Shown here piece by piece: positions 1-64,000 of a stretch of 64,000 nt of DNA (its first letter is position 1; each line of letters begins with the position of its first letter). The position numbers and the translations under genes were made by a program. The notes beneath the pieces were generated by a model that worked only from the letters and a program-made list of their open reading frames with translations, was not told where the DNA came from and did not search any database. Source of the DNA: Pinibacter soli (lineage in GTDB: Bacteria; Bacteroidota; Bacteroidia; Chitinophagales; Chitinophagaceae); the NCBI RefSeq assembly GCF_029961145.1, contig NZ_JASBRG010000008.1, forward strand, positions 1 to 64,000, in the 5' to 3' direction.

Positions 1-33
1 TTACACATGCAAACACCCGAACAGGTATATCAA

Positions 34-68
34 ACAAAAATCCCGGTCACCTGAGGCAACCGGGACAA
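34..68 (-). terminator. Rho-independent terminator (leftward)
   Basis: Arms TCCCGGT (41-47) and ACCGGGA (59-65) form a GC-rich 7-bp stem. The run of A at 36-40 becomes a U-tract when read leftward. It would end transcripts coming from the minus-strand gene at 293-673, or from further right, but it lies about 230 nt past that stop codon. Confidence 0.6.
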
Positions 69-222
69 TTTAAAAATCTGTCAACTTATTTTAGGACTAT
101 ACAACTATACAAACCCTATAAAAATTCTAAAATCAGGTTGTCAATAATTTTTTGCTGAGTAGGATAGCGACACTATCAAACAAGCGGTTGATTTAGGGAT
201 TAAGAAATCCCTTGTTGTCTTT

Positions 223-252
223 ATTCGACATGTCCTGCGGAACATGTCGAAT
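223..252. repeat. Perfect 11-bp inverted repeat
   Basis: ATTCGACATGT (223-233) and ACATGTCGAAT (242-252) are perfect reverse complements around the 8-nt loop CCTGCGGA. There is no T-tract, so this is not an ordinary terminator. It lies 40 nt past the stop of the 126-residue protein and could be an RNA 3'-end hairpin or a protein-binding dyad. The rest of 1-292 holds no gene that I can see. Confidence 0.5.
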
Positions 253-292
253 AGCGTGGTCCGATAATATTACATGGGAAATTGATAGCCGA

Positions 293-673
293 TTACCAAA
301 AAAGTTCGAGACGATCATCGCTCCGTTTGCCATGTTCATTTTGCAACTGAAGTGACCAGTTACTAGTTATTCTGGTCTCCCGCCACATTCTACCCATTTT
401 GCGAAATACCTTCACTGGAAGGTTAAATTTTCTAATCAGTGAAGACTCAAACTGTTCGACAGTCATACCGGAATTGACCCTCAATACACCCTCTTCATGT
501 GACTGACGTACATCGCAAACACACTTACTTTCCGTTTCGACAATGTAGTTTTTTGTAGATTTATCGTCTAAGTCCTGGCGCTTAAAAAACTCAATTTTCA
601 AAAAGGGAAATTTCCTGCTGAACTCAAGCTGTAAATCGATTAAACTAAGATTGTCGTTGATTTGAATAACCAT
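293..673 (-). CDS. Conserved hypothetical protein of a Bacteroidota family
   Basis: A 126-residue soluble protein without signal peptide or membrane segment. The N-terminus is an acidic/hydrophobic stretch (residues 1-31, LQLEFSRKFPFLKIEFF). The C-terminus carries a W-R-E-T ... W-S-L-Q-L-Q-N motif (about residues 97-111). I recognise this arrangement (FPFLKIEFF near the start, W..ET..T..W.L..QN near the end) from a widespread uncharacterised family in Bacteroidota, but I know of no assigned function. It has its own ATG and a long 3' untranslated stretch ending in hairpins. It is apparently monocistronic, and the next gene leftward is outside the window. Confidence 0.75.
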   Translation of the reverse strand: MVIQINDNLSLIDLQLEFSRKFPFLKIEFFKRQDLDDKSTKNYIVETESKCVCDVRQSHEEGVLRVNSGMTVEQFESSLIRKFNLPVKVFRKMGRMWRETRITSNWSLQLQNEHGKRSDDRLELFW

Positions 674-782
674 AATATTTTTTTTAAATTTTAAAAGTTA
701 CTTTCACAGATGAACTAAGCGAATTGTTGCAAAGCATACTTCCGTTGGTCTGCGCTAAACTGACTACGGAAGTTTAGAGAAT

Positions 783-1472
783 CTATGAAAGGTCTTGTGA
801 TAATGAGTGCAAAAATTGATTTTGGTTAGACAGCAAATCACTTACAACGTCTAACTTCAAACGTAGTTTGCTGGTATCCCACTCCGGAGATGACAAACCG
901 AGCGGACTACAAGGTTTATCTACTACTTTAAAATAGATACGCTCAACTTCCTCCTTCTCCAAATTTTGAATACGATCCTCAAAATGATAAAGATTTTTGA
1001 AGTAACCTATCTTGTCTTCTTCAAGGTCTTTATAATCAGGATACCAATGTTGTTCATAAGAGATATTTAATTTCTGGAAAGTTATTCTGATTGTATCAAG
1101 CAGAACTCTATTAATAGCGTTGCTAAAACTGTTTTTACTTTTAAGCATTTCGATGACTTTGTGATAATCAAAGAAACAGGTTTCGTAAAGTGTGCCCACA
1201 AGCTTGTTGTTACCAGTTGAAAAAAATGAGCTGTTCGTTTTTGTTAATATATTTTCGATGTGGTTATTGAGGCGCTGTTCCCAGGCGTTGAATAATATCT
1301 TCAAGACAGTTCTGTCTTGCTGGGAAATAAGATTGTTAATATTTATTGAATGCGTAAAGAATTTAAAACCCGTTAAAATACTATTGGCACTTGCTTTTAC
1401 CTTACGTGAAATTTTTGGAAGTAATTTAAAGTGCTTCTTTTCTCGTTTTTTGAGCGTGAATGAGTAAGCCAT
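783..1472 (-). CDS. Hypothetical protein, 229 aa
   Basis: I do not recognise a family. The frame is open upstream to about 1598, but the start is placed at the ATG at 1472 (MAYSFTLKKREKKHF). The upstream extension crosses an AT-rich stretch that looks like promoter sequence. The N-terminus is strongly basic (residues 8-30, rich in Lys/Arg). The middle is predicted mostly helical, with the segment VGTLYETCFFDYHKVIEML around residues 103-121, and the C-terminal third is acidic. There is no signal peptide or membrane segment. It is separated from its neighbours by more than 100 bp on each side, so it is probably transcribed alone. Confidence 0.55.
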   Translation of the reverse strand: MAYSFTLKKREKKHFKLLPKISRKVKASANSILTGFKFFTHSININNLISQQDRTVLKILFNAWEQRLNNHIENILTKTNSSFFSTGNNKLVGTLYETCFFDYHKVIEMLKSKNSFSNAINRVLLDTIRITFQKLNISYEQHWYPDYKDLEEDKIGYFKNLYHFEDRIQNLEKEEVERIYFKVVDKPCSPLGLSSPEWDTSKLRLKLDVVSDLLSNQNQFLHSLSQDLS

Positions 1473-1884
1473 AATATAAAAATTTAATTTAATTAAATTA
1501 TATATTGGGGTATTATCTAATCCCGTGTTAATAGCAGGTTTGGGTGAAGTTAAAGCTCTGGTATGCCGAAGAGCGACCTGTAGGAGATTAAACCACAAAT
1601 AGTCTTCTGCACAATCGTGTTGAGAGTGGTTTTATATGATATTTAAAGATGGAGCTGAGAATTTAGGCGTTGTATAGCGATCGTTAAAAAAAATTAAATG
1701 TCGTGATGATTCCTACTCAAATAAGCAATAAGTCGATGATTTTGAAATAGAAACGAACAATCTTAATGTTGATTAAAATAAATCGATTATGATCAAAACG
1801 CTCATATTTCCAGGTCTTCAAGAAGCGGGGCGATCAGTCATTATGATTCTTAATCTTACAAATATGCTCTTTTCGAAAGGCTGT
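1473..1884. other. Intergenic region, no gene seen
   Basis: This 412-bp AT-rich stretch lies between the 229-residue hypothetical protein and the lipoprotein gene, both on the minus strand. It must hold the promoter of the hypothetical gene. The segment AATTTAATTTAATTAAATTA (1481-1500) just upstream of the start is a plausible AT-rich promoter region. I see no conserved ORF, no strong hairpin with T-tract and no RNA motif that I recognise. Confidence 0.5.
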
Positions 1885-2925
1885 TTATTTGGCACTCGTA
1901 AGCTGGTAGTTCAACAGATCTTCCTCTCTTTTCCTGGAGCGTAGAATATTAAGATACTTTAATGCGATCTTAACATTATAATCTTCGTAAGATTTCTGTG
2001 TCCATTCAATGGCATCATCTAAATAACCGTTGATCTCACAGATAATGGCCATGTTATAACAGGCACGCCCAGCTGCCTTACGGTCACTGCTGGCGCTTTC
2101 TTTTTTCCAGATGTCAGCGGCGCCATCCCAATTACCGGATTGTGCCTTTCTTTTTGCTATCTTGAAATTTTCATTGCCTCTTACAAAGTAATCGCGGTAC
2201 ACTCTTAGCCAATATGGAACAACTCGGTTTGCGTAAATAGCGCCACCTTTATTGCCTGCGTCTTTCACCGCTTCTTTTCGCCCCGCAAGAGCAGATGCCG
2301 CTTCAAGTGGATTTATGCCTGAGCCGGCAAAATTCAGCGACCTGCCAACGACGTACTCATCAAGAATAGATTTAGTCGCAGGATCATAAATTCTCCATCC
2401 GCTTTTTAAATTGGTTGCAATGTTCACGTTGTGATTTAATACGGGAAGACTAGTCATACCGAGTTTAATATTCGTTGGGTTGCCGGAATAGGCTATTTGC
2501 GTTTGTGCATCGAATAATTCCAGCGAAATCAAAATATCAGTGTTGGATTGTCTGCATATTTTTTCCACAGAATCCCAGGCCAGCGCATTGGGAAAAATAC
2601 CGGCACCAAATGAAGTGAGTTTATAGTCCAATCGTTTGATGTTGTTGAATCGTCCGTTGTGTGTGAGTTCATCGTATAGGCCCTGCAAGCTGGACTGCGC
2701 TCCGGCTGCCTGTAACCCTTTTGTCTCCAATGATGCACCTTTATGAAGAATATCAATCACCTTGGATTCGGTAGCTGCTTCGGTTCTGTCCACGATGGCA
2801 ACTGTTCGGACTTCCGGGCGAATTGTAACTGGTGCGGGAATCTTTACGCTTAACGACATGCTGTTCGTGGAACTACAGGAATAGCAAACGACAACAAGTA
2901 GTAAAATGTAGAAATGTGTTTTCAT
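1885..2925 (-). CDS. DUF6340-like TPR lipoprotein
   Basis: A 346-residue predicted lipoprotein. The signal peptide MKTHFYILLLVVVCYSCSS ends in a lipobox with the lipidated Cys at residue 17. The mature part opens with VAIVDRTEA and contains alternating strand/helix segments resembling the Bacteroidota DUF6340 family. The C-terminal part (about residues 255-330) has tetratricopeptide-like helices (FKIAKRKAQSGNWDGAADIW, then ACYNMAIICEINGYLDDAIE). Such proteins are anchored in the outer or inner membrane and are of unknown role, possibly as envelope assembly scaffolds. It is monocistronic: the next gene upstream, an AraC regulator on the same strand, is 500 bp away. Confidence 0.7.
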   Translation of the reverse strand: MKTHFYILLLVVVCYSCSSTNSMSLSVKIPAPVTIRPEVRTVAIVDRTEAATESKVIDILHKGASLETKGLQAAGAQSSLQGLYDELTHNGRFNNIKRLDYKLTSFGAGIFPNALAWDSVEKICRQSNTDILISLELFDAQTQIAYSGNPTNIKLGMTSLPVLNHNVNIATNLKSGWRIYDPATKSILDEYVVGRSLNFAGSGINPLEAASALAGRKEAVKDAGNKGGAIYANRVVPYWLRVYRDYFVRGNENFKIAKRKAQSGNWDGAADIWKKESASSDRKAAGRACYNMAIICEINGYLDDAIEWTQKSYEDYNVKIALKYLNILRSRKREEDLLNYQLTSAK

Positions 2926-3422
2926 GGGTCGATATTGGAATAACGGGTATAACGTTTTTTTCCGGGATTTATTACAATTAATTTAATTTGAAAGATGTTT
3001 ATTATGGCAAATATGCTTGGTAACCTTCAGGCATATAAAAACTGCATCGATCTGAAATGTTTATGCCAGACATTATTTGGCAATTTGGGTTTATAAAATC
3101 GGACAAAATACTTTAGTAATGCAACCAATTATTGTGGGTTTAAATCTATGTTCCTGACAAACGTCAAAAGTGCCAGTTATGATATGGCTTAGGGATATAA
3201 ACACTCTTTTTCTAAGGAGTGTTTGTTTTATTGCACAACTGGTTTTTGATCTAAGTGTTCTTATATTTTCTGACAAATTTGATCACAAAAATGTGACCTG
3301 CATTTGCTCACAACTTTTCTATTTTGAGGAGTTGATAGAGAGCCATCTTTTTAGTGTTGACTACCCGCCATGTCAGTAATTTTTTCTGAAGAATCAAATA
3401 ATCGCGGTCTTTGATAATTTTT
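2926..3422. other. Intergenic region with one weak hairpin
   Basis: 497 bp between the lipoprotein and the AraC regulator. Short open frames exist on both strands (about 60-70 codons at 3091-3379), but they overlap each other antisense, have no recognisable sequence and lack an upstream promoter. A hairpin AAACACTC (3199-3206)/GAGTGTTT (3217-3224) followed by GTTTTATT resembles a weak rightward terminator. No rightward gene precedes it. Confidence 0.45.
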
Positions 3423-4535
3423 TTACTTCGTTCGTCTCAAACCGTCTTCCAACATAAACTTTGGGCTTACCCCAAAATGTTTTTTAAATGATTGTGAAAA
3501 ATGGCTGGTTGATTTGAAACCCAGTTCAAACGCAAGATGGGTAATTGACACTGTATTGTCTTGCAGAATAGATCTTGCCTTTTCCATTTTTACATCAAGG
3601 TAATATTGGTAAGTTGTTTTGCCAATTACTTCCTTGAACTTTGATTTGAGCTTGCTTTTACTAAAAGCAGCGGACTTGGCGAGCGCTGCAAGGGAAAGAT
3701 GCTGAGCGTCTGCATTATTATCAATTATCCTTTTTATTTCCAGAATTTTGGCAACATCATTTAAGCGTGTATTTCCCTTTGCCCTTTCCTTTTTTTGAGC
3801 AATACGGTTCACAAACAGCGCAAGAATTTTTAGAATATTACCTTTCAGGAAAAGCTTCTCCGGAATGGAAGAGTTTTTATCGAAGTTGACGATTTCCTGT
3901 ACCAGCTCGTATTTAAGTTTTCCTATGTTGCTTTTCAGACTGCGGGAAATGATGTATCGCTGGTCAATGCTGCATTTGCCGGAACCATTGCTGTTTAGAT
4001 CGCATTTGTGATTGCCCTCTGGCGCGAGGTGGCATGTTTCGGTATCCGGAGTTCTCAGTACGCATGAATGAGAAGACGAGGGATCGTCCCAAAGGAAATT
4101 TTGTATGTATTCTTTCGACATTGAAATGACAATCGCCTGAAACGGTGCTCCGGCTTCAAGCTGAAATGAAGAAGTTGTATCCGAAGCGCACCAGAGTAAG
4201 CTGGAGTTTAAAGGCCCACCGATTTTTTGCGCTTTTTTGTTTATAACGTGTGTAACTTCTGATGGGCTGCAATTAATGTGCATGCAGTAAAAATTATCTT
4301 CCGTATGGGCAAGTCGCTCTACAGTAAGCGCTACATTAAATGTGAGATTGAATATAGTTATTTCAACATCGGGCCCCACCTGATGATAGGAGCATGTACC
4401 CGATGCTATACTTTCAGGAAATACAACCCTGTCATTAACAATTGAGATGTTTGATGACAACTTTGTGTTCATGTCATTCACAAGGTCTACGAGCCACTGG
4501 CGGCCGATTTCTTTCTTAGTAAACTGCACTTTCAT
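3423..4535 (-). CDS. AraC family transcriptional regulator
   Basis: A 370-residue DNA-binding regulator. The C-terminal ~100 residues hold two helix-turn-helix units of the AraC/XylS type: LSLAALAKSAAFSKSKLKSKF, with the typical downstream helix containing KMEKARSIL, then ITHLAFELGFKSTSHFSQSF ending in the family signature F.K.FGVSPK. The N-terminal ~250 residues are an effector or dimerisation domain that I do not recognise. The start is placed at the ATG at 4535, because the reading frame reaches only a TTG four codons further upstream. An 8-bp dyad GTTGTATG/CATACAAC (4594-4633) lies 60 nt upstream and could be an autoregulatory site. The target genes are not evident; both neighbours are far away. 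Confidence 0.85.
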   Translation of the reverse strand: MKVQFTKKEIGRQWLVDLVNDMNTKLSSNISIVNDRVVFPESIASGTCSYHQVGPDVEITIFNLTFNVALTVERLAHTEDNFYCMHINCSPSEVTHVINKKAQKIGGPLNSSLLWCASDTTSSFQLEAGAPFQAIVISMSKEYIQNFLWDDPSSSHSCVLRTPDTETCHLAPEGNHKCDLNSNGSGKCSIDQRYIISRSLKSNIGKLKYELVQEIVNFDKNSSIPEKLFLKGNILKILALFVNRIAQKKERAKGNTRLNDVAKILEIKRIIDNNADAQHLSLAALAKSAAFSKSKLKSKFKEVIGKTTYQYYLDVKMEKARSILQDNTVSITHLAFELGFKSTSHFSQSFKKHFGVSPKFMLEDGLRRTK

Positions 4536-4547
4536 AAATGAATTCAA

Positions 4548-4996
4548 TTGATAACCATTAATATTTTAAAATGGTATTTATTAATCGACAACAGTTGTAT
4601 GGATAGTCAGTATAGGTTAGTTATACATACAACTTTTCATCTGTGGGTGCATTATGATAGCTTAGGGGATTGCTAAAGCAAATGTATGGCAGAGGTTGTC
4701 ATTTCTTTTTCCGAATCAGTCATAAAAATTTAGTAATAGGATGTTTTTATTTAGAAAAAGGACATTGATGCGGTTGAATTTTGTCCGGTAGCGGTACATG
4801 CTTTGATGTTTCGTAACTAAATTCTATTTTAAGAAACAAATCTAAATTTCTAAATAAAAGAGTACACGTATGTTAGTTGGCTTAATTATTTTTCAATTCT
4901 TTTAGGTGCCGTAATTGCTTTAACGTTGTACAATATTCGCCTGGAAAGATAATACCAGGAGCTTCTCTATAAATCTTTAACCCCAAACAAATTCAC
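4548..4996. other. Intergenic region with possible AraC operator
   Basis: 449 bp between divergent genes. It contains the perfect inverted repeat GTTGTATG (4594-4601)/CATACAAC (4626-4633) upstream of the AraC gene, a candidate operator. Near 4870-4951 two short frames read like the halves of a small membrane peptide (one ends ...GAVIALTLYNIRLER), but they are in different frames and the second has no start codon. I do not annotate a gene there. Confidence 0.4.
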
Positions 4997-5200
4997 ATGC
5001 AGATCATTCTTGCATTATTTCTTTTGCTGACTGATTTTATTGTATCATATCTTCTTGTCGGCAGTCTCAAAAAAAAGCTCATGGCAAACGAAAACAGCTA
5101 TGCCACAGAAATCAGTATAGTTGTGGGCTTTTTAGCTTTTGTAGTAATTCTTATAGGAGGAGGTATCATTATACTGCTCAGTTTTCCGTTTGAAAGATAG
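4997..5200 (+). CDS. Small two-segment membrane protein, hypothetical
   Basis: A 67-residue hydrophobic protein with two predicted membrane helices: residues 2-22 (QIILALFLLLTDFIVSYLLV) and about 39-62 (ISIVVGFLAFVVILIGGGII). They are joined by a short basic/polar loop (KKKLMANENSYATE). I recognise no family. The start is the ATG at 4997. It is isolated, and the convergent DUF2306 gene ends 170 bp downstream. The charge pattern and two clean transmembrane stretches support a real gene, but with this length a chance ORF is not excluded. Confidence 0.45.
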   Translation: MQIILALFLLLTDFIVSYLLVGSLKKKLMANENSYATEISIVVGFLAFVVILIGGGIIILLSFPFER

Positions 5201-5369
5201 AAATCGGCTTTGTTTTTTTAAAACATAAACCTCATCCTAAACATAGATCAAAGAAACTGTTTGCGAATGGCCACAGTCGCGCTTTTGCGATAAGCGTTTT
5301 TTTTGGTGCGTTGTGTTTTTTGTTCTTATTCTGCTTGTAACATATATAATATTGTTTTTTGTTGCGCTT

Positions 5370-6023
5370 TCATTTGGCAGATAATAGAAGTCTCTTGCTG
5401 CTCCTGTTCCAAATAAGAAACTCGGCAAATAATAAATTTGGCACAAAGCCCATCCATGCATCTATCATGTAGATGTGTGCCGGATCAATATGTATGGTGT
5501 GAGTAAAAACGATCTTCCATGTTCTAAGGGTAATGGCAGAAAAAGTAAGCGCATAGCTTCTTATCATAAAGTTCCGGTGCTTGTTAATATCGCCATTTTG
5601 TATAGCCAACAATGCAGTAAGTGTAAACGTGAACCAAAGTACATCGAGAATGGTAAATGCTATTTTAGAAGGCAGATGACCATTTGCGTAATATGCCATG
5701 ACCATGCCTGCAGGAAAATTTATAAAGAGTATATCAAAAGCGTAAATCCTTCCAATGATCTTGTGAAAGCTTTTGTGGTATTGTAGAACATAATTCGAAA
5801 ATTGGGTGAAGCCCGACATTAACGTGAAAATGCTGGAGAAAACGTGAATGTAAAACGCGGCTCGCCACACCTTAATATGAAGGTAATCCCGTTTTTGCTT
5901 AAGAAAGCCAACGTCATCTTTTAGCGTAAAGTGTTCGCTGATCATTTTAAGCATTAGAAATGTTCCAATACAAAGAATGAAATAGATAACAAATTGTTTC
6001 AGGGTGTATACGGCTGTCTTCAA
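5370..6023 (-). CDS. DUF2306 family membrane protein
   Basis: A 217-residue integral membrane protein with about six hydrophobic segments. It matches the DUF2306 pattern: the segment ending FHKIIGRIYAFDILFINFPAG, then the central DVLWFTFTLTALLAI, then the hallmark NKHRNFMIRSYALTFSAITL (H and R, S-Y-A-L-T followed by L-R). The family is uncharacterised; its His and Arg in membrane positions have suggested redox or haem-type roles, but this is not established. The start appears to be TTG at 6023 (MKTAVYTLKQF), because the next in-frame ATG would remove the first membrane helix. It is monocistronic between the small membrane protein and a TonB receptor. Confidence 0.8.
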   Translation of the reverse strand: MKTAVYTLKQFVIYFILCIGTFLMLKMISEHFTLKDDVGFLKQKRDYLHIKVWRAAFYIHVFSSIFTLMSGFTQFSNYVLQYHKSFHKIIGRIYAFDILFINFPAGMVMAYYANGHLPSKIAFTILDVLWFTFTLTALLAIQNGDINKHRNFMIRSYALTFSAITLRTWKIVFTHTIHIDPAHIYMIDAWMGFVPNLLFAEFLIWNRSSKRLLLSAK

Positions 6024-6185
6024 CAGAGGGTTATTTCGCCAAATATAAGAGTTGTTTGCAGTTGAAAATTGAACAACTGAATGTTGAAAACAGAGATTTT
6101 TGATTGCGGATTAATGGTCGATTGTCGTTAGCAGGCAGTGCCGTAGCCGGTACTTTGCCGGCAAGTGGTGACCCGTTACATTCTG

Positions 6186-8999
6186 CTAGAATTTAAAATA
6201 CATTTTTGCGTATAGTCTTCTTCCGTTAAAGCCCATCTGAACCGGATCCCAGGGGCCGCCGGCTTCTCCATCATAAGCGGACATGTTAGCTCCTTTTACA
6301 ATGCCCAGATCGGGGTGAACGTTGAAGATGTTGTCGCAGCCTAGAGAACCCGAAATAACTTTTGTGAATTTATATGTTACGTAGAGGTCGCTTACAAGTT
6401 TGCCATTATAGTTGAATTGCTCAGGCACAAGTTCCCCTGTTTTGTCTAGCGCTACCAGTGGCGGATAGGTGTTTTCGTAACCATAGCCAAGTATCTCTAC
6501 TTTGCCAAAATAGGTTTGATAGGTACCAACCCGGAACCTGTTGCCGTACTCAAGATTAAATCCAAGTTTTACGGGCGGCGCGGAAGCCAGCACATACTTC
6601 TGCTCGCGATCGCTGAAGAACGCCTGTTGGTGCTCATATGTATCGTTCAATGCTGTTGGAATATTGATGTTGTCGATCGTCATGTGCTGGAAGTTACCAG
6701 CAAGCACAATTTTCAGGCTGTTCTTTTTAAATGTTTTATCATAATTCACTACAACATCCAAGCCGTAGTTTGTCGTGTTCACCGCATTGGCATAGAATTG
6801 CGCCTGCGCTACATTTAGTTCTTCGAGAATCGGCGCTATTGCCGCTACCGATGTATCAAACTGTCCGGTAAGCACCACGCGGTCCTTGATCTTTACCAAA
6901 TAACCGTCAACAGTTATGGTAAAATTTTTCGCTGGCTTCCATGAAAAACCGAGGCTTGCATTGAGCGATTTTTCCTGATTTAAATTTGGTATGCCCGCAG
7001 CTTTTGTGATCGGGCTATAGTTGGGGGCAATTTTTACTTCAAATATTTTTCCTCCCTGCACATTGGTAAAGGTGTTGCTAAAATTAATTTGTTGTAATGA
7101 TGGTGCGCGGTAACCTGTGCTCACCGAACCGCGCAAATTAAAGTTGCTGGCAACTTTATAGCGGGTATCAAATTTGAAAGTGGCGAGAGACCCAAAATCG
7201 CTGTAATTTTCATACCTGATGGCGCCGCCAACCAACCATTTGTTTGTAACGTCCAGTTCTCCATCCACATAAAGGCCGAGGTTGTTGCGGTGCGCCTTTA
7301 CTTCATCTCCCGGTTGGAAGCCCGGAAACCCTTGAGAGCCGGCGGCAACAGTAAACTCATCACCGTCTGCATTGATGACCGTTTTATCAGGATCGAAGTT
7401 TTTATAAGACGCTTCTTCTCCTGCATAAATCTTGTATTGTTCATAACGGTATTCACCACCGAAGCTAAATGTAAAACCATTCAGTATTGAAGGGAAATGT
7501 TTGCTGATGTCAATATTGAACGTGTTTTGCAAAAATGAAAAGCCGCCATCGTTAAAACGATTCCGGTTTTTTCCTTCGGCATTTAGCGATGCATTGAATG
7601 TTTTTTGACCGTAGTAGTGAAAATCATTTTCACCAATGGTATTACTCAAGTCCCAATCCCAGCCTTTTCCCAGTATACCTTTAACTCCTCCGGAAAAAGA
7701 AGCGTCGGTAATATGTACATCGATCAATGGATTGAAAAAGATCTCACTGTTCGGGTCGCCCGGATTTACCTTGTGCATAATATCCGGTACAAATGCAAGG
7801 TTGCCATTCGCATCGGTTGGAAAACGGTCCGGCCGTGCGGAAAAGTTTCTGGAGTAGGCATATGCGTTAGATTCTTTGTAATTATATCCTCCAAAAAAAT
7901 AAGCGGTCGTTTTGGTATGAGCGATTGGGATTTCTGCATTCAATAGAAGTCCTCCGCTTTGTACGGAAGCATCACCATTTGCCCGGCGACCAGTATTTAC
8001 CGGAAGAGCTTTGTCGTTTGTGGTAACATTCGTGTCAGGCACTTGTCTGAATGTTTTGCCCTGCGTAAGGAAATTAGCGCCCAGGTCCAGATAGCCATTG
8101 TTCTTTCCTATGGGTATGCCGTAATCAAGCCCAAGTTTAAATGCACCGCCGTCAATTTGGTGGCCGGTTACATATTCATTAGGCGTAATAACATTCAACG
8201 AATTGTATTTGTGATCATCATACCCTGCCCAGCCTGCGCTCACATTAAGATGTTTGACGTCTTTTTTCAGAATGATATTAATTACACCCGCTATGGCATC
8301 AGAGCCATACTGGGCAGATGCTCCGTCGCGCAGGATCTCGACACGGTCGATAGCCGCTTCCGGAATAGCATTTAGATCGGTACCGGAATTGCCGCGGCCC
8401 CTTGTGCCAAACAATGCCACAAAAGCTGTCTGGTGTCTTCGCTTACCGTTTATAAGTACCAAGGTTTGATCGGGTCCAAGGCCGCGCAAAGTTGCAAGAT
8501 CAATAGCGTCTGCACCGTCGCTACCACTTTGTTTGTTATAGTTGAAAGAAGGGGCGAGAACATTTAAAAGAGAAGTAAGATCAGTTTTTGCGGAAACCTG
8601 TGTCGCGTTGTTTACACTGATCACATCAACCGGAACCGGCGTTTCCGTCCGGATGCGACCCCCACTGCGTGAGCCCACCACTACGACCTGGTTAAGATCG
8701 GTAACGGCTGTTTTCATGGAAACGTTTATTGTAGACTTTCCCTTAACAGAAACAGCTTCAGGGGCATAACCTGTATATGTAAATTCAAGTACATCATTGC
8801 TGGCGGCATCAATTGAATAAACACCCTGTGCATTAGTGGAAGTACCGGCACCAGAGGATTTTGCTCTCACCGAAACTCCCTGCATAATTTCATTAGTAGA
8901 AGCGTCGGTGACTTTACCCGTAATTTTTATTTTTTGCGAGAAAGAAGGCAATGCACTTAGTAATAAAAGTGCCGTTGTGAGTTTGGCCAGTATATTCAT
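6186..8999 (-). CDS. TonB-dependent receptor with carboxypeptidase-like N-domain
   Basis: A 937-residue outer-membrane receptor. The signal peptide MNILAKLTTALLLLSALPSFS is followed by a CarboxypepD_reg-like domain (about residues 23-105, ITGKVTDASTNEIMQGVSV). The plug domain (about 115-240) contains TLRGLGPDQTLVLINGKRRH and ILRDGASAQYGSDAIAGVIN. The large beta-barrel ends in the expected terminal aromatic (AKMYFKF). Plug and barrel resemble receptors for siderophores or other large substrates, but no SusD partner gene is adjacent, so the substrate cannot be named. It is monocistronic. Length and domain order are complete, with no frame break. Confidence 0.92.
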   Translation of the reverse strand: MNILAKLTTALLLLSALPSFSQKIKITGKVTDASTNEIMQGVSVRAKSSGAGTSTNAQGVYSIDAASNDVLEFTYTGYAPEAVSVKGKSTINVSMKTAVTDLNQVVVVGSRSGGRIRTETPVPVDVISVNNATQVSAKTDLTSLLNVLAPSFNYNKQSGSDGADAIDLATLRGLGPDQTLVLINGKRRHQTAFVALFGTRGRGNSGTDLNAIPEAAIDRVEILRDGASAQYGSDAIAGVINIILKKDVKHLNVSAGWAGYDDHKYNSLNVITPNEYVTGHQIDGGAFKLGLDYGIPIGKNNGYLDLGANFLTQGKTFRQVPDTNVTTNDKALPVNTGRRANGDASVQSGGLLLNAEIPIAHTKTTAYFFGGYNYKESNAYAYSRNFSARPDRFPTDANGNLAFVPDIMHKVNPGDPNSEIFFNPLIDVHITDASFSGGVKGILGKGWDWDLSNTIGENDFHYYGQKTFNASLNAEGKNRNRFNDGGFSFLQNTFNIDISKHFPSILNGFTFSFGGEYRYEQYKIYAGEEASYKNFDPDKTVINADGDEFTVAAGSQGFPGFQPGDEVKAHRNNLGLYVDGELDVTNKWLVGGAIRYENYSDFGSLATFKFDTRYKVASNFNLRGSVSTGYRAPSLQQINFSNTFTNVQGGKIFEVKIAPNYSPITKAAGIPNLNQEKSLNASLGFSWKPAKNFTITVDGYLVKIKDRVVLTGQFDTSVAAIAPILEELNVAQAQFYANAVNTTNYGLDVVVNYDKTFKKNSLKIVLAGNFQHMTIDNINIPTALNDTYEHQQAFFSDREQKYVLASAPPVKLGFNLEYGNRFRVGTYQTYFGKVEILGYGYENTYPPLVALDKTGELVPEQFNYNGKLVSDLYVTYKFTKVISGSLGCDNIFNVHPDLGIVKGANMSAYDGEAGGPWDPVQMGFNGRRLYAKMYFKF

Positions 9000-9297
9000 A
9001 AGCGGTGTTTATTGCAGATATATATACAAAATATCAGTTACTTAAGTTCACTTCTTGCTTCGTGCGCAGCTTTTAGGTTCGCTTCTGTCAATTAAAACTT
9101 CGCTTCACCAGATCAAATTGTTTTGCGAACGACTGGTTGAATAATAATTGGACAAGGTTGTTTGTGCTAAAATTTGGCATAACAGACAATTTCTTTGGCT
9201 CTTTTCGATAGAGCTTCTTAGCGATTAGTTGAATTTTTGCAGTCCCGGAAAAACAAACTCATGTGCTGTTTGATAAACCGGCCCTTATTAAATTACT

Positions 9298-10716
9298 ATG
9301 AAAAAGTTTAACAAAAAGATCAGTATTCTTTTGGCATCGGGGCTGTTTTTTGCAGCGACAGCCAACTGTCAGGACACACAAAACATGACGTTTTCCAGTA
9401 AAAAGGCTGTTACAGACTCAGTGTCAGAAGAACCTAAAACTAAAAAATATGAATTTGGCATTGGCGGAGGGATAGTTGTTTACCAGGGAGATTTGGCTCC
9501 GACTGTTTGGGGCGCATATCGTTGTATTTCACCGGGTTTGCAAGCCAATATAACAAGGATATTTTCACCATCTTTTGCTCTACGTATAGGTGGGGCTGTT
9601 GGAAAGTTCACTGCCGATGATACAAAGTCTTCTTACAAAGAAGCTTACCGTGACTACCGCAAGTATAATTTTACGACGTCATTTGCAGAACTTACTGCAA
9701 TGGCTCAATGGACGCCTTTTGCAAAAGCCAACTGGCGTTTAAATCCTTATTTATTAGGTGGTGCGGGAGTTAGTTACCTGAAGGTTAAAAATGATTGGAG
9801 CAAATCCGATTTCAATTATTTTGCTGGCGAAAACCTCCAGCAACGTGCGTCAGAGGATTCTGCTAAAAGCCACTCCTTCTTTGCTCCTATTCTTCCTGTG
9901 GGTGTAGGGTTGAAATATGATGTATCTGACAAGGTTGCACTGAAACTTGAATGGATCAATCGTATTACTTTTACCGATTATCTTGATGGTTTCAGCAAAG
10001 CTGCTAACCCTAACAAAAATGACCGCTACAGTTCCATTATGCTTTCATTGAATTTTGCGTTGGGCAAAAACCATAAATCTTCGACTTCCCACAGCGGCAG
10101 CACTATTAACAACTATTATTACAACTACTATTACAGTTCGAAAAATAGTAAAAGTGAAAACTCGATGGCTACGAAGAATGGCGGAAATAAACAGAATTCA
10201 TCGTCAACGTCGGCTGATAATGGTGAGCAACAAGGTACCGGTGAAAATTTGGCCATACAGGATGTTCAAAACAAGCTTGACCTGATAACTAGGAAATTGG
10301 ATGACGTAAGTAGAGCGAACGCTGGTAGAGGTGGAAACGGTCAGGGAAATACTGATGTAGACAACGACTTTAACAACATGATTAAGTATGATAAGTATAT
10401 TATTTATTTCAGTTTCGATCACTCTTATTTAGAAGGAGAGTCTTATACCAAACTTGATCAGATAGCGAATACGATGAAGGCTGACCCTAAGGTGAATGTG
10501 ACATTGAGCGGATTTACTGACTTGAGGGGAAGTAATGATTATAACATGAAGTTATCAACAGCCAGAGCTGAAATATGTAGAGATTACTTGATATCACATA
10601 GCATAGATCCAAACCGAATTAAAACAGAGGCTTTTGGTAAAACTAAATATATTATTGGCAATCTAAGCAAAGAGCAGCAGTGGGTGAACAGAAGGGTAGA
10701 AGTGTATTTCAATTAG
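9298..10716 (+). CDS. OmpA family outer-membrane protein
   Basis: A 472-residue protein. A signal peptide (MKKFNKKISILLASGLFFAATANC) is followed by a beta-barrel domain (about residues 45-255) that starts with KYEFGIGGGIVVYQGDLAPT. A low-complexity Asn/Tyr/Ser-rich linker follows (about 260-340, including NNYYYNYYYSS). The C-terminal OmpA domain (about 365-472) has the peptidoglycan-binding residues in LSGFTDLRGSNDYNMKLS and the ending QQWVNRRVEVYFN. It presumably ties the outer membrane to peptidoglycan. The Asn/Tyr-rich linker is unusual in composition. The gene is monocistronic and followed by a strong terminator. Confidence 0.88.
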   Translation: MKKFNKKISILLASGLFFAATANCQDTQNMTFSSKKAVTDSVSEEPKTKKYEFGIGGGIVVYQGDLAPTVWGAYRCISPGLQANITRIFSPSFALRIGGAVGKFTADDTKSSYKEAYRDYRKYNFTTSFAELTAMAQWTPFAKANWRLNPYLLGGAGVSYLKVKNDWSKSDFNYFAGENLQQRASEDSAKSHSFFAPILPVGVGLKYDVSDKVALKLEWINRITFTDYLDGFSKAANPNKNDRYSSIMLSLNFALGKNHKSSTSHSGSTINNYYYNYYYSSKNSKSENSMATKNGGNKQNSSSTSADNGEQQGTGENLAIQDVQNKLDLITRKLDDVSRANAGRGGNGQGNTDVDNDFNNMIKYDKYIIYFSFDHSYLEGESYTKLDQIANTMKADPKVNVTLSGFTDLRGSNDYNMKLSTARAEICRDYLISHSIDPNRIKTEAFGKTKYIIGNLSKEQQWVNRRVEVYFN

Positions 10717-10747
10717 GTTGAAATAAAGATAAATAGGAAAACCAATC

Positions 10748-10790
10748 AACCAGATCCGGCTTTTTAACAGAGTTCGGGTCTGGTTTTTTT
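10748..10790 (+). terminator. Rho-independent terminator of the OmpA gene
   Basis: A 12-bp stem with two G-U pairs (AACCAGATCCGG at 10748-10759 with TCGGGTCTGGTT at 10774-10785), a 14-nt loop and an eight-base U-tract. It lies 32 nt after the OmpA stop codon. Confidence 0.85.
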
Positions 10791-10848
10791 TATAACGGTC
10801 CAAACTACAAAGCGAACGAGCTCACCAGATTCTATTTTCTAATTCCTG

Positions 10849-11055
10849 ATTCAATGTCGTTTAGTTAAGCTGTTTGAAAAAACAAAAGCATCTCGCTTGT
10901 CATCCCGAGGAACGAGGGATCTGGGGCTAACACTAACGAATACTATGCGTAAACAATCACGCAGATCCCTCCTTCGTCGGGATGACAAGCGGCCTTTCGT
11001 TCCTGGATATAGCAACCAAGTAATTGAAAAGTTGCTTAACTAAACGACATTGAAT
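10849..11055. repeat. Nested inverted-repeat element, 207 bp
   Basis: The outer arms are perfect over 22 bp (10849-10870 and 11034-11055, including TGTCGTTTAGTTAAGC). Inside lies a second inverted repeat of 30 bp with 28 matches (10894-10923 and 10962-10991, core CTTGTCATCCCGAGG). The inner arms are of the CATCCCGA..GAGGGATCT type that recurs between genes in many Bacteroidota genomes. It lies in the 359-bp gap between the convergent OmpA and response-regulator genes. No ORF is present, so a non-autonomous mobile or structural element is likely. A degenerate relative lies at 14319-14448. Confidence 0.75.
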
Positions 11056-11075
11056 TCCTGATTTCTAACTCCTAA

Positions 11076-11696
11076 CTATTTCACCAATCCTTCCTGTATC
11101 GCAATCTTCACTAATCCTGCAGTATTCTTTACATCTAATTTTTGTAAAAGATTATTGCGGTGGTTCTCTACAGTGCGAAGGCTAAGGAAAAGTTTATCTG
11201 CAATTTCCTGGTTTGTGTGTTCTTCAGTAATAAGTTGCAGGATTTCTTTTTCGCGGCGGGTAAGCTGTTTGGAATTTTGTGAGAAGAAATTATTGACAAG
11301 TTGCCTTGAAAGCGGCTCATATAAAAATTGTTCACCCGTATGTACGGTCTTTATCGCCTCCACCAATATCTCCGGGCTGGCATCTTTTAACAGATAACCC
11401 AGACAGCCTTTTTGCAACATTTTTTTTACCTGGATAAGTATATCAACATTAGTGAGAGCGATCATTTTTACATCAGGAAATTTCTTGCTGATGATACCGG
11501 CGACTTCGATACCATTTTTACCGGGCATTTGAATATCAAGTAATAAAACATCAGGTTGTTTGACTTCCAAGCCTTCGAGAAGACTGTCGCCATTAAGGTA
11601 GACGTCGGTCACGTTTATATCAGGGTGTAAAGCGAGGATTTTTTGCAAGCCATTTAATACAATAGAATGGTCATCCGCTATTGCCACATTTATCAT
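11076..11696 (-). CDS. NarL/LuxR-type response regulator
   Basis: A 206-residue two-component response regulator. The receiver domain (1-120) has the acidic pair Asp8/Asp9, phospho-acceptor Asp54 (LLLDIQMPGKNG), Thr82 and Lys104 (GYLLKDASPE). The LuxR-type helix-turn-helix occupies about residues 143-200 (LTRREKEILQLITEEHTNQE, then LSLRTVENHRNNLLQKL). Its start overlaps the stop of the histidine kinase by 4 bp (ATGA), so the pair is translationally coupled and almost certainly cognate. The targets are unknown; the OmpA-type gene convergent to it is only a positional neighbour. Confidence 0.93.
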   Translation of the reverse strand: MINVAIADDHSIVLNGLQKILALHPDINVTDVYLNGDSLLEGLEVKQPDVLLLDIQMPGKNGIEVAGIISKKFPDVKMIALTNVDILIQVKKMLQKGCLGYLLKDASPEILVEAIKTVHTGEQFLYEPLSRQLVNNFFSQNSKQLTRREKEILQLITEEHTNQEIADKLFLSLRTVENHRNNLLQKLDVKNTAGLVKIAIQEGLVK

Positions 11697-13732
11697 ATCA
11701 GTTGTATAGTTTCGGGTTGTGATTCGAATTCTAAATATACACTAGTTCCCTCATTTTTCCTGCTTTCAATGCTAATTGTTCCGTGGTTTGTTGTGATTCT
11801 ATCTTGTATGCTTCGCATTCCCATTCCTTTAATGCCTTCTTCAGTTGACATCCCAATGCCATCGTCCTCAACTGTAACTGTAAAGCTGGTTTCATGGAAA
11901 TTGAATTGCACAATGGCGTTTTTTGCGTCGGCGTGTCTAATAACGTTATGTATAAGTTCCTGAACGATACGGTAAATGGCCAGCTCAAATTCCGGAGCGA
12001 ATTTTTTTGGTGTTCCGAAAATCTGAAAGCTGATGTCCGGCGCGTTGGATTTGGCTACACCATCACAGAAGTATTTCACTGCATCCACAAGGCCTTCCTC
12101 CAGAAGGATCTGGGGCATCATGTTATGGGCGGTTTTTCTTAGTTCAGAGGCTGCCTGCTCCAGTAGTTTAATACCATCCTGAAAATCCTCTCTATGTTGA
12201 GCTTCTACATTTTGCCTTGAGATCTCAAAATTCATTTTGGAAACAGCCAGCATTCCCCCAATGCCATCGTGAAGGTCACGCGCAATACGCGTTCGTTCTC
12301 TTTCTTCTCCACTAATGGCCGCATTCAGTTTTTCAATTTCAATCTGTTTGTTGAAGCTGTTAATTTTTTCCTGTTGTAATTTTTGTTTGTGAAGATTGTT
12401 GCGCTGCCATAACAGGAAAATAATCATGAGGCCAATTGTGATCAGCACAATAACGCCGATCCAAAAATTCTTCTTCCGAATCCTGCTTTCCGTTTCAGTT
12501 TTGGTAAGTTGTTGTTTAGCAATCTCCTTGTCTTTTTCAGAAATGCTGTAGCGCATCTCAAGCTGGCTGATCATGTCCAGCTTATCTTTCTGCATCAGGC
12601 TGTCGTGCAGTTTTGTGTACTTGTCTTTATACGCCAGCGCTTCATTAAATTTCCCAAGAGCCTCATAACATTCTGCCGCGGTTTCGTACCCGATAATAAT
12701 TTCGTTATTCAGCACATTGTCATTTTTCCTGAGTTTATCCAGCGTATAGTTAATCAAGGAAAGCGCCTGCTCATATTCTTTTTGAAGGAACAACACCCTT
12801 GCGTGCATGATGTTTGTGATAGACATGTAGTACAAGAGGTATTGCTGGTTGCCGGGTTGTTTGCTGATGTCGATGATCTTCTGCACATACATCATTGCCT
12901 TGTCTGCATTCTTTTCCTGGAGATATATGGACGAAAGATTGAGGTAGATGGCGATTACTCTGGCAGTGTTGATGTTCTTTAAACTCTTTTTGTCAAGTAT
13001 TTGTAAATAATAGTATCGCGCAGAATCGTATTGCTTGATGCCATGGTAATACATGCCTTCCAGAAAGCAAAGTTTAAGACGCGCCTCGGCTGTATCTTTC
13101 GTACGATATATTGCAGAACGGGCCTTGTCAATATATTCTTTTCCTATCCGCTGAAGATGTGTGGCGTTGTAATTGATATCTATCAGAAAGGCAGTAAGTT
13201 TTACATAAGCATTGATCTCGAACACCGGATCATTGATCTCAGGGTTTTTTATATCATCTGCCAGAAAGAAAAAATAATATCCTGCGGAATCGCGAATGCC
13301 TTTTTCCTGCAATGAAGTGCCAAGCAGTAAATGGATTTTCGCTTTAAGTTTTACGTCGTTTAAATTGTATTTGTCGTAAATGTTTTGGGCGAGGTTGCCA
13401 TAATAAACGGCTCTGTTGATATCGTTGCCAAAATACCAGTTGCCGAGTCCGGCAAGCGCAAAAGCAATCCCTTTGCTGTAGTGAAGTTTATAACTCTCAT
13501 CGAGAGCGGTTGAAAGATTCTGAAAGGCTGTTGAAGGTACAGAAAGATCCTCTCCTTTGTGTATCAATGAAAGAATGGCAGTTGTATCGTTTTCGCCAAT
13601 GTTCTCGAAATTTTCATCTCCATTTGCTTGCGCTGAAGTTGTACAAAACGCGAAAAAAATGAACAGTAAAAGAAAAATATTTTGGCACGAGGAGAAGCAT
13701 TTCTTCCTGAGCCTGCAAAACAGGTTTGTCAT
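11693..13732 (-). CDS. TPR-containing sensor histidine kinase (HisKA_3 type)
   Basis: A 679-residue membrane-bound sensor. A signal sequence or first membrane segment lies near residues 18-36. A periplasmic region of tetratricopeptide repeats (about 60-395) follows, for example ALAGLGNWYFGNDINRAVYY and YYHGIKQYDSARYYYLQIL. One transmembrane helix follows (about 415-435, FWIGVIVLITIGLMIIFLLW), then a coiled coil and the HisKA_3 dimerisation helix with phospho-acceptor His near residue 486 (RTRIARDLHDGIGGMLAVSK). The C-terminal ATPase domain has VQELIHNVIRHADAKN as N box and VEDDGIGM as G1. It is transcribed with the response regulator that it overlaps. The TPR part suggests that it senses a protein or peptide ligand. 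Confidence 0.92.
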   Translation of the reverse strand: MTNLFCRLRKKCFSSCQNIFLLLFIFFAFCTTSAQANGDENFENIGENDTTAILSLIHKGEDLSVPSTAFQNLSTALDESYKLHYSKGIAFALAGLGNWYFGNDINRAVYYGNLAQNIYDKYNLNDVKLKAKIHLLLGTSLQEKGIRDSAGYYFFFLADDIKNPEINDPVFEINAYVKLTAFLIDINYNATHLQRIGKEYIDKARSAIYRTKDTAEARLKLCFLEGMYYHGIKQYDSARYYYLQILDKKSLKNINTARVIAIYLNLSSIYLQEKNADKAMMYVQKIIDISKQPGNQQYLLYYMSITNIMHARVLFLQKEYEQALSLINYTLDKLRKNDNVLNNEIIIGYETAAECYEALGKFNEALAYKDKYTKLHDSLMQKDKLDMISQLEMRYSISEKDKEIAKQQLTKTETESRIRKKNFWIGVIVLITIGLMIIFLLWQRNNLHKQKLQQEKINSFNKQIEIEKLNAAISGEERERTRIARDLHDGIGGMLAVSKMNFEISRQNVEAQHREDFQDGIKLLEQAASELRKTAHNMMPQILLEEGLVDAVKYFCDGVAKSNAPDISFQIFGTPKKFAPEFELAIYRIVQELIHNVIRHADAKNAIVQFNFHETSFTVTVEDDGIGMSTEEGIKGMGMRSIQDRITTNHGTISIESRKNEGTSVYLEFESQPETIQLI

Positions 13733-13853
13733 CTACATTAGTAATGGTTAATTGTCTTTACAGGAGAGCCTTACATATGATAAAGTACGATATAAACTTG
13801 CATTGAAAATATAGGTGTAACTACCCAATTTTATAATGGAGTAGAAGGGCTTA

Positions 13854-13884
13854 TTGATAAATTGTAAGGTTGACAATAATTTTG
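13854..13884 (+). promoter_or_regulatory. Candidate promoter of a small RNA
   Basis: The perfect Bacteroidota -7 box TAATTTTG is at 13877-13884, with TTG at 13854-13856 as the -33 element, 20 nt upstream. No protein-coding gene starts downstream before the terminator at 13935-13967, so the promoter would drive only a short RNA. Confidence 0.4.
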
Positions 13885-13889
13885 AGCTT

Positions 13890-13967
13890 TCTCAATTGTA
13901 ATCGTAGTTAAAACGAAAAAATCGGTTTAACCCTAAAGCCGCCCCTCCTAAACCCGGGTGGCTTTTT
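13890..13967 (+). ncRNA. Candidate small RNA with its own terminator
   Basis: A transcript from the promoter at 13854-13884 would be about 78 nt long. It would end in a strong intrinsic terminator: AAAGCCGCCC (13935-13944) pairs with GGGTGGCTTT (13956-13965), with an 11-nt loop and a T-tract. The terminator has no plus-strand gene before it, because the kinase gene to the left runs the other way. I recognise no known RNA family, and the existence of the RNA is inferred from promoter plus terminator only. Confidence 0.35.
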
Positions 13968-14189
13968 CACCTTATTAAGAATTAGGAATCCGGCAGACGA
14001 AGGCTCTTATAATTTGGATAGCAGCTCGATGCTACAATGTAAATTACTGGAGCCTTTGTGTTGCTTGTCATTCATTATTTGTGGCCACAACGCTCACGGC
14101 GATCCATTTCCTAATTGATTTATAACTTCATCCTGACTTTTGATTTTGTCCTTGTTGAAGGCGGAGATGTGCGGTCATTGCTACAGGCA

Positions 14190-14276
14190 ATGAAAATGTT
14201 CGTGGATAATAGAATAATAATAGCAATCAGTGCTTTCATGGTTGGAGGGTTTTATGGTGTAGTGAGTAAGATATGA
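14190..14276 (+). CDS. Possible 28-residue membrane peptide
   Basis: A short frame beginning MKMFVDNRIIIAIS and ending GGFYGVVSKI has one hydrophobic stretch with a Gly-rich end, like many small membrane peptides. No promoter, ribosome binding site or neighbour supports it, and an ORF of this length is likely by chance. Confidence 0.15.
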   Translation: MKMFVDNRIIIAISAFMVGGFYGVVSKI

Positions 14277-14318
14277 AATAGCTAAAGTTTCATAATACCG
14301 CTTGTGACATTTAGAAAA

Positions 14319-14448
14319 GAATTAAGAATTGATTGACTGTTCGAGAAATAAAAAGCCGCTTTCTTGCCATCCCTCGTTCCTCGTAATGACAAGCGGTCTT
14401 TCACTATCGACATTGGCAACACTTACGGTGACCTCCAATTCTTAATTC
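14319..14448. repeat. Inverted-repeat element related to the one at 10849
   Basis: Perfect 13-bp arms GAATTAAGAATTG (14319-14331) and CAATTCTTAATTC (14436-14448) flank an inner, degraded hairpin (AAGCCGCTT... to ...AAGCGGTCTT). The inner part includes CCATCCCTCGTTCCTCG, akin to the inner arms of the 207-bp element. No ORF is present. It ends about 45 bp before the Rrf2 gene. Confidence 0.6.
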
Positions 14449-14494
14449 TTAATTGAACTTCCTCGTTTCACCAAAAAAGTTAATTTTACCACCT

Positions 14495-14941
14495 ATGCTA
14501 TCAAACAAAGCGCAGTACGCCATCCATGCATTAACGTATTTGGGTGAGCGATATCAGCAAGGATATATACCGATCAATCAAATCGCGGAAGAAAGGAAGA
14601 TTCCCTATAAGTTTCTTGAGGCCATTTTATTGGAATTGAGAAAAGCTGGCATTTTGGGAAGTCGCACCGGAAAGGGCGGCGGCTATTATCTAACCAAAGC
14701 ACCAGAAGAAATCATGCTGGTGCAGATCATGCGGGCAATGGACGGTCCAGTGGCACTCCTGCCGTGTGTGAGTAAAGTATTTTATGAGCCTTGTCGCATT
14801 TGTCCCTACCCGGAGCCGAAATGTCCCATCAGAGGTGCCTTTTTAGAGGTGCGCGATGTAACCTTAAAAGTACTGGGTGGGAAGTCATTACGCGATCTAA
14901 TAAATAAAGATGTAAATTTTCCATCTGATTTTTCTATTTGA
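14495..14941 (+). CDS. Rrf2 family regulator, probable sulfur/cysteine regulator
   Basis: A 148-residue regulator. The N-terminal winged helix (1-70) is typical of Rrf2: MLSNKAQYAIHALTYLG, then INQIAEERKIPYKFLEAIL, and a wing at GSRTGKGGGYYL. Four cysteines follow at 91, 100, 103 and 110 (C-x8-C-x2-C-x6-C), a spacing able to hold an Fe-S cluster or to sense redox. The frame is open 14 codons further upstream, but MLSNKAQYA is the family start. It sits directly before the sulfate-assimilation genes, and identical operator-promoter modules precede cysJ and the TonB receptor gene. By analogy to CymR/IscR-type regulators I infer control of cysteine supply. It is not shown that it binds those sites. 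Confidence 0.85.
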   Translation: MLSNKAQYAIHALTYLGERYQQGYIPINQIAEERKIPYKFLEAILLELRKAGILGSRTGKGGGYYLTKAPEEIMLVQIMRAMDGPVALLPCVSKVFYEPCRICPYPEPKCPIRGAFLEVRDVTLKVLGGKSLRDLINKDVNFPSDFSI

Positions 14942-14973
14942 TAATCAATTGGATAAAAAATTTTCTAATAATT

Positions 14974-15017
14974 CCTATAAAAATTATAGGAGATATAGGG
15001 AATACTCTTTATTTTCG
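14974..15017 (+). promoter_or_regulatory. Operator and -7 box of the cysJ transcript
   Basis: The dyad CCTATAAAAATTATAGG (14974-14990) has 7-bp arms and lies 20 nt before the -7 box TATTTTCG (15010-15017). It therefore occupies the place of a -33 element. The TonB receptor gene of the cluster has the dyad CTACTAAATTAGTAG and the -7 box TATTTTTG at exactly the same spacing. The sequence between is also alike (ACTCTTTATTTT versus GACTCTTATTTT). The likely binder is the adjacent Rrf2 protein (inference). Confidence 0.6.
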
Positions 15018-15044
15018 TACCACTAATCGAATATGGTATTAAAC

Positions 15045-15077
15045 ATGTCACATATTAAATGTTGTTGTTCACGGTAG
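15045..15077 (+). CDS. Cysteine leader peptide MSHIKCCCSR
   Basis: A 10-codon frame with ATG at 15045 and stop TAG at 15075-15077 encodes MSHIKCCCSR, with three consecutive TGT codons (15060-15068). It begins about 28 nt after the -7 box, hence in the transcribed leader of cysJ, and is followed by an antiterminator/terminator pair. A leader peptide rich in the amino acid made by the pathway is the hallmark of transcription attenuation. Ribosome stalling at Cys codons when charged Cys-tRNA is low would permit read-through. Confidence 0.7.
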   Translation: MSHIKCCCSR

Positions 15078-15083
15078 CTTGCC

Positions 15084-15140
15084 GGGGGGCCGAACATTTA
15101 TGTACGTTTTTACATTGCCCTTCTTAACGGAGGGCTTTTT
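15084..15140 (+). promoter_or_regulatory. Cysteine attenuator: antiterminator and terminator
   Basis: The terminator hairpin is GCCCTTC (15117-15123) with GGAGGGC (15129-15135), one G-U pair, a 5-nt loop and a T5 tract (15136-15140), 14 nt before the cysJ ATG. The upstream run GGGGGGC (15084-15090) can pair over 7 positions with the same GCCCTTC arm, giving an exclusive antiterminator. The run lies 7 nt after the leader-peptide stop. A ribosome that completes the peptide would cover it and favour termination; one stalled at the Cys codons would leave it free. All elements are visible; the mechanism is inferred. Confidence 0.65.
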
Positions 15141-15154
15141 ATTAAAAATCAGCC

Positions 15155-17029
15155 ATGAGTAACGAACAGTTCACGATAACATCACCATTATTTACTGCTA
15201 ACGAGAAGCAGCAGGTGCAACAATTATTAAAGAGTTTTGAACCGCAGCAACTGCAATGGCTTGCCGGATATTTAACCGGATTGAACCAGGCAAACAAGCA
15301 AATACTTGACCTTCTAAACCAGTTCCCTAACGTGCAGGAGACGGTCGCGCCGGCTGAGGTTGCAAATGTTTCGGCCACACCAGTGACCGTTTTGTTTGGT
15401 TCCAAATCCGGCAACAGCAAGAGTGTAGCGAAATCTTTACATGAAAAATTGGTGGCAAGGGGTTTATCTGTTTCCCTTCAGGACATGAACCAGTACAATG
15501 CCACAAAGTTGAAAGACGAAAAATACCTGCTCGTTATCGTTAGTACCCACGGTGAAGGAGATCCTCCTCCGGCAGCTGAAGATCTACATGCGTTTATCCA
15601 CAACCGTAAAGCACCTAAACTTGGTGGCGCAAAATATGCAGTACTTGCACTGGGCGATCAGAGTTATGTTAACTTCTGCCAGACTGGGAAAGACTTTGAC
15701 AAACGTTTGGCAGAACTGGGCGGCGATAGAATTGCCGACAGGGTAGATGCTGATGTGGACTTTGAAGAAGCCGCTGAACAATGGATCGAAAATGTTACTA
15801 CCAAATTACTAGCACAGCTTAATCATACAAACGGTACTTCCGTTGTGGCAAAATCAACTGTAGCAACAGTAGCAGCGCCTGCAGTGAAGAAAGTTGTTTA
15901 CAATAGAAAAAATCCTTTTGCAGCAACCGTTCTTGAGAAAGTGCAATTGAACGGTCGCGGTTCGCAAAAGAAAACATATCATTTGGAGCTGTCACTCGAA
16001 GGCAGCGGCTTGACATATTTGCCAGGTGACACTGTTGGTATTTTTGCAAAAAATAATTCCACACTGGTAAGCGAAGTGTTGGCACAAACCAAATGGGATG
16101 GCGCTTCTACACTCGTTTACAAAGATCACTTACTTTCTCTCGAAGAAATTCTTACAAGTCATGTAGAGTTAACAACAGTTTCCGGTGTATTGCTGGAGAA
16201 ATTGTTGCACTATGCGGAGCAAAAGAAAAATGAAAAAGATGCGGCGGCATTAAAAACCATTCTCGACAACAAAAAAGAATTGGTTGCTTTTCTTTACGGA
16301 AAAGATGTGCTTGACATCGTTCTTGATTATGCCCACGGCATCACTGCAGAAGAGTTCATCAACCTTGCATTGCCATTACAAGCGAGACTGTATTCTATCG
16401 CATCTTCCATCAAAGAGCATGAAGAGGAAGTGCATTTAACCATCGGGCAGGTATTGTTTGAAACCTGCGGAAGGGCACGCAAAGGTGTTTGCTCGAACCA
16501 CATTGCGGAGTTGTTGAATGTTGGCGATTCTGTAGATGTTTTCATAGAAAAAAACGAATCTTTCCGTTTACCGGAAAATGAAAATACGCCGGTGATTATG
16601 GTTGGCCCTGGCACTGGTATCGCGCCTTTCAGAGCTTTCGTTGAAGAAAGAGCGGCGACAGGAGCAAAGGGAAAAAACTGGTTGTTCTTTGGTGATCGCA
16701 ATTTCACCACCGACTTCCTTTACCAGCTTGAATGGCAGCGTCACCTGAAAAGCGGAGCGCTTACGCAAATGAATACAGCGTTCTCCCGCGACACCGATAA
16801 AAAAATTTATGTACAACATCGCTTGCAACAAAATGCGGTGGAAATATATAAATGGCTGAAAGAAGGCGCTCACTTCTACATCTGCGGTGACGCCAAACAA
16901 ATGGCGAGGGACGTGCGAAACACATTGATCGACATCGTAGAAAAACAAGCAGCCATCAGCCACGAAGAAGCCGTGCATTTTGTGAAAGAATTGATTAAGG
17001 CTGGACGCTTACAAGAAGACGTCTACTAA
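15155..17029 (+). CDS. cysJ: Assimilatory sulfite reductase flavoprotein (CysJ type)
   Basis: A 624-residue NADPH:sulfite reductase flavoprotein that passes electrons from NADPH through FAD and FMN to the CysI haemoprotein. An N-terminal extension (1-75) is followed by a flavodoxin domain with the FMN phosphate loop FGSKSGNS (81-88) and VSTHGEGDPPPA. The ferredoxin-reductase part has RLYSIASS for FAD (about 412-419), GVCSNHIAELL, and an NADP-binding motif MVGPGTGIAPFRAFVEER near residues 481-498. It ends LQEDVY, like true CysJ proteins. It is the first structural gene of the cluster, expressed through the Cys-leader attenuator, with cysI 152 bp downstream. Confidence 0.93.
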   Translation: MSNEQFTITSPLFTANEKQQVQQLLKSFEPQQLQWLAGYLTGLNQANKQILDLLNQFPNVQETVAPAEVANVSATPVTVLFGSKSGNSKSVAKSLHEKLVARGLSVSLQDMNQYNATKLKDEKYLLVIVSTHGEGDPPPAAEDLHAFIHNRKAPKLGGAKYAVLALGDQSYVNFCQTGKDFDKRLAELGGDRIADRVDADVDFEEAAEQWIENVTTKLLAQLNHTNGTSVVAKSTVATVAAPAVKKVVYNRKNPFAATVLEKVQLNGRGSQKKTYHLELSLEGSGLTYLPGDTVGIFAKNNSTLVSEVLAQTKWDGASTLVYKDHLLSLEEILTSHVELTTVSGVLLEKLLHYAEQKKNEKDAAALKTILDNKKELVAFLYGKDVLDIVLDYAHGITAEEFINLALPLQARLYSIASSIKEHEEEVHLTIGQVLFETCGRARKGVCSNHIAELLNVGDSVDVFIEKNESFRLPENENTPVIMVGPGTGIAPFRAFVEERAATGAKGKNWLFFGDRNFTTDFLYQLEWQRHLKSGALTQMNTAFSRDTDKKIYVQHRLQQNAVEIYKWLKEGAHFYICGDAKQMARDVRNTLIDIVEKQAAISHEEAVHFVKELIKAGRLQEDVY

Positions 17030-17031
17030 GA

Positions 17032-17164
17032 AAAGGAACACAGATGACGCAGATTGTCATGATTTGCGCTGATCTTTTAAACAAGAAATCTAAAAGTAAT
17101 CTTAACAGGAAGCTGATTTTAAATCTTGATAAATCTTGAGAATCATGAAAATCAGCGTTCCTTT
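17032..17164. repeat. Imperfect inverted repeat between cysJ and cysI
   Basis: Three pairs of arms nest in register: AAAGGAAC (17032-17039)/GTTCCTTT (17157-17164), CGCTGAT (17067-17073)/ATCAGCG (17151-17157), and TCATGATT (17057-17064)/AATCATGA (17141-17148). The phrase ACAGATGACGCAGATT is of a type found between many Bacteroidota genes. No T-tract suits termination, and it fills nearly the whole cysJ-cysI gap. Confidence 0.55.
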
Positions 17165-17181
17165 CTAACCATCAACTTGTT

Positions 17182-18891
17182 ATGAACGAAGATAAAAGCA
17201 AACTTTCCGAAGTAGAGCATATAAAAGAGAGAAGTCAATACCTGCGTGGTACATTGCCTGAGAGCCTGGACGACCAGGTGTCTGGTAACTTGTTTGCGCA
17301 GGATCAGCAACTCATAAAATTTCACGGTTCATATGTACAGAGCGACCGTGAGTTAGACAAAGAGCGCAAGGCGCAAAAGCTGGAGCCCTTGTATTCGTTC
17401 ATGATCCGTGTGCGTGTACCGGGTGGTGTGGCTACGCCAAAACAATGGATCGACCTCGACAATATTGCTGATAAATACGGCATGCCTACGCTGAAACTCA
17501 CAACAAGACAGGCTTTCGAGTTGCACAGCATTCTAAAGCATAACCTGAAAAATACGATCAAAGAGATCAATGATTCATTGTTGAGCACCATCGCAGCCTG
17601 CGGTGATGTGAACAGAAACGTGATGAACACAGTGAATCCAAACACCAGCTACATTCACGATGATGTGCAGGATGTTGCAAGACAAATCAGCGATCACCTG
17701 AACCCAAGAACTTCTTCTTACTATAAAATATGGTTGAATGATGAAGTGGTTGCGGGCAATGGTTTAACAGAAGAAATAGAAGAACCGATCTACGGAAAAG
17801 TATATCTGCCAAGAAAATTCAAGATCACACTCGCAATTCCTCCGTACAACGATACAGACGTTTTTGCGCATGACCTTGGTTTGATCGCAATAGAAAAAGA
17901 CAAAAAACTGCTCGGCTTCAATATCAGCGTTGGTGGCGGTATGGGAATGACTTTCGGTGACAACACAACGCATCCTCGTCTTGGCAATGTAATTGGTTTT
18001 GCACCAACCGACAAGGTTGTTGACGTGTGCGAAAAAATATTGACCATTCAACGCGACTACGGCAACAGGGAAAATCGTCGTTTATCGAGAATGAAATATA
18101 CCATTGAAAGAATTGGTTTGGACTTCTTTACAGTGGAACTCAATAAAAGATTAGGCTACGATATCGAACCGGCAAGACCATTCAAATTCACTACTAACGG
18201 CGATAGTTATGGTTGGGTGAAAGGCGCCAATGGTAAATGGTTCATCACGCTGTTTGTAGAAGGCGGCCGCGTAAAAGACACGGAGAAATATCCGCTTCGT
18301 ACCGGTCTTCGTGAGATCGCAAAAATCAGCGATGGTGATTTCCGCCTCACTGGTAACCAAAACGTAGTGCTTGGAAACATCAGCGATAGGAAGAAACCAG
18401 AGATCGACAAGCTTTTAAAGCAGTACAATATTTTACCTGAGCAGGATAAAACGCCTTTGAGACTGCATTCTATGGCTTGCGTAGCGCTGAATGTTTGTCC
18501 GCTGGCAAATGCCGAAGGTGAAAGATACCTCCCAGAACTGGTAGACAAAATCGAAGGTTTGCTTGGAAAACATAAACTCCAAAACGAGCCGATCACCATT
18601 CGTATGACCGGTTGCCCTAACGGTTGCGGTCGTCCCTACTTAGGTGAAATTGGCTTTGTAGGAAGAGCTCCTGGAAAATACAACCTTTACCTCGGTGCAT
18701 CTTTCGAAGGTGACAGGATGAACGTTCTTTACAAAGAATCATTAAGCGAAGAAGAGATCTTGAACACGCTCGATCCGCTGATCGGCCAGTTTGCCGCGGA
18801 AAAAGGGAAAGACGAGCATTTCGGAGACTTCCTGGTAAGAAAAAAAGTAATTGAACATAAGAATTTGACCACAGATTTTCATGGAGAGTGA
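17182..18891 (+). CDS. cysI: Assimilatory sulfite reductase haemoprotein (CysI)
   Basis: A 569-residue sirohaem and 4Fe-4S enzyme that reduces sulfite to sulfide by six electrons. The cluster ligands are Cys433 and Cys439 (CVALNVCPLANAEGERY) and Cys478 and Cys482 (MTGCPNGCGRPYLGEIGFVG), at the spacing and near the positions of the enterobacterial enzyme. Sulfite-binding Arg/Lys segments are present in the N-terminal half (RVRVPGGVATPKQW, LKLTTRQAFELH). Length is normal. It requires CysJ as electron donor and sirohaem made by the products of the next gene and of the cysG-TauE fusion. Confidence 0.95.
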   Translation: MNEDKSKLSEVEHIKERSQYLRGTLPESLDDQVSGNLFAQDQQLIKFHGSYVQSDRELDKERKAQKLEPLYSFMIRVRVPGGVATPKQWIDLDNIADKYGMPTLKLTTRQAFELHSILKHNLKNTIKEINDSLLSTIAACGDVNRNVMNTVNPNTSYIHDDVQDVARQISDHLNPRTSSYYKIWLNDEVVAGNGLTEEIEEPIYGKVYLPRKFKITLAIPPYNDTDVFAHDLGLIAIEKDKKLLGFNISVGGGMGMTFGDNTTHPRLGNVIGFAPTDKVVDVCEKILTIQRDYGNRENRRLSRMKYTIERIGLDFFTVELNKRLGYDIEPARPFKFTTNGDSYGWVKGANGKWFITLFVEGGRVKDTEKYPLRTGLREIAKISDGDFRLTGNQNVVLGNISDRKKPEIDKLLKQYNILPEQDKTPLRLHSMACVALNVCPLANAEGERYLPELVDKIEGLLGKHKLQNEPITIRMTGCPNGCGRPYLGEIGFVGRAPGKYNLYLGASFEGDRMNVLYKESLSEEEILNTLDPLIGQFAAEKGKDEHFGDFLVRKKVIEHKNLTTDFHGE

Positions 18892-18899
18892 GCAATAAT

Positions 18900-18984
18900 G
18901 TACGATGTACGGAGTACGATGTACGAATTTCTTCACAGTGGTACATCCAAATGGATTTCGAACACCGTACTTCGTACATCGTAC
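18900..18984. repeat. Inverted repeat of GTACGATGTACG phrases
   Basis: The left arm 18900-18918 (GTACGATGTACGGAGTACG) and right arm 18966-18984 match at 18 of 19 positions. The arms are internally built from the phrase GTACGATGTACG, itself nearly palindromic. It fills the cysI to cobA-hemD gap. The same phrase family recurs at 29356-29452, before cysN. Confidence 0.7.
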
Positions 18985-19034
18985 ACGGTTTCTCTCGATT
19001 AGAAAATGAGTTAAAAAAATAGGACTTTTGTAAT

Positions 19035-20591
19035 ATGAATACGCCAAAGAAAATACGATCTAAAGTGTACATCACGGGAGCCGGTCCTGGCGATGAAGGC
19101 TTGCTGACGTTGAAGGCAAAAGAAGTATTACAAAAAGCCGATGTTGTTTTGTACGACAACCTTGTAAACCGTCGCTTGCTTGACTTTTGCAAACCGGAAG
19201 CAAACAAGATTTATGTAGGCAAATTGCCTTTTGCATGTGCAAACAGGCAAGACGCCATTCATGAAAAACTGCTGGAGTACGCTGTAGATGGCAATATCGT
19301 CGTTCGTCTCAAAGGTGGTGATCCATTCGTATATGGCCGAGGCGCGGAAGAAGCGGATTATTTGATAAAACACGGAATTGATTTTGAAATAATTCCCGGT
19401 GTAACGGCCGGTATTGCGGTTCCTGCTTATGCGGGTATACCGGTCACACATCGTGAAGCATCGACAGGAGTGTTGTTTGTAACGGCACATCAAAAAGAAA
19501 CTGCCGATAAACAAATCATCAACTGGCCTTTGCTCGCAGCGTTCGACGGAACGATAGTGTTTTACATGGGCGTGAAAAATTTACCGCAGGTAGTACAAAA
19601 CCTATCTGCTCACGGTAAATCTACAGATACACCCATCGCAATCATCGAGCATGGAACTACGCCACTGCAAAGAACAGTAACCGGCACACTTGACAACATT
19701 GAAAGCCTTGCAGCTGAAAAACAAATCGGCATGCCAGCGCTGATCGTTGTAGGTGAAGTGGTAAAATATCACAAACCTTTAGAGTGGTTCGAAAGCAAGC
19801 CGCTCACACACAAACATATTTTGCTGACACATGCCAGCAACTCTTTGAAAAATTTGTATGCTGATCTTGTTGCAGAAGGCGCTATGGTTACACATGTTCC
19901 TTTGATCGACATAGAAATTGCAGAAGAGAACGAAGCATTGCAAAACGAAATTGCAAATCTGCATCAATACAACTGGCTGGCGTTTACATCTGTTGCCGGT
20001 GTGCACGCTTTTTTCAAACACCTGGCCAAAGCAGGAAAAGACGCACGCTATCTGCACAATTGCAAAGTGGCGACTGTAGGCAAAGAAACCAGAACAGTAT
20101 TGAAGCACTATGGCATTGACAGCGATGTAACGCCAAATATTTTCACAGGACAACAAATGGCGCTTTATCTGTTACATCAATGTCCGCAGCCTTACGAATT
20201 GCATTTGCTGCATCCAACAAGCAACAAAGCCTTGACAGGTTGGATAGAAGACTTGCGCCAACTTGGAGCAACTGTTACGCAAGTAACAGCTTATGAAAAT
20301 ACAGAACCTGATTTTGATGAAGGCGAACTGAAGCAATTGCAATCAAAATTCGATGCGATCACTTTTGCAAGTCCATCAGCAGTAGATGCAGTTGAAAAAT
20401 TACTAGCAGAAAACAAACTTGATTTTGATAAAGCAAATGTGGTGTTCTCCATTGGCCCGAGCACAACAGCAGCTTTGAAGAAAGCAGGTTTTACAAACAT
20501 AACAGAATCGTTTGCGGCAAATGGCGATGCACTGGCAAAGACAATTGTGTCAAACAGTATAGAACAACATCTGTCCACCCTAAACAACTAA
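19035..20591 (+). CDS. cobA-hemD: Uroporphyrinogen-III C-methyltransferase / uroporphyrinogen-III synthase fusion
   Basis: A 518-residue bifunctional enzyme of sirohaem synthesis. Residues ~10-250 are the SUMT methyltransferase: VYITGAGPGDEGLLTLKA (SAM site) and RLKGGDPFVYGRG (91-103), with GVTAGIAVPAYAGIPVTHR after. Residues ~262-508 are a HemD-type uroporphyrinogen-III synthase (HILLTHASNSLKNLY, FTSVAGVHAFF, FASPSAVDAVEKLL, SIGPSTTAALKKAG). It would close hydroxymethylbilane to uroporphyrinogen III and methylate it to precorrin-2. Oxidation and iron insertion are supplied by the CysG-type domain at 27808. Such fusions occur in several phyla. Here it sits with sulfite reductase, the sirohaem user. 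It is 9 bp from cysE, hence co-transcribed. Confidence 0.92.
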   Translation: MNTPKKIRSKVYITGAGPGDEGLLTLKAKEVLQKADVVLYDNLVNRRLLDFCKPEANKIYVGKLPFACANRQDAIHEKLLEYAVDGNIVVRLKGGDPFVYGRGAEEADYLIKHGIDFEIIPGVTAGIAVPAYAGIPVTHREASTGVLFVTAHQKETADKQIINWPLLAAFDGTIVFYMGVKNLPQVVQNLSAHGKSTDTPIAIIEHGTTPLQRTVTGTLDNIESLAAEKQIGMPALIVVGEVVKYHKPLEWFESKPLTHKHILLTHASNSLKNLYADLVAEGAMVTHVPLIDIEIAEENEALQNEIANLHQYNWLAFTSVAGVHAFFKHLAKAGKDARYLHNCKVATVGKETRTVLKHYGIDSDVTPNIFTGQQMALYLLHQCPQPYELHLLHPTSNKALTGWIEDLRQLGATVTQVTAYENTEPDFDEGELKQLQSKFDAITFASPSAVDAVEKLLAENKLDFDKANVVFSIGPSTTAALKKAGFTNITESFAANGDALAKTIVSNSIEQHLSTLNN

Positions 20592-20600
20592 TAAACGAAT

Positions 20601-21413
20601 ATGGCGAATCAATATCCCGGATATATACTCAGCAAAAACATTCCTCAGAAAGAGGCGGTAATAAAGTTTGCACAGGATGTGATCAATTATCTTTTCCCAA
20701 TTGTGGAAAATGAACAGGCATTTCTTAACAAGCACCAACGCAAAGCAGAGGCTTTGAAAAACGGCTTGCTTGATATTCTATACTCATTTGATGAAAAGAG
20801 CAAATACTATGAAGCAAATATTTGCGATCCGTTTTTTTCATCTTTGAACGAGATAAAAGAAGAGTTGGTGATTGATGCAAATGCATTGTTGGAATTCGAT
20901 CCGGCTGCAAAAAGCATTGATGAAGTGATCATTACTTATCCCGGATTTCTTGCAGTAGCGGCGTACAGAATTGCGAACAAACTCTGCAGTTTGAAATTGC
21001 CGATAGTGCCACGCATCATTACGGAATGGGCGCATTCAGTAACAGGCATTGACATTCATCCCGGTGCAACTATTGGAGTGCCTTTTATTATTGATCATGG
21101 AACAGGTGTGGTAATTGGAGAAACAACGGTGATCGGAAAGAACGTGAAACTATACCAGGGCGTTACGTTGGGCGCATTGGCGGTAAAAAAAGAAACAACT
21201 GGTCAGCGTCACCCAACTATTGAAGATGGCGTGATCATTTATGCCAACAGCACAATCCTTGGCGGCGAAACTGTGATAGGCCGCGACTCAATTGTAGGAG
21301 GAAACTGTTTTGTCACCTACAGCATTCCGGCGCACAGCATCGCTTATCACCAACCCGTGGTAACTGTAAAAGATAAGAGAGATTATAACGAACCGTTGAA
21401 TTGGGTGATTTAA
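20601..21413 (+). CDS. cysE: Serine O-acetyltransferase (CysE/EpsC type)
   Basis: A 270-residue acetyltransferase making O-acetylserine from serine and acetyl-CoA. An N-terminal helical domain (1-140) precedes a left-handed beta-helix of hexapeptide repeats (about 145-250): IHPGATIGVPFIIDHGTG, then VVIGETTVIGKNVKLYQGVT. Its length and the long N-terminal helical part resemble the EpsC branch. It starts 9 bp after cobA-hemD and precedes cysK, the enzyme that uses its product. The C-terminus ends NWVI, and an Ile at the end is the usual residue for docking into CysK to form cysteine synthase. Confidence 0.92.
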   Translation: MANQYPGYILSKNIPQKEAVIKFAQDVINYLFPIVENEQAFLNKHQRKAEALKNGLLDILYSFDEKSKYYEANICDPFFSSLNEIKEELVIDANALLEFDPAAKSIDEVIITYPGFLAVAAYRIANKLCSLKLPIVPRIITEWAHSVTGIDIHPGATIGVPFIIDHGTGVVIGETTVIGKNVKLYQGVTLGALAVKKETTGQRHPTIEDGVIIYANSTILGGETVIGRDSIVGGNCFVTYSIPAHSIAYHQPVVTVKDKRDYNEPLNWVI

Positions 21414-21425
21414 AATATAAAAATT

Positions 21426-21510
21426 AAAAAGTAAAAAGTCAAAAATGGATATTTCCGAAAGATGAAAAACAAAACCAGATAGTCACGCTATTTTGACTTT
21501 TGCTTTTTGA
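21426..21510. repeat. A/T-rich inverted repeat between cysE and cysK
   Basis: AAAAAGTAAAAAGTCAAAAA (21426-21445) pairs imperfectly with TTTTGACTTTTGCTTTTTGA (21491-21510), built of the phrases AAAAGTCAAAA and AAAAGTAAAA. The same phrase type recurs at 46122-46185. It ends 44 bp before the cysK start. Confidence 0.55.
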
Positions 21511-21553
21511 GTTTTTGACTTTAACTCCAACCAAAAAATAAAAACGAAAAACA

Positions 21554-22465
21554 ATGATCGCTAACAACATTCTAGAAACAATTGGTAATACACCCCACGT
21601 AAAGATCAACAGACTGTTTGGTGATAAACATAAAGTGTACGTAAAACTGGAGCGAGCCAATCCTGGCGCCAGCATTAAAGATCGTATTGCATTGGCAATG
21701 ATCGAAGATGCAGAGAAGAAAGGCTTGTTGCACAAAGACAGCGTTATCATAGAACCAACATCTGGTAACACTGGTATCGGCCTTGCAATGGTAGCAGCAG
21801 TAAAAGGTTACAAAATCATTTTGGTAATGCCCGAAAGCATGAGCATCGAACGCAGAAGATTGATGAGTTTGTACGGTGCTTCTTTCGAACTGACTCCAAG
21901 AGAGAAAGGTATGAAAGGCGCTATTGAAAAAGCAAAAGAACTTGTTGAAGCAACTCCACATGCATGGATGCCGCAACAATTCGATAACCCTGCAAACACA
22001 GAAGTGCATCGTCAAACAACTGCTCAGGAAATTTTGAAAGATTTTCCAAACGGTGTTGATTACATCATTACAGGTGTTGGTACAGGTGGTCACATCACAG
22101 GTGTGGCGGAAGTGTTGAAAGCGAAATTCCCTAAAACAAAAGTATTTGCGGTAGAGCCGGAATTGTCACCAGTATTAAGCGGTGGTAGCCCGGGGCCTCA
22201 CCCATTGCAAGGTTTAGGAGCAGGTTTTATTCCTTCAATTTTGGATACAAAAATATTGGACGGTGTTATAGAAGTAGGTAAAGAAGAATCTTTCGACTAC
22301 GCACAACGTGCAGCAAAAGAAGAAGGTCTGTTCATCGGTATTTCAAGCGGCGCAGCATTAGCAGCAGTAGCGAAAAAATTGGGTGAAATTCCGGAAGGCA
22401 GCACAGTGTTAACGTTTAACTATGATACAGGAGAAAGATATTTGTCTATCGACGGACTTTTTTAG
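21554..22465 (+). CDS. cysK: Cysteine synthase (O-acetylserine sulfhydrylase)
   Basis: A 303-residue pyridoxal-phosphate enzyme that makes cysteine from O-acetylserine and sulfide. The Schiff-base lysine is Lys42 in [15 protein letters not shown]. The substrate loop TSGNTG is at 69-74 and the phosphate-binding Gly-rich loop [10 protein letters not shown] near 175. The C-terminal [11 protein letters not shown] is as in typical CysK, and length is normal. It follows cysE in the cluster, so substrate production and use are together. Confidence 0.95.
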
Positions 22466-22484
22466 TTGATGCTTCGCATCTTTT

Positions 22485-22591
22485 TTGCCACAGAGACACA
22501 GAAGCACTGAAAGGAAGTTGGAGGAAAAAGGAATTTAAAGTAATTGTGTTTCTGAAAATAAAATCTCTGTTCCTCTGTACTTCTGTGGCAA
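22485..22591. repeat. Inverted repeat TTGCCACAG between cysK and cysH
   Basis: TTGCCACAG (22485-22493) and CTGTGGCAA (22583-22591) are perfect 9-bp outer arms. The following phrases also match imperfectly (ACACAGAAGCAC against GTACTTCTGTG). The right arm runs into the leader of cysH, which makes the longer open frame upstream of the true cysH start an artefact. Confidence 0.55.
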
Positions 22592-22608
22592 ATCTCAAAT
22601 TAAAAACT

Positions 22609-23343
22609 ATGAGTGAAAATATTTCAAAGACTTTGCAGGATATCATCGATGCTCTCGAGCCGTTAACAGCTGAAGAGCGCTTGCAGAAAATAGTTTCCTT
22701 GTATAATGAAGGCGTTGTTTTCTCAACATCTTTAGGACAGGAAGATCAAGCGATCTCTTATATGATTGCAAAGCAAAAACTTCCGATAGGAATATTCACG
22801 CTGGATACAGGAAGACTTTTTCAGGAAACATATGAGTTGATCGATAAAACGATCGCCCGTTACAAAGTGCCTGTTAAAGTGTATTTCCCTAATGCGGCAC
22901 GTGTAGAGGAAATGGTAAATGCGAAAGGCACAAACAGTTTCTACGAGTCTGTTGAAAACCGCAAAGAATGTTGCTTCATTAGAAAGGTAGAACCGTTGAA
23001 CAGAGCATTGCAAGGGGCAAAAATCTGGATCACCGGTTTGCGGGCGGACCAGTCGGCAAACAGAAACGAAGTGAAGGTAGCAGAGTACGATGCAGCGAGA
23101 AACCTGATTAAAATCAACCCACTAATTGACTGGACTTTTGAACAGTTATTACAATATCTTGCGGCTAACAACATTCCTTACAATCCACTGCACGACAAAG
23201 GATTTTTGAGCATCGGATGTCAGCCTTGCACAAGAGCAATCGAGCCGGGAGAGGACATCAGAGCCGGAAGATGGTGGTGGGAAACCTCTCAAAAAGAGTG
23301 CGGATTGCATGGCGTGAATGTAGCAGAGAAAGTGCGGTCGTGA
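22609..23343 (+). CDS. cysH: Adenylyl-sulfate (APS) reductase, thioredoxin/glutathione type
   Basis: A 244-residue enzyme reducing activated sulfate to sulfite. Cys pairs 121/122 (KECCFIRKVEPL) and 204/207 (IGCQPCTRA) are the 4Fe-4S ligands that mark APS-using enzymes, and the catalytic Cys231 lies in KECGLH. It therefore most likely uses APS directly, which fits the absence of an APS kinase (cysC) gene in the cluster. The nucleotide site has VFSTSLGQEDQ. The start is placed at the ATG at 22609 (MSENISKT), because the 21 codons upstream lie in the inverted repeat. cysD follows after 126 bp. Confidence 0.93.
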   Translation: MSENISKTLQDIIDALEPLTAEERLQKIVSLYNEGVVFSTSLGQEDQAISYMIAKQKLPIGIFTLDTGRLFQETYELIDKTIARYKVPVKVYFPNAARVEEMVNAKGTNSFYESVENRKECCFIRKVEPLNRALQGAKIWITGLRADQSANRNEVKVAEYDAARNLIKINPLIDWTFEQLLQYLAANNIPYNPLHDKGFLSIGCQPCTRAIEPGEDIRAGRWWWETSQKECGLHGVNVAEKVRS

Positions 23344-23414
23344 ATGGGCGCTTATTATTCACGTTTCACATTGACCGTTGACGAACAGAATTTTTTAAAT
23401 GAAATAAAATCATA

Positions 23415-23452
23415 AACCAAGCCGACAATTCATGATTTTCGTCAGCTTGGTT
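23415..23452. repeat. Hairpin before cysD
   Basis: AACCAAGCCGAC (23415-23426) pairs with GTCAGCTTGGTT (23441-23452), 11 of 12, around a 14-nt loop. There is no T-tract. It lies in the cysH-cysD gap, 17 nt before the cysD ATG, so it could affect cysD translation or mRNA processing. Confidence 0.55.
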
Positions 23453-23469
23453 AACTTAAACCAAATAGA

Positions 23470-24378
23470 ATGTCAAGTAAAAGTATTCCGTCTTTTCCAC
23501 GCAGCCTTGAGGATGAAAGCATCTATATACTAAGGGAAGTGGCTGCGCAGTTTGAACGTCCTGCGTTGTTGTTTAGTGGAGGTAAAGACTCAATTACACT
23601 CGTTAGATTGGCACAAAAAGCTTTTTGGCCTGGAAAAATTCCTTTTCCATTGGTGCATGTTGATACTGGTCACAACTTTCCTGAAACAATCGCTTTTCGT
23701 GACTGGCTCGTGAAAGAAACCGGTGCAGAACTGATCGTGCGTTATGTACAGGATAGCATTGATGCAGGAAAAGTAAAAGAAGAAACAGGTAAATATGCAA
23801 GCCGTAACGCTTTGCAGACTGTTACCTTGTTAGATACCATTGAAGAATTCAAATTTGATGCTTGTATAGGTGGTGCGAGAAGAGATGAAGAAAAGGCGCG
23901 TGCAAAAGAAAGAATCTTCTCTGTGAGAAATGATTTCGGTCAGTGGGATCCTAAAAAACAAAGACCGGAATTATTTGGTTTGCTAAACGGAAAGATTAAC
24001 CGTGGAGAAAACGTACGTGTGTTCCCAATCAGCAACTGGACAGAGCTTGATGTGTGGACCTACATAAAAGAAGAAAATCTTCAAATTCCTTCCATCTATT
24101 ATTCACACGAAAGAAGCGTGATCACAAGAGATGGCATGTTGTGGCCAAAATCTGAATATTTGAACACAACTGAACAGGAAGTTCCGTTCAATCATACAGT
24201 TCGATTCCGCACAGTAGGTGATATGACCTGTACAGCTGCAGTAGCATCTACAGCAGATAATATCGACGATATCATTACCGAAATTCTTGCAGCAAAAATC
24301 TCTGAACGCGGCGCCCGCATGGACGATCAGCGCAGTGAAGCAGCGATGGAGCAGAGGAAGAAAGACGGGTATTTTTAA
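23470..24378 (+). CDS. cysD: Sulfate adenylyltransferase subunit 2
   Basis: A 302-residue ATP sulfurylase small subunit of the PP-loop family that makes APS from ATP and sulfate, with GTP hydrolysis by CysN. PP-loop SGGKDS is at 36-41, followed by LVHVDTGHNFPETI. The family segment FDACIGGARRDEEKARAKER is present, and the C-terminal end MEQRKKDGYF is typical of CysD. It is the third gene after cysE-cysK. Its partner cysN lies 5 kb downstream, after the TonB receptor and the cysG-TauE fusion, an unusual separation for cysD/cysN. Confidence 0.95.
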   Translation: MSSKSIPSFPRSLEDESIYILREVAAQFERPALLFSGGKDSITLVRLAQKAFWPGKIPFPLVHVDTGHNFPETIAFRDWLVKETGAELIVRYVQDSIDAGKVKEETGKYASRNALQTVTLLDTIEEFKFDACIGGARRDEEKARAKERIFSVRNDFGQWDPKKQRPELFGLLNGKINRGENVRVFPISNWTELDVWTYIKEENLQIPSIYYSHERSVITRDGMLWPKSEYLNTTEQEVPFNHTVRFRTVGDMTCTAAVASTADNIDDIITEILAAKISERGARMDDQRSEAAMEQRKKDGYF

Positions 24379-24513
24379 ATTAATAATTAATAATTAAGAA
24401 TTAATAGGGTGATCATCAAGATTAATTCGAAGTTGCTAAATGGTTGAAAAACAGTGAAGCTCTCTTCAAATCGGCGGTTTACCCTATTAATTATTCTTTA
24501 TTAATTATTAATT
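24378..24513. repeat. Long A/T-rich inverted repeat after cysD
   Basis: The left arm 24378-24410 and right arm 24481-24513 are each 33 nt and nearly complementary. They are composed of AATTAATAATTAATAAT phrases ending AATAGGGT/ACCCTATT. It overlaps the last base of the cysD stop codon and precedes the independent promoter of the TonB receptor. The same phrase family recurs at 61690-61815 and 62395-62510. Confidence 0.7.
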
Positions 24514-24558
24514 ACCCAGTTCTTTGAAAAGGCGGTTTTGGAAAATAAAAAATAAATT

Positions 24559-24628
24559 CTACTAAATTAGTAGGATAATAAAATAAGACTCTTATTTTTG
24601 TGTCATCAATACTCTACCTATTTAGTAG
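24559..24628 (+). promoter_or_regulatory. Operators and -7 box of the TonB receptor gene
   Basis: The perfect dyad CTACTAAATTAGTAG (24559-24573) is followed 20 nt later by the -7 box TATTTTTG (24593-24600). A second, imperfect copy CTACCTATTTAGTAG (24614-24628) lies in the transcribed leader. Spacing and downstream sequence match the cysJ promoter at 14974-15017. This gives the receptor gene its own promoter inside the cluster, presumably under the same Rrf2-type control. Confidence 0.6.
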
Positions 24629-24632
24629 AATT

Positions 24633-24704
24633 ATGAAAAAACAAAATGTTACATATATGATCTTATCAGCTAAGAGATGCTGCCCTTGTGGGCAATATTT
24701 GTAA
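24633..24704 (+). CDS. Second Cys-rich leader peptide (CCPC)
   Basis: A 23-codon frame with ATG at 24633-24635 and stop TAA at 24702-24704. It begins MKKQNVTYM and ends RCCPCGQYL, with Cys16, Cys17 and Cys19. It starts 32 nt after the -7 box in the leader of the TonB receptor gene. The Cys codons lie exactly in a 5-bp hairpin TGCCC/GGGCA (24681-24694), so a ribosome stalled there would open it. Together with the cysJ leader peptide it suggests cysteine-sensing by translation of small leader frames. Alternatively it is an accidental frame within a structured RNA. Confidence 0.5.
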   Translation: MKKQNVTYMILSAKRCCPCGQYL

Positions 24705-24743
24705 ACCACCGCGTCCGGCATCCTGCGGACATCATCGATAAGA
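24661..24743 (+). promoter_or_regulatory. Structured 5' leader, three-way junction
   Basis: TCTTATC (24661-24667) and GATAAGA (24737-24743) form a 7-bp closing stem. Inside are two hairpins: TGCCC TTGT GGGCA (24681-24694) and GTCCG/CGGAC (24713-24717 with 24726-24730). The layout resembles a small riboswitch or attenuator, but matches no family that I know; it lacks the SAM-I and cobalamin core sequences. No U-tract follows, so translation of the receptor or RNA stability would be the controlled step. Confidence 0.4.
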
Positions 24744-24797
24744 CATAGTAATAAGATTCTACATAGAAAATTTTCCAAAAATTAACCGCTTTCTTCA

Positions 24798-27776
24798 ATG
24801 AAAAAGTCATTTATCAATAACATTAAAATTGTTATAGTCATTTTAGTCTCTACATTAATATTTACCAATGCGAAGGCCCAGTTGAATGGCGCCATTGAGG
24901 TGTCGGGCAAAGTAACCGACGACCGTCAATTGGCATTGGATGGTATTTCTATACAGATTAAAGGAACCAACACAGGAACTGTAAGTGATAGCCTCGGTAA
25001 TTTCAAATTGGTTACAGCAAAACAACCTCCATTCGTTTTAGTGCTCACAGGCGTTGGCTTTGCACCAAAAGAAGTAAACGTAAAATCATTAAGCGATAAA
25101 ATCAGGGTCCAACTTTTCACACAAACCTTTTATGCAAACGAAGTAGTAGTAACTGCGAGCCGTCAGTCTGAAAAGATAATGCGTTCTCCGGTTGCAATTG
25201 AGAAACTTGATATCCGCGCATTAAAGGAAACTCCGGCGCCGTCTTTCTACGATGCATTGGGTAACGTAAAAGGTGTTCAGCTTACCACTTCTTCTCTCAC
25301 ATTTAAAGTACCTAACACAAGAGGCTTCAACATTCCAAACAACTTCCGCTTCATGCAGCTAGTAGACGGCGTGGATATGCAAGCCGCTACATTGGGTGTG
25401 CCGTTGGGGAATGCGATCGGGCCAACTGAGTTGGACATCCAAACAGTGGAAATTACTCCCGGTGCAGCTTCTGCATTGTACGGCATGAACGCGATCAACG
25501 GGATGGCTAACCTCATTACAAAAAATCCTTTTCAATACCAGGGCTTGAGCATCTATCAAAGAACAGGTTTTAATCATGTTGATGGTATTGATCATTCTCC
25601 TTCCTTATTGACAGAATCAGCTTTGCGTTATGCAAAAGCTTTCAACAATAAATTCGCTTTCAAATTAAACGTAGATTATTTGCGTGGTACCGACTGGCGT
25701 TCTGACAATCATAGCGACCAGAATCCAAACAACTTAAAATCTGCTAACCCTCAGTTCCCTGAATTGAACAATGCAAATGCAGCGTTTGATGGTTGGAACA
25801 AGTACGGCGATGATGCCCTTGCAGGTAGTAACACGGTTTCCATCACTGGTTTAAATATCAACGGACAGGCAAACCAAACACTGACAGTGGCTCGTACGGG
25901 TTATTGGGAAAAAGACCTGGTGAGTCCGACCGTTGACAACCTGAAATTGGACGGATCTGTTTACTATCGTTTTACACCAAAAACAGAAATCTCCTATAGC
26001 TACCGTTTCGGTAAAATGGATGGTGTTTTCCAACGTGGTAACAAAGTGCAGCTTGATAACGTGCGTGTGCAAAATCACAAGTTGGAATTGAAAGGACAAG
26101 ACTTTTTAGTACGCACTTATGTGTCTCTTGAAAATACAGGAGACTCGTACAACGTGAAACCTCTTGCAGACAACCTTGATCTGTACAGCGGTGGAAGCGC
26201 GACTGCGTGGAGTGCAAAATATAAAACGGCTTTACAACAATACGGTACCAGTCATGGCGGAGCATTGAACTCCAGTAATCTTGCAGAGGCAACCATCTTC
26301 GCTCGTCAGGCAGCAGATGCAGGACGCGTAGAGCCGGGCACAAAAGAATTCAATGATCTGGTAAATACCATTCGCCACATCAATAACTGGGATATTAAAT
26401 CGTCTGCTATTCCTGATGCGCCTGTAACGGGCGGTGCAGCTTTGATTCAGAAAAGCCGCATGTATCATGCAGAAGGTCAGTGGGATCTTTCACGTCACGT
26501 AAAGTATTTCAACCTTTTGATTGGTGCAGATACGCGTATCTATGAAATTATTCCTGACGGCAACAACTTCGTAGATTTCAGCAGACCAATCGATCAGCGT
26601 AACAAGCCTGTAATGGTTGACGGCAAAGTGCCCGATTCCAGCAACTTTGGTGCAAATGTATACTACAAGAAATTCGGTGGCTTTGCACAGGTTACTAAAA
26701 CATTCTTCGACGAGAAACTGAAATTATTCGGTTCTTTAAGATATGATTATAACCCTGAGTTTACCGGAAAATTCACACCGCGCATAGCCGCAGTATATAC
26801 GGCTAACAAAATTCATAATTTCCGTTTCACTTATCAACAGGGTTATCGTTTCCCGGCATTGTTTGAAGCATTGTCTTACGTAAACAATGGTCGAGTGAAA
26901 CGTGTGGGTAGCCTTCCTTATATCAACGAAGGACTTGGGTATTTGAATAATAGCTATACACAACAATCTGTTATCAACTTTAACGCAGCAGTGAAGGCGC
27001 AGGGCAATACCGATGCAGCGGCATTGGCAAACAGGAATTTACTTGTTTGGGCAAATCTTCCAAATGCTACACCTGAAAAGATCAACTCATTTGAAGTTGG
27101 TTACAAAACAGTATTGTTTGAAAATAAAGTGATCGTAGATATCGACGCATACTCAAATGTTTACACAGGTTTTCTCGGCCAGGTGCAAGTATATGTACCT
27201 AAGGGAGAAACAGTGGGTTCTGATGCTGCAGTAATCGCAATGCTTGACCGCAACCGCGATGCAACAACCGCAAGTGGTGGCAACTCAGCGAGCAAGGGTC
27301 AGGATCGCTATCGTGTGTATACGAACGCAAAAAATAAATATCACAGTTACGGGTCAGCTTTGGCGGTTACTTATAATTTTTATAAGAAATTTACAATCTC
27401 TGGTAACGTAAGCTATAACGATATTAAAACCAATGCTACGAACGACGTTTTTGTAACAGGGTTTAATACGCCAAAATGGACGACGAACGTATCATTTGGT
27501 AATCGTGAAGTAATAGAAAATGTTGGCTTTAATATTGTGTGGAAATGGCAGGATTCGTTCCTTTGGGAAAGTCCTTTGGTAACCGGTAAAGTAAATGCAT
27601 TCAATACAATTGATGCGCAGGTAACATACAGTTTGCCAAAATTGAGAAGCACGGTTAAAGTAGGAGCAGCGGATCTGTTTAACAATAGATATTATCAATA
27701 TGCAGGCGGCCCGACAATTGGTGGATTGTATTACGCAACGATCATAGTGGACGGCTTGTTCCAGGGAGACAAGTAG
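24798..27776 (+). CDS. TonB-dependent receptor in the sulfur cluster
   Basis: A 992-residue outer-membrane receptor. The signal peptide ends near ...IFTNAKA. A CarboxypepD_reg-like domain follows (about 33-110, VSGKVTDDRQLALDGISI), then a plug domain (about 115-235, VVVTASRQSEKI and VEITPGAASALYGMNAINGM) and a beta-barrel. The last residues, VDGLFQGDK, lack the usual terminal aromatic; Phe lies five residues from the end. The gene has its own operator-promoter and a Cys-rich leader peptide. It is followed after 31 bp by the cysG-TauE fusion and later cysN. I infer uptake of a sulfur-containing nutrient. No SusD-like partner is present, and the exact ligand cannot be read from the sequence. 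Confidence 0.9.
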   Translation: MKKSFINNIKIVIVILVSTLIFTNAKAQLNGAIEVSGKVTDDRQLALDGISIQIKGTNTGTVSDSLGNFKLVTAKQPPFVLVLTGVGFAPKEVNVKSLSDKIRVQLFTQTFYANEVVVTASRQSEKIMRSPVAIEKLDIRALKETPAPSFYDALGNVKGVQLTTSSLTFKVPNTRGFNIPNNFRFMQLVDGVDMQAATLGVPLGNAIGPTELDIQTVEITPGAASALYGMNAINGMANLITKNPFQYQGLSIYQRTGFNHVDGIDHSPSLLTESALRYAKAFNNKFAFKLNVDYLRGTDWRSDNHSDQNPNNLKSANPQFPELNNANAAFDGWNKYGDDALAGSNTVSITGLNINGQANQTLTVARTGYWEKDLVSPTVDNLKLDGSVYYRFTPKTEISYSYRFGKMDGVFQRGNKVQLDNVRVQNHKLELKGQDFLVRTYVSLENTGDSYNVKPLADNLDLYSGGSATAWSAKYKTALQQYGTSHGGALNSSNLAEATIFARQAADAGRVEPGTKEFNDLVNTIRHINNWDIKSSAIPDAPVTGGAALIQKSRMYHAEGQWDLSRHVKYFNLLIGADTRIYEIIPDGNNFVDFSRPIDQRNKPVMVDGKVPDSSNFGANVYYKKFGGFAQVTKTFFDEKLKLFGSLRYDYNPEFTGKFTPRIAAVYTANKIHNFRFTYQQGYRFPALFEALSYVNNGRVKRVGSLPYINEGLGYLNNSYTQQSVINFNAAVKAQGNTDAAALANRNLLVWANLPNATPEKINSFEVGYKTVLFENKVIVDIDAYSNVYTGFLGQVQVYVPKGETVGSDAAVIAMLDRNRDATTASGGNSASKGQDRYRVYTNAKNKYHSYGSALAVTYNFYKKFTISGNVSYNDIKTNATNDVFVTGFNTPKWTTNVSFGNREVIENVGFNIVWKWQDSFLWESPLVTGKVNAFNTIDAQVTYSLPKLRSTVKVGAADLFNNRYYQYAGGPTIGGLYYATIIVDGLFQGDK

Positions 27777-27807
27777 GGGTTTATCGCATAAACCCAATGA
27801 ATTAATT

Positions 27808-29340
27808 ATGCAAGAAACACGAACGACAGAAAATAATTTATATCCTGTTTTTCTGAAACTGGAGAACCTTCACCTACTGATAGTGGGTGGAGGTTTTGTC
27901 GGTACAGAGAAAATGACTTCTGTAATGAACTGCTCTCCGGATGCAAGAGTTACAGTCGTGGCAAGGGAAATCAGCGCGGATATAAGAAACATGGTAATTG
28001 GCAATGACAACGTCGTGTTGCTGGAAAAACCTTTCGAAGCATCTGATCTTGATGGTAAGGACCTTGTTTTCGCAGCTACAGCAGACAGATCTTTAAATGC
28101 AGAAGTTAAAGCTGAAGCAGCAGAAAGAGGTATACTTGCCAATGTTGCCGACACGCCTGATTTATGTGATTTTTATTTGAGTAGCATTGTAAACAAAGGG
28201 CACTTAAAAATCGCCGTAAGCACAAATGGCAAATCACCTACCGTTGCAAAAAGATTGAAAGAAGTGTTCAATGAAATGCTTCCTGATGAATTGGAACAGG
28301 TATTGGACAACATGCAGCACATAAGACAAAGCCTTAACGGTGATTTTCACAACAAAGTGCAGCAGCTGAACAACATCACCAAAGTGTTGGTAGATAATCA
28401 AACACCGGTTGAAACGCCGCTTACAGTTGACCAGCCACCAATGGTAAGCGATAAAAAATGGAAACGCATTGTAACCTGGTGCATTTTTGCTTTTGTGTTC
28501 ATGGTTATCGGGCATGCCATTCTTTCTTATATACCATTTAAAGAAATAGCTGACTTTGGTAAAACAGCGCTTGGAAATATCGACCACGGTTGGTTTTTAC
28601 TCATGCTGTTAACGGGCTTTCTGGCTCAGTTTGTAGATGGTGCGTTGGGTATGGGTTATGGCGTTATTTCAACGAGCATTTTGCTTTCTGTTGGGGTAAA
28701 TCCGGCTATTGTGAGTAGCCGAGTGCACTCTGCACGTGTGTTCTCGAGCGCAGTGTCAGGATATAGCCACCGTAAGTTTGGTAATGTAAATAAAAAGCTA
28801 TTCAAGGCATTGGTAGTACCGGGGTGTATTGGAGCGATCGGGGGAGCGGTACTGGCTGTATATGCGAAGGAATCTGCACACATAGTAAGGCCAATACTTT
28901 CAGTGTACACTTTGTACCTGGGCATCCGTATCATAACAAAGGCATTTGCAAAAAGGAGAAAAGAAGGTAAGATAAAACATGCCGGATGGCTCGCTTCCGC
29001 AGGTGGTTTCATGGATGCCTTTGCAGGCGGCGGCTGGGGCTCATTGGTAACGAGTACATTATTATCAAAAGCAAAAAATCCACGTTACGTCGTTGGATCA
29101 GTTTGTTTGACAGAATTTTTTGTGGTGCTGTCAAGTACACTCACTTTTTTCATTCTTTTGAAAAGTTTGCCTTTGACAGATATTGCCGGTCTTATCATTG
29201 GTGGTTTGATAGCAGCGCCAATAGCAGCGAGATTAGTTGGTAAAATACCAATGAAATATATGCTCTTCGCAGTAGGCGGTTTGGTAAGTTTATCGAGCTT
29301 GAGAATATTGTGGATGGCAGCCTTGGAATTTTTAAAATAA
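27808..29340 (+). CDS. Precorrin-2 dehydrogenase domain fused to TauE/SafE permease
   Basis: A 510-residue fusion. Residues 1-200 match the N-terminal dehydrogenase/ferrochelatase module of CysG: YPVFLKLENLHLLIVGGGFV (Rossmann Gly at 27-29), then ANVADTPDLCDFYLSSIV with Asp115 at the catalytic aspartate position, and AVSTNGKSPTVAKRLKE. A linker with one extra helix (about 222-243) leads to a TauE/SafE (TSUP) transporter (about 258-510) with duplicated motifs GFLAQFVDGALGMGYGVIST and ASAGGFMDAFAGGGWGS. It would oxidise precorrin-2 and insert iron for sirohaem, and move sulfate, sulfite or a related anion across the inner membrane. There is no other sulfate transporter in the window. Confidence 0.85.
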   Translation: MQETRTTENNLYPVFLKLENLHLLIVGGGFVGTEKMTSVMNCSPDARVTVVAREISADIRNMVIGNDNVVLLEKPFEASDLDGKDLVFAATADRSLNAEVKAEAAERGILANVADTPDLCDFYLSSIVNKGHLKIAVSTNGKSPTVAKRLKEVFNEMLPDELEQVLDNMQHIRQSLNGDFHNKVQQLNNITKVLVDNQTPVETPLTVDQPPMVSDKKWKRIVTWCIFAFVFMVIGHAILSYIPFKEIADFGKTALGNIDHGWFLLMLLTGFLAQFVDGALGMGYGVISTSILLSVGVNPAIVSSRVHSARVFSSAVSGYSHRKFGNVNKKLFKALVVPGCIGAIGGAVLAVYAKESAHIVRPILSVYTLYLGIRIITKAFAKRRKEGKIKHAGWLASAGGFMDAFAGGGWGSLVTSTLLSKAKNPRYVVGSVCLTEFFVVLSSTLTFFILLKSLPLTDIAGLIIGGLIAAPIAARLVGKIPMKYMLFAVGGLVSLSSLRILWMAALEFLK

Positions 29341-29355
29341 TAACGGTGGATAGTT

Positions 29356-29452
29356 GTACGAAGTACGATGTACGGTGTACGAAATTGTTCAGAATATAAC
29401 ACACGAATGAATTTCGTACATGGTACATCCCACATCGTACACACACTAAAAC
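29356..29452. repeat. Inverted repeat of GTACGATGTACG phrases before cysN
   Basis: Left arm 29356-29386 (GTACGAAGTACGATGTACGG and on) faces right arm 29411-29452 (ATTTCGTACATGGTACATCC and on to CATCGTACAC). It belongs to the same phrase family as the repeat between cysI and cobA-hemD. Its presence extends the cysN frame upstream artificially. Confidence 0.6.
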
Positions 29453-29472
29453 TCTTAACGAACAGTAAAACT

Positions 29473-30720
29473 ATGGAAGTACTTAGAATTGCAACAGCAG
29501 GTAGTGTAGATGATGGTAAAAGTACATTGATCGGAAGATTGTTGTATGAAACCAATAGCATTACAACAGATAAACTCGAGGCAATTGAAAAAGCCAGCAA
29601 AAGAAGAGGTGTGGATTATCTTGATCTTAGCCTTTTAACAGATGGCCTCATTGCAGAGCGTGAACAAGGTATCACGATTGATGTAGCGCACATTTATTTC
29701 TCTACACCCAAAAGAAAATACATTATTGCAGATACGCCGGGTCACGTGGAGTACACAAGAAATATGATTACCGGTGCAAGCAACGCGCAGGTAGCAATCA
29801 TTCTTGTAGACGCAAGAAATGGTATTGCAGAGCAAACATATCGTCACTTCTATATTACCAACCTCTTACACATTTCCAATGTAGTGGTGTGCGTGAACAA
29901 AATGGATCTGGTAAATTATTCGCAAGAGCAATTCGAGAAGATCAAAGATGAATTCAAAGCATTGTCTGGAAAAGGAAACTTCAAACAACAGCATTTGCAG
30001 TTCATTCCAATCGCTTCTTTATTTGGTGATAATATTGCTTCAATATCTTCAAATATGTCATGGTATCAAGGTCCGGCATTGCTTGAGCACCTTGAAACTC
30101 TTGAGTGGCACACAGAAGAAAATGAATTGCCGGCAAGGTTCCCCGTTCAGTATGTGATCCGTCCGAAATCTAATGAGCATCATGATTTTAGAGGTTTCTC
30201 CGGAAAGCTGGCAAGTGGTGTTTTGAAAAAAGGCGATAGAGTTGTTGCTCTCCCTTCTTTGAGAGAATCTAACATTAAAGATATTTTCCGCTACGATGTT
30301 TCTGTTGATCATGCGGAAGCAGGTGATAGCGTTGTAATTACTTTGGAAGATGAAATCGACCTGAGCCGCGGCGACATGCTGGTGCTGCAAAATCAACAGT
30401 TTCATTCTACAAAAGAATTATCAGCCCAGGTTTGCTGGCTAGATCATGAAGCATTGGTTCCTGGCAAAAACTATTTGCTGCAACATGGCATCAACCGCGT
30501 GAAAGCAAAAGTAGGCAACCTGTTCAGTAGCATCAACGTGCAGGATTTCAATCATGTGGAAGATGTTAGCAAGCTTGGCTTGAACGAGATTGGTTTTATT
30601 TCTATTAAAACTGCGCAGCCTGTATTTGCCGATAAATATGCTGAGAACAAGCAAAACGGTTCTTTCATTTTAATCGATGAATACAGCAACAATACTGTGG
30701 GCGTGGGTTTTGTAGTGTAG
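29473..30720 (+). CDS. cysN: Sulfate adenylyltransferase subunit 1 (GTPase)
   Basis: A 415-residue GTP-binding large subunit of ATP sulfurylase that drives APS formation by CysD. G1 motif GSVDDGKS is at 10-17, G3 DTPGH at 87-91 and G4 NKMD at 142-145, followed by EF-Tu-like beta-barrel domains. It ends at about 415 residues, so there is no fused APS kinase domain, in line with direct APS reduction. The start is the ATG at 29473 (MEVLRIATAGSVDDGKS), because the preceding codons lie in the inverted repeat. It is the last gene of the cluster before a strong terminator. Confidence 0.95.
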   Translation: MEVLRIATAGSVDDGKSTLIGRLLYETNSITTDKLEAIEKASKRRGVDYLDLSLLTDGLIAEREQGITIDVAHIYFSTPKRKYIIADTPGHVEYTRNMITGASNAQVAIILVDARNGIAEQTYRHFYITNLLHISNVVVCVNKMDLVNYSQEQFEKIKDEFKALSGKGNFKQQHLQFIPIASLFGDNIASISSNMSWYQGPALLEHLETLEWHTEENELPARFPVQYVIRPKSNEHHDFRGFSGKLASGVLKKGDRVVALPSLRESNIKDIFRYDVSVDHAEAGDSVVITLEDEIDLSRGDMLVLQNQQFHSTKELSAQVCWLDHEALVPGKNYLLQHGINRVKAKVGNLFSSINVQDFNHVEDVSKLGLNEIGFISIKTAQPVFADKYAENKQNGSFILIDEYSNNTVGVGFVV

Positions 30721-30743
30721 GAGAGAAATTTTTGATTGACAAG

Positions 30744-30777
30744 AAAAAGGAACTGTTAGTTGACAGTTCCTTTTTTT
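30744..30777 (+). terminator. Bidirectional terminator after cysN
   Basis: AAAAAGGAACTGT (30744-30756) and ACAGTTCCTTTTT (30763-30775) form a 13-bp stem with a 6-nt loop. The right side runs on as T7. The A-run on the left serves as U-tract for the convergent outer-membrane gene. It ends the sulfur cluster. Confidence 0.85.
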
Positions 30778-30808
30778 ATGTATAAGATTTTACAGATAAA
30801 GACGCTTT

Positions 30809-31498
30809 CTACTTTTTATTCGGAACCTTGAAAAACACACCCAGCTGCGCAGTTCTGTTTTCCAGTTTTTTATCCCATGTCATCGTTGGCAGATTCGTTA
30901 CACCTAAATTATACCTGAAAAATACTCCGACAGGTAGTTTGGGAATTTGATAGCCTGCACCAAAATTAATATCAAAACCTTGCTTTTTGTAACTATCGGT
31001 ATTGGTAGTTTCACCAGTGAAAGTCTCATGTGAGCTGTTGGTGCTTCTATATGAGCGTTTAGCCGACAGCAGAAAATCCAGCTGAAAACCTGCTTCCAGA
31101 AAAAAATCTTTAGAAAGCCGGTATTGTAATAAAACAGGAACAGAAAAGTAATTTAATCTTTGTTCCTCTGTGGTCTCATTACCTGTTCCGGGCCACTTTA
31201 AGTAAGTTTTAGAGCCGTACATATTAAAGTTCGCCTCTGGTTGAATCGAAAATTGTGACGAAAGTTCGATGTTGAAAAATGCGCCACCATGAAAGCCCGG
31301 AAGAATCTGGCTTTTGCTGGCTTCTATAACTGTCGGGAATTCATTAGAAATAACACTGTGTTCTTGTTCGGCCCAAAAAGCTGCATTGGTCACCTTTGAA
31401 AAATTGGCTGCAGCTCTGAACCCGTAAGAGACTTTTTGAGCAGTAAGGGTATAGCCGGTTAACAGCAATATTGCGATAGAGGGGATAATTCTTTTCAT
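30809..31498 (-). CDS. PorT-like outer-membrane beta-barrel protein
   Basis: A 229-residue protein with signal peptide MKRIIPSIAILLLTGYTLTA and an eight- to ten-stranded beta-barrel of the PorT/OMP_b-brl type. The first strand is VSYGFRAAANFSKVT, a central strand FSIQPEANFNMYGSKTYLKW, then FFLEAGFQLDFLLSAKRS and GFDINFGAGYQIPKLPVGVF. The role in Bacteroidota is mostly unknown. It is monocistronic, convergent with cysN and shares its terminator. Confidence 0.8.
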   Translation of the reverse strand: MKRIIPSIAILLLTGYTLTAQKVSYGFRAAANFSKVTNAAFWAEQEHSVISNEFPTVIEASKSQILPGFHGGAFFNIELSSQFSIQPEANFNMYGSKTYLKWPGTGNETTEEQRLNYFSVPVLLQYRLSKDFFLEAGFQLDFLLSAKRSYRSTNSSHETFTGETTNTDSYKKQGFDINFGAGYQIPKLPVGVFFRYNLGVTNLPTMTWDKKLENRTAQLGVFFKVPNKK

Positions 31499-31662
31499 TT
31501 TTTTAAGGTTGAGACTTAATTGAGACTTAAATATAACAAAACGTTGCAGCTACCTGAAAGAATTTGGCCTTACCACGGGTTTGTATTTACAGTTTACAGG
31601 TAGGATTTACCGGATGGTGCATGTCTTTGCTTATTCAGGCTGAAGATTAATTATTGCTACAG

Positions 31663-31670
31663 TATATTTG
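31663..31670 (+). promoter_or_regulatory. -7 box of the acyltransferase gene
   Basis: TATATTTG matches the Bacteroidota -7 consensus TAnnTTTG and lies 26 nt before the ATG at 31697. A clear TTTG at the -33 position is not visible. Confidence 0.5.
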
Positions 31671-31696
31671 AGCCTTTCTAAAAAATTGCTAAGCCA

Positions 31697-32806
31697 ATGA
31701 CGCAGCAGGAATTAACCCTTGAGAGCAAAAGCTCAATCAATCTTCTTAAAACAAAACAACATTTTGAAATCCTTGATGGCCTGCGTGGCGTAGCTGCAAT
31801 TGCAGTTGTGGTCTTTCATTTCATGGAAATTGCTGTGCCAGATTACAATAAGTGTTTCATAGCCCACGCATACCTCGCCGTGGATTTCTTTTTCTGTTTA
31901 TCTGGTTTTGTGATTGCGTATGCCTATGACAACAGGCTTGAAAAAATAGGAACCTCTGCTTTCCTTAAACTGAGAATGATTCGATTACATCCACTCGTAG
32001 TCATCGGTTCAATTATTGGATTGCTGAGTTTTATATTTGATCCATTCAGTAATCTGTGGCTTTCGTATTCGGGTAAGATGGTCATCATGTTTGTTACTTC
32101 TTGTTTAATGATTCCTTATGCAGTAGTGCCTGAGCGTTATTTAAACTTGTTTCACTTAAATCCTCCAACCTGGTCGCTGTTTTGGGAGTATGTGATAAAT
32201 GTGGTGTATGCATTTGTATTGGTTAAGCTAAGTAAAAAAGTGCTTCTTATTCTTACCATTGTGTCCGCTGCAGTGTTGGTTTATGTGTCGCATAAATTCA
32301 AACTTTTATCAGTAGGCTGGGGAACATTGGATGACAATTATATTGGCGGCCCAGCCAGAGTTAGCTTTTCATTTTTGATGGGAATGCTAATATATCGTTT
32401 CGGCTGGATCATCAAGTCAAAACTTGGATTCATTCCTGTTGCAGTGTTGACTTTGATGGCATTTTTATTTCCTTTCAATGATAAGAATGCGTGGAGCGTT
32501 GATCCTATTATTGTTATCATTTATCTGCCATTGATGGTGTCTCTTGGTGCAGGCGCATATTTAAGAAATGGCGTTAAAAAAATATGTAAATTCTCTGGCG
32601 AGATTTCCTATCCACTTTATATGGTGCACTATCCATTTATTTGGATATTTTTTAGCTGGGTGCAGAAAACAAAACCTGATATAAAGGAGATGACACCCGT
32701 TATAATTGTAGGCACAATTTTGCTGCTTGCATTTGCCTACCTGGTACTTAGGTTTATTGATGAGCCAATTAGAAAATATCTCAGAAAGAAAATAATTAAA
32801 GCCTGA
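31697..32806 (+). CDS. Acyltransferase 3 family membrane protein
   Basis: A 369-residue integral membrane acyltransferase (acyltransferase_3, OafA-like without the SGNH domain). About ten membrane helices are visible. The family's N-terminal signature EILDGLRGVAAIAVVVFHFM (about 24-43) carries the conserved Arg and His, followed by LAVDFFFCLSGFVIAYAYD. Such enzymes O-acetylate sugars of capsule, lipopolysaccharide or secreted glycans at the inner membrane; the acceptor here is unknown. It is monocistronic between the sulfur and efflux regions. Confidence 0.88.
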   Translation: MTQQELTLESKSSINLLKTKQHFEILDGLRGVAAIAVVVFHFMEIAVPDYNKCFIAHAYLAVDFFFCLSGFVIAYAYDNRLEKIGTSAFLKLRMIRLHPLVVIGSIIGLLSFIFDPFSNLWLSYSGKMVIMFVTSCLMIPYAVVPERYLNLFHLNPPTWSLFWEYVINVVYAFVLVKLSKKVLLILTIVSAAVLVYVSHKFKLLSVGWGTLDDNYIGGPARVSFSFLMGMLIYRFGWIIKSKLGFIPVAVLTLMAFLFPFNDKNAWSVDPIIVIIYLPLMVSLGAGAYLRNGVKKICKFSGEISYPLYMVHYPFIWIFFSWVQKTKPDIKEMTPVIIVGTILLLAFAYLVLRFIDEPIRKYLRKKIIKA

Positions 32807-32856
32807 TGTTCATAAACAGGTGCGTCTTTCACTAGGTGCACCTTAACTTTTTATTG

Positions 32857-33088
32857 GCACACAGATGACACAGATTAGACAGATTTACACGGATTTTTTT
32901 CGGTGATAGGCATTTTATTTACAGTAAAGATCGCGGAGTAGCATCACTCAAATTAACTGATTCGGTAAAAACGCAGAGCGAAGAGGAATGTTCATCTTTG
33001 CTTCCTTTGCGCAACCTTAGCATTCTTTGCGGTAAAAGGCATCGGCAATCAGCGGTGTAAATCAGTCTAATCCGTGTCATCTGTGTGC
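32857..33088. repeat. Inverted repeat of ACAGATGACACAGATT type
   Basis: The left arm 32857-32880 (core CACACAGATGACACAGATT) and right arm 33065-33088 match over 23 of 24 positions. Within lies a second phrase unit near 32990-33040 (CTTTGCTTCCTTTGCGCAAC, then CATTCTTTGCGGTAAA). It fills the gap between the acyltransferase gene and the marR promoter. No ORF is present. Confidence 0.7.
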
Positions 33089-33110
33089 TAAATAAATCTT
33101 TAAAATAAAT

Positions 33111-33141
33111 TTTGGTTGACATATCAACTATTGTAACTTTG
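33111..33141 (+). promoter_or_regulatory. marR promoter with embedded operator
   Basis: TTTG (33111-33114), a 19-nt spacer and TAACTTTG (33134-33141) form a perfect Bacteroidota promoter. The dyad GTTGACATATCAAC (33115-33128) fills the spacer, as expected for autorepression. The -7 box ends 4 nt before the ATG, so the mRNA is probably leaderless or nearly so. Confidence 0.75.
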
Positions 33142-33145
33142 CCTT

Positions 33146-33622
33146 ATGAAAATGCCAAAAGACATATCGGATAGTCCTCTTTTCGACGATTTACGTGGGA
33201 CTTTACATTTTCAGCTCCATCGTATTCAAAAGGCTATGTTTCGCAATGGTAACCACCTGATGCAGAAATTGGATGTTCCATTACAAATGGAACAATTGCC
33301 GGTACTGATGGTGATTTGTGCTAAAAAAGAGCTTTCGCAGCAGGACGTTGCAGATATACTGGGACGGGACAAATCATCTGTTATGCGAACGATCACAACC
33401 ATGGTGAAGAAAGGACTTGTAACCGTTTCACAAGATGTGAATGATAAACGCAGAAACAATGTTATCCCAACCAAAAACGGTAATGCCTTAACCGTGAAAC
33501 TAAAGAATATTGCAAAAGAAGCTGAAGCCGAGGCGCTTAAAGCTTTCTCTGTCGAAGAGAAAGAAACGATTCTTGCCGCACTTATTGACATAGCTGATAA
33601 ACTGGAAGGAAAAAACAAATAA
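33146..33622 (+). CDS. MarR family transcriptional regulator
   Basis: A 158-residue winged-helix repressor of the MarR type. The DNA-binding part is at about 60-110: KKELSQQDVADILGRDKSSV followed by MRTITTMVKKGLVTV and the wing DVNDKRRNNVIPT. N- and C-terminal helices form the dimer interface. It is the first gene of a likely operon with an outer-membrane factor, an adaptor and an RND pump. It lies behind a promoter with the dyad GTTGACATATCAAC, and two copies of the same dyad precede the pump genes, so it very likely represses the pump until a ligand is bound. Confidence 0.92.
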   Translation: MKMPKDISDSPLFDDLRGTLHFQLHRIQKAMFRNGNHLMQKLDVPLQMEQLPVLMVICAKKELSQQDVADILGRDKSSVMRTITTMVKKGLVTVSQDVNDKRRNNVIPTKNGNALTVKLKNIAKEAEAEALKAFSVEEKETILAALIDIADKLEGKNK

Positions 33623-33640
33623 AATTTTTTTGTATATAAT

Positions 33641-33668
33641 GTTGATATATCAACTATTGATATATCAA
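33641..33668 (+). promoter_or_regulatory. Tandem MarR operators before the efflux genes
   Basis: Two palindromes, GTTGATATATCAAC (33641-33654) and TTGATATATCAA (33657-33668), lie with centres 15 nt apart, directly before the outer-membrane factor gene. They share TTGA.ATATCAA with the dyad in the marR promoter. This suggests that the efflux genes have a promoter of their own controlled by the same repressor. Confidence 0.7.
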
Positions 33669-33684
33669 CCAAATGTTAAGTATT

Positions 33685-34989
33685 ATGAGAAACGTTCTAA
33701 CGCTCCTTTTTTTATTACCCTTTGGAGCCATTTTCGCCCAGGAAAACCTGTCTCTTAAAGAATGCATATCCTATGGCCTGCAAAACCATAGCTCCATAAA
33801 AGTGGCCGAAAATAATATCGCCAAGTCAAAGGAACAGGGAAGGGAAGCCCTCGCTGCGTATTTACCGCAAATGAATATTAATGGCGAGTATGATTACAAC
33901 ATGAAGGTGCAGACAATGCAAATTAACGGGAACAAAATATCTATGGGGTCTCCATATAGTTCTACGGTTACTGCTCAATTGGATCAACCGTTGTTCAATC
34001 AATCGCTGCTTTTAGGTATTAAAGCGAATGAGCCAAATATGGAACTTTCAAAACTTAATAGAGAACAAACCAACGAGCAGATCATATATAATGTATCGGG
34101 TTCCTATTTCCAGGTGCTGGTTATTCAAAAGCAAATTCAACTGCTGAAAGATAACAAGGCTCGCACAGAGAAATTGTACAACGTAACAAACTTGCAAGCA
34201 CAACAAGGAACCGGTAAAAAGATCAATGCCAGACAGATAGAAGTGAATTTGAATAATATCAATTCTCAAATTGCCAATGCAGAAAGTAACTACACTATCG
34301 CATTGAACAGATTGAAAAATGCGATGGGAATGGATATATCTGCAAACGTTGTTTTAACTGATACTGCCCGATGGGTGCAAAACGTAACAACTGCGCCGGC
34401 AACAGGTACTTTCGATTATGTAAGTACCACTGCTTATAAAATACAGGAAAAGCAAATTGAATTGAATGAGATCAGTGCGAAATCCATTCGTGCAGGTTAC
34501 ATTCCTACAGTGTCTATGTTTGGCCGCTATGGATTGAATGGCATTGGTAAATCAGCTGGAGATGTTTTCTCCAATCAGTTTGACTACTCCACCATCGGCT
34601 TAAAGTTTACCATTCCTTTACTTGATGGATTCAAAAAAGACGCACAGTACAAACAGGCAAAGATTGCCATAAGTACTGCAAAGGAAAATCTGAAACTGAA
34701 TCAATCCAATTCAAACATGGTTTTTCAAAATGCGACCAACAAACGTGAACAGGCTCGTACAACATTATTAAGTGATAAAAGAAATATGGAAATGTCGCAG
34801 GATCTGTACGATAACGTAAACCTGCAGTACAAAGGCGGTACAGCTTCTCTCAGTGATCTGTTGAACGCAGAAAGCTCATGGAGCTCAGCACAAAACAACT
34901 ACCTGCAATCTATGATCAACTATTATGTTGCAGCACTTGATTTGGCAAATGCGCAAGGATCGCTGGAAGATTTTTACAATAAACTTTAA
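33685..34989 (+). CDS. TolC family outer-membrane efflux protein
   Basis: A 434-residue outer-membrane factor. The signal peptide MRNVLTLLFLLPFGAIFA is followed by two internal repeats of long coiled-coil helices and barrel strands, the hallmark of TolC-type proteins (SLKECISYGLQNHSSIKVAE, then GYIPTVSMFGRYGLNGIG). The final part reads YKGGTASLSDLLNAESSW. The start could also be the ATG four codons upstream at 33673. It forms the tripartite pump with the adaptor and RND proteins encoded next and follows two MarR operators. Confidence 0.92.
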   Translation: MRNVLTLLFLLPFGAIFAQENLSLKECISYGLQNHSSIKVAENNIAKSKEQGREALAAYLPQMNINGEYDYNMKVQTMQINGNKISMGSPYSSTVTAQLDQPLFNQSLLLGIKANEPNMELSKLNREQTNEQIIYNVSGSYFQVLVIQKQIQLLKDNKARTEKLYNVTNLQAQQGTGKKINARQIEVNLNNINSQIANAESNYTIALNRLKNAMGMDISANVVLTDTARWVQNVTTAPATGTFDYVSTTAYKIQEKQIELNEISAKSIRAGYIPTVSMFGRYGLNGIGKSAGDVFSNQFDYSTIGLKFTIPLLDGFKKDAQYKQAKIAISTAKENLKLNQSNSNMVFQNATNKREQARTTLLSDKRNMEMSQDLYDNVNLQYKGGTASLSDLLNAESSWSSAQNNYLQSMINYYVAALDLANAQGSLEDFYNKL

Positions 34990-35032
34990 CTCGCAATAAC
35001 AACCAACTAAGAAAATAATAAAACCAAAAGAA

Positions 35033-36088
35033 ATGAAAAGAATAATCCCCATAGTTGTAGTGCTCGGCGTGCTTGGATTAATAGGATGGAGACTCGCAAG
35101 CAATAAGCAACACATTGATGAAAAGAAAAAGCCAGTTGCATCGGGCAATGTCGTGATCCCGGTGAACGTGATCAAAGTCGCGAAGGCAGACGTAAACGAT
35201 CAGTTGATAAAAACAGGAACACTTGTTCCTAGCCTCGAGTCTGATATTATGGCGACAGCGGGCGGTAAGCTGGTGGCTGTAAATTTTGAATTGGGCAGCT
35301 ACGTATCGAAAGGCGCAACCATTGCTCAAATCGATAACAAAATGCTGCAATTAAAAACAGAGGCATCTGAATTGGCGAAATCAAAATATGAAAGCGACTA
35401 CAAACGTAACAAGACGCTTTTGGAAGGTGATGCGACCACAGAACAAAATGTACAGGACATAAAATATAACTACGATAACACAGTTAATCAGATCAGTCAA
35501 TTGCAACAGCAAATAGCTGATAACAATATCAAAGCGCCAATCAGCGGACAGATCGTTGTTAAGAAATTAGAAGCCGGTACTTATGTAAGCGCCGGTGCTG
35601 TGCTTGGTTCTATCGTTGACATCAGCACACTGAAAGTCGATGTGATGATTACTGAAAAAGATGCGTATACTTTAAAAGTTGGTCAGCCTGTAACAGTGAC
35701 TACTGAGGTATATCCAAGTGAGAAATTCAAAGGCACTATTTCATTCATCAGTCAGAAAGGCGACGCGACACACAACTATCAAATACAGGTGAAATTACCC
35801 AACACATCTGCGCATCCGTTAAAAGCTGGTACTTATGTATACGTTGATTTTGCACGCAAAAGCAATGCTCCTTTATTGTTGATACCACGTACTGCATTGG
35901 TTGAAAGCTTCAAGAACCCATATGTATATGTTGTTGAAAATGGAAAAGCAGTTGTAAGAAAAATTATTCCGGGCAGAGAGATTGGTAACAATGTAGAAGT
36001 AGTAGAAGGTATTAATGTAGGAGAAGAGGTAGTAGTGAACGGACAAATCAACCTGAGCGAAGGCGCTAGTGTAAAAATGATTGATTAA
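35033..36088 (+). CDS. RND efflux periplasmic adaptor (membrane fusion protein)
   Basis: A 351-residue adaptor. An N-terminal membrane anchor (MKRIIPIVVVLGVLGLIGW) is followed by the biotinyl-lipoyl half motif VNFELGSYVSKGATIAQID. A coiled-coil hairpin (about 105-170) has the repeat of the lipoyl half in NNIKAPISGQIVVKKLEAGT. The beta-barrel and membrane-proximal domains follow (VEVVEGINVGEEVVVNGQIN). It bridges the RND pump and the TolC-type channel. There is no lipobox Cys, so it is membrane-anchored rather than a lipoprotein. Confidence 0.93.
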   Translation: MKRIIPIVVVLGVLGLIGWRLASNKQHIDEKKKPVASGNVVIPVNVIKVAKADVNDQLIKTGTLVPSLESDIMATAGGKLVAVNFELGSYVSKGATIAQIDNKMLQLKTEASELAKSKYESDYKRNKTLLEGDATTEQNVQDIKYNYDNTVNQISQLQQQIADNNIKAPISGQIVVKKLEAGTYVSAGAVLGSIVDISTLKVDVMITEKDAYTLKVGQPVTVTTEVYPSEKFKGTISFISQKGDATHNYQIQVKLPNTSAHPLKAGTYVYVDFARKSNAPLLLIPRTALVESFKNPYVYVVENGKAVVRKIIPGREIGNNVEVVEGINVGEEVVVNGQINLSEGASVKMID

Positions 36089-36095
36089 AAATGAC

Positions 36096-36177
36096 GTAGA
36101 GACAAGGCAGTGCCTCGTCTTTCTTTAACACAGCATGATGCCTGTTATACAAAGACAAGGCAGTGCCTTGTCTCTAC
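36096..36177. repeat. Inverted repeat inside the efflux operon
   Basis: GTAGAGACAAGGCA (36096-36109) and TGCCTTGTCTCTAC (36164-36177) are perfect 14-bp arms. Each arm continues into its own near-palindrome (AGACAAGGCAGTGCCTCGTCT). The element lies in the 104-bp gap between adaptor and pump genes and reaches within 16 nt of the pump's ATG. The phrase GTAGAGACAAGGCAGTGCC recurs as an intergenic repeat in other bacterial genomes. Confidence 0.75.
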
Positions 36178-36192
36178 TCAAAACATATTAAA

Positions 36193-39100
36193 ATGAAGAA
36201 ACTGACAGAACTCGCCATAAAGCGTCCCTTACTGATAGTAGTAGCTTTCGTGGCGTTGATATTGTTTGGATTAATAAGTTTCAAACAACTTAATTATAAT
36301 TTGCTTCCAAAGTTTGATGCAAACGTTGTGACTGTGATCACCACTTATCGCGGTGCATCTGCGGAGGAAATTGAAAATGCGGTAACAAGAAATATTGAGG
36401 ACGCGGTGTCTTCGATGGAAGGTGTAGACAGGATTACTTCGTCTTCACGTGAAGGCGTTTCTACGGTAACCATTCAGTTAAAAGATGGAGCCGATGTGAA
36501 CTACGCGTTGAATGATGCGCAGAGAAAAGTGAACCAGATCATCGCTGCGTTACCAAACGGTATTGATCAACCTATTTTGAATAAATTCTCATCTGATGAT
36601 ATTCCTGTATTGCGTTTGGCAACTACGGCAAAGATGAGTCCTGCTGCTTTATATGATTTGGTTGATAAACAGATCAAGCCGCAAATTGCAAATATTGAAG
36701 GTGTTGGTCAGGTTAGTTTGATTGGAGGAAATGAGCGCCAGATCAATGTAAACGTGGATAAGGATAAACTTGATGCGTATGGACTAACCATCACACAAGT
36801 TGCGCAAATGGTGAATGCAGCGAGCCTTTCATCTCCTGCGGGTACTGTGGAAACACCGAAGAATCAGTTCTCCATTAAGTTTGATGCAAAGTTTACCGAT
36901 CCGGAAGACATGCGCAATATGGTAATTAAACAAAGCGCCAATGGTGGTAAAGTATACCTGAGAGATGTAGCTGAAGTAGTAGATGCGCAAACAGATGTTA
37001 CAACCATTAACCACTTTAACGGTGTTCCGTCTTTGGGTGTTCAGGTAATGAAACAAAGTGATGCGAATGCAGTGGAAGTAAGTGAATTGGTAAGGCAACG
37101 TTTGGATAAACTTACTACACAATACAAAAACATCGATCTGAAATTTGACATTGCATCGGATCAGTCAACTTATACATTGGCTTCTTCAGATGCCGTTATT
37201 CATGACCTGATTCTTGCGGTGTTTATCGTGGCAGTGGTGATGTTGTTGTTCCTGCACAGTTTGAGAAGTTCATTGTTCGTGTTGGTGGCATTGCCTGCAT
37301 CCATGATTCCGGTGTTCATCTTCATGAATGTATTTGGCATGTCGCTCAACCTGATGACCTTGATGGGACTCTCATTGGTCGTTGGTATTCTGGTGGATGA
37401 CTCGATTGTAATCCTGGAGAACGTCATGCGACACATGGAGATGGGTAAGAACAAGGTGAAAGCAACAGTTGACGGTCGTTCTGAAATTGGTTTTACAGCG
37501 ATTGCCATTACATTGGTGGACGTTGTAGTGTTCGTGCCTGTTGCATTGGCCGGTGGTATTATTGGTAATATCCTCCGCGAGTTTGCATTGGTGGTAGTTA
37601 GTTCTACATTGATGAGCTTGCTGGTGTGTTTTACGCTTACACCTTTGCTGGCGGCGCGTTACGGAAAGATCGTTCATTTGAATCCAAAATCATGGTGGGG
37701 TAAAATGAACATCTGGTTCGAAGATCGCATTACGAATTTGAGAGATGGCTATACGAGTATTTTGACTTGGGCGCTTAAACATAAACGCTGGATTTTAGGT
37801 GGTACGTTCGTGATATTTATAGCTTCTTTCATGTTGCTAACAAAAGGCTTCATTGGTTTTTCATTTGTGAGCAAAAGTGACAGAGGAGAATTGAATATGA
37901 AACTGGAAATGGCGCCGCAAACAGCTGTCTATCAAAATAACCAGATCGTTCAACAGGCAGAAAAAATGCTGTTTGCACAACCGGAAGTGGTTAGTGTTTT
38001 CTCCAATGTTGGCTTCAGCAGTACAGCCGGTTTTACCGCTACAAACGGTGGAAACAGCAATGTGAGTGAATTGACTGTTGTGCTGGTAGACAAAGAAAAA
38101 AGAAAAGTATCGGATGATGAGTTTGGTATCCGCATGAAAAATATGATCGGGCAAATACCCGGCGTGAAAGTTACAGTGAGCCCGGTGAGCATCACAGGTA
38201 ACACTCAAGTGGATGTTCAGTTGGCCGTGAAAGGTGCAAACCGCGCGGACATGCGTAAAACTGCTGCTCTGATAAAAAATGTAGTGGCGAAAACGCCGGG
38301 AACACAATATGTGAAATACACTGTGGATGATCCAAAACCTGAGGTTGATGTCGAACTTGATCGTGAAAAGATTGCCGCTTATGGTCTGAATGCATCTGAT
38401 GTTGGTACTGCTATTGCGAATGCATTCAGCGGAAATGACAATGCTAAATTCAAATCAAACGGTAATGAGTACGACATCATGGTGAAGAACGATAAATTTG
38501 ACAAAACAAATATTGATGATGTTCGTCGTTTGCAGTTTACAAATTCCCAGGGAAAGCAGTTTCAGTTGTCGCAATTTGCAGAGATCACTGAAACAATGGG
38601 TGAGACTGTAATGGAACGTATGGACAGATTGCCTTCTGTAGCTATCAATGCATCTGTTGTTGGACGTTCTCCGGGAACGGTTGGTAACGAAATAAAAGCA
38701 CAGGTCGATAAAATGCAATTGCCAACAGGAGTTACATGGCAGTTCATTGGTAACCTTGAGAATCAGTCAAAATCATTTGGTAGTTTGCTTGGGGCACTGG
38801 GTCTTGGAATTTTGCTGGTGTACCTGATCATGGTGGCGTTGTATGAAAATGCGATCTATCCACTGGTGGTTTTGTTCGCATTGCCGCTTGCGATGATCGG
38901 AGCATTCCTTGCACTGGCATTAACTATGCAGGACATGAGCATCTTTACCATGGTAGGTATCATCATGCTAATGGGGCTTGTGGCAAAGAACGGTATCTTA
39001 CTCGTAGACTTTACCAATCACCGGAAGGCAGAAGGAGCCTCGCTTGTAGAAGCATTGATAGATGCTGGTCGCGAGCGTTTCCGACCAATCCTTATGACAA

Positions 39101-39348
39101 CAATTGCGATGATCGTAGGTATGTTGCCAATTGCATTGGCATCAGGTGCCGGTGCAGAAGTTAAGAATGGTATGGCATGGGTTATTATCGGTGGTCTTAC
39201 CAGTTCGTTATTGTTAACGTTGGTGGTAGTGCCTTGTGTTTATTATATCGTTGATAAATTACTTCATAGAATCACCCGCCGCAAACGCGTCCGTTTTTTC
39301 AAGAAGAGCCGTGTTGCGCTGCAAGTAAAACATGCATGGGTAGAATAA
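36193..39348 (+). CDS. RND family efflux transporter (AcrB/HAE1 type)
   Basis: A 1051-residue inner-membrane pump. There are twelve membrane helices, the first at residues 9-30 (ELAIKRPLLIVVAFVALIL). The two large periplasmic loops include YRGASAEEIENAVTRNIEDA and the transporter signature GLSLVVGILVDDSIVILENV, whose Asp pair in helix 4 carries protons. The second half has GIIMLMGLVAKNGILLVDFT and GRERFRPILMTTIAMIVGML. The start is the ATG at 36193; codons upstream lie in the inverted repeat. With the adaptor and TolC-type protein it forms a drug- or toxin-exporting pump under MarR control. Confidence 0.94.
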   Translation: MKKLTELAIKRPLLIVVAFVALILFGLISFKQLNYNLLPKFDANVVTVITTYRGASAEEIENAVTRNIEDAVSSMEGVDRITSSSREGVSTVTIQLKDGADVNYALNDAQRKVNQIIAALPNGIDQPILNKFSSDDIPVLRLATTAKMSPAALYDLVDKQIKPQIANIEGVGQVSLIGGNERQINVNVDKDKLDAYGLTITQVAQMVNAASLSSPAGTVETPKNQFSIKFDAKFTDPEDMRNMVIKQSANGGKVYLRDVAEVVDAQTDVTTINHFNGVPSLGVQVMKQSDANAVEVSELVRQRLDKLTTQYKNIDLKFDIASDQSTYTLASSDAVIHDLILAVFIVAVVMLLFLHSLRSSLFVLVALPASMIPVFIFMNVFGMSLNLMTLMGLSLVVGILVDDSIVILENVMRHMEMGKNKVKATVDGRSEIGFTAIAITLVDVVVFVPVALAGGIIGNILREFALVVVSSTLMSLLVCFTLTPLLAARYGKIVHLNPKSWWGKMNIWFEDRITNLRDGYTSILTWALKHKRWILGGTFVIFIASFMLLTKGFIGFSFVSKSDRGELNMKLEMAPQTAVYQNNQIVQQAEKMLFAQPEVVSVFSNVGFSSTAGFTATNGGNSNVSELTVVLVDKEKRKVSDDEFGIRMKNMIGQIPGVKVTVSPVSITGNTQVDVQLAVKGANRADMRKTAALIKNVVAKTPGTQYVKYTVDDPKPEVDVELDREKIAAYGLNASDVGTAIANAFSGNDNAKFKSNGNEYDIMVKNDKFDKTNIDDVRRLQFTNSQGKQFQLSQFAEITETMGETVMERMDRLPSVAINASVVGRSPGTVGNEIKAQVDKMQLPTGVTWQFIGNLENQSKSFGSLLGALGLGILLVYLIMVALYENAIYPLVVLFALPLAMIGAFLALALTMQDMSIFTMVGIIMLMGLVAKNGILLVDFTNHRKAEGASLVEALIDAGRERFRPILMTTIAMIVGMLPIALASGAGAEVKNGMAWVIIGGLTSSLLLTLVVVPCVYYIVDKLLHRITRRKRVRFFKKSRVALQVKHAWVE

Positions 39349-39349
39349 A

Positions 39350-39388
39350 AAAAATAAACCGCTTGAATTTCAAGCAGCTTATTTTTAA
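39350..39388. terminator. Bidirectional hairpin after the RND gene
   Basis: AATAA..GCTTGAA and TTCAAGC..TTATT pair around a short loop (core GCTTGAATTTCAAGC at 39361-39375), flanked by A-rich and T-rich runs. It lies 2 nt past the pump stop codon and can terminate rightward transcripts. Confidence 0.65.
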
Positions 39389-39396
39389 TAATTGAA

Positions 39397-39465
39397 TGAC
39401 TGAATAACTGAGTGTTGCTGATGATGCGAGGAGTTTTCAATATGAACCACTCAGTTATTCAGTTA
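39397..39465. repeat. Inverted repeat of TGAATAACTGA type
   Basis: TGACTGAATAACTGAGTG (39397-39414) and CACTCAGTTATTCAGTTA (39448-39465) match at 17 of 18 positions. The same phrase type builds the repeat at 55801-55921. It lies between the convergent pump and TraB-like genes. Confidence 0.65.
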
Positions 39466-39470
39466 ATCAG

Positions 39471-42400
39471 TTATTCATACCTCGAAGACTTCGCTGCATC
39501 GTTTATATAGCTATCGTCATCATCATCGCCTGATGAGTTTCCGAAGAATCTTGATGAGCTTGGTCTCAGGTCGTACAAAGTTTCTTTTAATAATTTTTGC
39601 AAGGTTGGTGCTACATCTTTTTTACCAGGCCTGTAAGTTTCCTGTGTAAGTTTTGTAAAACCCCTCGTGTTGCCGTCATCTTCATTGTCGTCATCATCGT
39701 CGTCGTTATCGCCATCATCGCTGCTGTTTACTTTGGAAAGATCGAGCGGCTGCAAACCACACATGGCGATCTTGTATTCATCGTCATCTTTATTTTTCTT
39801 GTAACCATAGAAATAAACCCAGCCTTTGTACTTTGGTTGGTTTACCTGTAGCTTATTAATCAAAATCAGCGAATCAAGATTTCCGGAAGTGTAACCGGAA
39901 GAAATGAGAATACTTTTCGCCATCAGGTCCTGCGTCTTATATTTTTCCGGAAACAGGTTTTCTTTTTTACAATCAACCAGGGCGCTGTAAAGGTCTGCTC
40001 TGTATTTGTCGTCCCCAGCGAGTTTTGTAATGATGCTATCGGGAACGGGTTTGCTATTTCGTATCATAACAACAGCAGTATTAAACAGTGTCCTTTTATC
40101 TTTCAGCGCCAGTAGTTTATTAAACAGTGCCGGCACTTCTGACGAATGATCCCAAAATGGAATCAATAAAGTGGAGTAACTGCTTATGTCGTTTGAACTA
40201 TAGTCATTGTAATCATAATTGTCGTTGTCGCTGTCTTTATCCTTATCATTCAGCTTGCTCATTTCCTTTTTCCTGTCATAAGCTGCTTGTTTTTTGATCG
40301 CCTGTTTTGCCTCCAGCAAGAACTTGTTATAATACTGTTTGTATTGGTCGGGCTTAACATAACCGCTGTCAATAGCGTTTTCCAGTAAGGACGTAATGGT
40401 TGGTTTGTAATCTTCCAAAACCATTAGGTCCATGAGTTCCGGAAGCAGCGGCGCAGACAATTGCAACGAATCAAACAGCGGCTGCCATTTTGAACTGTAA
40501 TTGCTGTAATAACTATACGCCTTGAGTCTTTTGCCAGATGATCGTGATACAACTACATTATCAACAAGCGCCTGGATATTGTAAGTATTATTGTTGGCAT
40601 TAGAAGTGCTGGTCAATGCGGGCGGTTCAACGATTACAAGGGTTTTAAACGCATTGAAAGAATAAGTCGTCTTGATGTCGAGCAATGCATCCAATACTTC
40701 ATTCTGCAAATCAGAAGTGTCTGTTACCTGTTTGTACAACTTCGACAAGTAGTTCACGGTAGCGGTGTCTCTGAAATTGCCGGCAATGCTTATCCATTTT
40801 CTTTTAACGACAAGGTAATTTTTGTCTTTCCATGAAAGGCGCTCAATCGCCTTTATAACATTAGGAAGATCTGTTGAGTCAAATAAAGACGGACTCACTG
40901 CTCTCAAAGCTTTTGCTGAAACGGCGCTGTCTTTGCTAAAATAATCTTCAAAAAGTTTATTCGATTTTTTAACAAACGGGTTGAAGCTTTTGATGCTGTC
41001 GGAAGGTGTAAACGTTTCAAATACATTTTTGATAAAATCGCTTTTGGCAGAAATGGTATCGCCCTGCGACATGAGGTTGAACGTAGTGCCATTGTGGTAC
41101 AGCGACTTCATGATCAGTATCCTGCTGCTTCCTGAATCGCCATATTCCACATAGCTGCATTGCCAGTTGCCCGGTGCGGTATATGCTTGTTTTTTACGAA
41201 CCTGGTATTTAAAATCACTGCGCATCATTAATTTCTTGTCAGAAAAAAAAGCCGCAGAATCTTTTATATAAACGTATTGCGGAAAACGAATCGAAGTGAC
41301 GCTTATATGCTCGCCGGTGGTGTCATTGCCAATATTTTTGATGAAGAAGCTGCTCAACGCATCCTGCAACGCAGATTTATTATCGTCATCAGTATTGGCA
41401 TATATGTCAAGAGATGGATTGTCGGAACTATCAATTTCTGTTTTATAGAAAAGGGGACTGTTTACAGTATAGCCAACCGCAGTGTCGGTGCGTAGTTTGC
41501 TCTCTTTGTACACAAAAGGAGTTATCTCAAATGAGTTGATAAAGTTGTCGGCCTTGGCTTCGTTTTGTTTGTATTTCGCACCGATCACGTAATAGTTATT
41601 ACCTTGGATAAGGTAACGAACTTTTACCGTAGAACCGTCAGCATGTTGGTACTTAGCATTAATAACGGGATATCTGTTCACGTTGCCCAGCTTGCCACCA
41701 GCAGTTTGTTTCAATATTTTGGAGCTGGTAAAACTTTCCTCCATTAAGCGAAGTTCGAAACTGTCTTTTTCAATGTACTCATACTGCTGAACAGTGGTTT
41801 TGAAAATGAAATAGGCGCTGTTGTTTGCATCTTTACTTAACCATTCGCTTCTGTCACGGTCGTTTCTTTCATTTGCAATGTAAAACGGCTCGGAAGGAAA
41901 ACTAACTTTAAAACCACCGTACGGCGGTTGATACAAAGTGGCCTGCGTATTTTTTGCAGGGAAATTTATTGATGAAAAAAATTGGTCAGCTTCTTTGCCT
42001 TCAGTAATGTAATCAGCAATTCCGCTGATTTTGAAAATCAAAACCTCATCCGGAAAAATGAAAATGTTGTAACGCTGCACATCGCCTTTCCTGGTTTTGT
42101 TTACAATATCAAATCCATTGTAGCCGTTTCGCGTGATCGCTTTCTTGGATAGTATTTTGCCCGGAATATTTTCATACAAAAGACTATCGGTTTTTCTGGT
42201 AACAGTTTCGATAGAATTCCCAAGTAAAGAAGCGTTGGTTTTAACACGTGTTGCCATGTAGTAGCTGCCGTTGCTCATGTCTGCATATTGCAGCATATTC
42301 ATATGTCCAAGTGTATTGTACCTGTAGAGTTTGGGTCCGGGAATATCTACTTTGAAAACACTATCTTCTGAGTATTGCGTGTTGAAGGTCAGCGGTACTC

Positions 42401-43379
42401 TAATTTTTTCAATCTTTTCTTTTTCCTCGCCGTCGCGTTGACCAGTATAAACAGGACGAAGTTTATATCCTTTTTTGCGGAGCATTTCAATCACGCCTCG
42501 TTCGCCCGGAAGGTGAGCTGCGCCAACGCCAACAAACAAAGAGTGTTTTTGAATGATTGTATCAATGGAGTTGGCCTGTATTTCATTCCTTTTGTACAGA
42601 AATTTTTCCTGAAAGGCATCAGAGGTAACACTTGCGACTTCCAGTGAATCCAGCACATCCAGATCGCCACGCCTGTAGGCATCTTCCATTCTCTTTCTAC
42701 CGCCATAGCTATCATAGTCATAGCGTTGCTTGCGGTTCTTGTCTTTGTACATTGCCGCGTAAGCTTCTTTTACAATGCGGTTAGATTCTTTATAATCCTC
42801 TACGCCCGTCACAATTTTGTTAAGCTTGCGACCCATGCGGTAGATGTACATGTCCAGGTAGGTTTCCTCCTCAAAATCCTCCATGCCCACATTGTTGCGA
42901 TATAACATGCCGTTGACCATGCGTGCCTCTGACGATAAAGCCAGTTTTATTTTGGATTCGTAATTGCCTATTGCAAAAGTTTGCTGTGTAAGTCTGTCGT
43001 TTGCTTCTGAAAATGAGTTGTAATAATTGTTGCCATAAGGATTCATGCTTTTGCCGTCGGCCCATTCCTGTTGCCACACTTCGGGATTTTGTTCGAGGGC
43101 AACGACCTCAACATTTTTTATGGCGTTGTAAAATGAATCACTGAGATTGAAAACTAATTTATTGCTCACATGCATTGTTCCAAACAGGTAAGAAGGTTTT
43201 TTCATGTCTTTACCCGTGATTTCCCAAAGCAGGCTAGAATATTTTTTTTGAGGCCGGGAAGGTGCAGATGTAACCGCTGTTTTTGTTGTGGTTATTGTCT
43301 TTTTCTTCTGGGCATACGAAGGGTTTACGAAAAAAATAGCGCAAATAAGTGCAAACGGTAAGCCAGGTTTAATTTTCAT
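39471..43379 (-). CDS. Giant TraB/GumN family protein
   Basis: A 1302-residue secreted protein, far longer than the ~300-residue TraB/GumN core. Signal peptide ends near YAQKKK. The TraB domain covers about residues 45-320: SYLFGTMHVSNKLVFNLSD, then VVALEQNPEVWQQ, with VGVGAAHLPGERGVIEMLRK at its end. These His/Glu residues resemble the predicted metal-site residues of the gut-peptide-transporter/TIKI protease clan. The remaining ~980 residues contain beta-rich and helical repeat segments of unknown function, an acidic stretch (KDKDSDNDNYDYNDYSSND near 1060) and a poly-Asp run near 1240. I cannot name a substrate; a membrane-linked protease is an inference from the family. Confidence 0.8.
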   Translation of the reverse strand: MKIKPGLPFALICAIFFVNPSYAQKKKTITTTKTAVTSAPSRPQKKYSSLLWEITGKDMKKPSYLFGTMHVSNKLVFNLSDSFYNAIKNVEVVALEQNPEVWQQEWADGKSMNPYGNNYYNSFSEANDRLTQQTFAIGNYESKIKLALSSEARMVNGMLYRNNVGMEDFEEETYLDMYIYRMGRKLNKIVTGVEDYKESNRIVKEAYAAMYKDKNRKQRYDYDSYGGRKRMEDAYRRGDLDVLDSLEVASVTSDAFQEKFLYKRNEIQANSIDTIIQKHSLFVGVGAAHLPGERGVIEMLRKKGYKLRPVYTGQRDGEEKEKIEKIRVPLTFNTQYSEDSVFKVDIPGPKLYRYNTLGHMNMLQYADMSNGSYYMATRVKTNASLLGNSIETVTRKTDSLLYENIPGKILSKKAITRNGYNGFDIVNKTRKGDVQRYNIFIFPDEVLIFKISGIADYITEGKEADQFFSSINFPAKNTQATLYQPPYGGFKVSFPSEPFYIANERNDRDRSEWLSKDANNSAYFIFKTTVQQYEYIEKDSFELRLMEESFTSSKILKQTAGGKLGNVNRYPVINAKYQHADGSTVKVRYLIQGNNYYVIGAKYKQNEAKADNFINSFEITPFVYKESKLRTDTAVGYTVNSPLFYKTEIDSSDNPSLDIYANTDDDNKSALQDALSSFFIKNIGNDTTGEHISVTSIRFPQYVYIKDSAAFFSDKKLMMRSDFKYQVRKKQAYTAPGNWQCSYVEYGDSGSSRILIMKSLYHNGTTFNLMSQGDTISAKSDFIKNVFETFTPSDSIKSFNPFVKKSNKLFEDYFSKDSAVSAKALRAVSPSLFDSTDLPNVIKAIERLSWKDKNYLVVKRKWISIAGNFRDTATVNYLSKLYKQVTDTSDLQNEVLDALLDIKTTYSFNAFKTLVIVEPPALTSTSNANNNTYNIQALVDNVVVSRSSGKRLKAYSYYSNYSSKWQPLFDSLQLSAPLLPELMDLMVLEDYKPTITSLLENAIDSGYVKPDQYKQYYNKFLLEAKQAIKKQAAYDRKKEMSKLNDKDKDSDNDNYDYNDYSSNDISSYSTLLIPFWDHSSEVPALFNKLLALKDKRTLFNTAVVMIRNSKPVPDSIITKLAGDDKYRADLYSALVDCKKENLFPEKYKTQDLMAKSILISSGYTSGNLDSLILINKLQVNQPKYKGWVYFYGYKKNKDDDEYKIAMCGLQPLDLSKVNSSDDGDNDDDDDDNEDDGNTRGFTKLTQETYRPGKKDVAPTLQKLLKETLYDLRPSSSRFFGNSSGDDDDDSYINDAAKSSRYE

Positions 43380-43644
43380 ATAAAAGGGTTTTGTGCCTCT
43401 AATCCACCTTAAGTTAGTTAAAAAATGAAAATCCCGATCACATTTAACGAATCAGAAGGGATTGTCAGGGTTTTAGGTCGTTTTACAGGGCTTTGAACAA
43501 AAAAGAAGAGGTTTTTCTTCGGGGTAGGACAGTATTTTACTATAACCCAATAGATGGCGTTTTATTGCTTTTCCATAGGGATTGAGGAAATTGTTGATGT
43601 AGTGAATGGATAGCAGGATGAAAAATAGGTAAGTATTTGTATGG

Positions 43645-44202
43645 TTATCTTAGAAGGTAAACTGACTTTTCTAAGCCGCATTTTTCTAAAGTGTTTAACA
43701 CCTGCTTTTTGGTTTGAGGTGGTTTTTTCAAGGAATCAACCAATTTGTCCAAGGTTTGCAAGACTACTTTTTTGTTCTCACTTACAAGCCTTAAGACAAA
43801 GTCATCTGGAGAAATGGCTTCGATATTTTGCTCCTTCAGTTTAGACTTAGGAAAGTCTTTAAGATTATTGGTTAAGATCAAAGACGCGCCACCTTTGATG
43901 GCGGCAGCAAGAACATGTCTGTCATTACTATCGGGTAGCGACAACAATGCAATCAGTTTTTCGTATTCGGTAACTTTCGCATCTGGAAAATAGTCGTCCA
44001 TTAGAGTTTTTGTTCTGTCCAACTTTGTAATTGTTAGATCTGGTCTGTTTTTCGCCAGATTCTCTATCCATTCGCTGAGAATTTTGTTCGTCCATTTTGG
44101 TTCGTACAAATCGGCATCAGCTAATCGAAGTAAAAAGTCTCTTAAAGGAGCAGAATAGATTGCATTGGCGTCAAGCAACACAATTGTCTTCAGATTATTC
44201 AT
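43645..44202 (-). CDS. PIN domain toxin
   Basis: A 185-residue PIN-fold ribonuclease-type protein. The acidic metal-site residues are Asp11 (VLLDANAIY), Glu44 (ILSEWIEN), Asp91 and Asp94 (PDSNDRHVLAAAI) and Asp116 (TNNLKDF). The ATG at 44202 overlaps the stop of the upstream excisionase-like gene by 4 bp (ATGA); a GTG at 44211 is an alternative start. A PIN protein directly downstream of, and coupled to, a DNA-binding partner is the usual layout of a type II toxin-antitoxin pair. The residues after about 135 form a helical tail with Lys-rich content. RNA substrate unknown. Confidence 0.8.
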   Translation of the reverse strand: MNNLKTIVLLDANAIYSAPLRDFLLRLADADLYEPKWTNKILSEWIENLAKNRPDLTITKLDRTKTLMDDYFPDAKVTEYEKLIALLSLPDSNDRHVLAAAIKGGASLILTNNLKDFPKSKLKEQNIEAISPDDFVLRLVSENKKVVLQTLDKLVDSLKKPPQTKKQVLNTLEKCGLEKSVYLLR

Positions 44203-44657
44203 GAATGCCACAGATTAAGTTCCTGCGCCTGTCTGGTCATCCAATCAAGAGCTCGTTTTCTTTGTTTTCTAAATTCTTTCTCATAAGCAATCACATCCGC
44301 AAGTTTTATACGCCTATGGGAACCTACTTTTTGGTAAGGAATTTTTCCTTCTTCCAGTAGCTTTACAACGTAGGGTCGGGAAAAATTCAGTATGTCAGCT
44401 GCTTGCTGGGTTGAGATTAATTCATCAGATGAGAGAATAGTAATGGATTTTCCTTCCGCCATCTTGCCAACTATGCTATAAAGATGGCTTAATGCCTGAG
44501 TTGGCACACTCATTGCCGTTCCGTTTTTGCCAACGGTCACAATTGTCGTGGCAGCTTTCTTTTTTTTAGACTGTCGCTGTAGTTTTTGAATTTCGTTCAT
44601 TGCTTCCATTGCTATTTTTTGTTCATGTTTTGTTGGTTTGAAGGTTACTGTTTGCAT
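44199..44657 (-). CDS. Excisionase-like HTH antitoxin
   Basis: A 152-residue protein whose central part (about 77-125) is a MerR/excisionase-type helix-turn-helix: STQQAADILNFSRPYVVKLL, then GKIPYQKVGSHRRIKLADVI. The N-terminus has a Lys-rich stretch (KLQRQSKKKKAATT) and the C-terminus a basic helix (residues ~130-150). The frame is open up to 44804, but the start is placed at the ATG at 44657 (MQTVTFKPTKHEQK). It is coupled to the PIN toxin gene, and the protein presumably neutralises the toxin and represses its own promoter. Confidence 0.75.
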   Translation of the reverse strand: MQTVTFKPTKHEQKIAMEAMNEIQKLQRQSKKKKAATTIVTVGKNGTAMSVPTQALSHLYSIVGKMAEGKSITILSSDELISTQQAADILNFSRPYVVKLLEEGKIPYQKVGSHRRIKLADVIAYEKEFRKQRKRALDWMTRQAQELNLWHS

Positions 44658-44771
44658 AAAAAGTATTTGGTACTCAAATGTACATAAACGAAATAAACGA
44701 AACGAGTATTTTTTTCTTTTAGCAACTAATCCCAACCATTCAATTATTCGATCTTGAAGGGACTTAATCAC

Positions 44772-44796
44772 AAAAAAAGCCGCACTCTCGTGCGGC
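44772..44796 (-). terminator. Terminator of the methionine operon
   Basis: GCCGCAC (44779-44785) and GTGCGGC (44790-44796) form a 7-bp GC stem with a TCTC loop. The A7 run at 44772-44778 becomes the U-tract read leftward. It lies 40 nt past the homoserine dehydrogenase stop and separates the operon from the toxin-antitoxin pair. Confidence 0.85.
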
Positions 44797-44835
44797 CCAG
44801 ACAAAAACTATAACAATGAAAAATGAGAGAGCTGA

Positions 44836-46092
44836 TTAGAATATGCCTGCGAGTTCCAGGCTTTTTTTCTTGATGTTTCTTATTTCAACGTCTTCAATAA
44901 TTGAATCCGGCGCAACGATAAGTGATGTGCCGTTTTCTTTCCACCATTTGCCGTTTTTAAGCTCCGCAAAAGGGAGTACGCCTACAAGGTAGCTTCTGCT
45001 TTCAGAGGAGTGCCATTCTTCGATCCAATTGAATTTCTCTTTAGGAATGTTTTTCAGATCTGTAAAGCTTATGTACACTCTTATGTAAAAATCATCGCTT
45101 AGCTCATGCGGCGTGTGATGATACAATTTCTTATACTCGTATTTGTAATCGTAACGAAGCGATGAGATATCACTCAGCACCGCAGAAGCAGTAGGGAAGC
45201 TTCCGGCACCTTTTCCGTAAAAGAATTGCTTGTCGGCAAAACCACTTTCGATTACCACTCCATTGTATTCATTTTTTACAAATGATAAATGGTCGTCAGC
45301 CGAAACAAATTGTGGCAATACAAACGCCGCTACTTTTCCGTTCTTCAACTTCTTTGCTTGCGCTACCAGTTTTATCTGGAGATTTTTTTCTTTTGCAGCA
45401 TTTGCGTCCGTTGCATCAATATTTTGAATGCCATTGAACACGATGGCGTCGGGGTGAATCAGGATACCGTAAGCATGCGTGAGCAGGAATGCCCATTTGC
45501 TTACTGCATCATGTCCTTCTACATCAAGAGTTGGATCAGACTCGGCGAAGCCAAGTTGCTGTGCAAGGATAAGTGCTTGCTGGAAATCGAGTTTATCCTC
45601 AAACATTTTCGTAAGGATAAAGTTTGTAGAACCGTTTACGATTGCTTTTATGGAATGCAGCAAGTCGTTGTCATAGTATTCTTCCAGGTTACGGATAACA
45701 GGGATCGATGCACATGCCGCAGCTTCGCAAAGAAACGACTGTCCTGTAGTCTGTTGTAATTTTAAAATAGCCGGCAAGTGTTCAGCGATCATTTTTTTGC
45801 TGGCACTTACCACAGATTTTCCGTTGGTCAAAGCGGTGCTTACAATTTCAAATGCGGCATCCGCTTCGTTGATTACCTCTACAATCACATTGATCTCGGG
45901 ATCGTTCAGTAATACGTCCTTGTCTGTTGTAAATAAACTTGCCGGAGCATTTCTTTTTTTGTGCGCATCTTTAATACACACTTTTTTGATACTGGCTTTT
46001 AAAGACGGAGTTTGTTGTAAAACCTTATATAAACCTTCACCTACTACACCAAAACCAAAAAGACCGATCGTTAATTGCTTATGTGTTTCCAT
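44836..46092 (-). CDS. hom: Homoserine dehydrogenase
   Basis: A 418-residue NAD(P)-dependent dehydrogenase turning aspartate semialdehyde into homoserine, the precursor of methionine and threonine. The Rossmann start is TIGLFGFGVVGEGLYKVL. The catalytic region contains NGSTNFILTKMFEDKLDF and GFAESDPTLDVEGHDAVSKW, the homoserine dehydrogenase signature. The C-terminal ~100 residues (from about 318) are a regulatory-type extension without aspartokinase. It is the third gene of the operon behind the SAM riboswitch; the metB-type gene supplies the next methionine step. Confidence 0.93.
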   Translation of the reverse strand: METHKQLTIGLFGFGVVGEGLYKVLQQTPSLKASIKKVCIKDAHKKRNAPASLFTTDKDVLLNDPEINVIVEVINEADAAFEIVSTALTNGKSVVSASKKMIAEHLPAILKLQQTTGQSFLCEAAACASIPVIRNLEEYYDNDLLHSIKAIVNGSTNFILTKMFEDKLDFQQALILAQQLGFAESDPTLDVEGHDAVSKWAFLLTHAYGILIHPDAIVFNGIQNIDATDANAAKEKNLQIKLVAQAKKLKNGKVAAFVLPQFVSADDHLSFVKNEYNGVVIESGFADKQFFYGKGAGSFPTASAVLSDISSLRYDYKYEYKKLYHHTPHELSDDFYIRVYISFTDLKNIPKEKFNWIEEWHSSESRSYLVGVLPFAELKNGKWWKENGTSLIVAPDSIIEDVEIRNIKKKSLELAGIF

Positions 46093-46121
46093 TGTTTATG
46101 CTTAGTCTGTTTTTAATTTAA

Positions 46122-46185
46122 AAGTAAAAAGTAGAAATTCAAAAGTCAAAAGCGCTCTCTCATTTTTTACTTTTGAATTTTTACT
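46122..46185. repeat. A/T-rich inverted repeat
   Basis: AGTAAAAAGTAGAAATTCAA (from 46122) faces ACTTTTGAATTTTTACT (46169-46185), composed of the phrase AAAAGTAAAAA and its complement. It lies between the QueF-like and hom genes and resembles the cysE-cysK repeat. Confidence 0.5.
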
Positions 46186-46198
46186 GTTGAATTTGTTG

Positions 46199-46633
46199 TC
46201 ACATCGTTACTTCCCATTCATCTTCTATAATTTTCCAGTCGTTAAATGTTTCTGTGCCTCCGCGAATTTTCCAGTCGGAATCAATGGTCAGTTTTGAGCT
46301 GATGCCACCACGCGGATTACAAATCATAACAATCCTTAGCCTTGAAGGTTGATAAACGGCCATAAGATCCTCGTAAATAATATTGATCAGTCTTTCATAA
46401 CTCACTACGATGTTCCTTAGCTGGAAAACATAGTGCTTCAGGGACTTGAGTTCGATAATGCTTTTGCCCGGATAAAAGGTAAGATAGATCACTGCAAAGT
46501 CAGGCTGCTCCTTTACTCCGAGAAAAGTGAACTCGGGAATTTTTGTTTTTATTTCATACGCCTGGTTTGTAGGGTTTGGAATAGCAACGAGTAAATTCCT
46601 GTCAATATCTTTATACGTTTTTATAGCGCTCAT
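46199..46633 (-). CDS. QueF-fold protein lacking the catalytic cysteine
   Basis: A 144-residue protein of the QueF (7-cyano-7-deazaguanine reductase) T-fold family: IPEFTFLGVKEQPDFAVIYL (32-51), IELKSLKHYVFQLRN (60-74), NPRGGIS (106-112). In active QueF the segment reads EFTxLCPKTGQPDF, with the nucleophilic Cys. Here that position is Gly39 and the loop is one residue shorter. Asp45 and Glu80 (equivalents of Asp62 and Glu97 of the Bacillus enzyme) are kept, and His96 is Tyr79. Only Cys105 remains, and it lies elsewhere. It sits between metB and hom under a SAM riboswitch, so nitrile reduction is unlikely and a methionine-linked role is inferred. The short length is close to the QueF core. Confidence 0.85.
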   Translation of the reverse strand: MSAIKTYKDIDRNLLVAIPNPTNQAYEIKTKIPEFTFLGVKEQPDFAVIYLTFYPGKSIIELKSLKHYVFQLRNIVVSYERLINIIYEDLMAVYQPSRLRIVMICNPRGGISSKLTIDSDWKIRGGTETFNDWKIIEDEWEVTM

Positions 46634-46664
46634 CTAAGTTGTATTTGAAGGGGTTTGATTGTTT

Positions 46665-47849
46665 TTAACAAGCTTGTAATACTTGCGAACCGATTACATT
46701 TTTGTTTTCAATAGAATCAAATGTTTGTTTCAAATCATTGATCAAATCATTCGCGTCTTCCAAACCAACGCTCAATCTTATCAGGCTGTCATTCACACCG
46801 TTTGCTCTGCGTTTATCTGCAGGGATGGATTTGTGGGTCATTTGTGCAGGGTGGCAAAGCAGGCTTTTTACACCGCCAAGGCTTTCTGCCAATTTGAACA
46901 AACTGGTAGAAGTTACAAAAGCTGCGGCTGCTTCTTCAGTGTCATTTTTCAAAGTAAATGATACCACGCCACCAAATGCCTTCTGCTGTGTTGCTGCCAA
47001 TTCATGTTGCGGATGGCTCTTTAATCCAGGATAAAAAACTTTATCCACTGCTGGATGCGATTCAAGGAAAGTGGCTACAGCCAAGGCATTGCGGCTATGT
47101 TCTTTTACACGCAAATGCAAAGTTTCAATACCTCTGATCAAAAGGAAGCTATCAAACGGTCCAAGAATATTACCGCAGGCGTTTTGATAGAATTTTATTT
47201 GTTCACCCAGTTCTTTTGTTTTTGTTACTACAACACCGGCTATTACATCGCTGTGACCACCCAGATATTTTGTAGCACTGTGTACTACGATATCCGCACC
47301 AAGGTCAAGCGGGTTCTGCAATACAGGTGTTGCAAACGTATTGTCTACGCAAAGCAGGATGTTTTGTTGCTTAGCAAGCTTTGCTATTGCTGTAATATCA
47401 GAGATCTTAAGCGTAGGATTAGTAGGCGTTTCAAGCCAGATCAATTTTGTTTTTGGAGTAATGGCGTTGAAAACTTCCTCCACTTTTGTGGTATCAACAT
47501 AAGTAACGCTGATGCCAAACTTCTTATACACTTTTTCAAACAGACGAAAAGCACCGCCGTAGATGTCATCCACAGCTACAATTTCATCACCGCTTTCAAG
47601 GAGCTTTACTACTGCGTCGATAGCTGCAAGGCCACTGGCGAAGGCAAGACCAAACTCACCGTGCTCAAGTTCTGCGACTAAGTTTTCCAGTGTTTTGCGT
47701 GTAGGATTGTTGCTGCGGGAGTAATCAAATCCTTTGTTAACGCCTGGTGCTTCCTGCTCGAAAGTGGATGTTTGATAAATAGGAACTGCGATTGCGCCTG
47801 TTAATTCATCTACCGGAATGCTGTGAATGAGTTTTGTTGTTGCTTGCAT
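46665..47849 (-). CDS. metB: Cystathionine gamma-synthase family PLP enzyme
   Basis: A 394-residue pyridoxal-phosphate enzyme of the Cys/Met metabolism family. The Schiff-base Lys is in VVHSATKYLGGHSDV, preceded by LCVDNTFATPVLQNPLDLGA and followed by the family segment HPAVDKVFYPGLKSHPQHEL. SLGGVKSLLCHPAQMTH is near the C-terminus. It is the first gene of an operon with the QueF-like protein and homoserine dehydrogenase under a SAM-I riboswitch, so it most likely makes cystathionine or homocysteine. The family also includes lyases and sulfhydrylases, so the exact reaction rests on context. Confidence 0.85.
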   Translation of the reverse strand: MQATTKLIHSIPVDELTGAIAVPIYQTSTFEQEAPGVNKGFDYSRSNNPTRKTLENLVAELEHGEFGLAFASGLAAIDAVVKLLESGDEIVAVDDIYGGAFRLFEKVYKKFGISVTYVDTTKVEEVFNAITPKTKLIWLETPTNPTLKISDITAIAKLAKQQNILLCVDNTFATPVLQNPLDLGADIVVHSATKYLGGHSDVIAGVVVTKTKELGEQIKFYQNACGNILGPFDSFLLIRGIETLHLRVKEHSRNALAVATFLESHPAVDKVFYPGLKSHPQHELAATQQKAFGGVVSFTLKNDTEEAAAAFVTSTSLFKLAESLGGVKSLLCHPAQMTHKSIPADKRRANGVNDSLIRLSVGLEDANDLINDLKQTFDSIENKNVIGSQVLQAC

Positions 47850-47992
47850 TGTTAAACAGTTTTTGTGCTTCGCTGTGCGAAACGATTGATAATTGATTAA
47901 ACATTGTTTTGTCTGAAAACTTATGCAAGAAGGATTACCGGAAATGCTGTTTTGTTTGATACTTCACCAGGTTGGCAACAAGTGTATAAAAC

Positions 47993-48025
47993 AAAAAAGC
48001 GCTCCCGATAAATCAGAAGCGCTTT
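47993..48025 (-). terminator. Expression-platform terminator of the SAM riboswitch
   Basis: AAAGCGCT (47996-48003) and AGCGCTTT (48018-48025) pair over 8 bp with a 14-nt loop. The A-run on the left is the U-tract read leftward. It stands 36 nt past the riboswitch core and about 145 nt before the metB start, so ligand-dependent termination is expected. Confidence 0.75.
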
Positions 48026-48060
48026 AAATATTGTAAGTAGAAATTGTAAAGCATTATCTG

Positions 48061-48181
48061 ACTTATCTGTCCCGAATAAAATCCATCGGGGTGGAATTGG
48101 CACCTTACTTCTTCGAGTTGAATCGAATTGCAGGTTGCCAAGGCTTCAAAGGGCCATGTCCCTCAGCCTTTCTTGATAAGT
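48061..48181 (-). promoter_or_regulatory. SAM-I riboswitch
   Basis: Read on the minus strand, the P1 stem is ACTTATC (48181-48175) with GATAAGT (48067-48061). Between them lie the SAM-I hallmarks AGGCTGAGGGACATGGCCC, TGAAGCCTTGGCAACCT and AAGGTGCCAATTCCACC, then a GGGACAGATAAG closing segment. It binds S-adenosylmethionine and acts in the leader of the metB operon, switching it off at high SAM through the downstream terminator. Confidence 0.95.
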
Positions 48182-48200
48182 GATCTATAAAGAACTGGCG

Positions 48201-48208
48201 CAAAGATA
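48201..48208 (-). promoter_or_regulatory. -7 box of the methionine operon
   Basis: On the minus strand the sequence reads TATCTTTG, a perfect TAnnTTTG box, 20 nt before the riboswitch P1 stem. A TTTG at about 48230-48233 gives a spacer of 21 nt, near the usual 19-20. Confidence 0.6.
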
Positions 48209-48385
48209 AGGTTACATATTTCAAATTTCCAAATGGAATTTGGGGAATTGAAAATTGAAAGTTGAAAATTTAAAATGATTTTGCTTTTGGGTTAATTGGT
48301 TATCAAGTATTTAGATGTTGACAAAAAAGTTTGAAATTTTTTGTGCGGCAACACTAACAACCATCAACTAACAACCGACAACTTG

Positions 48386-48393
48386 TATTTTTG
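48386..48393 (+). promoter_or_regulatory. -7 box of the WYL regulator gene
   Basis: TATTTTTG matches the TAnnTTTG consensus and lies 22 nt before the TTG start proposed at 48416. An open frame also extends upstream to an ATG at 48341, which would be before this promoter, so the TTG is favoured. Confidence 0.45.
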
Positions 48394-48415
48394 TCACTCC
48401 AACAAACAACAACAA

Positions 48416-49369
48416 TTGAACCGGATAGACAGGCTAAGTGCCATTTTGATTCATCTGCAAAGCAAGCGACGTGTAACGGCACAGGAAATTGCTGAGCGTT
48501 TCGAGATTAGTTTGCGAAGCGTATATCGTGATGTAAAAGCCCTGCAGGAGAGTGGTGTGCCGATCATCGGTGAATCGGGCATCGGTTATTCCGTAATGGA
48601 AGGTTACCGTTTACCGCCCGTAATGTTTACTAATGAAGAAGCCAGTTCGCTGTTACTTGCGGGAAAACTAGCGGAGATTTCTACTGATCCCGCTGTGAAA
48701 AAGCATTTTGAAAACGCATTGTTTAAAATCAAATCTGTACTGCGTTACACAGACAAAGAGCAAATCGAAACGCTCGAAGAAAATGTCATCGTTATCCCGT
48801 CATCTTACAATACGAGCAAAGATGCAAATGCTCAATATTTAAGCGAGCTACAAAGAGCGATGGTCACAAAAAGAGTGGTGCACATGGAATATTGCAAGGC
48901 GTATGACACCACTGTTGAAGCTCGTGATGTAGAACCAATCGGCTTGTGCTACTATGGAAACGCATGGCATTGCATTGCCTGGTGCAGGCTGCGAAAAGAT
49001 TACAGGGATTTTAAAATGAGCCGTATTGTAAAGCTTTACGTAACAGACACAGTTTTTGATAATTCCTCACATCCATCCATAAGCGAATATCTCAGCAAGA
49101 TGACGGCGAGAGAAAAGCAGCTTTCTGAGATCATCATCAGGATAAGAAAAGATGTTGCCAGGTACATCGGCGGGCAAAAATATTATTACGGATTTGTGTC
49201 TGAAGAAATATGTGAAGACGACGTAAGGCTAACGTTCCTAACTTCTTATCCCGATATGTTTGCCCGCTGGATTCTGATGTTCACTGATGGGCTCACCATT
49301 GAATCTCCAGCTGACTTTAAAGCCCAGGTTAAAGAGATGTGCGAGAAGTTATACAGGCATCATGTGTGA
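48416..49369 (+). CDS. YafY-type HTH/WYL transcriptional regulator
   Basis: A 317-residue regulator. The N-terminal winged helix covers residues ~1-60 (RIDRLSAILIHLQSKRRVTA, EIAERFEISLRSVYRDVKAL and the wing GESGIGYSVMEGYRLPPVMF). A WYL domain occupies about 140-230 (VEPIGLCYYGNAWHCIAWCR), which in this family binds small ligands or nucleic acids. The C-terminal WCX-like part ends VKEMCEKLYRHHV. Start taken as TTG at 48416. The two following genes (GyrI-like, SRPBCC) are its likely targets and share its strand. Confidence 0.85.
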   Translation: MNRIDRLSAILIHLQSKRRVTAQEIAERFEISLRSVYRDVKALQESGVPIIGESGIGYSVMEGYRLPPVMFTNEEASSLLLAGKLAEISTDPAVKKHFENALFKIKSVLRYTDKEQIETLEENVIVIPSSYNTSKDANAQYLSELQRAMVTKRVVHMEYCKAYDTTVEARDVEPIGLCYYGNAWHCIAWCRLRKDYRDFKMSRIVKLYVTDTVFDNSSHPSISEYLSKMTAREKQLSEIIIRIRKDVARYIGGQKYYYGFVSEEICEDDVRLTFLTSYPDMFARWILMFTDGLTIESPADFKAQVKEMCEKLYRHHV

Positions 49370-49394
49370 GTCAACACTGTCGACCATCAAAAAA

Positions 49395-49465
49395 TTACCA
49401 CTAAGAATTGCCTGAATTTTATAAAGCTCTTAGTGAATCTTGTGTCCTTAGTACCTTAGTGGTAA
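49395..49465. repeat. Inverted repeat TTACCACTAAG
   Basis: TTACCACTAAG (49395-49405) and CTTAGTGGTAA (49455-49465) are perfect 11-bp arms. Smaller copies of CTTAG lie within (GCTCTTAGTGAATC, CCTTAGTACC). It lies between the regulator and the GyrI-like gene. Confidence 0.6.
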
Positions 49466-49559
49466 ACTTCAAAAGCGAAGGTTTTTTCTCTTTTCAAAAA
49501 AACTTCCTGACATAAGGCTGTCACTACCGCATTGTTGTTTTGTGTAAAATTAACACACC

Positions 49560-50018
49560 ATGCAAGTCAAAACAATGCCACCGATGACCGTTCTTTATTA
49601 CACTACGAGAACAACTTTTGCCGGATTAGAAGATATTATCGGCAAGGTTCCGCAAGAGCTGCAAAATGAAGCAAATCGCCTGCAACTTTTTATTTCCGGG
49701 CCTCAATACTGGTTTTATTTTGGCGCCGATGGCAAACCGGATACGGAATTTACTCTTGAGGTTGCACTTCCTATCAAAGGCGACGTTAATCAATCAAGCG
49801 CTTATCAATTCAAACACTTATCACCTTTCAAATGCGTTGCTGCCACTCATGAAGGTGGTTGGGATCAATTGCATCTTACCTACGGTAAAATAATTCCGTG
49901 GTTGTTTTCGCAGGGCATGCAAATGGCAAACGATCTTGAGTGCAGGGAAATGTATGTGAATGTTGATTTTGAAGAACAGGAAAACAATTTAACCGAAGTG
50001 CTGGTCGGCATTAAATAA
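49560..50018 (+). CDS. GyrI-like small-molecule-binding protein
   Basis: A 152-residue protein with the GyrI-like/AraC-effector-binding fold: VKTMPPMTVLYYTTRTTFAG near the start, then ISGPQYWFYFGADGKPDTEF, VALPIKGDVN and CVAATHEGGWDQLHLTYGKI. Such domains bind xenobiotics or act as multidrug-binding effectors. It is encoded 190 bp after a WYL regulator and 14 bp before an SRPBCC protein. The cofactor or ligand is unknown. Confidence 0.75.
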   Translation: MQVKTMPPMTVLYYTTRTTFAGLEDIIGKVPQELQNEANRLQLFISGPQYWFYFGADGKPDTEFTLEVALPIKGDVNQSSAYQFKHLSPFKCVAATHEGGWDQLHLTYGKIIPWLFSQGMQMANDLECREMYVNVDFEEQENNLTEVLVGIK

Positions 50019-50032
50019 TTCAAACGCCATTT

Positions 50033-50464
50033 ATGGAAACCGCATTAAGCATAGAGCGTTCTTTGTCATTGCCCGCAACGAAAGACCATGTTTGGCAGGC
50101 ATTGATAGATCCGGATTTTACAAGGCAGTACATGTTCAATTGCGAGGTGATCACTGATTGGCAGGAGGGAAGTATGGTGCTTTGGGTAGGAAAATATGCA
50201 GGTTACGAAGCATTTCAAAAGGGATTGGTGATCAAATTTGTTCCCTGTAAGGAATTGAAATATTCCTTGTTCGACCCCTACTATGAAAGTGAAGATGAAC
50301 TTCGTAATTATGTGCATGTTTCTTATAAGCTGGAAGAAGAAGATCACAGTACAAAGCTGGTAGCAACGATAAATAATTTCGGGGCAAACTACAATCGCTA
50401 TTCGCAGGTTAAGCACTCCTGGGATGAGGAAGTATTGCCGGGATTAGAAGGGCTGTTTAAATAA
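50033..50464 (+). CDS. SRPBCC domain protein (AHSA1 type)
   Basis: A 143-residue START-like protein of the AHSA1 group: LPATKDHVWQALIDPDFTRQ at the start, VITDWQEGSMVLWVGKYAGY, then VHVSYKLEEEDHSTKLVATI and the C-terminal helix WDEEVLPGLEGLF. The fold has a hydrophobic ligand pocket. It follows the GyrI-like gene by 14 bp, so both are one transcript. Role unknown; a xenobiotic- or signal-response module is inferred from the neighbours. Confidence 0.85.
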   Translation: METALSIERSLSLPATKDHVWQALIDPDFTRQYMFNCEVITDWQEGSMVLWVGKYAGYEAFQKGLVIKFVPCKELKYSLFDPYYESEDELRNYVHVSYKLEEEDHSTKLVATINNFGANYNRYSQVKHSWDEEVLPGLEGLFK

Positions 50465-50492
50465 ACAAAGAGCGCAGATTAATGAGAAAGAA

Positions 50493-50611
50493 CGCAGATT
50501 TTCAAGATCATTATGATTAATGATGATTTTTCATTTGAGATTTAATGCAATGCCTAATTCAAATTCTAAATATTAAATCATCATTAATCATAATAGTCGT
50601 GATAATCTGCG
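50493..50611. repeat. Nested inverted repeat after the SRPBCC gene
   Basis: Perfect 19-bp inner arms TTATGATTAATGATGATTT (50511-50529) and AAATCATCATTAATCATAA (50575-50593) lie inside outer arms CGCAGATT (50493-50500) and AATCTGCG (50604-50611). It lies between the convergent SRPBCC and OmpA-lipoprotein genes. Confidence 0.75.
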
Positions 50612-50629
50612 TGCTTGTACTTTGCGGCT

Positions 50630-51313
50630 CTATTGTTGACCTGCTTGTTTTTTGGCTTCCTGCTGCATTTTTTCGTTAGCAGAAATTATAAATTCCACGC
50701 GACGGTTTTGTGTACGCCCTTCCGGTGTGGCATTAGGATATTTTGGAACATCCGGGCCATAACCTTTTGTTGTAACGCGAGATGAGTTGATATTATGATC
50801 AAGCAAATAGTTTGCTACTGCAATCGCACGGTTTACGGACAATGTTTGGTTGTATGCTTTTGTTCCCGTACTATCCGTGTGACCTTGTACTTCGATATCT
50901 GTATCTGGATATGTATTAAGGACAGTGATCAATTTGTTGAGGCTTTCTTTTGATTGATCAGAAAGATCAAATTTATTTACCTTGAACAGTACTGCACTGT
51001 TGAACTCGACCATAATACCTTCGCCTACTCTTTCTACTTTTGCGTCAGGTATGGTTTGTTTAATTTGCTCAGCCTGTTTATCCATGTTGCGGCCAATGAT
51101 CGCACCACCTGCGCCACCTACAACGGCTCCGATGATAGCGCCGAGACCCGCATTGCCAGCTATTTTGCCAATTACTGCACCTGCAGCGGCACCACCTGCA
51201 GTTCCTATCACTGCACCTTTTTCTGTTTTGTTCATTTTGTTAACCGTGCTACATCCTGATGCCAAAATCAAAAGAGCCATGCTACCAAATAGAAGACTTT
51301 TTACTTTTTTCAT
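50630..51313 (-). CDS. OmpA family lipoprotein with glycine-zipper segment
   Basis: A 227-residue lipoprotein. The signal peptide MKKVKSLLFGSMALLILASG ends in a lipobox with Cys21. A glycine-zipper stretch (about 33-72, GAVIGTAGGAAAGAVIGKI and GAIIGAVVGGAGGAIIG) follows. The OmpA peptidoglycan-binding domain covers about 100-215, with VQGHTDSTGTKAYNQTLSVN and TTKGYGPDVPKYPNATPEGR, then NRRVEFII. This is the YiaD-like arrangement: outer-membrane-anchored, peptidoglycan-bound. Monocistronic. Confidence 0.9.
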   Translation of the reverse strand: MKKVKSLLFGSMALLILASGCSTVNKMNKTEKGAVIGTAGGAAAGAVIGKIAGNAGLGAIIGAVVGGAGGAIIGRNMDKQAEQIKQTIPDAKVERVGEGIMVEFNSAVLFKVNKFDLSDQSKESLNKLITVLNTYPDTDIEVQGHTDSTGTKAYNQTLSVNRAIAVANYLLDHNINSSRVTTKGYGPDVPKYPNATPEGRTQNRRVEFIISANEKMQQEAKKQAGQQ

Positions 51314-51625
51314 ACACTTTGGGTTTTATTACAATAAAATTTTATTTCTAAATAGTTAAAAAAATTGTTCCTCAGCTATAAGTATTTGGGAAAAGAATAC
51401 CGATGTAAAAGAGATGAATTAACCCGTTGTTGGGTTGCGTATAATGAATTGCGACTTGTATATTGGATCATAGGCTGGATTTTGTTTGAGGCCGCAAATG
51501 TAAATAATTCATGTAAACAATGGATGAGTAAAAGTCCTATAAACAAAAAAAACCGGGCAATTTGCCCGGACTTTATATTGGTCGAATATCAGAATTTTGG
51601 ATGGCTTAATGGTAATTGGATTTTA
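51314..51625. other. Intergenic region with leftward terminator
   Basis: 312 bp between two minus-strand genes. The terminator of the right-hand gene lies at 51545-51569: CCGGGCAA (51553-51560) and TTGCCCGG (51562-51569) with an A-run on the left that becomes a U-tract leftward. The rest presumably holds the promoter of the OmpA lipoprotein. A short plus-strand frame at 51365-51631 has no recognisable sequence. Confidence 0.6.
51545..51569 (-). terminator. Rho-independent terminator (leftward)
   Basis: An 8-bp stem CCGGGCAA/TTGCCCGG around a single T, preceded by an A8 run (51545-51552) that reads as U-tract on the minus strand. It ends the transcript of the repeat protein at 51626-52534. 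Confidence 0.85.
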
Positions 51626-52534
51626 TTATAGAGATGCAGTACCTGCATCGGTTTTAATACCATCAAAGCTGATCACTTTTTTCACAGGAGCCTTTGCAAC
51701 TGCATGAGAAGTTTTACCTTTTTTCATTGGTTTCTCAGCAGGCATTTCAGCGCTGGCTGTTGCTTGTGTACCGTTTAAAGAAGCAGTAGGATCTGCATCA
51801 TTAAAGCCGCTGCCGATACGGATATGCACTTCTTTTGAAGTTTCATTATAAGATACGATACCTTCTGAAATTGATTTTTTATCGCTTACTTTTTGGGCGG
51901 GAATTTTATAAATGTTTGCATCACTTTTCAGGTAAGCGTAAAATTTATCATCACCTATACCGGACACCCAGATCTTACCAGGGTTTTGTTCATCAACAGT
52001 TATTGTAACATTGCTGCCAGCTGTTGTTGTAGTTGTTGCAGATGGCTGTGTTTCGTTCGCTGTTGTAGTTGTATTTTCCGGTTGATAAGTTCCAAGCACT
52101 GCAACATAATATTTACCTGCATTCGGAGCCGGCGCAGAAGATTTAAATTCTGACAATGGCTGTGCTTGTGGAATTGGAGCTAAAGAACCCCATGCGGAAG
52201 TTTTTTTAGCTGTATCACCTGGTATAGTGTCTAACACAATGTATGCATCTTCTACTACAAAAGGTCCTTTTGCTACATAATTAAAAGAGAGATCTTTCTT
52301 TTTATCAGAAGTGTCTTTCTTAGGTACTGTATCTAGTACGTTATAAGCAATCCACTTAGATGTGTCTCTCTTAGTGGTTGTGTCTCTTTTTCCGGGAACT
52401 GTATCCAGAATAGATACAAAAGAAATGTCTTTTTTCGTAGTTGTATCCTTTGGTGTTTTTGTAGTATCAGTTTGGCTGAAACCCTGTGTTGACAGTAATA
52501 TCAGGCCTCCCAGAAGTAATTTCGGTGCTTTCAT
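51626..52534 (-). CDS. Secreted hypothetical protein with LDTVP repeats
   Basis: A 302-residue exported protein of unknown function. The signal peptide MKAPKLLLGGLILLSTQGFS is followed by a Thr/Lys/Asp-rich region (20-110). There ILDTVPGKRDTTTK, VLDTVPKKDTSDKK and VLDTIPGDTAKK recur as degenerate units spaced ~30 residues apart. A Thr/Ala/Pro-rich middle (about 145-180) leads to a compact segment (180-245) with GKIWVSGIGDDKFYAYLKSD and VHIRIGSGFNDAD, and a Lys-rich tail. The repeats are highly charged and look surface-exposed. I recognise no family. Confidence 0.6.
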   Translation of the reverse strand: MKAPKLLLGGLILLSTQGFSQTDTTKTPKDTTTKKDISFVSILDTVPGKRDTTTKRDTSKWIAYNVLDTVPKKDTSDKKKDLSFNYVAKGPFVVEDAYIVLDTIPGDTAKKTSAWGSLAPIPQAQPLSEFKSSAPAPNAGKYYVAVLGTYQPENTTTTANETQPSATTTTTAGSNVTITVDEQNPGKIWVSGIGDDKFYAYLKSDANIYKIPAQKVSDKKSISEGIVSYNETSKEVHIRIGSGFNDADPTASLNGTQATASAEMPAEKPMKKGKTSHAVAKAPVKKVISFDGIKTDAGTASL

Positions 52535-52925
52535 AACTAAAGGTTTGTTTTTATCAATTTGTTTTCTGACTAGTAGTATAGAAAAACTGTGCCAATTCTA
52601 TAAAAATGTGGATAACTCCGTTTTTTTAGGAAATGCTTTTTTGTCGAAACTCAATGATACTGTGGCTTTCATTGATTTGCTGTATGTTATGCACCTTTAA
52701 ACTGAGAAGCCTGTGTTATGAAAACATTAACGAATACAAAGGTTTCGGCGTTTTGCAGGCGCTTGCTAAGTAGACGCGAAAGACACTGTTTTACGAATCA
52801 GGAGATTTTGCCCCAATAGTCTTGTAAGATGGTAGGAAATTCGTGTAATTCACGCCGGATAAGCGTTTTATCATGTCACTACTTTATCTTAAATTTACTT
52901 TTCTATTCTTATAAGGAAACAAGGT
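52535..52925. other. Intergenic region upstream of uvrA
   Basis: 391 bp between divergent genes, which must hold the promoters of the repeat protein (leftward) and of uvrA (rightward). I see no LexA-type dyad that I could assign with confidence, no gene and no strong hairpin. The stretch ATTTACTTTTCTATTC near 52895-52910 is a possible -7 region for uvrA. Confidence 0.4.
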
Positions 52926-55799
52926 ATGGCAAAGAACAATAACGGGTTTGTAAGTGACGACGGTGCAATAGAAGTTTTTGGTGCGAAGGAGCACAATCTG
53001 AAGAACATTGACATCTCCATTCCAAAAAATAAACTGGTTGTATTCACAGGGGTTAGTGGCAGCGGAAAATCTTCCCTCGCTTTTGATACAATTTATAACG
53101 AGGGTCAGCGCCGCTACATGGAAAGTTTCAGTGCATATGCAAGACAGTTTATTGGTAATATGGAAAGACCGGAAGTGGATAAGATCACAGGGCTTTCTCC
53201 GGTAATTTCTATCGAACAAAAAACTACGAATAAAAATCCACGATCAACTGTTGGAACTATTACAGAGGTATATGACTTTCTGCGATTGTTGTATGCAAGA
53301 ATAGGTGAAGCCTACAGCTACAACACTGGAAAGAAAATGACGAAGTTTAGTGAAGAAGAAATTGTAGAAAATATTTTTAAGAAATTTCTTCATCAGAAGG
53401 TGAGTATCCTTGCCCCGGTTGTACGTGGTCGTAAGGGACATTATAGGGAATTGTTTGAGGACCTTCGCAAAAAGGGTTTTGTGAAAGTGCGTGTAGATGG
53501 TGAGATAAAAGATCTTGTTCCAAAGATGCAGGTGGATCGTTATAAGATTCACGATATAGAATTGGTGATCGACAGATTGAAAGTAGAAGAAGAGTTTCGC
53601 GTGCGCATAAGCCAGAGTGTGCAACAGGCATTGAATCTCGGTAAGGGGCTTATGTTTCTTGATCTTAGTGAAGCTGCAAAAAACACAGCATCCAAAGAAG
53701 CATCTTACTCAAAGCAGTTGATGTGTGAAGACACGGGTATTAGTTACGAAGAGCCATCTCCCAATTCATTTTCCTTTAACTCTCCATATGGTGCGTGTCC
53801 CGTTTGTAAAGGCTTGGGAACAGTGTACCAAGTGAGCATGGACAAAATAATTCCCGACAATACCATCAGCATAAGTGATGGTGCCATTGCTCCGCTAGGA
53901 GAGGAACGTGAGGCATTTGTATTTAAGCAGGTGCAGCAGATGGCGAGAAGATATAAGATCGACCTTAAGAAACCAGTAAAAGATCTTCCGCAAAGATCAC
54001 TGAATCTATTGCTGTATGGTAATGAGGAGGGTGAAGATGAAGCGGTAATGGATTTTGAAAATGTTTCCTCGGAAGGAACTGTGTACACCGAAGAGTTTGA
54101 AGGCATTGTACCGCAATTGAAAAGATGGTTTGCGGCAAGCAACTCAGACGCAATACGCGATTGGGCAGAAAAATTCATGGATCTGAAAACATGTCCGTCC
54201 TGTAAAGGTGCAAGACTGCGCAAAGAAAGTCTTTGGTTTAAAGTAGATGAAAAAAATATTGCCGAAATAAGCGAACTGAATCTTGACAAATTAATGGTTT
54301 GGTTTACCGGCATTGAAAAAAGATTGTCTTCAAAACAAAACACTATTGCTAAGGATATTTTAAAAGAGATTCGTGAGCGTTTACAGTTTTTGCTGGACGT
54401 GGGTCTTACTTATCTCACAATTAACAGATCATCCAAAACATTGAGTGGGGGCGAATCGCAGCGTATTCGTCTCGCTACGCAAATAGGATCTCAACTGCAG
54501 GGTATCACATATATTCTTGATGAGCCAAGCATTGGTTTGCACCAGCGTGATAACCACAGACTGATTGACGCATTGAAAAATCTTCGCGACATTGGCAATA
54601 GCGTTTTAGTTGTTGAGCATGATAAGGATATCATGATGGCCTCTGACTATCTTGTTGATATTGGGCCTAAAGCAGGCAAGCATGGCGGAAGCATAGTGGC
54701 ACAAGGCACTCCTGATGAAGTGTTAAAGAGCCAGAGCGAAACCTCCCAATATCTGAACGGCAAAAAAGGAATTGCTGTTCCCAAAGAAAGGAGAAAAGGA
54801 AACGGCAAGTCAATGGTGTTGAAAGGTGCGAAAGGAAATAACCTGAAAAATGTGAGTGCAACATTTCCTCTCGGAAAATTGATTGTTGTAACGGGTGTAA
54901 GCGGTGGTGGTAAATCGACGTTGATCAACGAAACGCTGTATCCGATTCTTTCCAAATATTGCTACGATTCTAAAATGTACCCGCTGGAATATGATTCCAT
55001 AAAGGGATTGGAGAACATTGATAAGGTAATTGAAATTGATCAGTCACCAATTGGAAGAACGCCAAGAAGTAATCCAGCCACTTATTGTGGATTTTTTACG
55101 GAGATAAGAACGCTGTTCTCTGCCGTGCCCGAAGCGAAAATTCGCGGCTATAATGCGGGAAGGTTTTCGTTCAACGTGAAAGGCGGACGTTGCGATATGT
55201 GCGAGGGCGGAGGCATGCGTGTAATCGAAATGAACTTTCTTCCGGATGTATATGTGCATTGCGAAAAATGCAATGGAAAACGGTACAACAGGGAAACACT
55301 TGAAATACGTTATAAAGGAAAATCTATCAGCGACGTTCTTGATATGACAGTCGATGAAGCCGTTGAGTTTTTCCAGAATGTGCCATATCTCTATCGCAAA
55401 ATAAAAGTGTTGCAGGAAGTAGGTTTGGGTTATGTTACACTTGGACAAAGTGCCGTAACGCTTAGTGGAGGTGAAGCGCAACGTGTAAAGCTCGCGACAG
55501 AGCTTTCTAAAAAAGATACTGGCAAAACTTTCTACATTCTCGACGAGCCCACAACAGGGCTTCACTTCCAGGATATTCAACATCTCCTGGATGTGCTGAA
55601 CAAGCTGGTTGATCGTGGCAATACTGTGCTTATAATTGAGCACAACCTCGATGTTATAAAAGTCGCAGATCACATCATTGATCTTGGTCCCGAAGGCGGT
55701 GATGGCGGTGGTAAGATATTGTTTGAAGGATTACCTGAAGATCTTATAAAAGTAAAAGAGAGCCACACCGGGAAGTTCCTGAAAGAGGAATTGAAATAG
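52926..55799 (+). CDS. uvrA: Excinuclease ABC subunit A
   Basis: A 957-residue nucleotide-excision-repair protein that finds DNA lesions with UvrB. It has two ABC ATPase halves. The first P-loop is GVSGSGKS at 42-49, with signature LSGGESQRIRLATQIGSQ in the middle. The second P-loop is GVSGGGKSTLINETLY, with signature LSGGEAQRVKLATELSKK. Zinc ligands come from CPVCKGLG and CPSCKGAR, and from CDMCEGGGMR and CEKCNGKRY. The C-terminus reads DEPTTGLHFQDIQHLLDV. Length and motifs are complete. It is transcribed alone, and other repair genes are not in the window. Confidence 0.97.
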   Translation: MAKNNNGFVSDDGAIEVFGAKEHNLKNIDISIPKNKLVVFTGVSGSGKSSLAFDTIYNEGQRRYMESFSAYARQFIGNMERPEVDKITGLSPVISIEQKTTNKNPRSTVGTITEVYDFLRLLYARIGEAYSYNTGKKMTKFSEEEIVENIFKKFLHQKVSILAPVVRGRKGHYRELFEDLRKKGFVKVRVDGEIKDLVPKMQVDRYKIHDIELVIDRLKVEEEFRVRISQSVQQALNLGKGLMFLDLSEAAKNTASKEASYSKQLMCEDTGISYEEPSPNSFSFNSPYGACPVCKGLGTVYQVSMDKIIPDNTISISDGAIAPLGEEREAFVFKQVQQMARRYKIDLKKPVKDLPQRSLNLLLYGNEEGEDEAVMDFENVSSEGTVYTEEFEGIVPQLKRWFAASNSDAIRDWAEKFMDLKTCPSCKGARLRKESLWFKVDEKNIAEISELNLDKLMVWFTGIEKRLSSKQNTIAKDILKEIRERLQFLLDVGLTYLTINRSSKTLSGGESQRIRLATQIGSQLQGITYILDEPSIGLHQRDNHRLIDALKNLRDIGNSVLVVEHDKDIMMASDYLVDIGPKAGKHGGSIVAQGTPDEVLKSQSETSQYLNGKKGIAVPKERRKGNGKSMVLKGAKGNNLKNVSATFPLGKLIVVTGVSGGGKSTLINETLYPILSKYCYDSKMYPLEYDSIKGLENIDKVIEIDQSPIGRTPRSNPATYCGFFTEIRTLFSAVPEAKIRGYNAGRFSFNVKGGRCDMCEGGGMRVIEMNFLPDVYVHCEKCNGKRYNRETLEIRYKGKSISDVLDMTVDEAVEFFQNVPYLYRKIKVLQEVGLGYVTLGQSAVTLSGGEAQRVKLATELSKKDTGKTFYILDEPTTGLHFQDIQHLLDVLNKLVDRGNTVLIIEHNLDVIKVADHIIDLGPEGGDGGGKILFEGLPEDLIKVKESHTGKFLKEELK

Positions 55800-55800
55800 A

Positions 55801-55921
55801 AATAATTGAATAACTGAATAATTGAATAATTGAATAACTGAATTCGAAAGTTGATCTTTCATCAAATAATTCAATTATTCAACCTTCAGTTAGTCAGTTA
55901 CTCAGTTATTCGGTTATTCAG
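55801..55921. repeat. Inverted repeat of TGAATAACTGAATAA type
   Basis: TGAATAACTGAATAATTGAA phrases (from about 55807) face TCAGTTATTCGGTTATTCAG (about 55902-55921) around the core TCGAAAGTTGATCTTTCATC. It fills the space between the convergent uvrA and XRE genes. It belongs to the same phrase family as 39397-39465. Confidence 0.65.
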
Positions 55922-55925
55922 TCTC

Positions 55926-56330
55926 TTACTTCTCCTCCAATCCCTGCTTCAAAAACATATTCTCCGTCATTAATTCGGCGATTTGTTTGTCTTTTACATC
56001 CATTAATTGCTTCAGGGTGTCCACATTCAATTGAAGGCTATCAATCAGTTTGCCCGTGTTTGCTAAATAAGCCTCCTGTTCTTCTTTCACAGCCTGGCTA
56101 TGTTCAAAATTATAACTCGTAAGAGCGAGATCATCGACGATCAGGCGGTCGAGGCTGATTTGAAAAAAGTCGCTGATTATTACTAACTCTTCAATATTTG
56201 GTTGAGCTATTCGTTTTTCCCAATTCCCTATTGTAGTGTGCGCTTTTTCAACCAGGATGGCGATTTCAGTTTGCGTAACGCCTTTGCGTTTTCTTAAGTA
56301 CCGCAGATTACTCGCGAAGTGGTGTTTCAT
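55926..56330 (-). CDS. XRE-type HTH regulator with coiled-coil tail
   Basis: A 134-residue protein. The helix-turn-helix of the Cro/C1 type occupies residues 1-68 (FASNLRYLRKRKGVTQTEIA, then KAHTTIGNWEKRIAQPNIEE and FFQISLDRLIVDDL). The C-terminal ~60 residues are heptad-rich (LIDSLQLNVDTLKQLMDVKD, IAELMTENMFL) and look like a coiled coil for dimerisation. The start is placed at the ATG at 56330, because the upstream extension starts at TTG (56339). No phage or plasmid genes are nearby, and the target is unknown. Confidence 0.82.
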   Translation of the reverse strand: MKHHFASNLRYLRKRKGVTQTEIAILVEKAHTTIGNWEKRIAQPNIEELVIISDFFQISLDRLIVDDLALTSYNFEHSQAVKEEQEAYLANTGKLIDSLQLNVDTLKQLMDVKDKQIAELMTENMFLKQGLEEK

Positions 56331-56876
56331 TATAACCAATGATTATTTAAAAAATATGTACTTCTCAAATAAGCTGGGTATATTTGCCTTGCTATATCAT
56401 TATTACCTGATGGCCAAATACTTCCTACTTACTTAAAGAAACCATTAAATTTTTTGTGATAAAATACCAGCCGGATGAATTAGTCCGGTCAGCGTTATTG
56501 GTAGGTACTTGTCAATGAGCAAATATATTGTATTCAGTTCTATTTCAGAAGTAAAGCCACTTTCGACCGGTTCTTACTCAATATTTACCTTTTACAAAAG
56601 TTGCTATTATGTGTGCTAGTGATGATTCAAATCAAGTTTTTTAAAGCGCATATCTGAACCCGTTGTTTATCAGATGTTTAGGCTAATGTTAAGAATTTCG
56701 AAAAGTTACTAACATCGTATGAAATTATTCTTATTTTTTTGCAACTTTAAAGGAGATGAACAGCAGGTAATTTCAGTTTAAAAAAATGAAGCAACCTGGT
56801 TCTCTTTTTTAAATCCACCTTTCCTGCGAACGCGAAAAACCTACCCCTAATTTTAACTCGTCAACCAACTTGAAAG

Positions 56877-57014
56877 ATGTTACTACAATTACTTTACCAC
56901 GTCATCTGCTTTTTAGTGCTAATGTCATGTTTTTTATCATTCAGCCTTAATAGAACAGATAAAAAGAAGTTCAAAATGCCTTTTATTGATCCTACAACAA
57001 ATGTCTCTAAGTAG
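56877..57014 (+). CDS. Possible small membrane protein, 45 aa
   Basis: A 45-codon frame with ATG at 56877: MLLQLLYHVICFLVLMSCFL is a strongly hydrophobic first half. A basic segment (NRTDKKKFK) and a polar end (DPTTNVSK) follow. The shape is that of a small single-pass membrane protein or lipoprotein (a Cys follows LMS at residue 19). Support is limited to composition and isolation in a long gap; I recognise no relative. Confidence 0.3.
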   Translation: MLLQLLYHVICFLVLMSCFLSFSLNRTDKKKFKMPFIDPTTNVSK

Positions 57015-57154
57015 CAGATTTAACTATCGATATCGATAAATGAAAAATGGCAATTTCCACTTCTGAAAATCACCATTGTATTTTATGCAGAAAGTAAATC
57101 GACAGCCTTTCGAGACATTTACTTTCAATTAATTTTGTTGGACTATTTTGTTTG

Positions 57155-57180
57155 CGAGGCATCGTGCGGATTCTGCCTCG
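57155..57180. repeat. Hairpin in the gene-poor region
   Basis: CGAGGCA (57155-57161) and TGCCTCG (57174-57180) form a perfect 7-bp stem with a 12-nt loop. There is no T-tract on either side, so it is not an obvious terminator. Confidence 0.4.
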
Positions 57181-57312
57181 TATTAATACTTTGGAATAAC
57201 CAGAATGCTCACTTTATTAAGGTGGTCTTCAATAAATTATGCGAGACAATTACTGGAAATTGAATAAGGTAGGATATTGAAAAAGGGATGTGGCGAAGCA
57301 AGCAGAAAAGGA

Positions 57313-57804
57313 TCAACTCGCAATTTTATATTCGAGCACCCCGCGTGACGGGTTGTGAAACGGAAACAAAGTTTCCATGAAAAAATTCAATATCGCAGCC
57401 CACACATTGTTTTTTCGCGCTGTCGGTTCAAATATTTCTATTCCTTCAATTTTTACTCTTACCAACATGGATTGATCGTAGGCCTTTTCACGTAACTCAT
57501 TGTCTACGCAGGTTACGGTATTTATTATTTCCGGATCAAGAATCATTTCTCCCAACCCGTTAATGGATAATGATGTATTTACTCCTTTTTTAAAATAAGA
57601 AAGTTTTACGGGGAAAATTCTGTCAAATAATGCCACATGCTGTACGGGCCTAGGAACAAGAAACCACAAATGTCCCAGCTCGTCAATGCACAATGTGTTT
57701 ACAATTTGTGTAGGCAGTTTTAATAATGTATCAGGCATGCTGTACATAATGGCACTGCCAATATTCTCTATTTTGTCTTTGATTATTTCAAGGCTTTTGT
57801 CCAT
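57313..57804 (-). CDS. Pyridoxamine 5'-phosphate oxidase-like (FMN-fold) protein
   Basis: A 163-residue protein of the split-barrel flavin fold seen in general stress protein 26 and pyridoxamine-phosphate-oxidase-like proteins: MYSMPDTLLKLPTQIVNTLC, then IDELGHLWFLVPRPVQHVAL, later VKLSYFKKGVNTSLSINGLG. The C-terminal part has NNVWAAILNFFMETLFPF. It is divergent from the PA2169-family gene and resembles the protein at 61864 in fold rather than sequence. The substrate is unknown; a stress role is inferred from family and neighbours. Confidence 0.65.
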   Translation of the reverse strand: MDKSLEIIKDKIENIGSAIMYSMPDTLLKLPTQIVNTLCIDELGHLWFLVPRPVQHVALFDRIFPVKLSYFKKGVNTSLSINGLGEMILDPEIINTVTCVDNELREKAYDQSMLVRVKIEGIEIFEPTARKNNVWAAILNFFMETLFPFHNPSRGVLEYKIAS

Positions 57805-57979
57805 AACACAGTTATTTGTTTAGTCAATAACAATTAAATGTTATGCCTTGTTGAAAATTAAGGAAATAAAAAAAATCGGTGTAGAATTTGTTCCTCAAAG
57901 ACCAGCAACATTTTTAGTGGTTCTTTATGAAATGTTGGTACAATTATTTAGATACAGTAAGCATAAAAAATCAGATACT

Positions 57980-58447
57980 ATGTCACAAAATGAAACTGTA
58001 GAGGTTTTAAATGACCTTATCAAAATCAACAACGATCGCGTTGCCGGATATCAAAATGCAATTGATAATACACCCGGTATTGATGTAGACTTAAAGGCCA
58101 TTTTTAGAAACATGGCAAACGAAAGTCTTAAGTATAGTAATCAACTTAAAGACGAAGTTGTAAAACTCGGTGGCGAACCAGCAACCGGCACAACTTTGAG
58201 TGGAAAGATTTATCGTGCTTGGGATGATGTTAAAGCAAGCTTCTCAGGTAATGACAGACAATCTGTTTTGAATGCATGCGAATTTGGCGAAGATGCTGCA
58301 CAAAAAGCATATAAAACTGCGTTGTCTTCTGATGCTGAGTTGCCTGCAGCTTTGAGGCAAACAATTATGGACCAACAAACAGCTTTGAAAAAATCTCATG
58401 ATTTGATCAAGAACTATAGAGATGCGAATAAAGCAGTAAGTGCTTAG
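57980..58447 (+). CDS. PA2169 family four-helix-bundle protein
   Basis: A 155-residue ferritin-like four-helix-bundle protein (DUF2383/PA2169 type): ETVEVLNDLIKINNDRVAGY, then IDVDLKAIFRNMANESLKYS, later AWDDVKASFSGNDRQSVLNA and ALRQTIMDQQTALKKSHDLI. Its Asp/Glu/His-containing helices could bind metal, but no catalytic set is proven. The start is the ATG at 57980. The frame is open further upstream from a TTG at 57848, but that part has a different, hydrophobic composition. Members of the family are stress-induced in other bacteria. It is followed by a good terminator. Confidence 0.85.
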   Translation: MSQNETVEVLNDLIKINNDRVAGYQNAIDNTPGIDVDLKAIFRNMANESLKYSNQLKDEVVKLGGEPATGTTLSGKIYRAWDDVKASFSGNDRQSVLNACEFGEDAAQKAYKTALSSDAELPAALRQTIMDQQTALKKSHDLIKNYRDANKAVSA

Positions 58448-58474
58448 GCTTGGAATAAATTTCAACAGAACGAG

Positions 58475-58504
58475 GGTTAGGTACGAAAGTGCCTGACCTT
58501 TTTT
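58475..58504 (+). terminator. Rho-independent terminator of the PA2169-family gene
   Basis: GGTTAGGTAC (58475-58484), a GAAA tetraloop and GTGCCTGACC (58489-58498) form a 10-bp stem with two G-U pairs. T6 follows (58499-58504). Confidence 0.9.
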
Positions 58505-58592
58505 GTAGCTATTATCGGAAGCATTTGCGTGCACATCGTACTTCTTACACGAAGCCCCGTTAGCGTGGTATGTTGAACAAGGTTTTTCAAAC

Positions 58593-58628
58593 AAAAAAAG
58601 AAGCATTCCTTATTAAACGAATGCTTCT
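58593..58628 (-). terminator. Rho-independent terminator of the lmo0937-family gene
   Basis: AGAAGCATTC (58599-58608) pairs with GAATGCTTCT (58619-58628) over 10 bp. The A-run at 58593-58599 is the U-tract read leftward. It lies 40 nt past the stop of the small membrane gene. Confidence 0.85.
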
Positions 58629-58668
58629 AAAATAGTGATTGGTGATGTATGATGAGTAAGAATATTTT

Positions 58669-58815
58669 CTAAGCACGCCTGATTACACCAAGCAACAATG
58701 CGATAACTGCCAGTACTAATAATACGTGAATCATCCCGGTTGCGCTATAAGCGAATACGCCAACTAACCAACCTACTATTAAAACTACTGCGACGATATA
58801 AAGTATGCTTCTCAT
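58669..58815 (-). CDS. lmo0937 family small membrane protein
   Basis: A 48-residue protein with two membrane helices: residues 4-24 (ILYIVAVVLIVGWLVGVFAY) and 26-44 (TGMIHVLLVLAVIALLLGVI), ending in a basic RRA tail. The GWLVGVF and HVLLVLAVIALLLG segments match the widespread lmo0937/DUF5670 family, which is often stress-linked but uncharacterised. The ATG is at 58815, and the gene has its own terminator. Confidence 0.85.
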   Translation of the reverse strand: MRSILYIVAVVLIVGWLVGVFAYSATGMIHVLLVLAVIALLLGVIRRA

Positions 58816-58995
58816 AATATTCAATGTTTTTTAGTGATTAATCTTTCAAGGAGTATTGTAAAACCTGCGCCAGTGTAAAAACACATGAATCGAGTGGAAG
58901 AAATTCCTCAAGTTGCTGAATTTTTAGTTTAAAAGCTACCTCTATTTCTCATTTTTAGACAGGCACATTATTATGAACTCTTTTAAAAAAAACAA

Positions 58996-59919
58996 GTGCT
59001 GTCATTCAAAAGCTTTATAAATATTTTAAAATCAGCGGGTAAGAGTTTTGGGGCGGATAACGCCATCAAATTAAGCGCTTCTCTATCTTATTATACAGTG
59101 TTTGCCCTTGGCCCCATGTTGATGATCATGATTTCCCTAGCAGGATTATTTCTTGGTGAAGACGCGGTGAAGGGAAAGATTTACGCTCAATTGAAAACAC
59201 TCGTTGGGTCTTCTGCAGCATTGCAGATACAAGAAATCATCAAGAATATCGAGGCTTCTCAATTTACTTCTACGGGGGTCGTTATTGGCGGAATTTTACT
59301 CGTGCTCGGTGCGACGGGCGTTTTTACGGAGATACAAGATTCAATCAATTATATCTGGTCGATCAGGGCGAAACCAAAGAAGAACTGGCTGAGATATCTC
59401 ACTAACAGATTGATATCTTTTTCTTTAGTAGTAGGTCTTGGATTTCTCTTGTTGGTGTCATTGCTCATTAACACATTGATAGATGCTTTCAGCGATTATC
59501 TCACAAGGTTCTTTTCAGATGATACGTACTACATCGCAGGCTTTATTAATACTGTTCTTACCCTTGGAATAATAACCGGGTTATTTTCCATCATTTACAA
59601 AGTTTTACCTGATGCGAGGATTGCCTGGCGCGATGCACTGGTTGGCTCGGGTTTTACGGCGGTGTTATTCATACTGGGTAAATTTCTTATCGGGCTTTAT
59701 ATGGCGCACTCAAAAGTTGGATTGACGTACGGAACTGCAGCATCGATCATTGTTATTCTTACGTGGATATATTATTCTTCAATCATCCTGTATTTCGGGG
59801 CGGAGTTTACAAAAGTGTACGCATTAACAAGAGGCGAGGGAATTAAGCCATATGACACTGCGGTTTTCATTGTTAAAACTGAAACAAAAGAGATAAAACC
59901 AATGACTGAAGCGAGCTAA
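58996..59919 (+). CDS. YihY/BrkB family inner-membrane protein
   Basis: A 307-residue membrane protein starting at GTG 58996 (MLSFKSFINILKSAGKSFGA). About six helices are visible. The family signature includes ALGPMLMIMISLAGLFLGED, VIGGILLVLGATGVFTEIQD and LPDARIAWRDALVGSGFTAV. It ends in a short hydrophilic tail. It was formerly called ribonuclease BN in error; the true function is not established and export has been proposed. Its neighbours are stress-type genes, and it has no operon partner. Confidence 0.9.
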   Translation: MLSFKSFINILKSAGKSFGADNAIKLSASLSYYTVFALGPMLMIMISLAGLFLGEDAVKGKIYAQLKTLVGSSAALQIQEIIKNIEASQFTSTGVVIGGILLVLGATGVFTEIQDSINYIWSIRAKPKKNWLRYLTNRLISFSLVVGLGFLLLVSLLINTLIDAFSDYLTRFFSDDTYYIAGFINTVLTLGIITGLFSIIYKVLPDARIAWRDALVGSGFTAVLFILGKFLIGLYMAHSKVGLTYGTAASIIVILTWIYYSSIILYFGAEFTKVYALTRGEGIKPYDTAVFIVKTETKEIKPMTEAS

Positions 59920-60194
59920 CGCAAAAATGGGTAATGAGTTTTGAGTAGTGTAACTTATTGTGAAATCTTATTGAACCAATTTCTATGGCGCTTGTGCGTT
60001 TAGCGGCACAAAAGATGCATAACCATATATCGGCAGTATTCCCGAAGGGCAGAATACCACCCTCCGGAAAAAAGGGCCAGAACCGTGGAAAGGTGTTAAA
60101 TAAGCAATTGCCCTACATCTGAATTGGAAGTCTGTACCCGTTCCGACCCCATCATTATTCAGTTACTCAATAATATAATTCAATTATTAAAAAT

Positions 60195-61700
60195 ATGCCT
60201 AACAGCCTGAACCCGGTGATCATACAGTTTTTTCATTGGTATTATCCCGGCAATGGGAGACTCTGGAACGATTTCGTTGCCGAAGCTCCCAATCTCGCAA
60301 AATATGGTTTTACAAACGTATGGTTTCCCCCAGCGTACAAAGGATGCAATGGTGGTTATTCAATTGGTTATGATGCCTATGATCTCTTTGATCTCGGTGA
60401 GTTTGATCAGAAAGGAACCATTCCTACAAAATACGGTACCAAAGAGCAATACCTAAAAGCAATTGAAGCGGCACACCAAAATAACATGGGTGTGATTGCG
60501 GACGCCGTTTTTAATCACAAAGCCGGAGCGGATGAATTGGAAAAATTTACAGTAAAGAAAGTAAACCCTGACAACAGAAATGAATTCATAAGCGATCATT
60601 TTGACATTGAAGCGTGGACAAAATTTACATTTCCCGGACGGAAGGGAAAGTATTCTGAATTTATTTGGGATCACAAATGTTTTTCCGGAGTAGACTGGGC
60701 AAACGATATAAATGAAGACGGTGTGTACAGCATTCAGAACGAATATGGCGAAGGGTGGGAAGAGGTAATGGAAAGTGAGTTGGGCAATTACGATTACCTG
60801 ATGTATGCGGATATTGAGTTTCGCAACGCTGCTGTTCGTGAAGAATTGAAATACTGGGGCAAATGGTATTTAGAACAAACGCATGTCGATGGTTTCCGAT
60901 TAGATGCAGTTAAACACATTGCATCTTATTTTTTTAATGAATGGATAGACTACATCCGTTCGTTAAAAGAAGAGTATACGCCGATGATTGGTGAATACTG
61001 GAACATTCACGATGTAAATGCTTTGCTTCGTTATATCGACGTTACCAAAGGCAGAATGCAATTGTTTGATGCACCGCTCCATCACAATTTTTACACCGCA
61101 TCAAAAGCGGGGAAAGATTTTGATCTGCGTAATATTTTTAATAACACGTTGGTGCAGCAGCTTCCAACCCATGCGGTTACAATAGTTGACAATCATGACA
61201 CGCAGCCGTTGCAATCGCTGGAATCGCCGGTGGAAGACTGGTTCAAGCCGCTTGCCATGAGCATGATCTTATTGCGGGTAGATGGCACTCCTTGTGTTTT
61301 TCACCCGGCTTTATACGGAGCGGAGTATACTGACAATGGGCATGATGGAAATGGTTACGATATTAAAATTTCACCCGTAGATATTTTACCAGCGCTTTTA
61401 AGAGCAAGAAAGGATTTTGCATTTGGAATGCAGCGCGATTATTTCAATCACGCCAACTGCATCGGATGGACAAGAGAAGGAATTAATGAAGTCGCCGGAT
61501 CTGGTTGCGCAGTTATTTTATCGAACGGCACTGAAGGATTTAAGGATATGCAAATGGGAAACACACACGCCAATGAAACGTTTGTAGATCTGCTTGGAAG
61601 AAGAAAAGAAAAAGTAAAACTCAACGGAGACGGATGGGGGAAGTTTGTGTGTGATGGAGGTAGTGTGTCGGTGTGGGTGAGAGAGACAATTAATAATTAA
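60195..61700 (+). CDS. Alpha-amylase (GH13), cytoplasmic
   Basis: A 501-residue glycoside hydrolase family 13 enzyme hydrolysing alpha-1,4-glucans. There is no signal peptide, so it is cytoplasmic. The nucleophile Asp237 is in GFRLDAVKH, the acid/base Glu267 in MIGEYWNIHD and the transition-state Asp335 in VDNHDTQPL. The earlier conserved region VIADAVFNHKAGAD is present. Length and motifs fit the GH13_5-type bacterial amylases. It presumably breaks down glycogen or imported maltodextrins. No regulator or transporter lies beside it, and it appears to be transcribed alone. Confidence 0.93.
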   Translation: MPNSLNPVIIQFFHWYYPGNGRLWNDFVAEAPNLAKYGFTNVWFPPAYKGCNGGYSIGYDAYDLFDLGEFDQKGTIPTKYGTKEQYLKAIEAAHQNNMGVIADAVFNHKAGADELEKFTVKKVNPDNRNEFISDHFDIEAWTKFTFPGRKGKYSEFIWDHKCFSGVDWANDINEDGVYSIQNEYGEGWEEVMESELGNYDYLMYADIEFRNAAVREELKYWGKWYLEQTHVDGFRLDAVKHIASYFFNEWIDYIRSLKEEYTPMIGEYWNIHDVNALLRYIDVTKGRMQLFDAPLHHNFYTASKAGKDFDLRNIFNNTLVQQLPTHAVTIVDNHDTQPLQSLESPVEDWFKPLAMSMILLRVDGTPCVFHPALYGAEYTDNGHDGNGYDIKISPVDILPALLRARKDFAFGMQRDYFNHANCIGWTREGINEVAGSGCAVILSNGTEGFKDMQMGNTHANETFVDLLGRRKEKVKLNGDGWGKFVCDGGSVSVWVRETINN

Positions 61701-61815
61701 AAATTAATAGGTGTTACACACTAATCCAAAAATCTTTTTTTTCGGTTTGACTAGTAACAAAGGCCGAATTCCGAATGAATGTTGCGTTATTAATTGTTAA
61801 TTATTAATTATTAAT
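61690..61815. repeat. Inverted repeat of TTAATAATTAA type
   Basis: AATTAATAATTAAAAATTAA (from 61689) faces TTATTAATTGTTAATTATTA and on (about 61787-61815). It overlaps the end of the amylase gene and belongs to the same phrase family as 24378-24513 and 62395-62510. Confidence 0.6.
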
Positions 61816-61863
61816 TAGCTCTCCGCTTGGCATAGTTTTTTTAACCTTATTGTAAATTTCACT

Positions 61864-62370
61864 ATGGACGCGCATGAAAAAAACGACCTGCAAAAGCTTA
61901 AAGAACTCGTAGAGGATATTCGTATCTGCATGTTCACAATTGTTGATGATCACTCTAAAATAAGCAGTAGGCCTATGTCTACAGTGAAGATCGATGAGAG
62001 TGGTTACATATGGTTTTTTACAAACGAATATTCAGAAACTATACAAGAATTATCAAAAGATAATGTGGTGAGTTTGATTTATGCTCATCCTTCGAAAAAT
62101 ATTTACGTTGATATTAAAGGGGCAACCTCTGTAATTATCGATAAGGATAGAATAAAAGAATTATGGAACCCAATGTTGAAAGCATGGTTCCCTAAAGGAA
62201 TTGATGATCCTAAGCTTTGCCTCATCAAAGTTGCTCCGCAAGAAGCTTATTATTGGAAGAACTCTTCTAACCAGGCAATAGTATTTCTGAATATTTTGAA
62301 AGCTATTGCAACAAGAGAGCAATACTCAGAAGGAGAGCACGGTAAGATAAAGATCAATCAGCCAGTGTAA
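61864..62370 (+). CDS. Pyridoxamine 5'-phosphate oxidase family / general stress protein 26
   Basis: A 168-residue split-barrel flavin-fold protein, close to the general stress protein 26 group: VEDIRICMFTIVDDHSKISS, RPMSTVKIDESGYIWFFTNE, VVSLIYAHPSKNIYVDIKGA, then MLKAWFPKGIDDPKLCLIKV. It probably binds FMN or FAD; the substrate is unknown. It is separated from the amylase gene by an inverted repeat and followed by another repeat and a terminator. Confidence 0.88.
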   Translation: MDAHEKNDLQKLKELVEDIRICMFTIVDDHSKISSRPMSTVKIDESGYIWFFTNEYSETIQELSKDNVVSLIYAHPSKNIYVDIKGATSVIIDKDRIKELWNPMLKAWFPKGIDDPKLCLIKVAPQEAYYWKNSSNQAIVFLNILKAIATREQYSEGEHGKIKINQPV

Positions 62371-62394
62371 TAGCGTTTTGATCCGTACCTCTTT

Positions 62395-62510
62395 TTAATT
62401 AATAATTAATAATGAATAGGGTTGCATTCTTGTTTTCGATCTCCCAGAACGGACGCATGAGCAAAAAGTGCAGAGGAACGAAATATTAATTTTTAATTAT
62501 TATTAATTAC
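62395..62510. repeat. Inverted repeat of TTAATAATTAA type
   Basis: TTAATTAATAATTAATAATG (from 62395) with AATAGGG faces ATTTTTAATTATTATTAATT with ACCC (about 62488-62511). It is the third copy of this phrase family in the window and lies downstream of the stress protein gene. Confidence 0.6.
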
Positions 62511-62538
62511 CCAAATAGTTATTGTGTTAAAGCATCGC

Positions 62539-62574
62539 AGGAGAGTTCATTAGTTGGCTCTCCTTTGTTTTTTT
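62539..62574 (+). terminator. Rho-independent terminator
   Basis: AGGAGAG (62539-62545) and CTCTCCT (62558-62564) form a 7-bp stem with a 12-nt loop. TTGTTTTTTT follows. It ends the stress-protein transcript and lies 16 nt before the next ATG, so the exporter gene needs a promoter nearby or read-through. Confidence 0.8.
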
Positions 62575-62589
62575 AAATAGATTAATTAC

Positions 62590-63639
62590 ATGCAAACCTT
62601 TAATCTTCGGCTGAAACAAATTATTATCGTCATCATTATCGTGTTGCTGATCTACGTTGTGTTGCATGAACTCATCGCATTTGTGCCCGGCTTCTTGGGC
62701 GCAATAACACTTTATGTTTTAAGCAGGGCAAATTATTTTCAATTGGTCTATCAGCGAAAATGGAAACGTGGCTGGTCGGCGATGCTTATTATTTTTTATT
62801 ACACTTTAGTAATTGGACTGCCAATCTATCTCGCCGTTACCTTGATAAGTCCCAAGATAGATTTACTGATACACAACAGTGACCAGGTTATTGCAAGTTT
62901 TAAAAAAGCAATCAATCATGTTCAGGCTAATTTTAGAACGCAATTTATATCCGAAAAAAAACTGGATGAATCACTGAATGCTGTCAGCCAGTATATTCCT
63001 TCACTGGTAAATAGTACAGCAAATGTGATTACTAATGTAGTACTGATGTTGTTTGTTCTTTATCACATGCTCATAAACGGAAGAGCCATGGAGCGAAATC
63101 TTGCACGTTTCATTCCTTTAAAACCTTCTAATGTAAATACGCTTGCATCAGAAACAAAGAAGATGGTGAAAGCCAATGCTATTGGTATTCCTATCATTTC
63201 ATTAGTGCAGGGAACTGTTGCAATGCTTGGCTACTTCATATTTGGAGTAGATGAGTATTTGCTGTGGGGATTTATAACCGGTGTGTTTGCCTTCTTTCCT
63301 GTTGTAGGCACAGCAATCGTTTGGGGCCCATTGGTTATCTATATGTATGGCATAGGTATGAACTGGCAGGCAACATGGTTGGTCGTTTATAGTTTGCTGA
63401 TAACGGGTAATGTAGACTATTTGATTCGCGTTACTTTACTCAAGAAAATGGGTGACATACATCCCATTATCACGATCTTCGGAGTTATTGTGGGGTTGAA
63501 TTTATTTGGATTTATCGGCGTGGTTTTCGGACCGTTGCTCATTAGCTACATTTTGATTCTTATTGAAATTTATGTAAACGAATTTGTAGAAAATGATTTC
63601 ACAATAACCGAGGAAGTGACCGCCGATTCTACATTGTGA
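62590..63639 (+). CDS. AI-2E family (PerM-like) transporter
   Basis: A 349-residue membrane protein with about seven to eight helices of the AI-2 exporter/PerM type. The signature regions are LYHMLINGRAMERNLARFIP, NAIGIPIISLVQGTVAMLGY, WGFITGVFAFFPVVGTAIVW and NLFGFIGVVFGPLLISYILI. Members export small molecules such as autoinducer-2 or act in ion homeostasis; substrates differ, so none is assigned here. It lies directly after a terminator, with few bases for its own promoter. Confidence 0.9.
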   Translation: MQTFNLRLKQIIIVIIIVLLIYVVLHELIAFVPGFLGAITLYVLSRANYFQLVYQRKWKRGWSAMLIIFYYTLVIGLPIYLAVTLISPKIDLLIHNSDQVIASFKKAINHVQANFRTQFISEKKLDESLNAVSQYIPSLVNSTANVITNVVLMLFVLYHMLINGRAMERNLARFIPLKPSNVNTLASETKKMVKANAIGIPIISLVQGTVAMLGYFIFGVDEYLLWGFITGVFAFFPVVGTAIVWGPLVIYMYGIGMNWQATWLVVYSLLITGNVDYLIRVTLLKKMGDIHPIITIFGVIVGLNLFGFIGVVFGPLLISYILILIEIYVNEFVENDFTITEEVTADSTL

Positions 63640-63757
63640 GGTTTGAATTCTACATGAATTTAACGTTTTGCCAATGGCATCCTGTTTTAAATAGTACACT
63701 AGTTAAAAGAATATTTACCGCAGTCTTTGAGACCGCATTCACTAAAAAATAAGTACT

Positions 63758-64000
63758 ATGAAACGGAAAAAAATCCTTGTGAAAGTTATTGGAATTACAT
63801 TACTAAGTGCGATAACGATAAGAGCGTTTAGTCAGGAACAACAAACAAATTATGAAAGCAAACTGTCACCAAAATTTGGGATTAAGGGTGGGATAAATCT
63901 TTCCAATTTGCACGCAGACAATGTTGATGATGAACACATGAAAATAGGAGCAAACTTTGGTGTGTATGCTAAGCTTCCCGTTACTACAGGTTTCTCTATT
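63758..64000 (+). CDS. PorT-like outer-membrane protein, 5' part
   Basis: The first 81 codons of a gene cut by the window end. The signal peptide MKRKKILVKVIGITLLSAIT ends near AFS-QEQQ. The beta-barrel begins with FGIKGGINLSNLHADN and IGANFGVYAKLP, as in PorT/OMP_b-brl proteins like the one at 30809. Start at the ATG at 63758. Confidence 0.75.
   Translation, partial: MKRKKILVKVIGITLLSAITIRAFSQEQQTNYESKLSPKFGIKGGINLSNLHADNVDDEHMKIGANFGVYAKLPVTTGFSI

Follow-up and report, generated by a model that had tools for sequence, protein, structure and literature searches.

The trp and his attenuators of E. coli are the classical model of ribosome-mediated transcription attenuation. Leaders rich in Cys codons are described for mycobacteria and their relatives, where, according to excerpts of the original study, short poly-Cys ORFs precede cys operons without a conserved terminator (Seliverstov 2005, PMC1262725). 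Experiments in M. smegmatis reportedly showed that a poly-Cys leader, called leaderless, takes part in the response to cysteine (Canestrari 2020, as summarized in passages of PMC13236596, PMC9031893 and PMC9094748). In Rhodobacterales, the uORFC-8-2 motif upstream of cysS combines a short ORF containing tandem Cys codons with an intrinsic terminator after it, as outlined in part of PMC8632094. Within the Bacteroidota, sections of PMC9723704 suggest leader-peptide attenuation for amino-acid operons of Flavobacterium psychrophilum, with pheA and hisG among the conserved 5′ elements, and short ORFs were noted in long 5′ UTRs of B. thetaiotaomicron (excerpts of PMC7366714). A literature search covering titles, the beginnings of abstracts, part of the hits and few subscription papers revealed no Cys-codon attenuator in Bacteroidota, although an earlier mention is possible. 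This agrees with a reading of the DNA made before from its letters alone (the sequence-only reading), which knew of no such case; yet attenuation in F. psychrophilum had been suggested.

Here, we describe an element upstream of cysJ in Pinibacter soli that is very probably a ribosome-mediated transcription attenuator sensing charged tRNA-Cys. It is located in the first 64,000 nucleotides of contig NZ_JASBRG010000008.1, hereafter called the window.

The cysJ leader of Pinibacter soli

The features of the locus are as follows.

14495–14941, + strand: Rrf2-family regulator gene (Pfam Rrf2, E 3e-32; NCBIfam Rrf2 superfamily above cut-off)
14974–14990, no strand: palindrome CCTATAAAAATTATAGG, candidate Rrf2 operator by sequence, putative function
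15010–15017, + strand: candidate −7 promoter element TATTTTCG, by sequence, one mismatch to TAnnTTTG
15033–15077, + strand: leader ORF MVLNMSHIKCCCSR, with an alternative start at ATG 15045 that gives MSHIKCCCSR; kept in three Pinibacter genomes
15040–15112, + strand: protector structure 1:2, in which 15040–15076 (with the Cys codons) pairs with 15080–15112 in the minimum-energy fold
15060–15068, + strand: three TGT Cys codons, proposed sensor; unchanged in three Pinibacter genomes
15075–15077, + strand: stop codon TAG of the leader ORF, by sequence
15084–15090, + strand: antiterminator element GGGGGGC, pairing with 15117–15123 (7 pairs, including 2 G-U)
15100–15115, + strand: small hairpin ATGTA...TACAT between antiterminator and terminator, from the fold
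15117–15140, + strand: intrinsic terminator GCCCTTC-TTAAC-GGAGGGC plus T-run (stem 15117–15123/15129–15135, T-run 15136–15140)
15155–17029, + strand: cysJ, first gene of the operon (NCBIfam TIGR01931 above cut-off)
17182–18891, + strand: cysI (NCBIfam TIGR02041 above cut-off)
19035–24378, + strand: remaining cysteine operon, with uroporphyrinogen methyltransferase/HemD at 19035, EpsC-type serine acetyltransferase at 20601, cysteine synthase at 21554, cysH at 22609 and cysD at 23470 (Pfam and NCBIfam)

The common strand and the order of the genes suggest that cysJ-cysI-cobA/hemD-cysE-cysK-cysH-cysD are co-transcribed, and the product of the operon is cysteine, as seen from the Pfam and NCBIfam identities of its genes. 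Therefore, the repeated codon of the leader matches the end product of the operon, as had been claimed from the sequence alone. The proposed frame MSHIKCCCSR with its codons TGT TGT TGT is indeed present (ATG at 15045–15047), and a further in-frame ATG at 15033 means that the ORF may have 14 codons (MVLNMSHIKCCCSR) instead of 10. The short leader ORF before cysJ thus contains a run of codons for the end product of its operon, and an intrinsic terminator is found between this ORF and the first gene, ending 14 nt upstream of the cysJ ATG (15155), exactly as proposed. A G-run had been placed at 15084–15090. The site is there, 7 nt past the leader stop, and consists of six G (15084–15089) followed by a C at 15090; its predicted pairing with the 5′ arm of the terminator comprises 7 bp, two of them G-U.

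Transcription is predicted to start near 15022, which would give a 5′ leader of 11 nt. The consensus TAnnTTTG is that of the −7 element at position −12 to −5 from the start (passages of PMC9723704). Since TATTTTCG is one base off this consensus, it is a weak promoter candidate; the element is strongly enriched across the group of leaders described below. The terminator starts 176 nt after rrf2, and the candidate promoter is located upstream of it. For the Rrf2 regulator itself, the CymR and IscR models of NCBIfam matched below cut-off only. It probably also controls the cys operon, adding control at the level of the promoter. A palindrome like CCTATAAAAATTATAGG is also present upstream of cysJ in most Flavihumibacter-group loci, and CTAC..GTAGACTA-like palindromes, perhaps Rrf2 operators, were seen by eye before and inside cysH, in other Chitinophagaceae operons.

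It should be mentioned that between cysD and cysN (29476) a TonB-dependent-receptor-like gene (24798–27776, by eye) and a fused siroheme-synthase/TauE-type gene (27808–29340) are found, relatives of which accompany cys operons in many of the relatives fetched. A SAM riboswitch (Rfam RF00162) is present at 48060–48182 (−), upstream of a cystathionine-synthase-like gene (46665–47849), and a homoserine-dehydrogenase-like gene (44836–46092, by eye) lies further on past the latter. In the cysJ leader, no Rfam family matched at gathering score, and a T-box or known riboswitch was rejected as its identity.

Predicted folding of the leader

The terminator hairpin alone has a predicted energy of −10.6 kcal/mol, which was matched by 2 of 200 shuffles. 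In the fold of the whole leader the region of the Cys codons is paired to the G-run stretch (z −1.75), and in the ribosome-free state this 1:2 structure hides most of the G-run in the minimum-energy fold. We then folded RNA of growing length (six lengths) with its 5′ part masked by a ribosome, the edges of which were set to textbook values. With no ribosome, there was not a single antiterminator pair at any of the six lengths, and the terminator had 7 of 7 pairs at 15135. A ribosome placed on Cys codon 1 or 3 gave 7 of 7 antiterminator pairs as long as the 3′ end of the RNA was between 15123 and 15133, and with the ribosome at the stop codon no antiterminator pair was formed and the terminator was again complete at 15135. 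In silico, there is thus an antiterminator that excludes the terminator and would become available once a ribosome stalls at the Cys codons. The stalling logic, which the sequence-only reading had taken over from classical attenuation, is reproduced in these predicted states.

For the complete leader with the ribosome stalled, the fold with the terminator (−16.4 kcal/mol) is lower in energy than that with the antiterminator enforced (−13.9 kcal/mol). Since the terminator is favoured at 15135 even under this condition, antitermination would have to be kinetic, with the antiterminator forming first and persisting. Compared to shuffles, the antiterminator pairing of the window is of modest strength (p = 0.027; p = 0.067 with a wider arm).

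Comparison with Pinibacter and Flavihumibacter

Two further genomes, P. aurantiacus MAH-26 and Chitinophagaceae bacterium 26-R-25, share 97% CysJ identity with the window. The ORF with its terminal CCC-Ser-Arg-stop is kept in all three Pinibacter genomes found, and so are the terminator and the G-run, which is 5 or 6 nt long. The leader peptides are MVLNMSHIKCCCSR, MVLNMSHIICCCSR and MVLNMSHNICCCSR; the changes outside the Cys codons are non-synonymous, at a mean column identity of 94% across three close genomes. Covariation was not significant in these leaders, which come from only 3 close genomes, and none of the antiterminators reached p < 0.05 in shuffles with the wider arm (p 0.067, 0.073 and 0.169).

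The same type of cysJ, with 55–58% CysJ identity, is present at ten loci of the Flavihumibacter group, most of them named Flavihumibacter and two otherwise. At nine of the ten, no ORF with two adjacent Cys codons was found within 350 nt upstream of cysJ; an Rrf2 gene is present in all five of these nine that were examined. The only one with a full Cys-codon attenuator is F. solisilvae 3-3 (L110). Its leader (L110 117–185; MRRSTIRFSCCCKARITGGVSL) is preceded by TAAATTTG, which ends 4 nt before the ATG, and a palindrome is also present at the locus. The terminator, GCCCTTC-CGATT-GAAGGGC, is located 53 nt past the Cys run and its 5′ arm GCCCTTC is identical to that of the window. This arm has a pairing partner downstream of the Cys codons (p 0.036), so that the antiterminator is clearer than that of the window. 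In stepwise folds with the ribosome on the last Cys codon the arm was paired upstream at every length, full length included, and with the ribosome at the stop codon or absent the terminator was formed at full length. The sequence-only reading had proposed to look at cys leaders of relatives, and this comparison speaks for it: with the same arm GCCCTTC in L110, the arrangement is shared by a second genus with this type of cysJ, but not throughout it.

Beyond these, cysJ matches across the family are only about 36–42% identical in all but 9 genomes. Most of the fetched matches of low identity sit in operons that begin with cysH; operon heads were therefore set by synteny, and cysJ matches were not used as orthologues.

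Cys-codon leaders in Bacteroidota

Within the window, 3 of 608 short ATG ORFs outside long same-strand ORFs contain CCC, and the cysJ leader is the only one of the three with a long ORF within 350 nt downstream. The decisive case against chance is the comparative one. A first set of 40 Chitinophagaceae stretches surrounding cysI, in most cases a single one for each genus, gave 41 loci together with the window; 120 stretches were added (43 Chitinophagaceae and 77 other Bacteroidia), altogether 161 hand-picked loci. A leader was counted if a short ATG ORF with at least 3 consecutive Cys codons was present within 350 nt upstream of a gene.

Cys runs are specific to the leaders of cys operons. A Cys-run ORF precedes the first cys gene at 24 of 41 loci and only 2 of 229 internal genes, and one of these two (cobA in L092) comes after a gap of 2.9 kb and may be the head of a second operon. 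Over all 161 loci, 61 Cys-run ORFs are on the strand of the operon and 4 on the opposite strand. Of 561 short ORFs preceding cys genes, 53 contain CCC, where 1.9 are expected from composition (about 28-fold); for the opposite strand the figure is 4 of 1245, and Val comes next in enrichment (7 vs 1.3 expected). A chance frame was rejected on account of this enrichment. Leaders with at least three adjacent Cys codons precede cys genes at 45 of 84 loci in Chitinophagaceae and at 12 of 77 in other Bacteroidia, the latter not being an unbiased rate since the last 20 stretches were picked partly from families with known leaders; among the 12 is a probable chance hit, L173, which overlaps the junction of cysH and cysD. 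The leaders of the relatives have the Cys codons in common and no evident shared sequence.

Of 59 Cys leaders, 39 have the promoter element TAnnTTTG within 60 nt upstream; for other short ORFs the figure is 82 of 1540. This count excludes two leaders without a label, in L083 and L094. Leaders that follow TTTG by 4 nt (L239, L260, L262 and L110) are predicted to begin at the transcription start, that is, to be leaderless.

An Rrf2 gene beside the operon tends to go along with the lack of a leader: a Cys leader is present at 4 of 34 loci with Rrf2 and at 36 of 110 without (Fisher p 0.017, uncorrected for kinship; 144 of 161 loci, 17 with too little upstream sequence being left out). Rrf2 and a Cys leader occur together at four loci (window, L206, L260 and L262), each of which carries a terminator; the script recognized three of these terminators, and the one in L206 was seen by eye.

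Output types

The terminator type is found before cysJ in the window and in F. solisilvae, before genes for serine acetyltransferase (L092), uroporphyrinogen methyltransferase (L097) and adenylylsulfate kinase (L185), and in the leaders of family f39, which precede a NirA/CysI-like reductase. Of 30 reductase loci of f39, 13 have an ORF in which two or more Cys codons are adjacent. In the f39 leader of L298, located roughly 150 nt upstream of the reductase gene, inspection by eye showed a TGT-TGC out of frame with the ATG, which may reflect decay of the leader or a sequence error.

Spacing was determined in 16 terminator-type loci, which include 3 from Pinibacter and 10 of family f39; F. solisilvae is absent from this set. 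Four of the original 20 candidates (L286, L287, L293 and L206) were dropped because the script saw no terminator, although in L286 and L206 one is visible by eye; the terminator script used on the 161 loci missed L092, L206, L260 and L262. In 13 of the 16, the terminator arm follows the Cys run at 45–52 nt; in the window the spacing is 48 nt. Compared to 351 control terminators, the 16 loci show greater complementarity of the stretch after the Cys codons to the arm (Mann-Whitney p 1.4e-6; Fisher combined p 2e-7), p values that overstate the evidence since the loci are related. Pairing with the arm reached p < 0.05 at 6 of 16 loci, compared to 35 of 351 controls. These six are L097 (0.006), L274 (0.012), L275 (0.003), L185 (0.020), L269 (0.030) and L277 (0.038); the ten with p ≥ 0.05 include the three Pinibacter loci. 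Shuffles with a narrower arm gave p 0.47 for L092, 0.31 for L206 and 0.34 for L262, values so high that the pairing has no individual support there. In L286, GGAGGCTGT is located 3 nt past the leader stop and is, by eye, a 9-base complement to ACAGCCTCC at the terminator.

Covariation counts in six f39 leaders were not above those of shuffles, and more cells pair than in slid versions; in L206, one base of the terminator and both its alternative partners differ together. Of the expectation that a short ORF and covarying stems would be conserved in relatives, the first part stood, as Cys-codon leaders recur in many other Bacteroidota, several with terminators; covariation was not significant.

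The leaders before cysH are different. Not one of 39 Cys-run ORFs before cysH has an intrinsic terminator by script. In the first batch of 20 cysH leaders, the spacer is rich in pyrimidines (0.62 vs 0.51 in 116 control upstream regions, p 2.6e-6) and poor in G (C over G 2.2 vs 1.4 in the controls), which would be compatible with Rho-dependent control, without being proof of it. A further type is seen in four leaders of family f40 before uroporphyrinogen methyltransferase (L170, L171, L254 and L255), which in minimum-energy folds inspected by eye have mutually exclusive stems reaching to near the start codon and no T-run; these are candidate translation attenuators.

Two other runs may be mentioned in this connection. 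Eight consecutive Cys codons plus two more are found 124 nt before a MetX-like gene in L157 (oriented position 5447), a gene that scores below the family cut-offs, and five consecutive Cys codons are located 189 nt before a homoserine dehydrogenase gene in L165 (oriented position 2845).

Discussion

The data support the interpretation of the cysJ leader as a cysteine-codon attenuator. According to the model, transcription would begin near 15022. When cysteine is plentiful, a ribosome translating the leader ORF would pass the three Cys codons, reach the stop codon and cover the G-run at 15084–15090; the terminator could then form and RNA polymerase would halt before cysJ. When cysteinyl-tRNA is scarce, the ribosome would stall at 15060–15068 and the 1:2 structure would be broken, and the freed G-run would pair with the 5′ arm of the terminator, so that the polymerase continues into the sulfate-assimilation operon. 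In the absence of a ribosome, the 1:2 structure is expected to keep the G-run and the terminator would win.

The Cys-codon ORF could also be a real sensor whose output is translation of cysJ or Rho-dependent termination, the hairpin being incidental. Such outputs have been proposed for the mycobacterial cys leaders, and they would suit the 39 leaders before cysH, none with a terminator by script, 20 of them with a pyrimidine-rich, G-poor spacer (Y 0.62 vs 0.51), as well as the four f40 leaders with alternative stems near the start codon in place of a terminator. We regard this explanation as improbable, however: the terminator of the window is a good one, complete with T-run, all 3 Pinibacter genomes have preserved it and F. 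solisilvae has a counterpart, and its distance from the Cys codons (48 nt) is one that terminator-type leaders of other families share. Still somewhat less probable is that the hairpin terminates the rrf2 transcript, with the ORF as a chance frame and the operon under Rrf2 promoter control only. An Rrf2 gene and a palindrome are indeed located immediately upstream of the leader, nine of ten Flavihumibacter-group loci do without a Cys leader, all five checked having Rrf2, and Rrf2 neighbours and Cys leaders tend towards mutual exclusion (4/34 vs 36/110; p 0.017). On the other hand, the terminator, 176 nt away from rrf2, is situated past the candidate promoter and ends 14 nt short of cysJ. In the survey, Cys runs at this position are about 28 times more frequent than expected, and a terminator is present at each of the four loci where an Rrf2 gene and a Cys leader coincide (window, L206, L260 and L262).

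The least credible of these alternatives is direct binding of a metabolite or of uncharged tRNA by a riboswitch or T-box, the ORF being incidental. A structured leader could in principle contain an aptamer, and a SAM riboswitch is present elsewhere in the window, but no Rfam family reached threshold in 14942–15200, where one weak match to a streptococcal sRNA (E 0.3) was obtained, and what the leaders of the relatives share is Cys codons, not an evident common sequence.

Beyond the window, we tentatively propose, as an idea nearly as probable as its negation, that Bacteroidota use poly-Cys leaders as a widespread cysteine sensor, partly in place of an Rrf2 repressor, for cysH, cysJ, cysI-like genes, cysC, cysE, cobA and perhaps metX and homoserine dehydrogenase. 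One sensor would then be combined with interchangeable outputs: an intrinsic terminator as in the window, a terminator-less pyrimidine-rich spacer, perhaps with Rho, as before cysH, or stems close to the start codon as in the f40 cobA leaders, and some leaders would start exactly at the predicted transcription start. For a phylum without such control in the literature searched, the window provides a concrete putative cysteine sensor of sulfate assimilation that is easy to test. If poly-Cys leaders with different outputs are as widespread in Bacteroidota as the survey suggests, the evolution of attenuators would become comparable within one phylum, down to the level of the genus, since in Flavihumibacter one species has the switch and others are without it.

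Like the trp and his attenuators, the leader of the window has codons for the end product in a short ORF, a 1:2 protector, a 2:3 antiterminator and a 3:4 terminator with a U-run before the first gene. It differs from them in its codon, which is Cys, in its host, a member of the Bacteroidota, in the very short leader of 10–14 codons and in an antiterminator that is weaker than the terminator. With the poly-Cys ORFs of mycobacteria it has in common the run of Cys codons before a sulfur/cysteine operon; unlike these it has an intrinsic terminator, and unlike the leaderless ones a predicted 5′ leader of 11 nt. The terminator-less cysH leaders of Chitinophagaceae are closer to the mycobacterial ORFs than the window is. 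The uORFC-8-2 motif, compared by its description, shares tandem Cys codons, an intrinsic terminator and the same proposed logic, but controls cysteinyl-tRNA synthetase in alphaproteobacteria, whereas the first gene in the window is cysJ, of sulfate assimilation. The candidates from F. psychrophilum belong to the same phylum and likewise have a leader peptide before an amino-acid biosynthesis operon; unlike the window, they include no cysteine case among those named in section 19 of PMC9723704. The mechanism is known from Actinobacteria and Rhodobacterales, and it is the spread and the varied outputs in Bacteroidota that are the more novel part.
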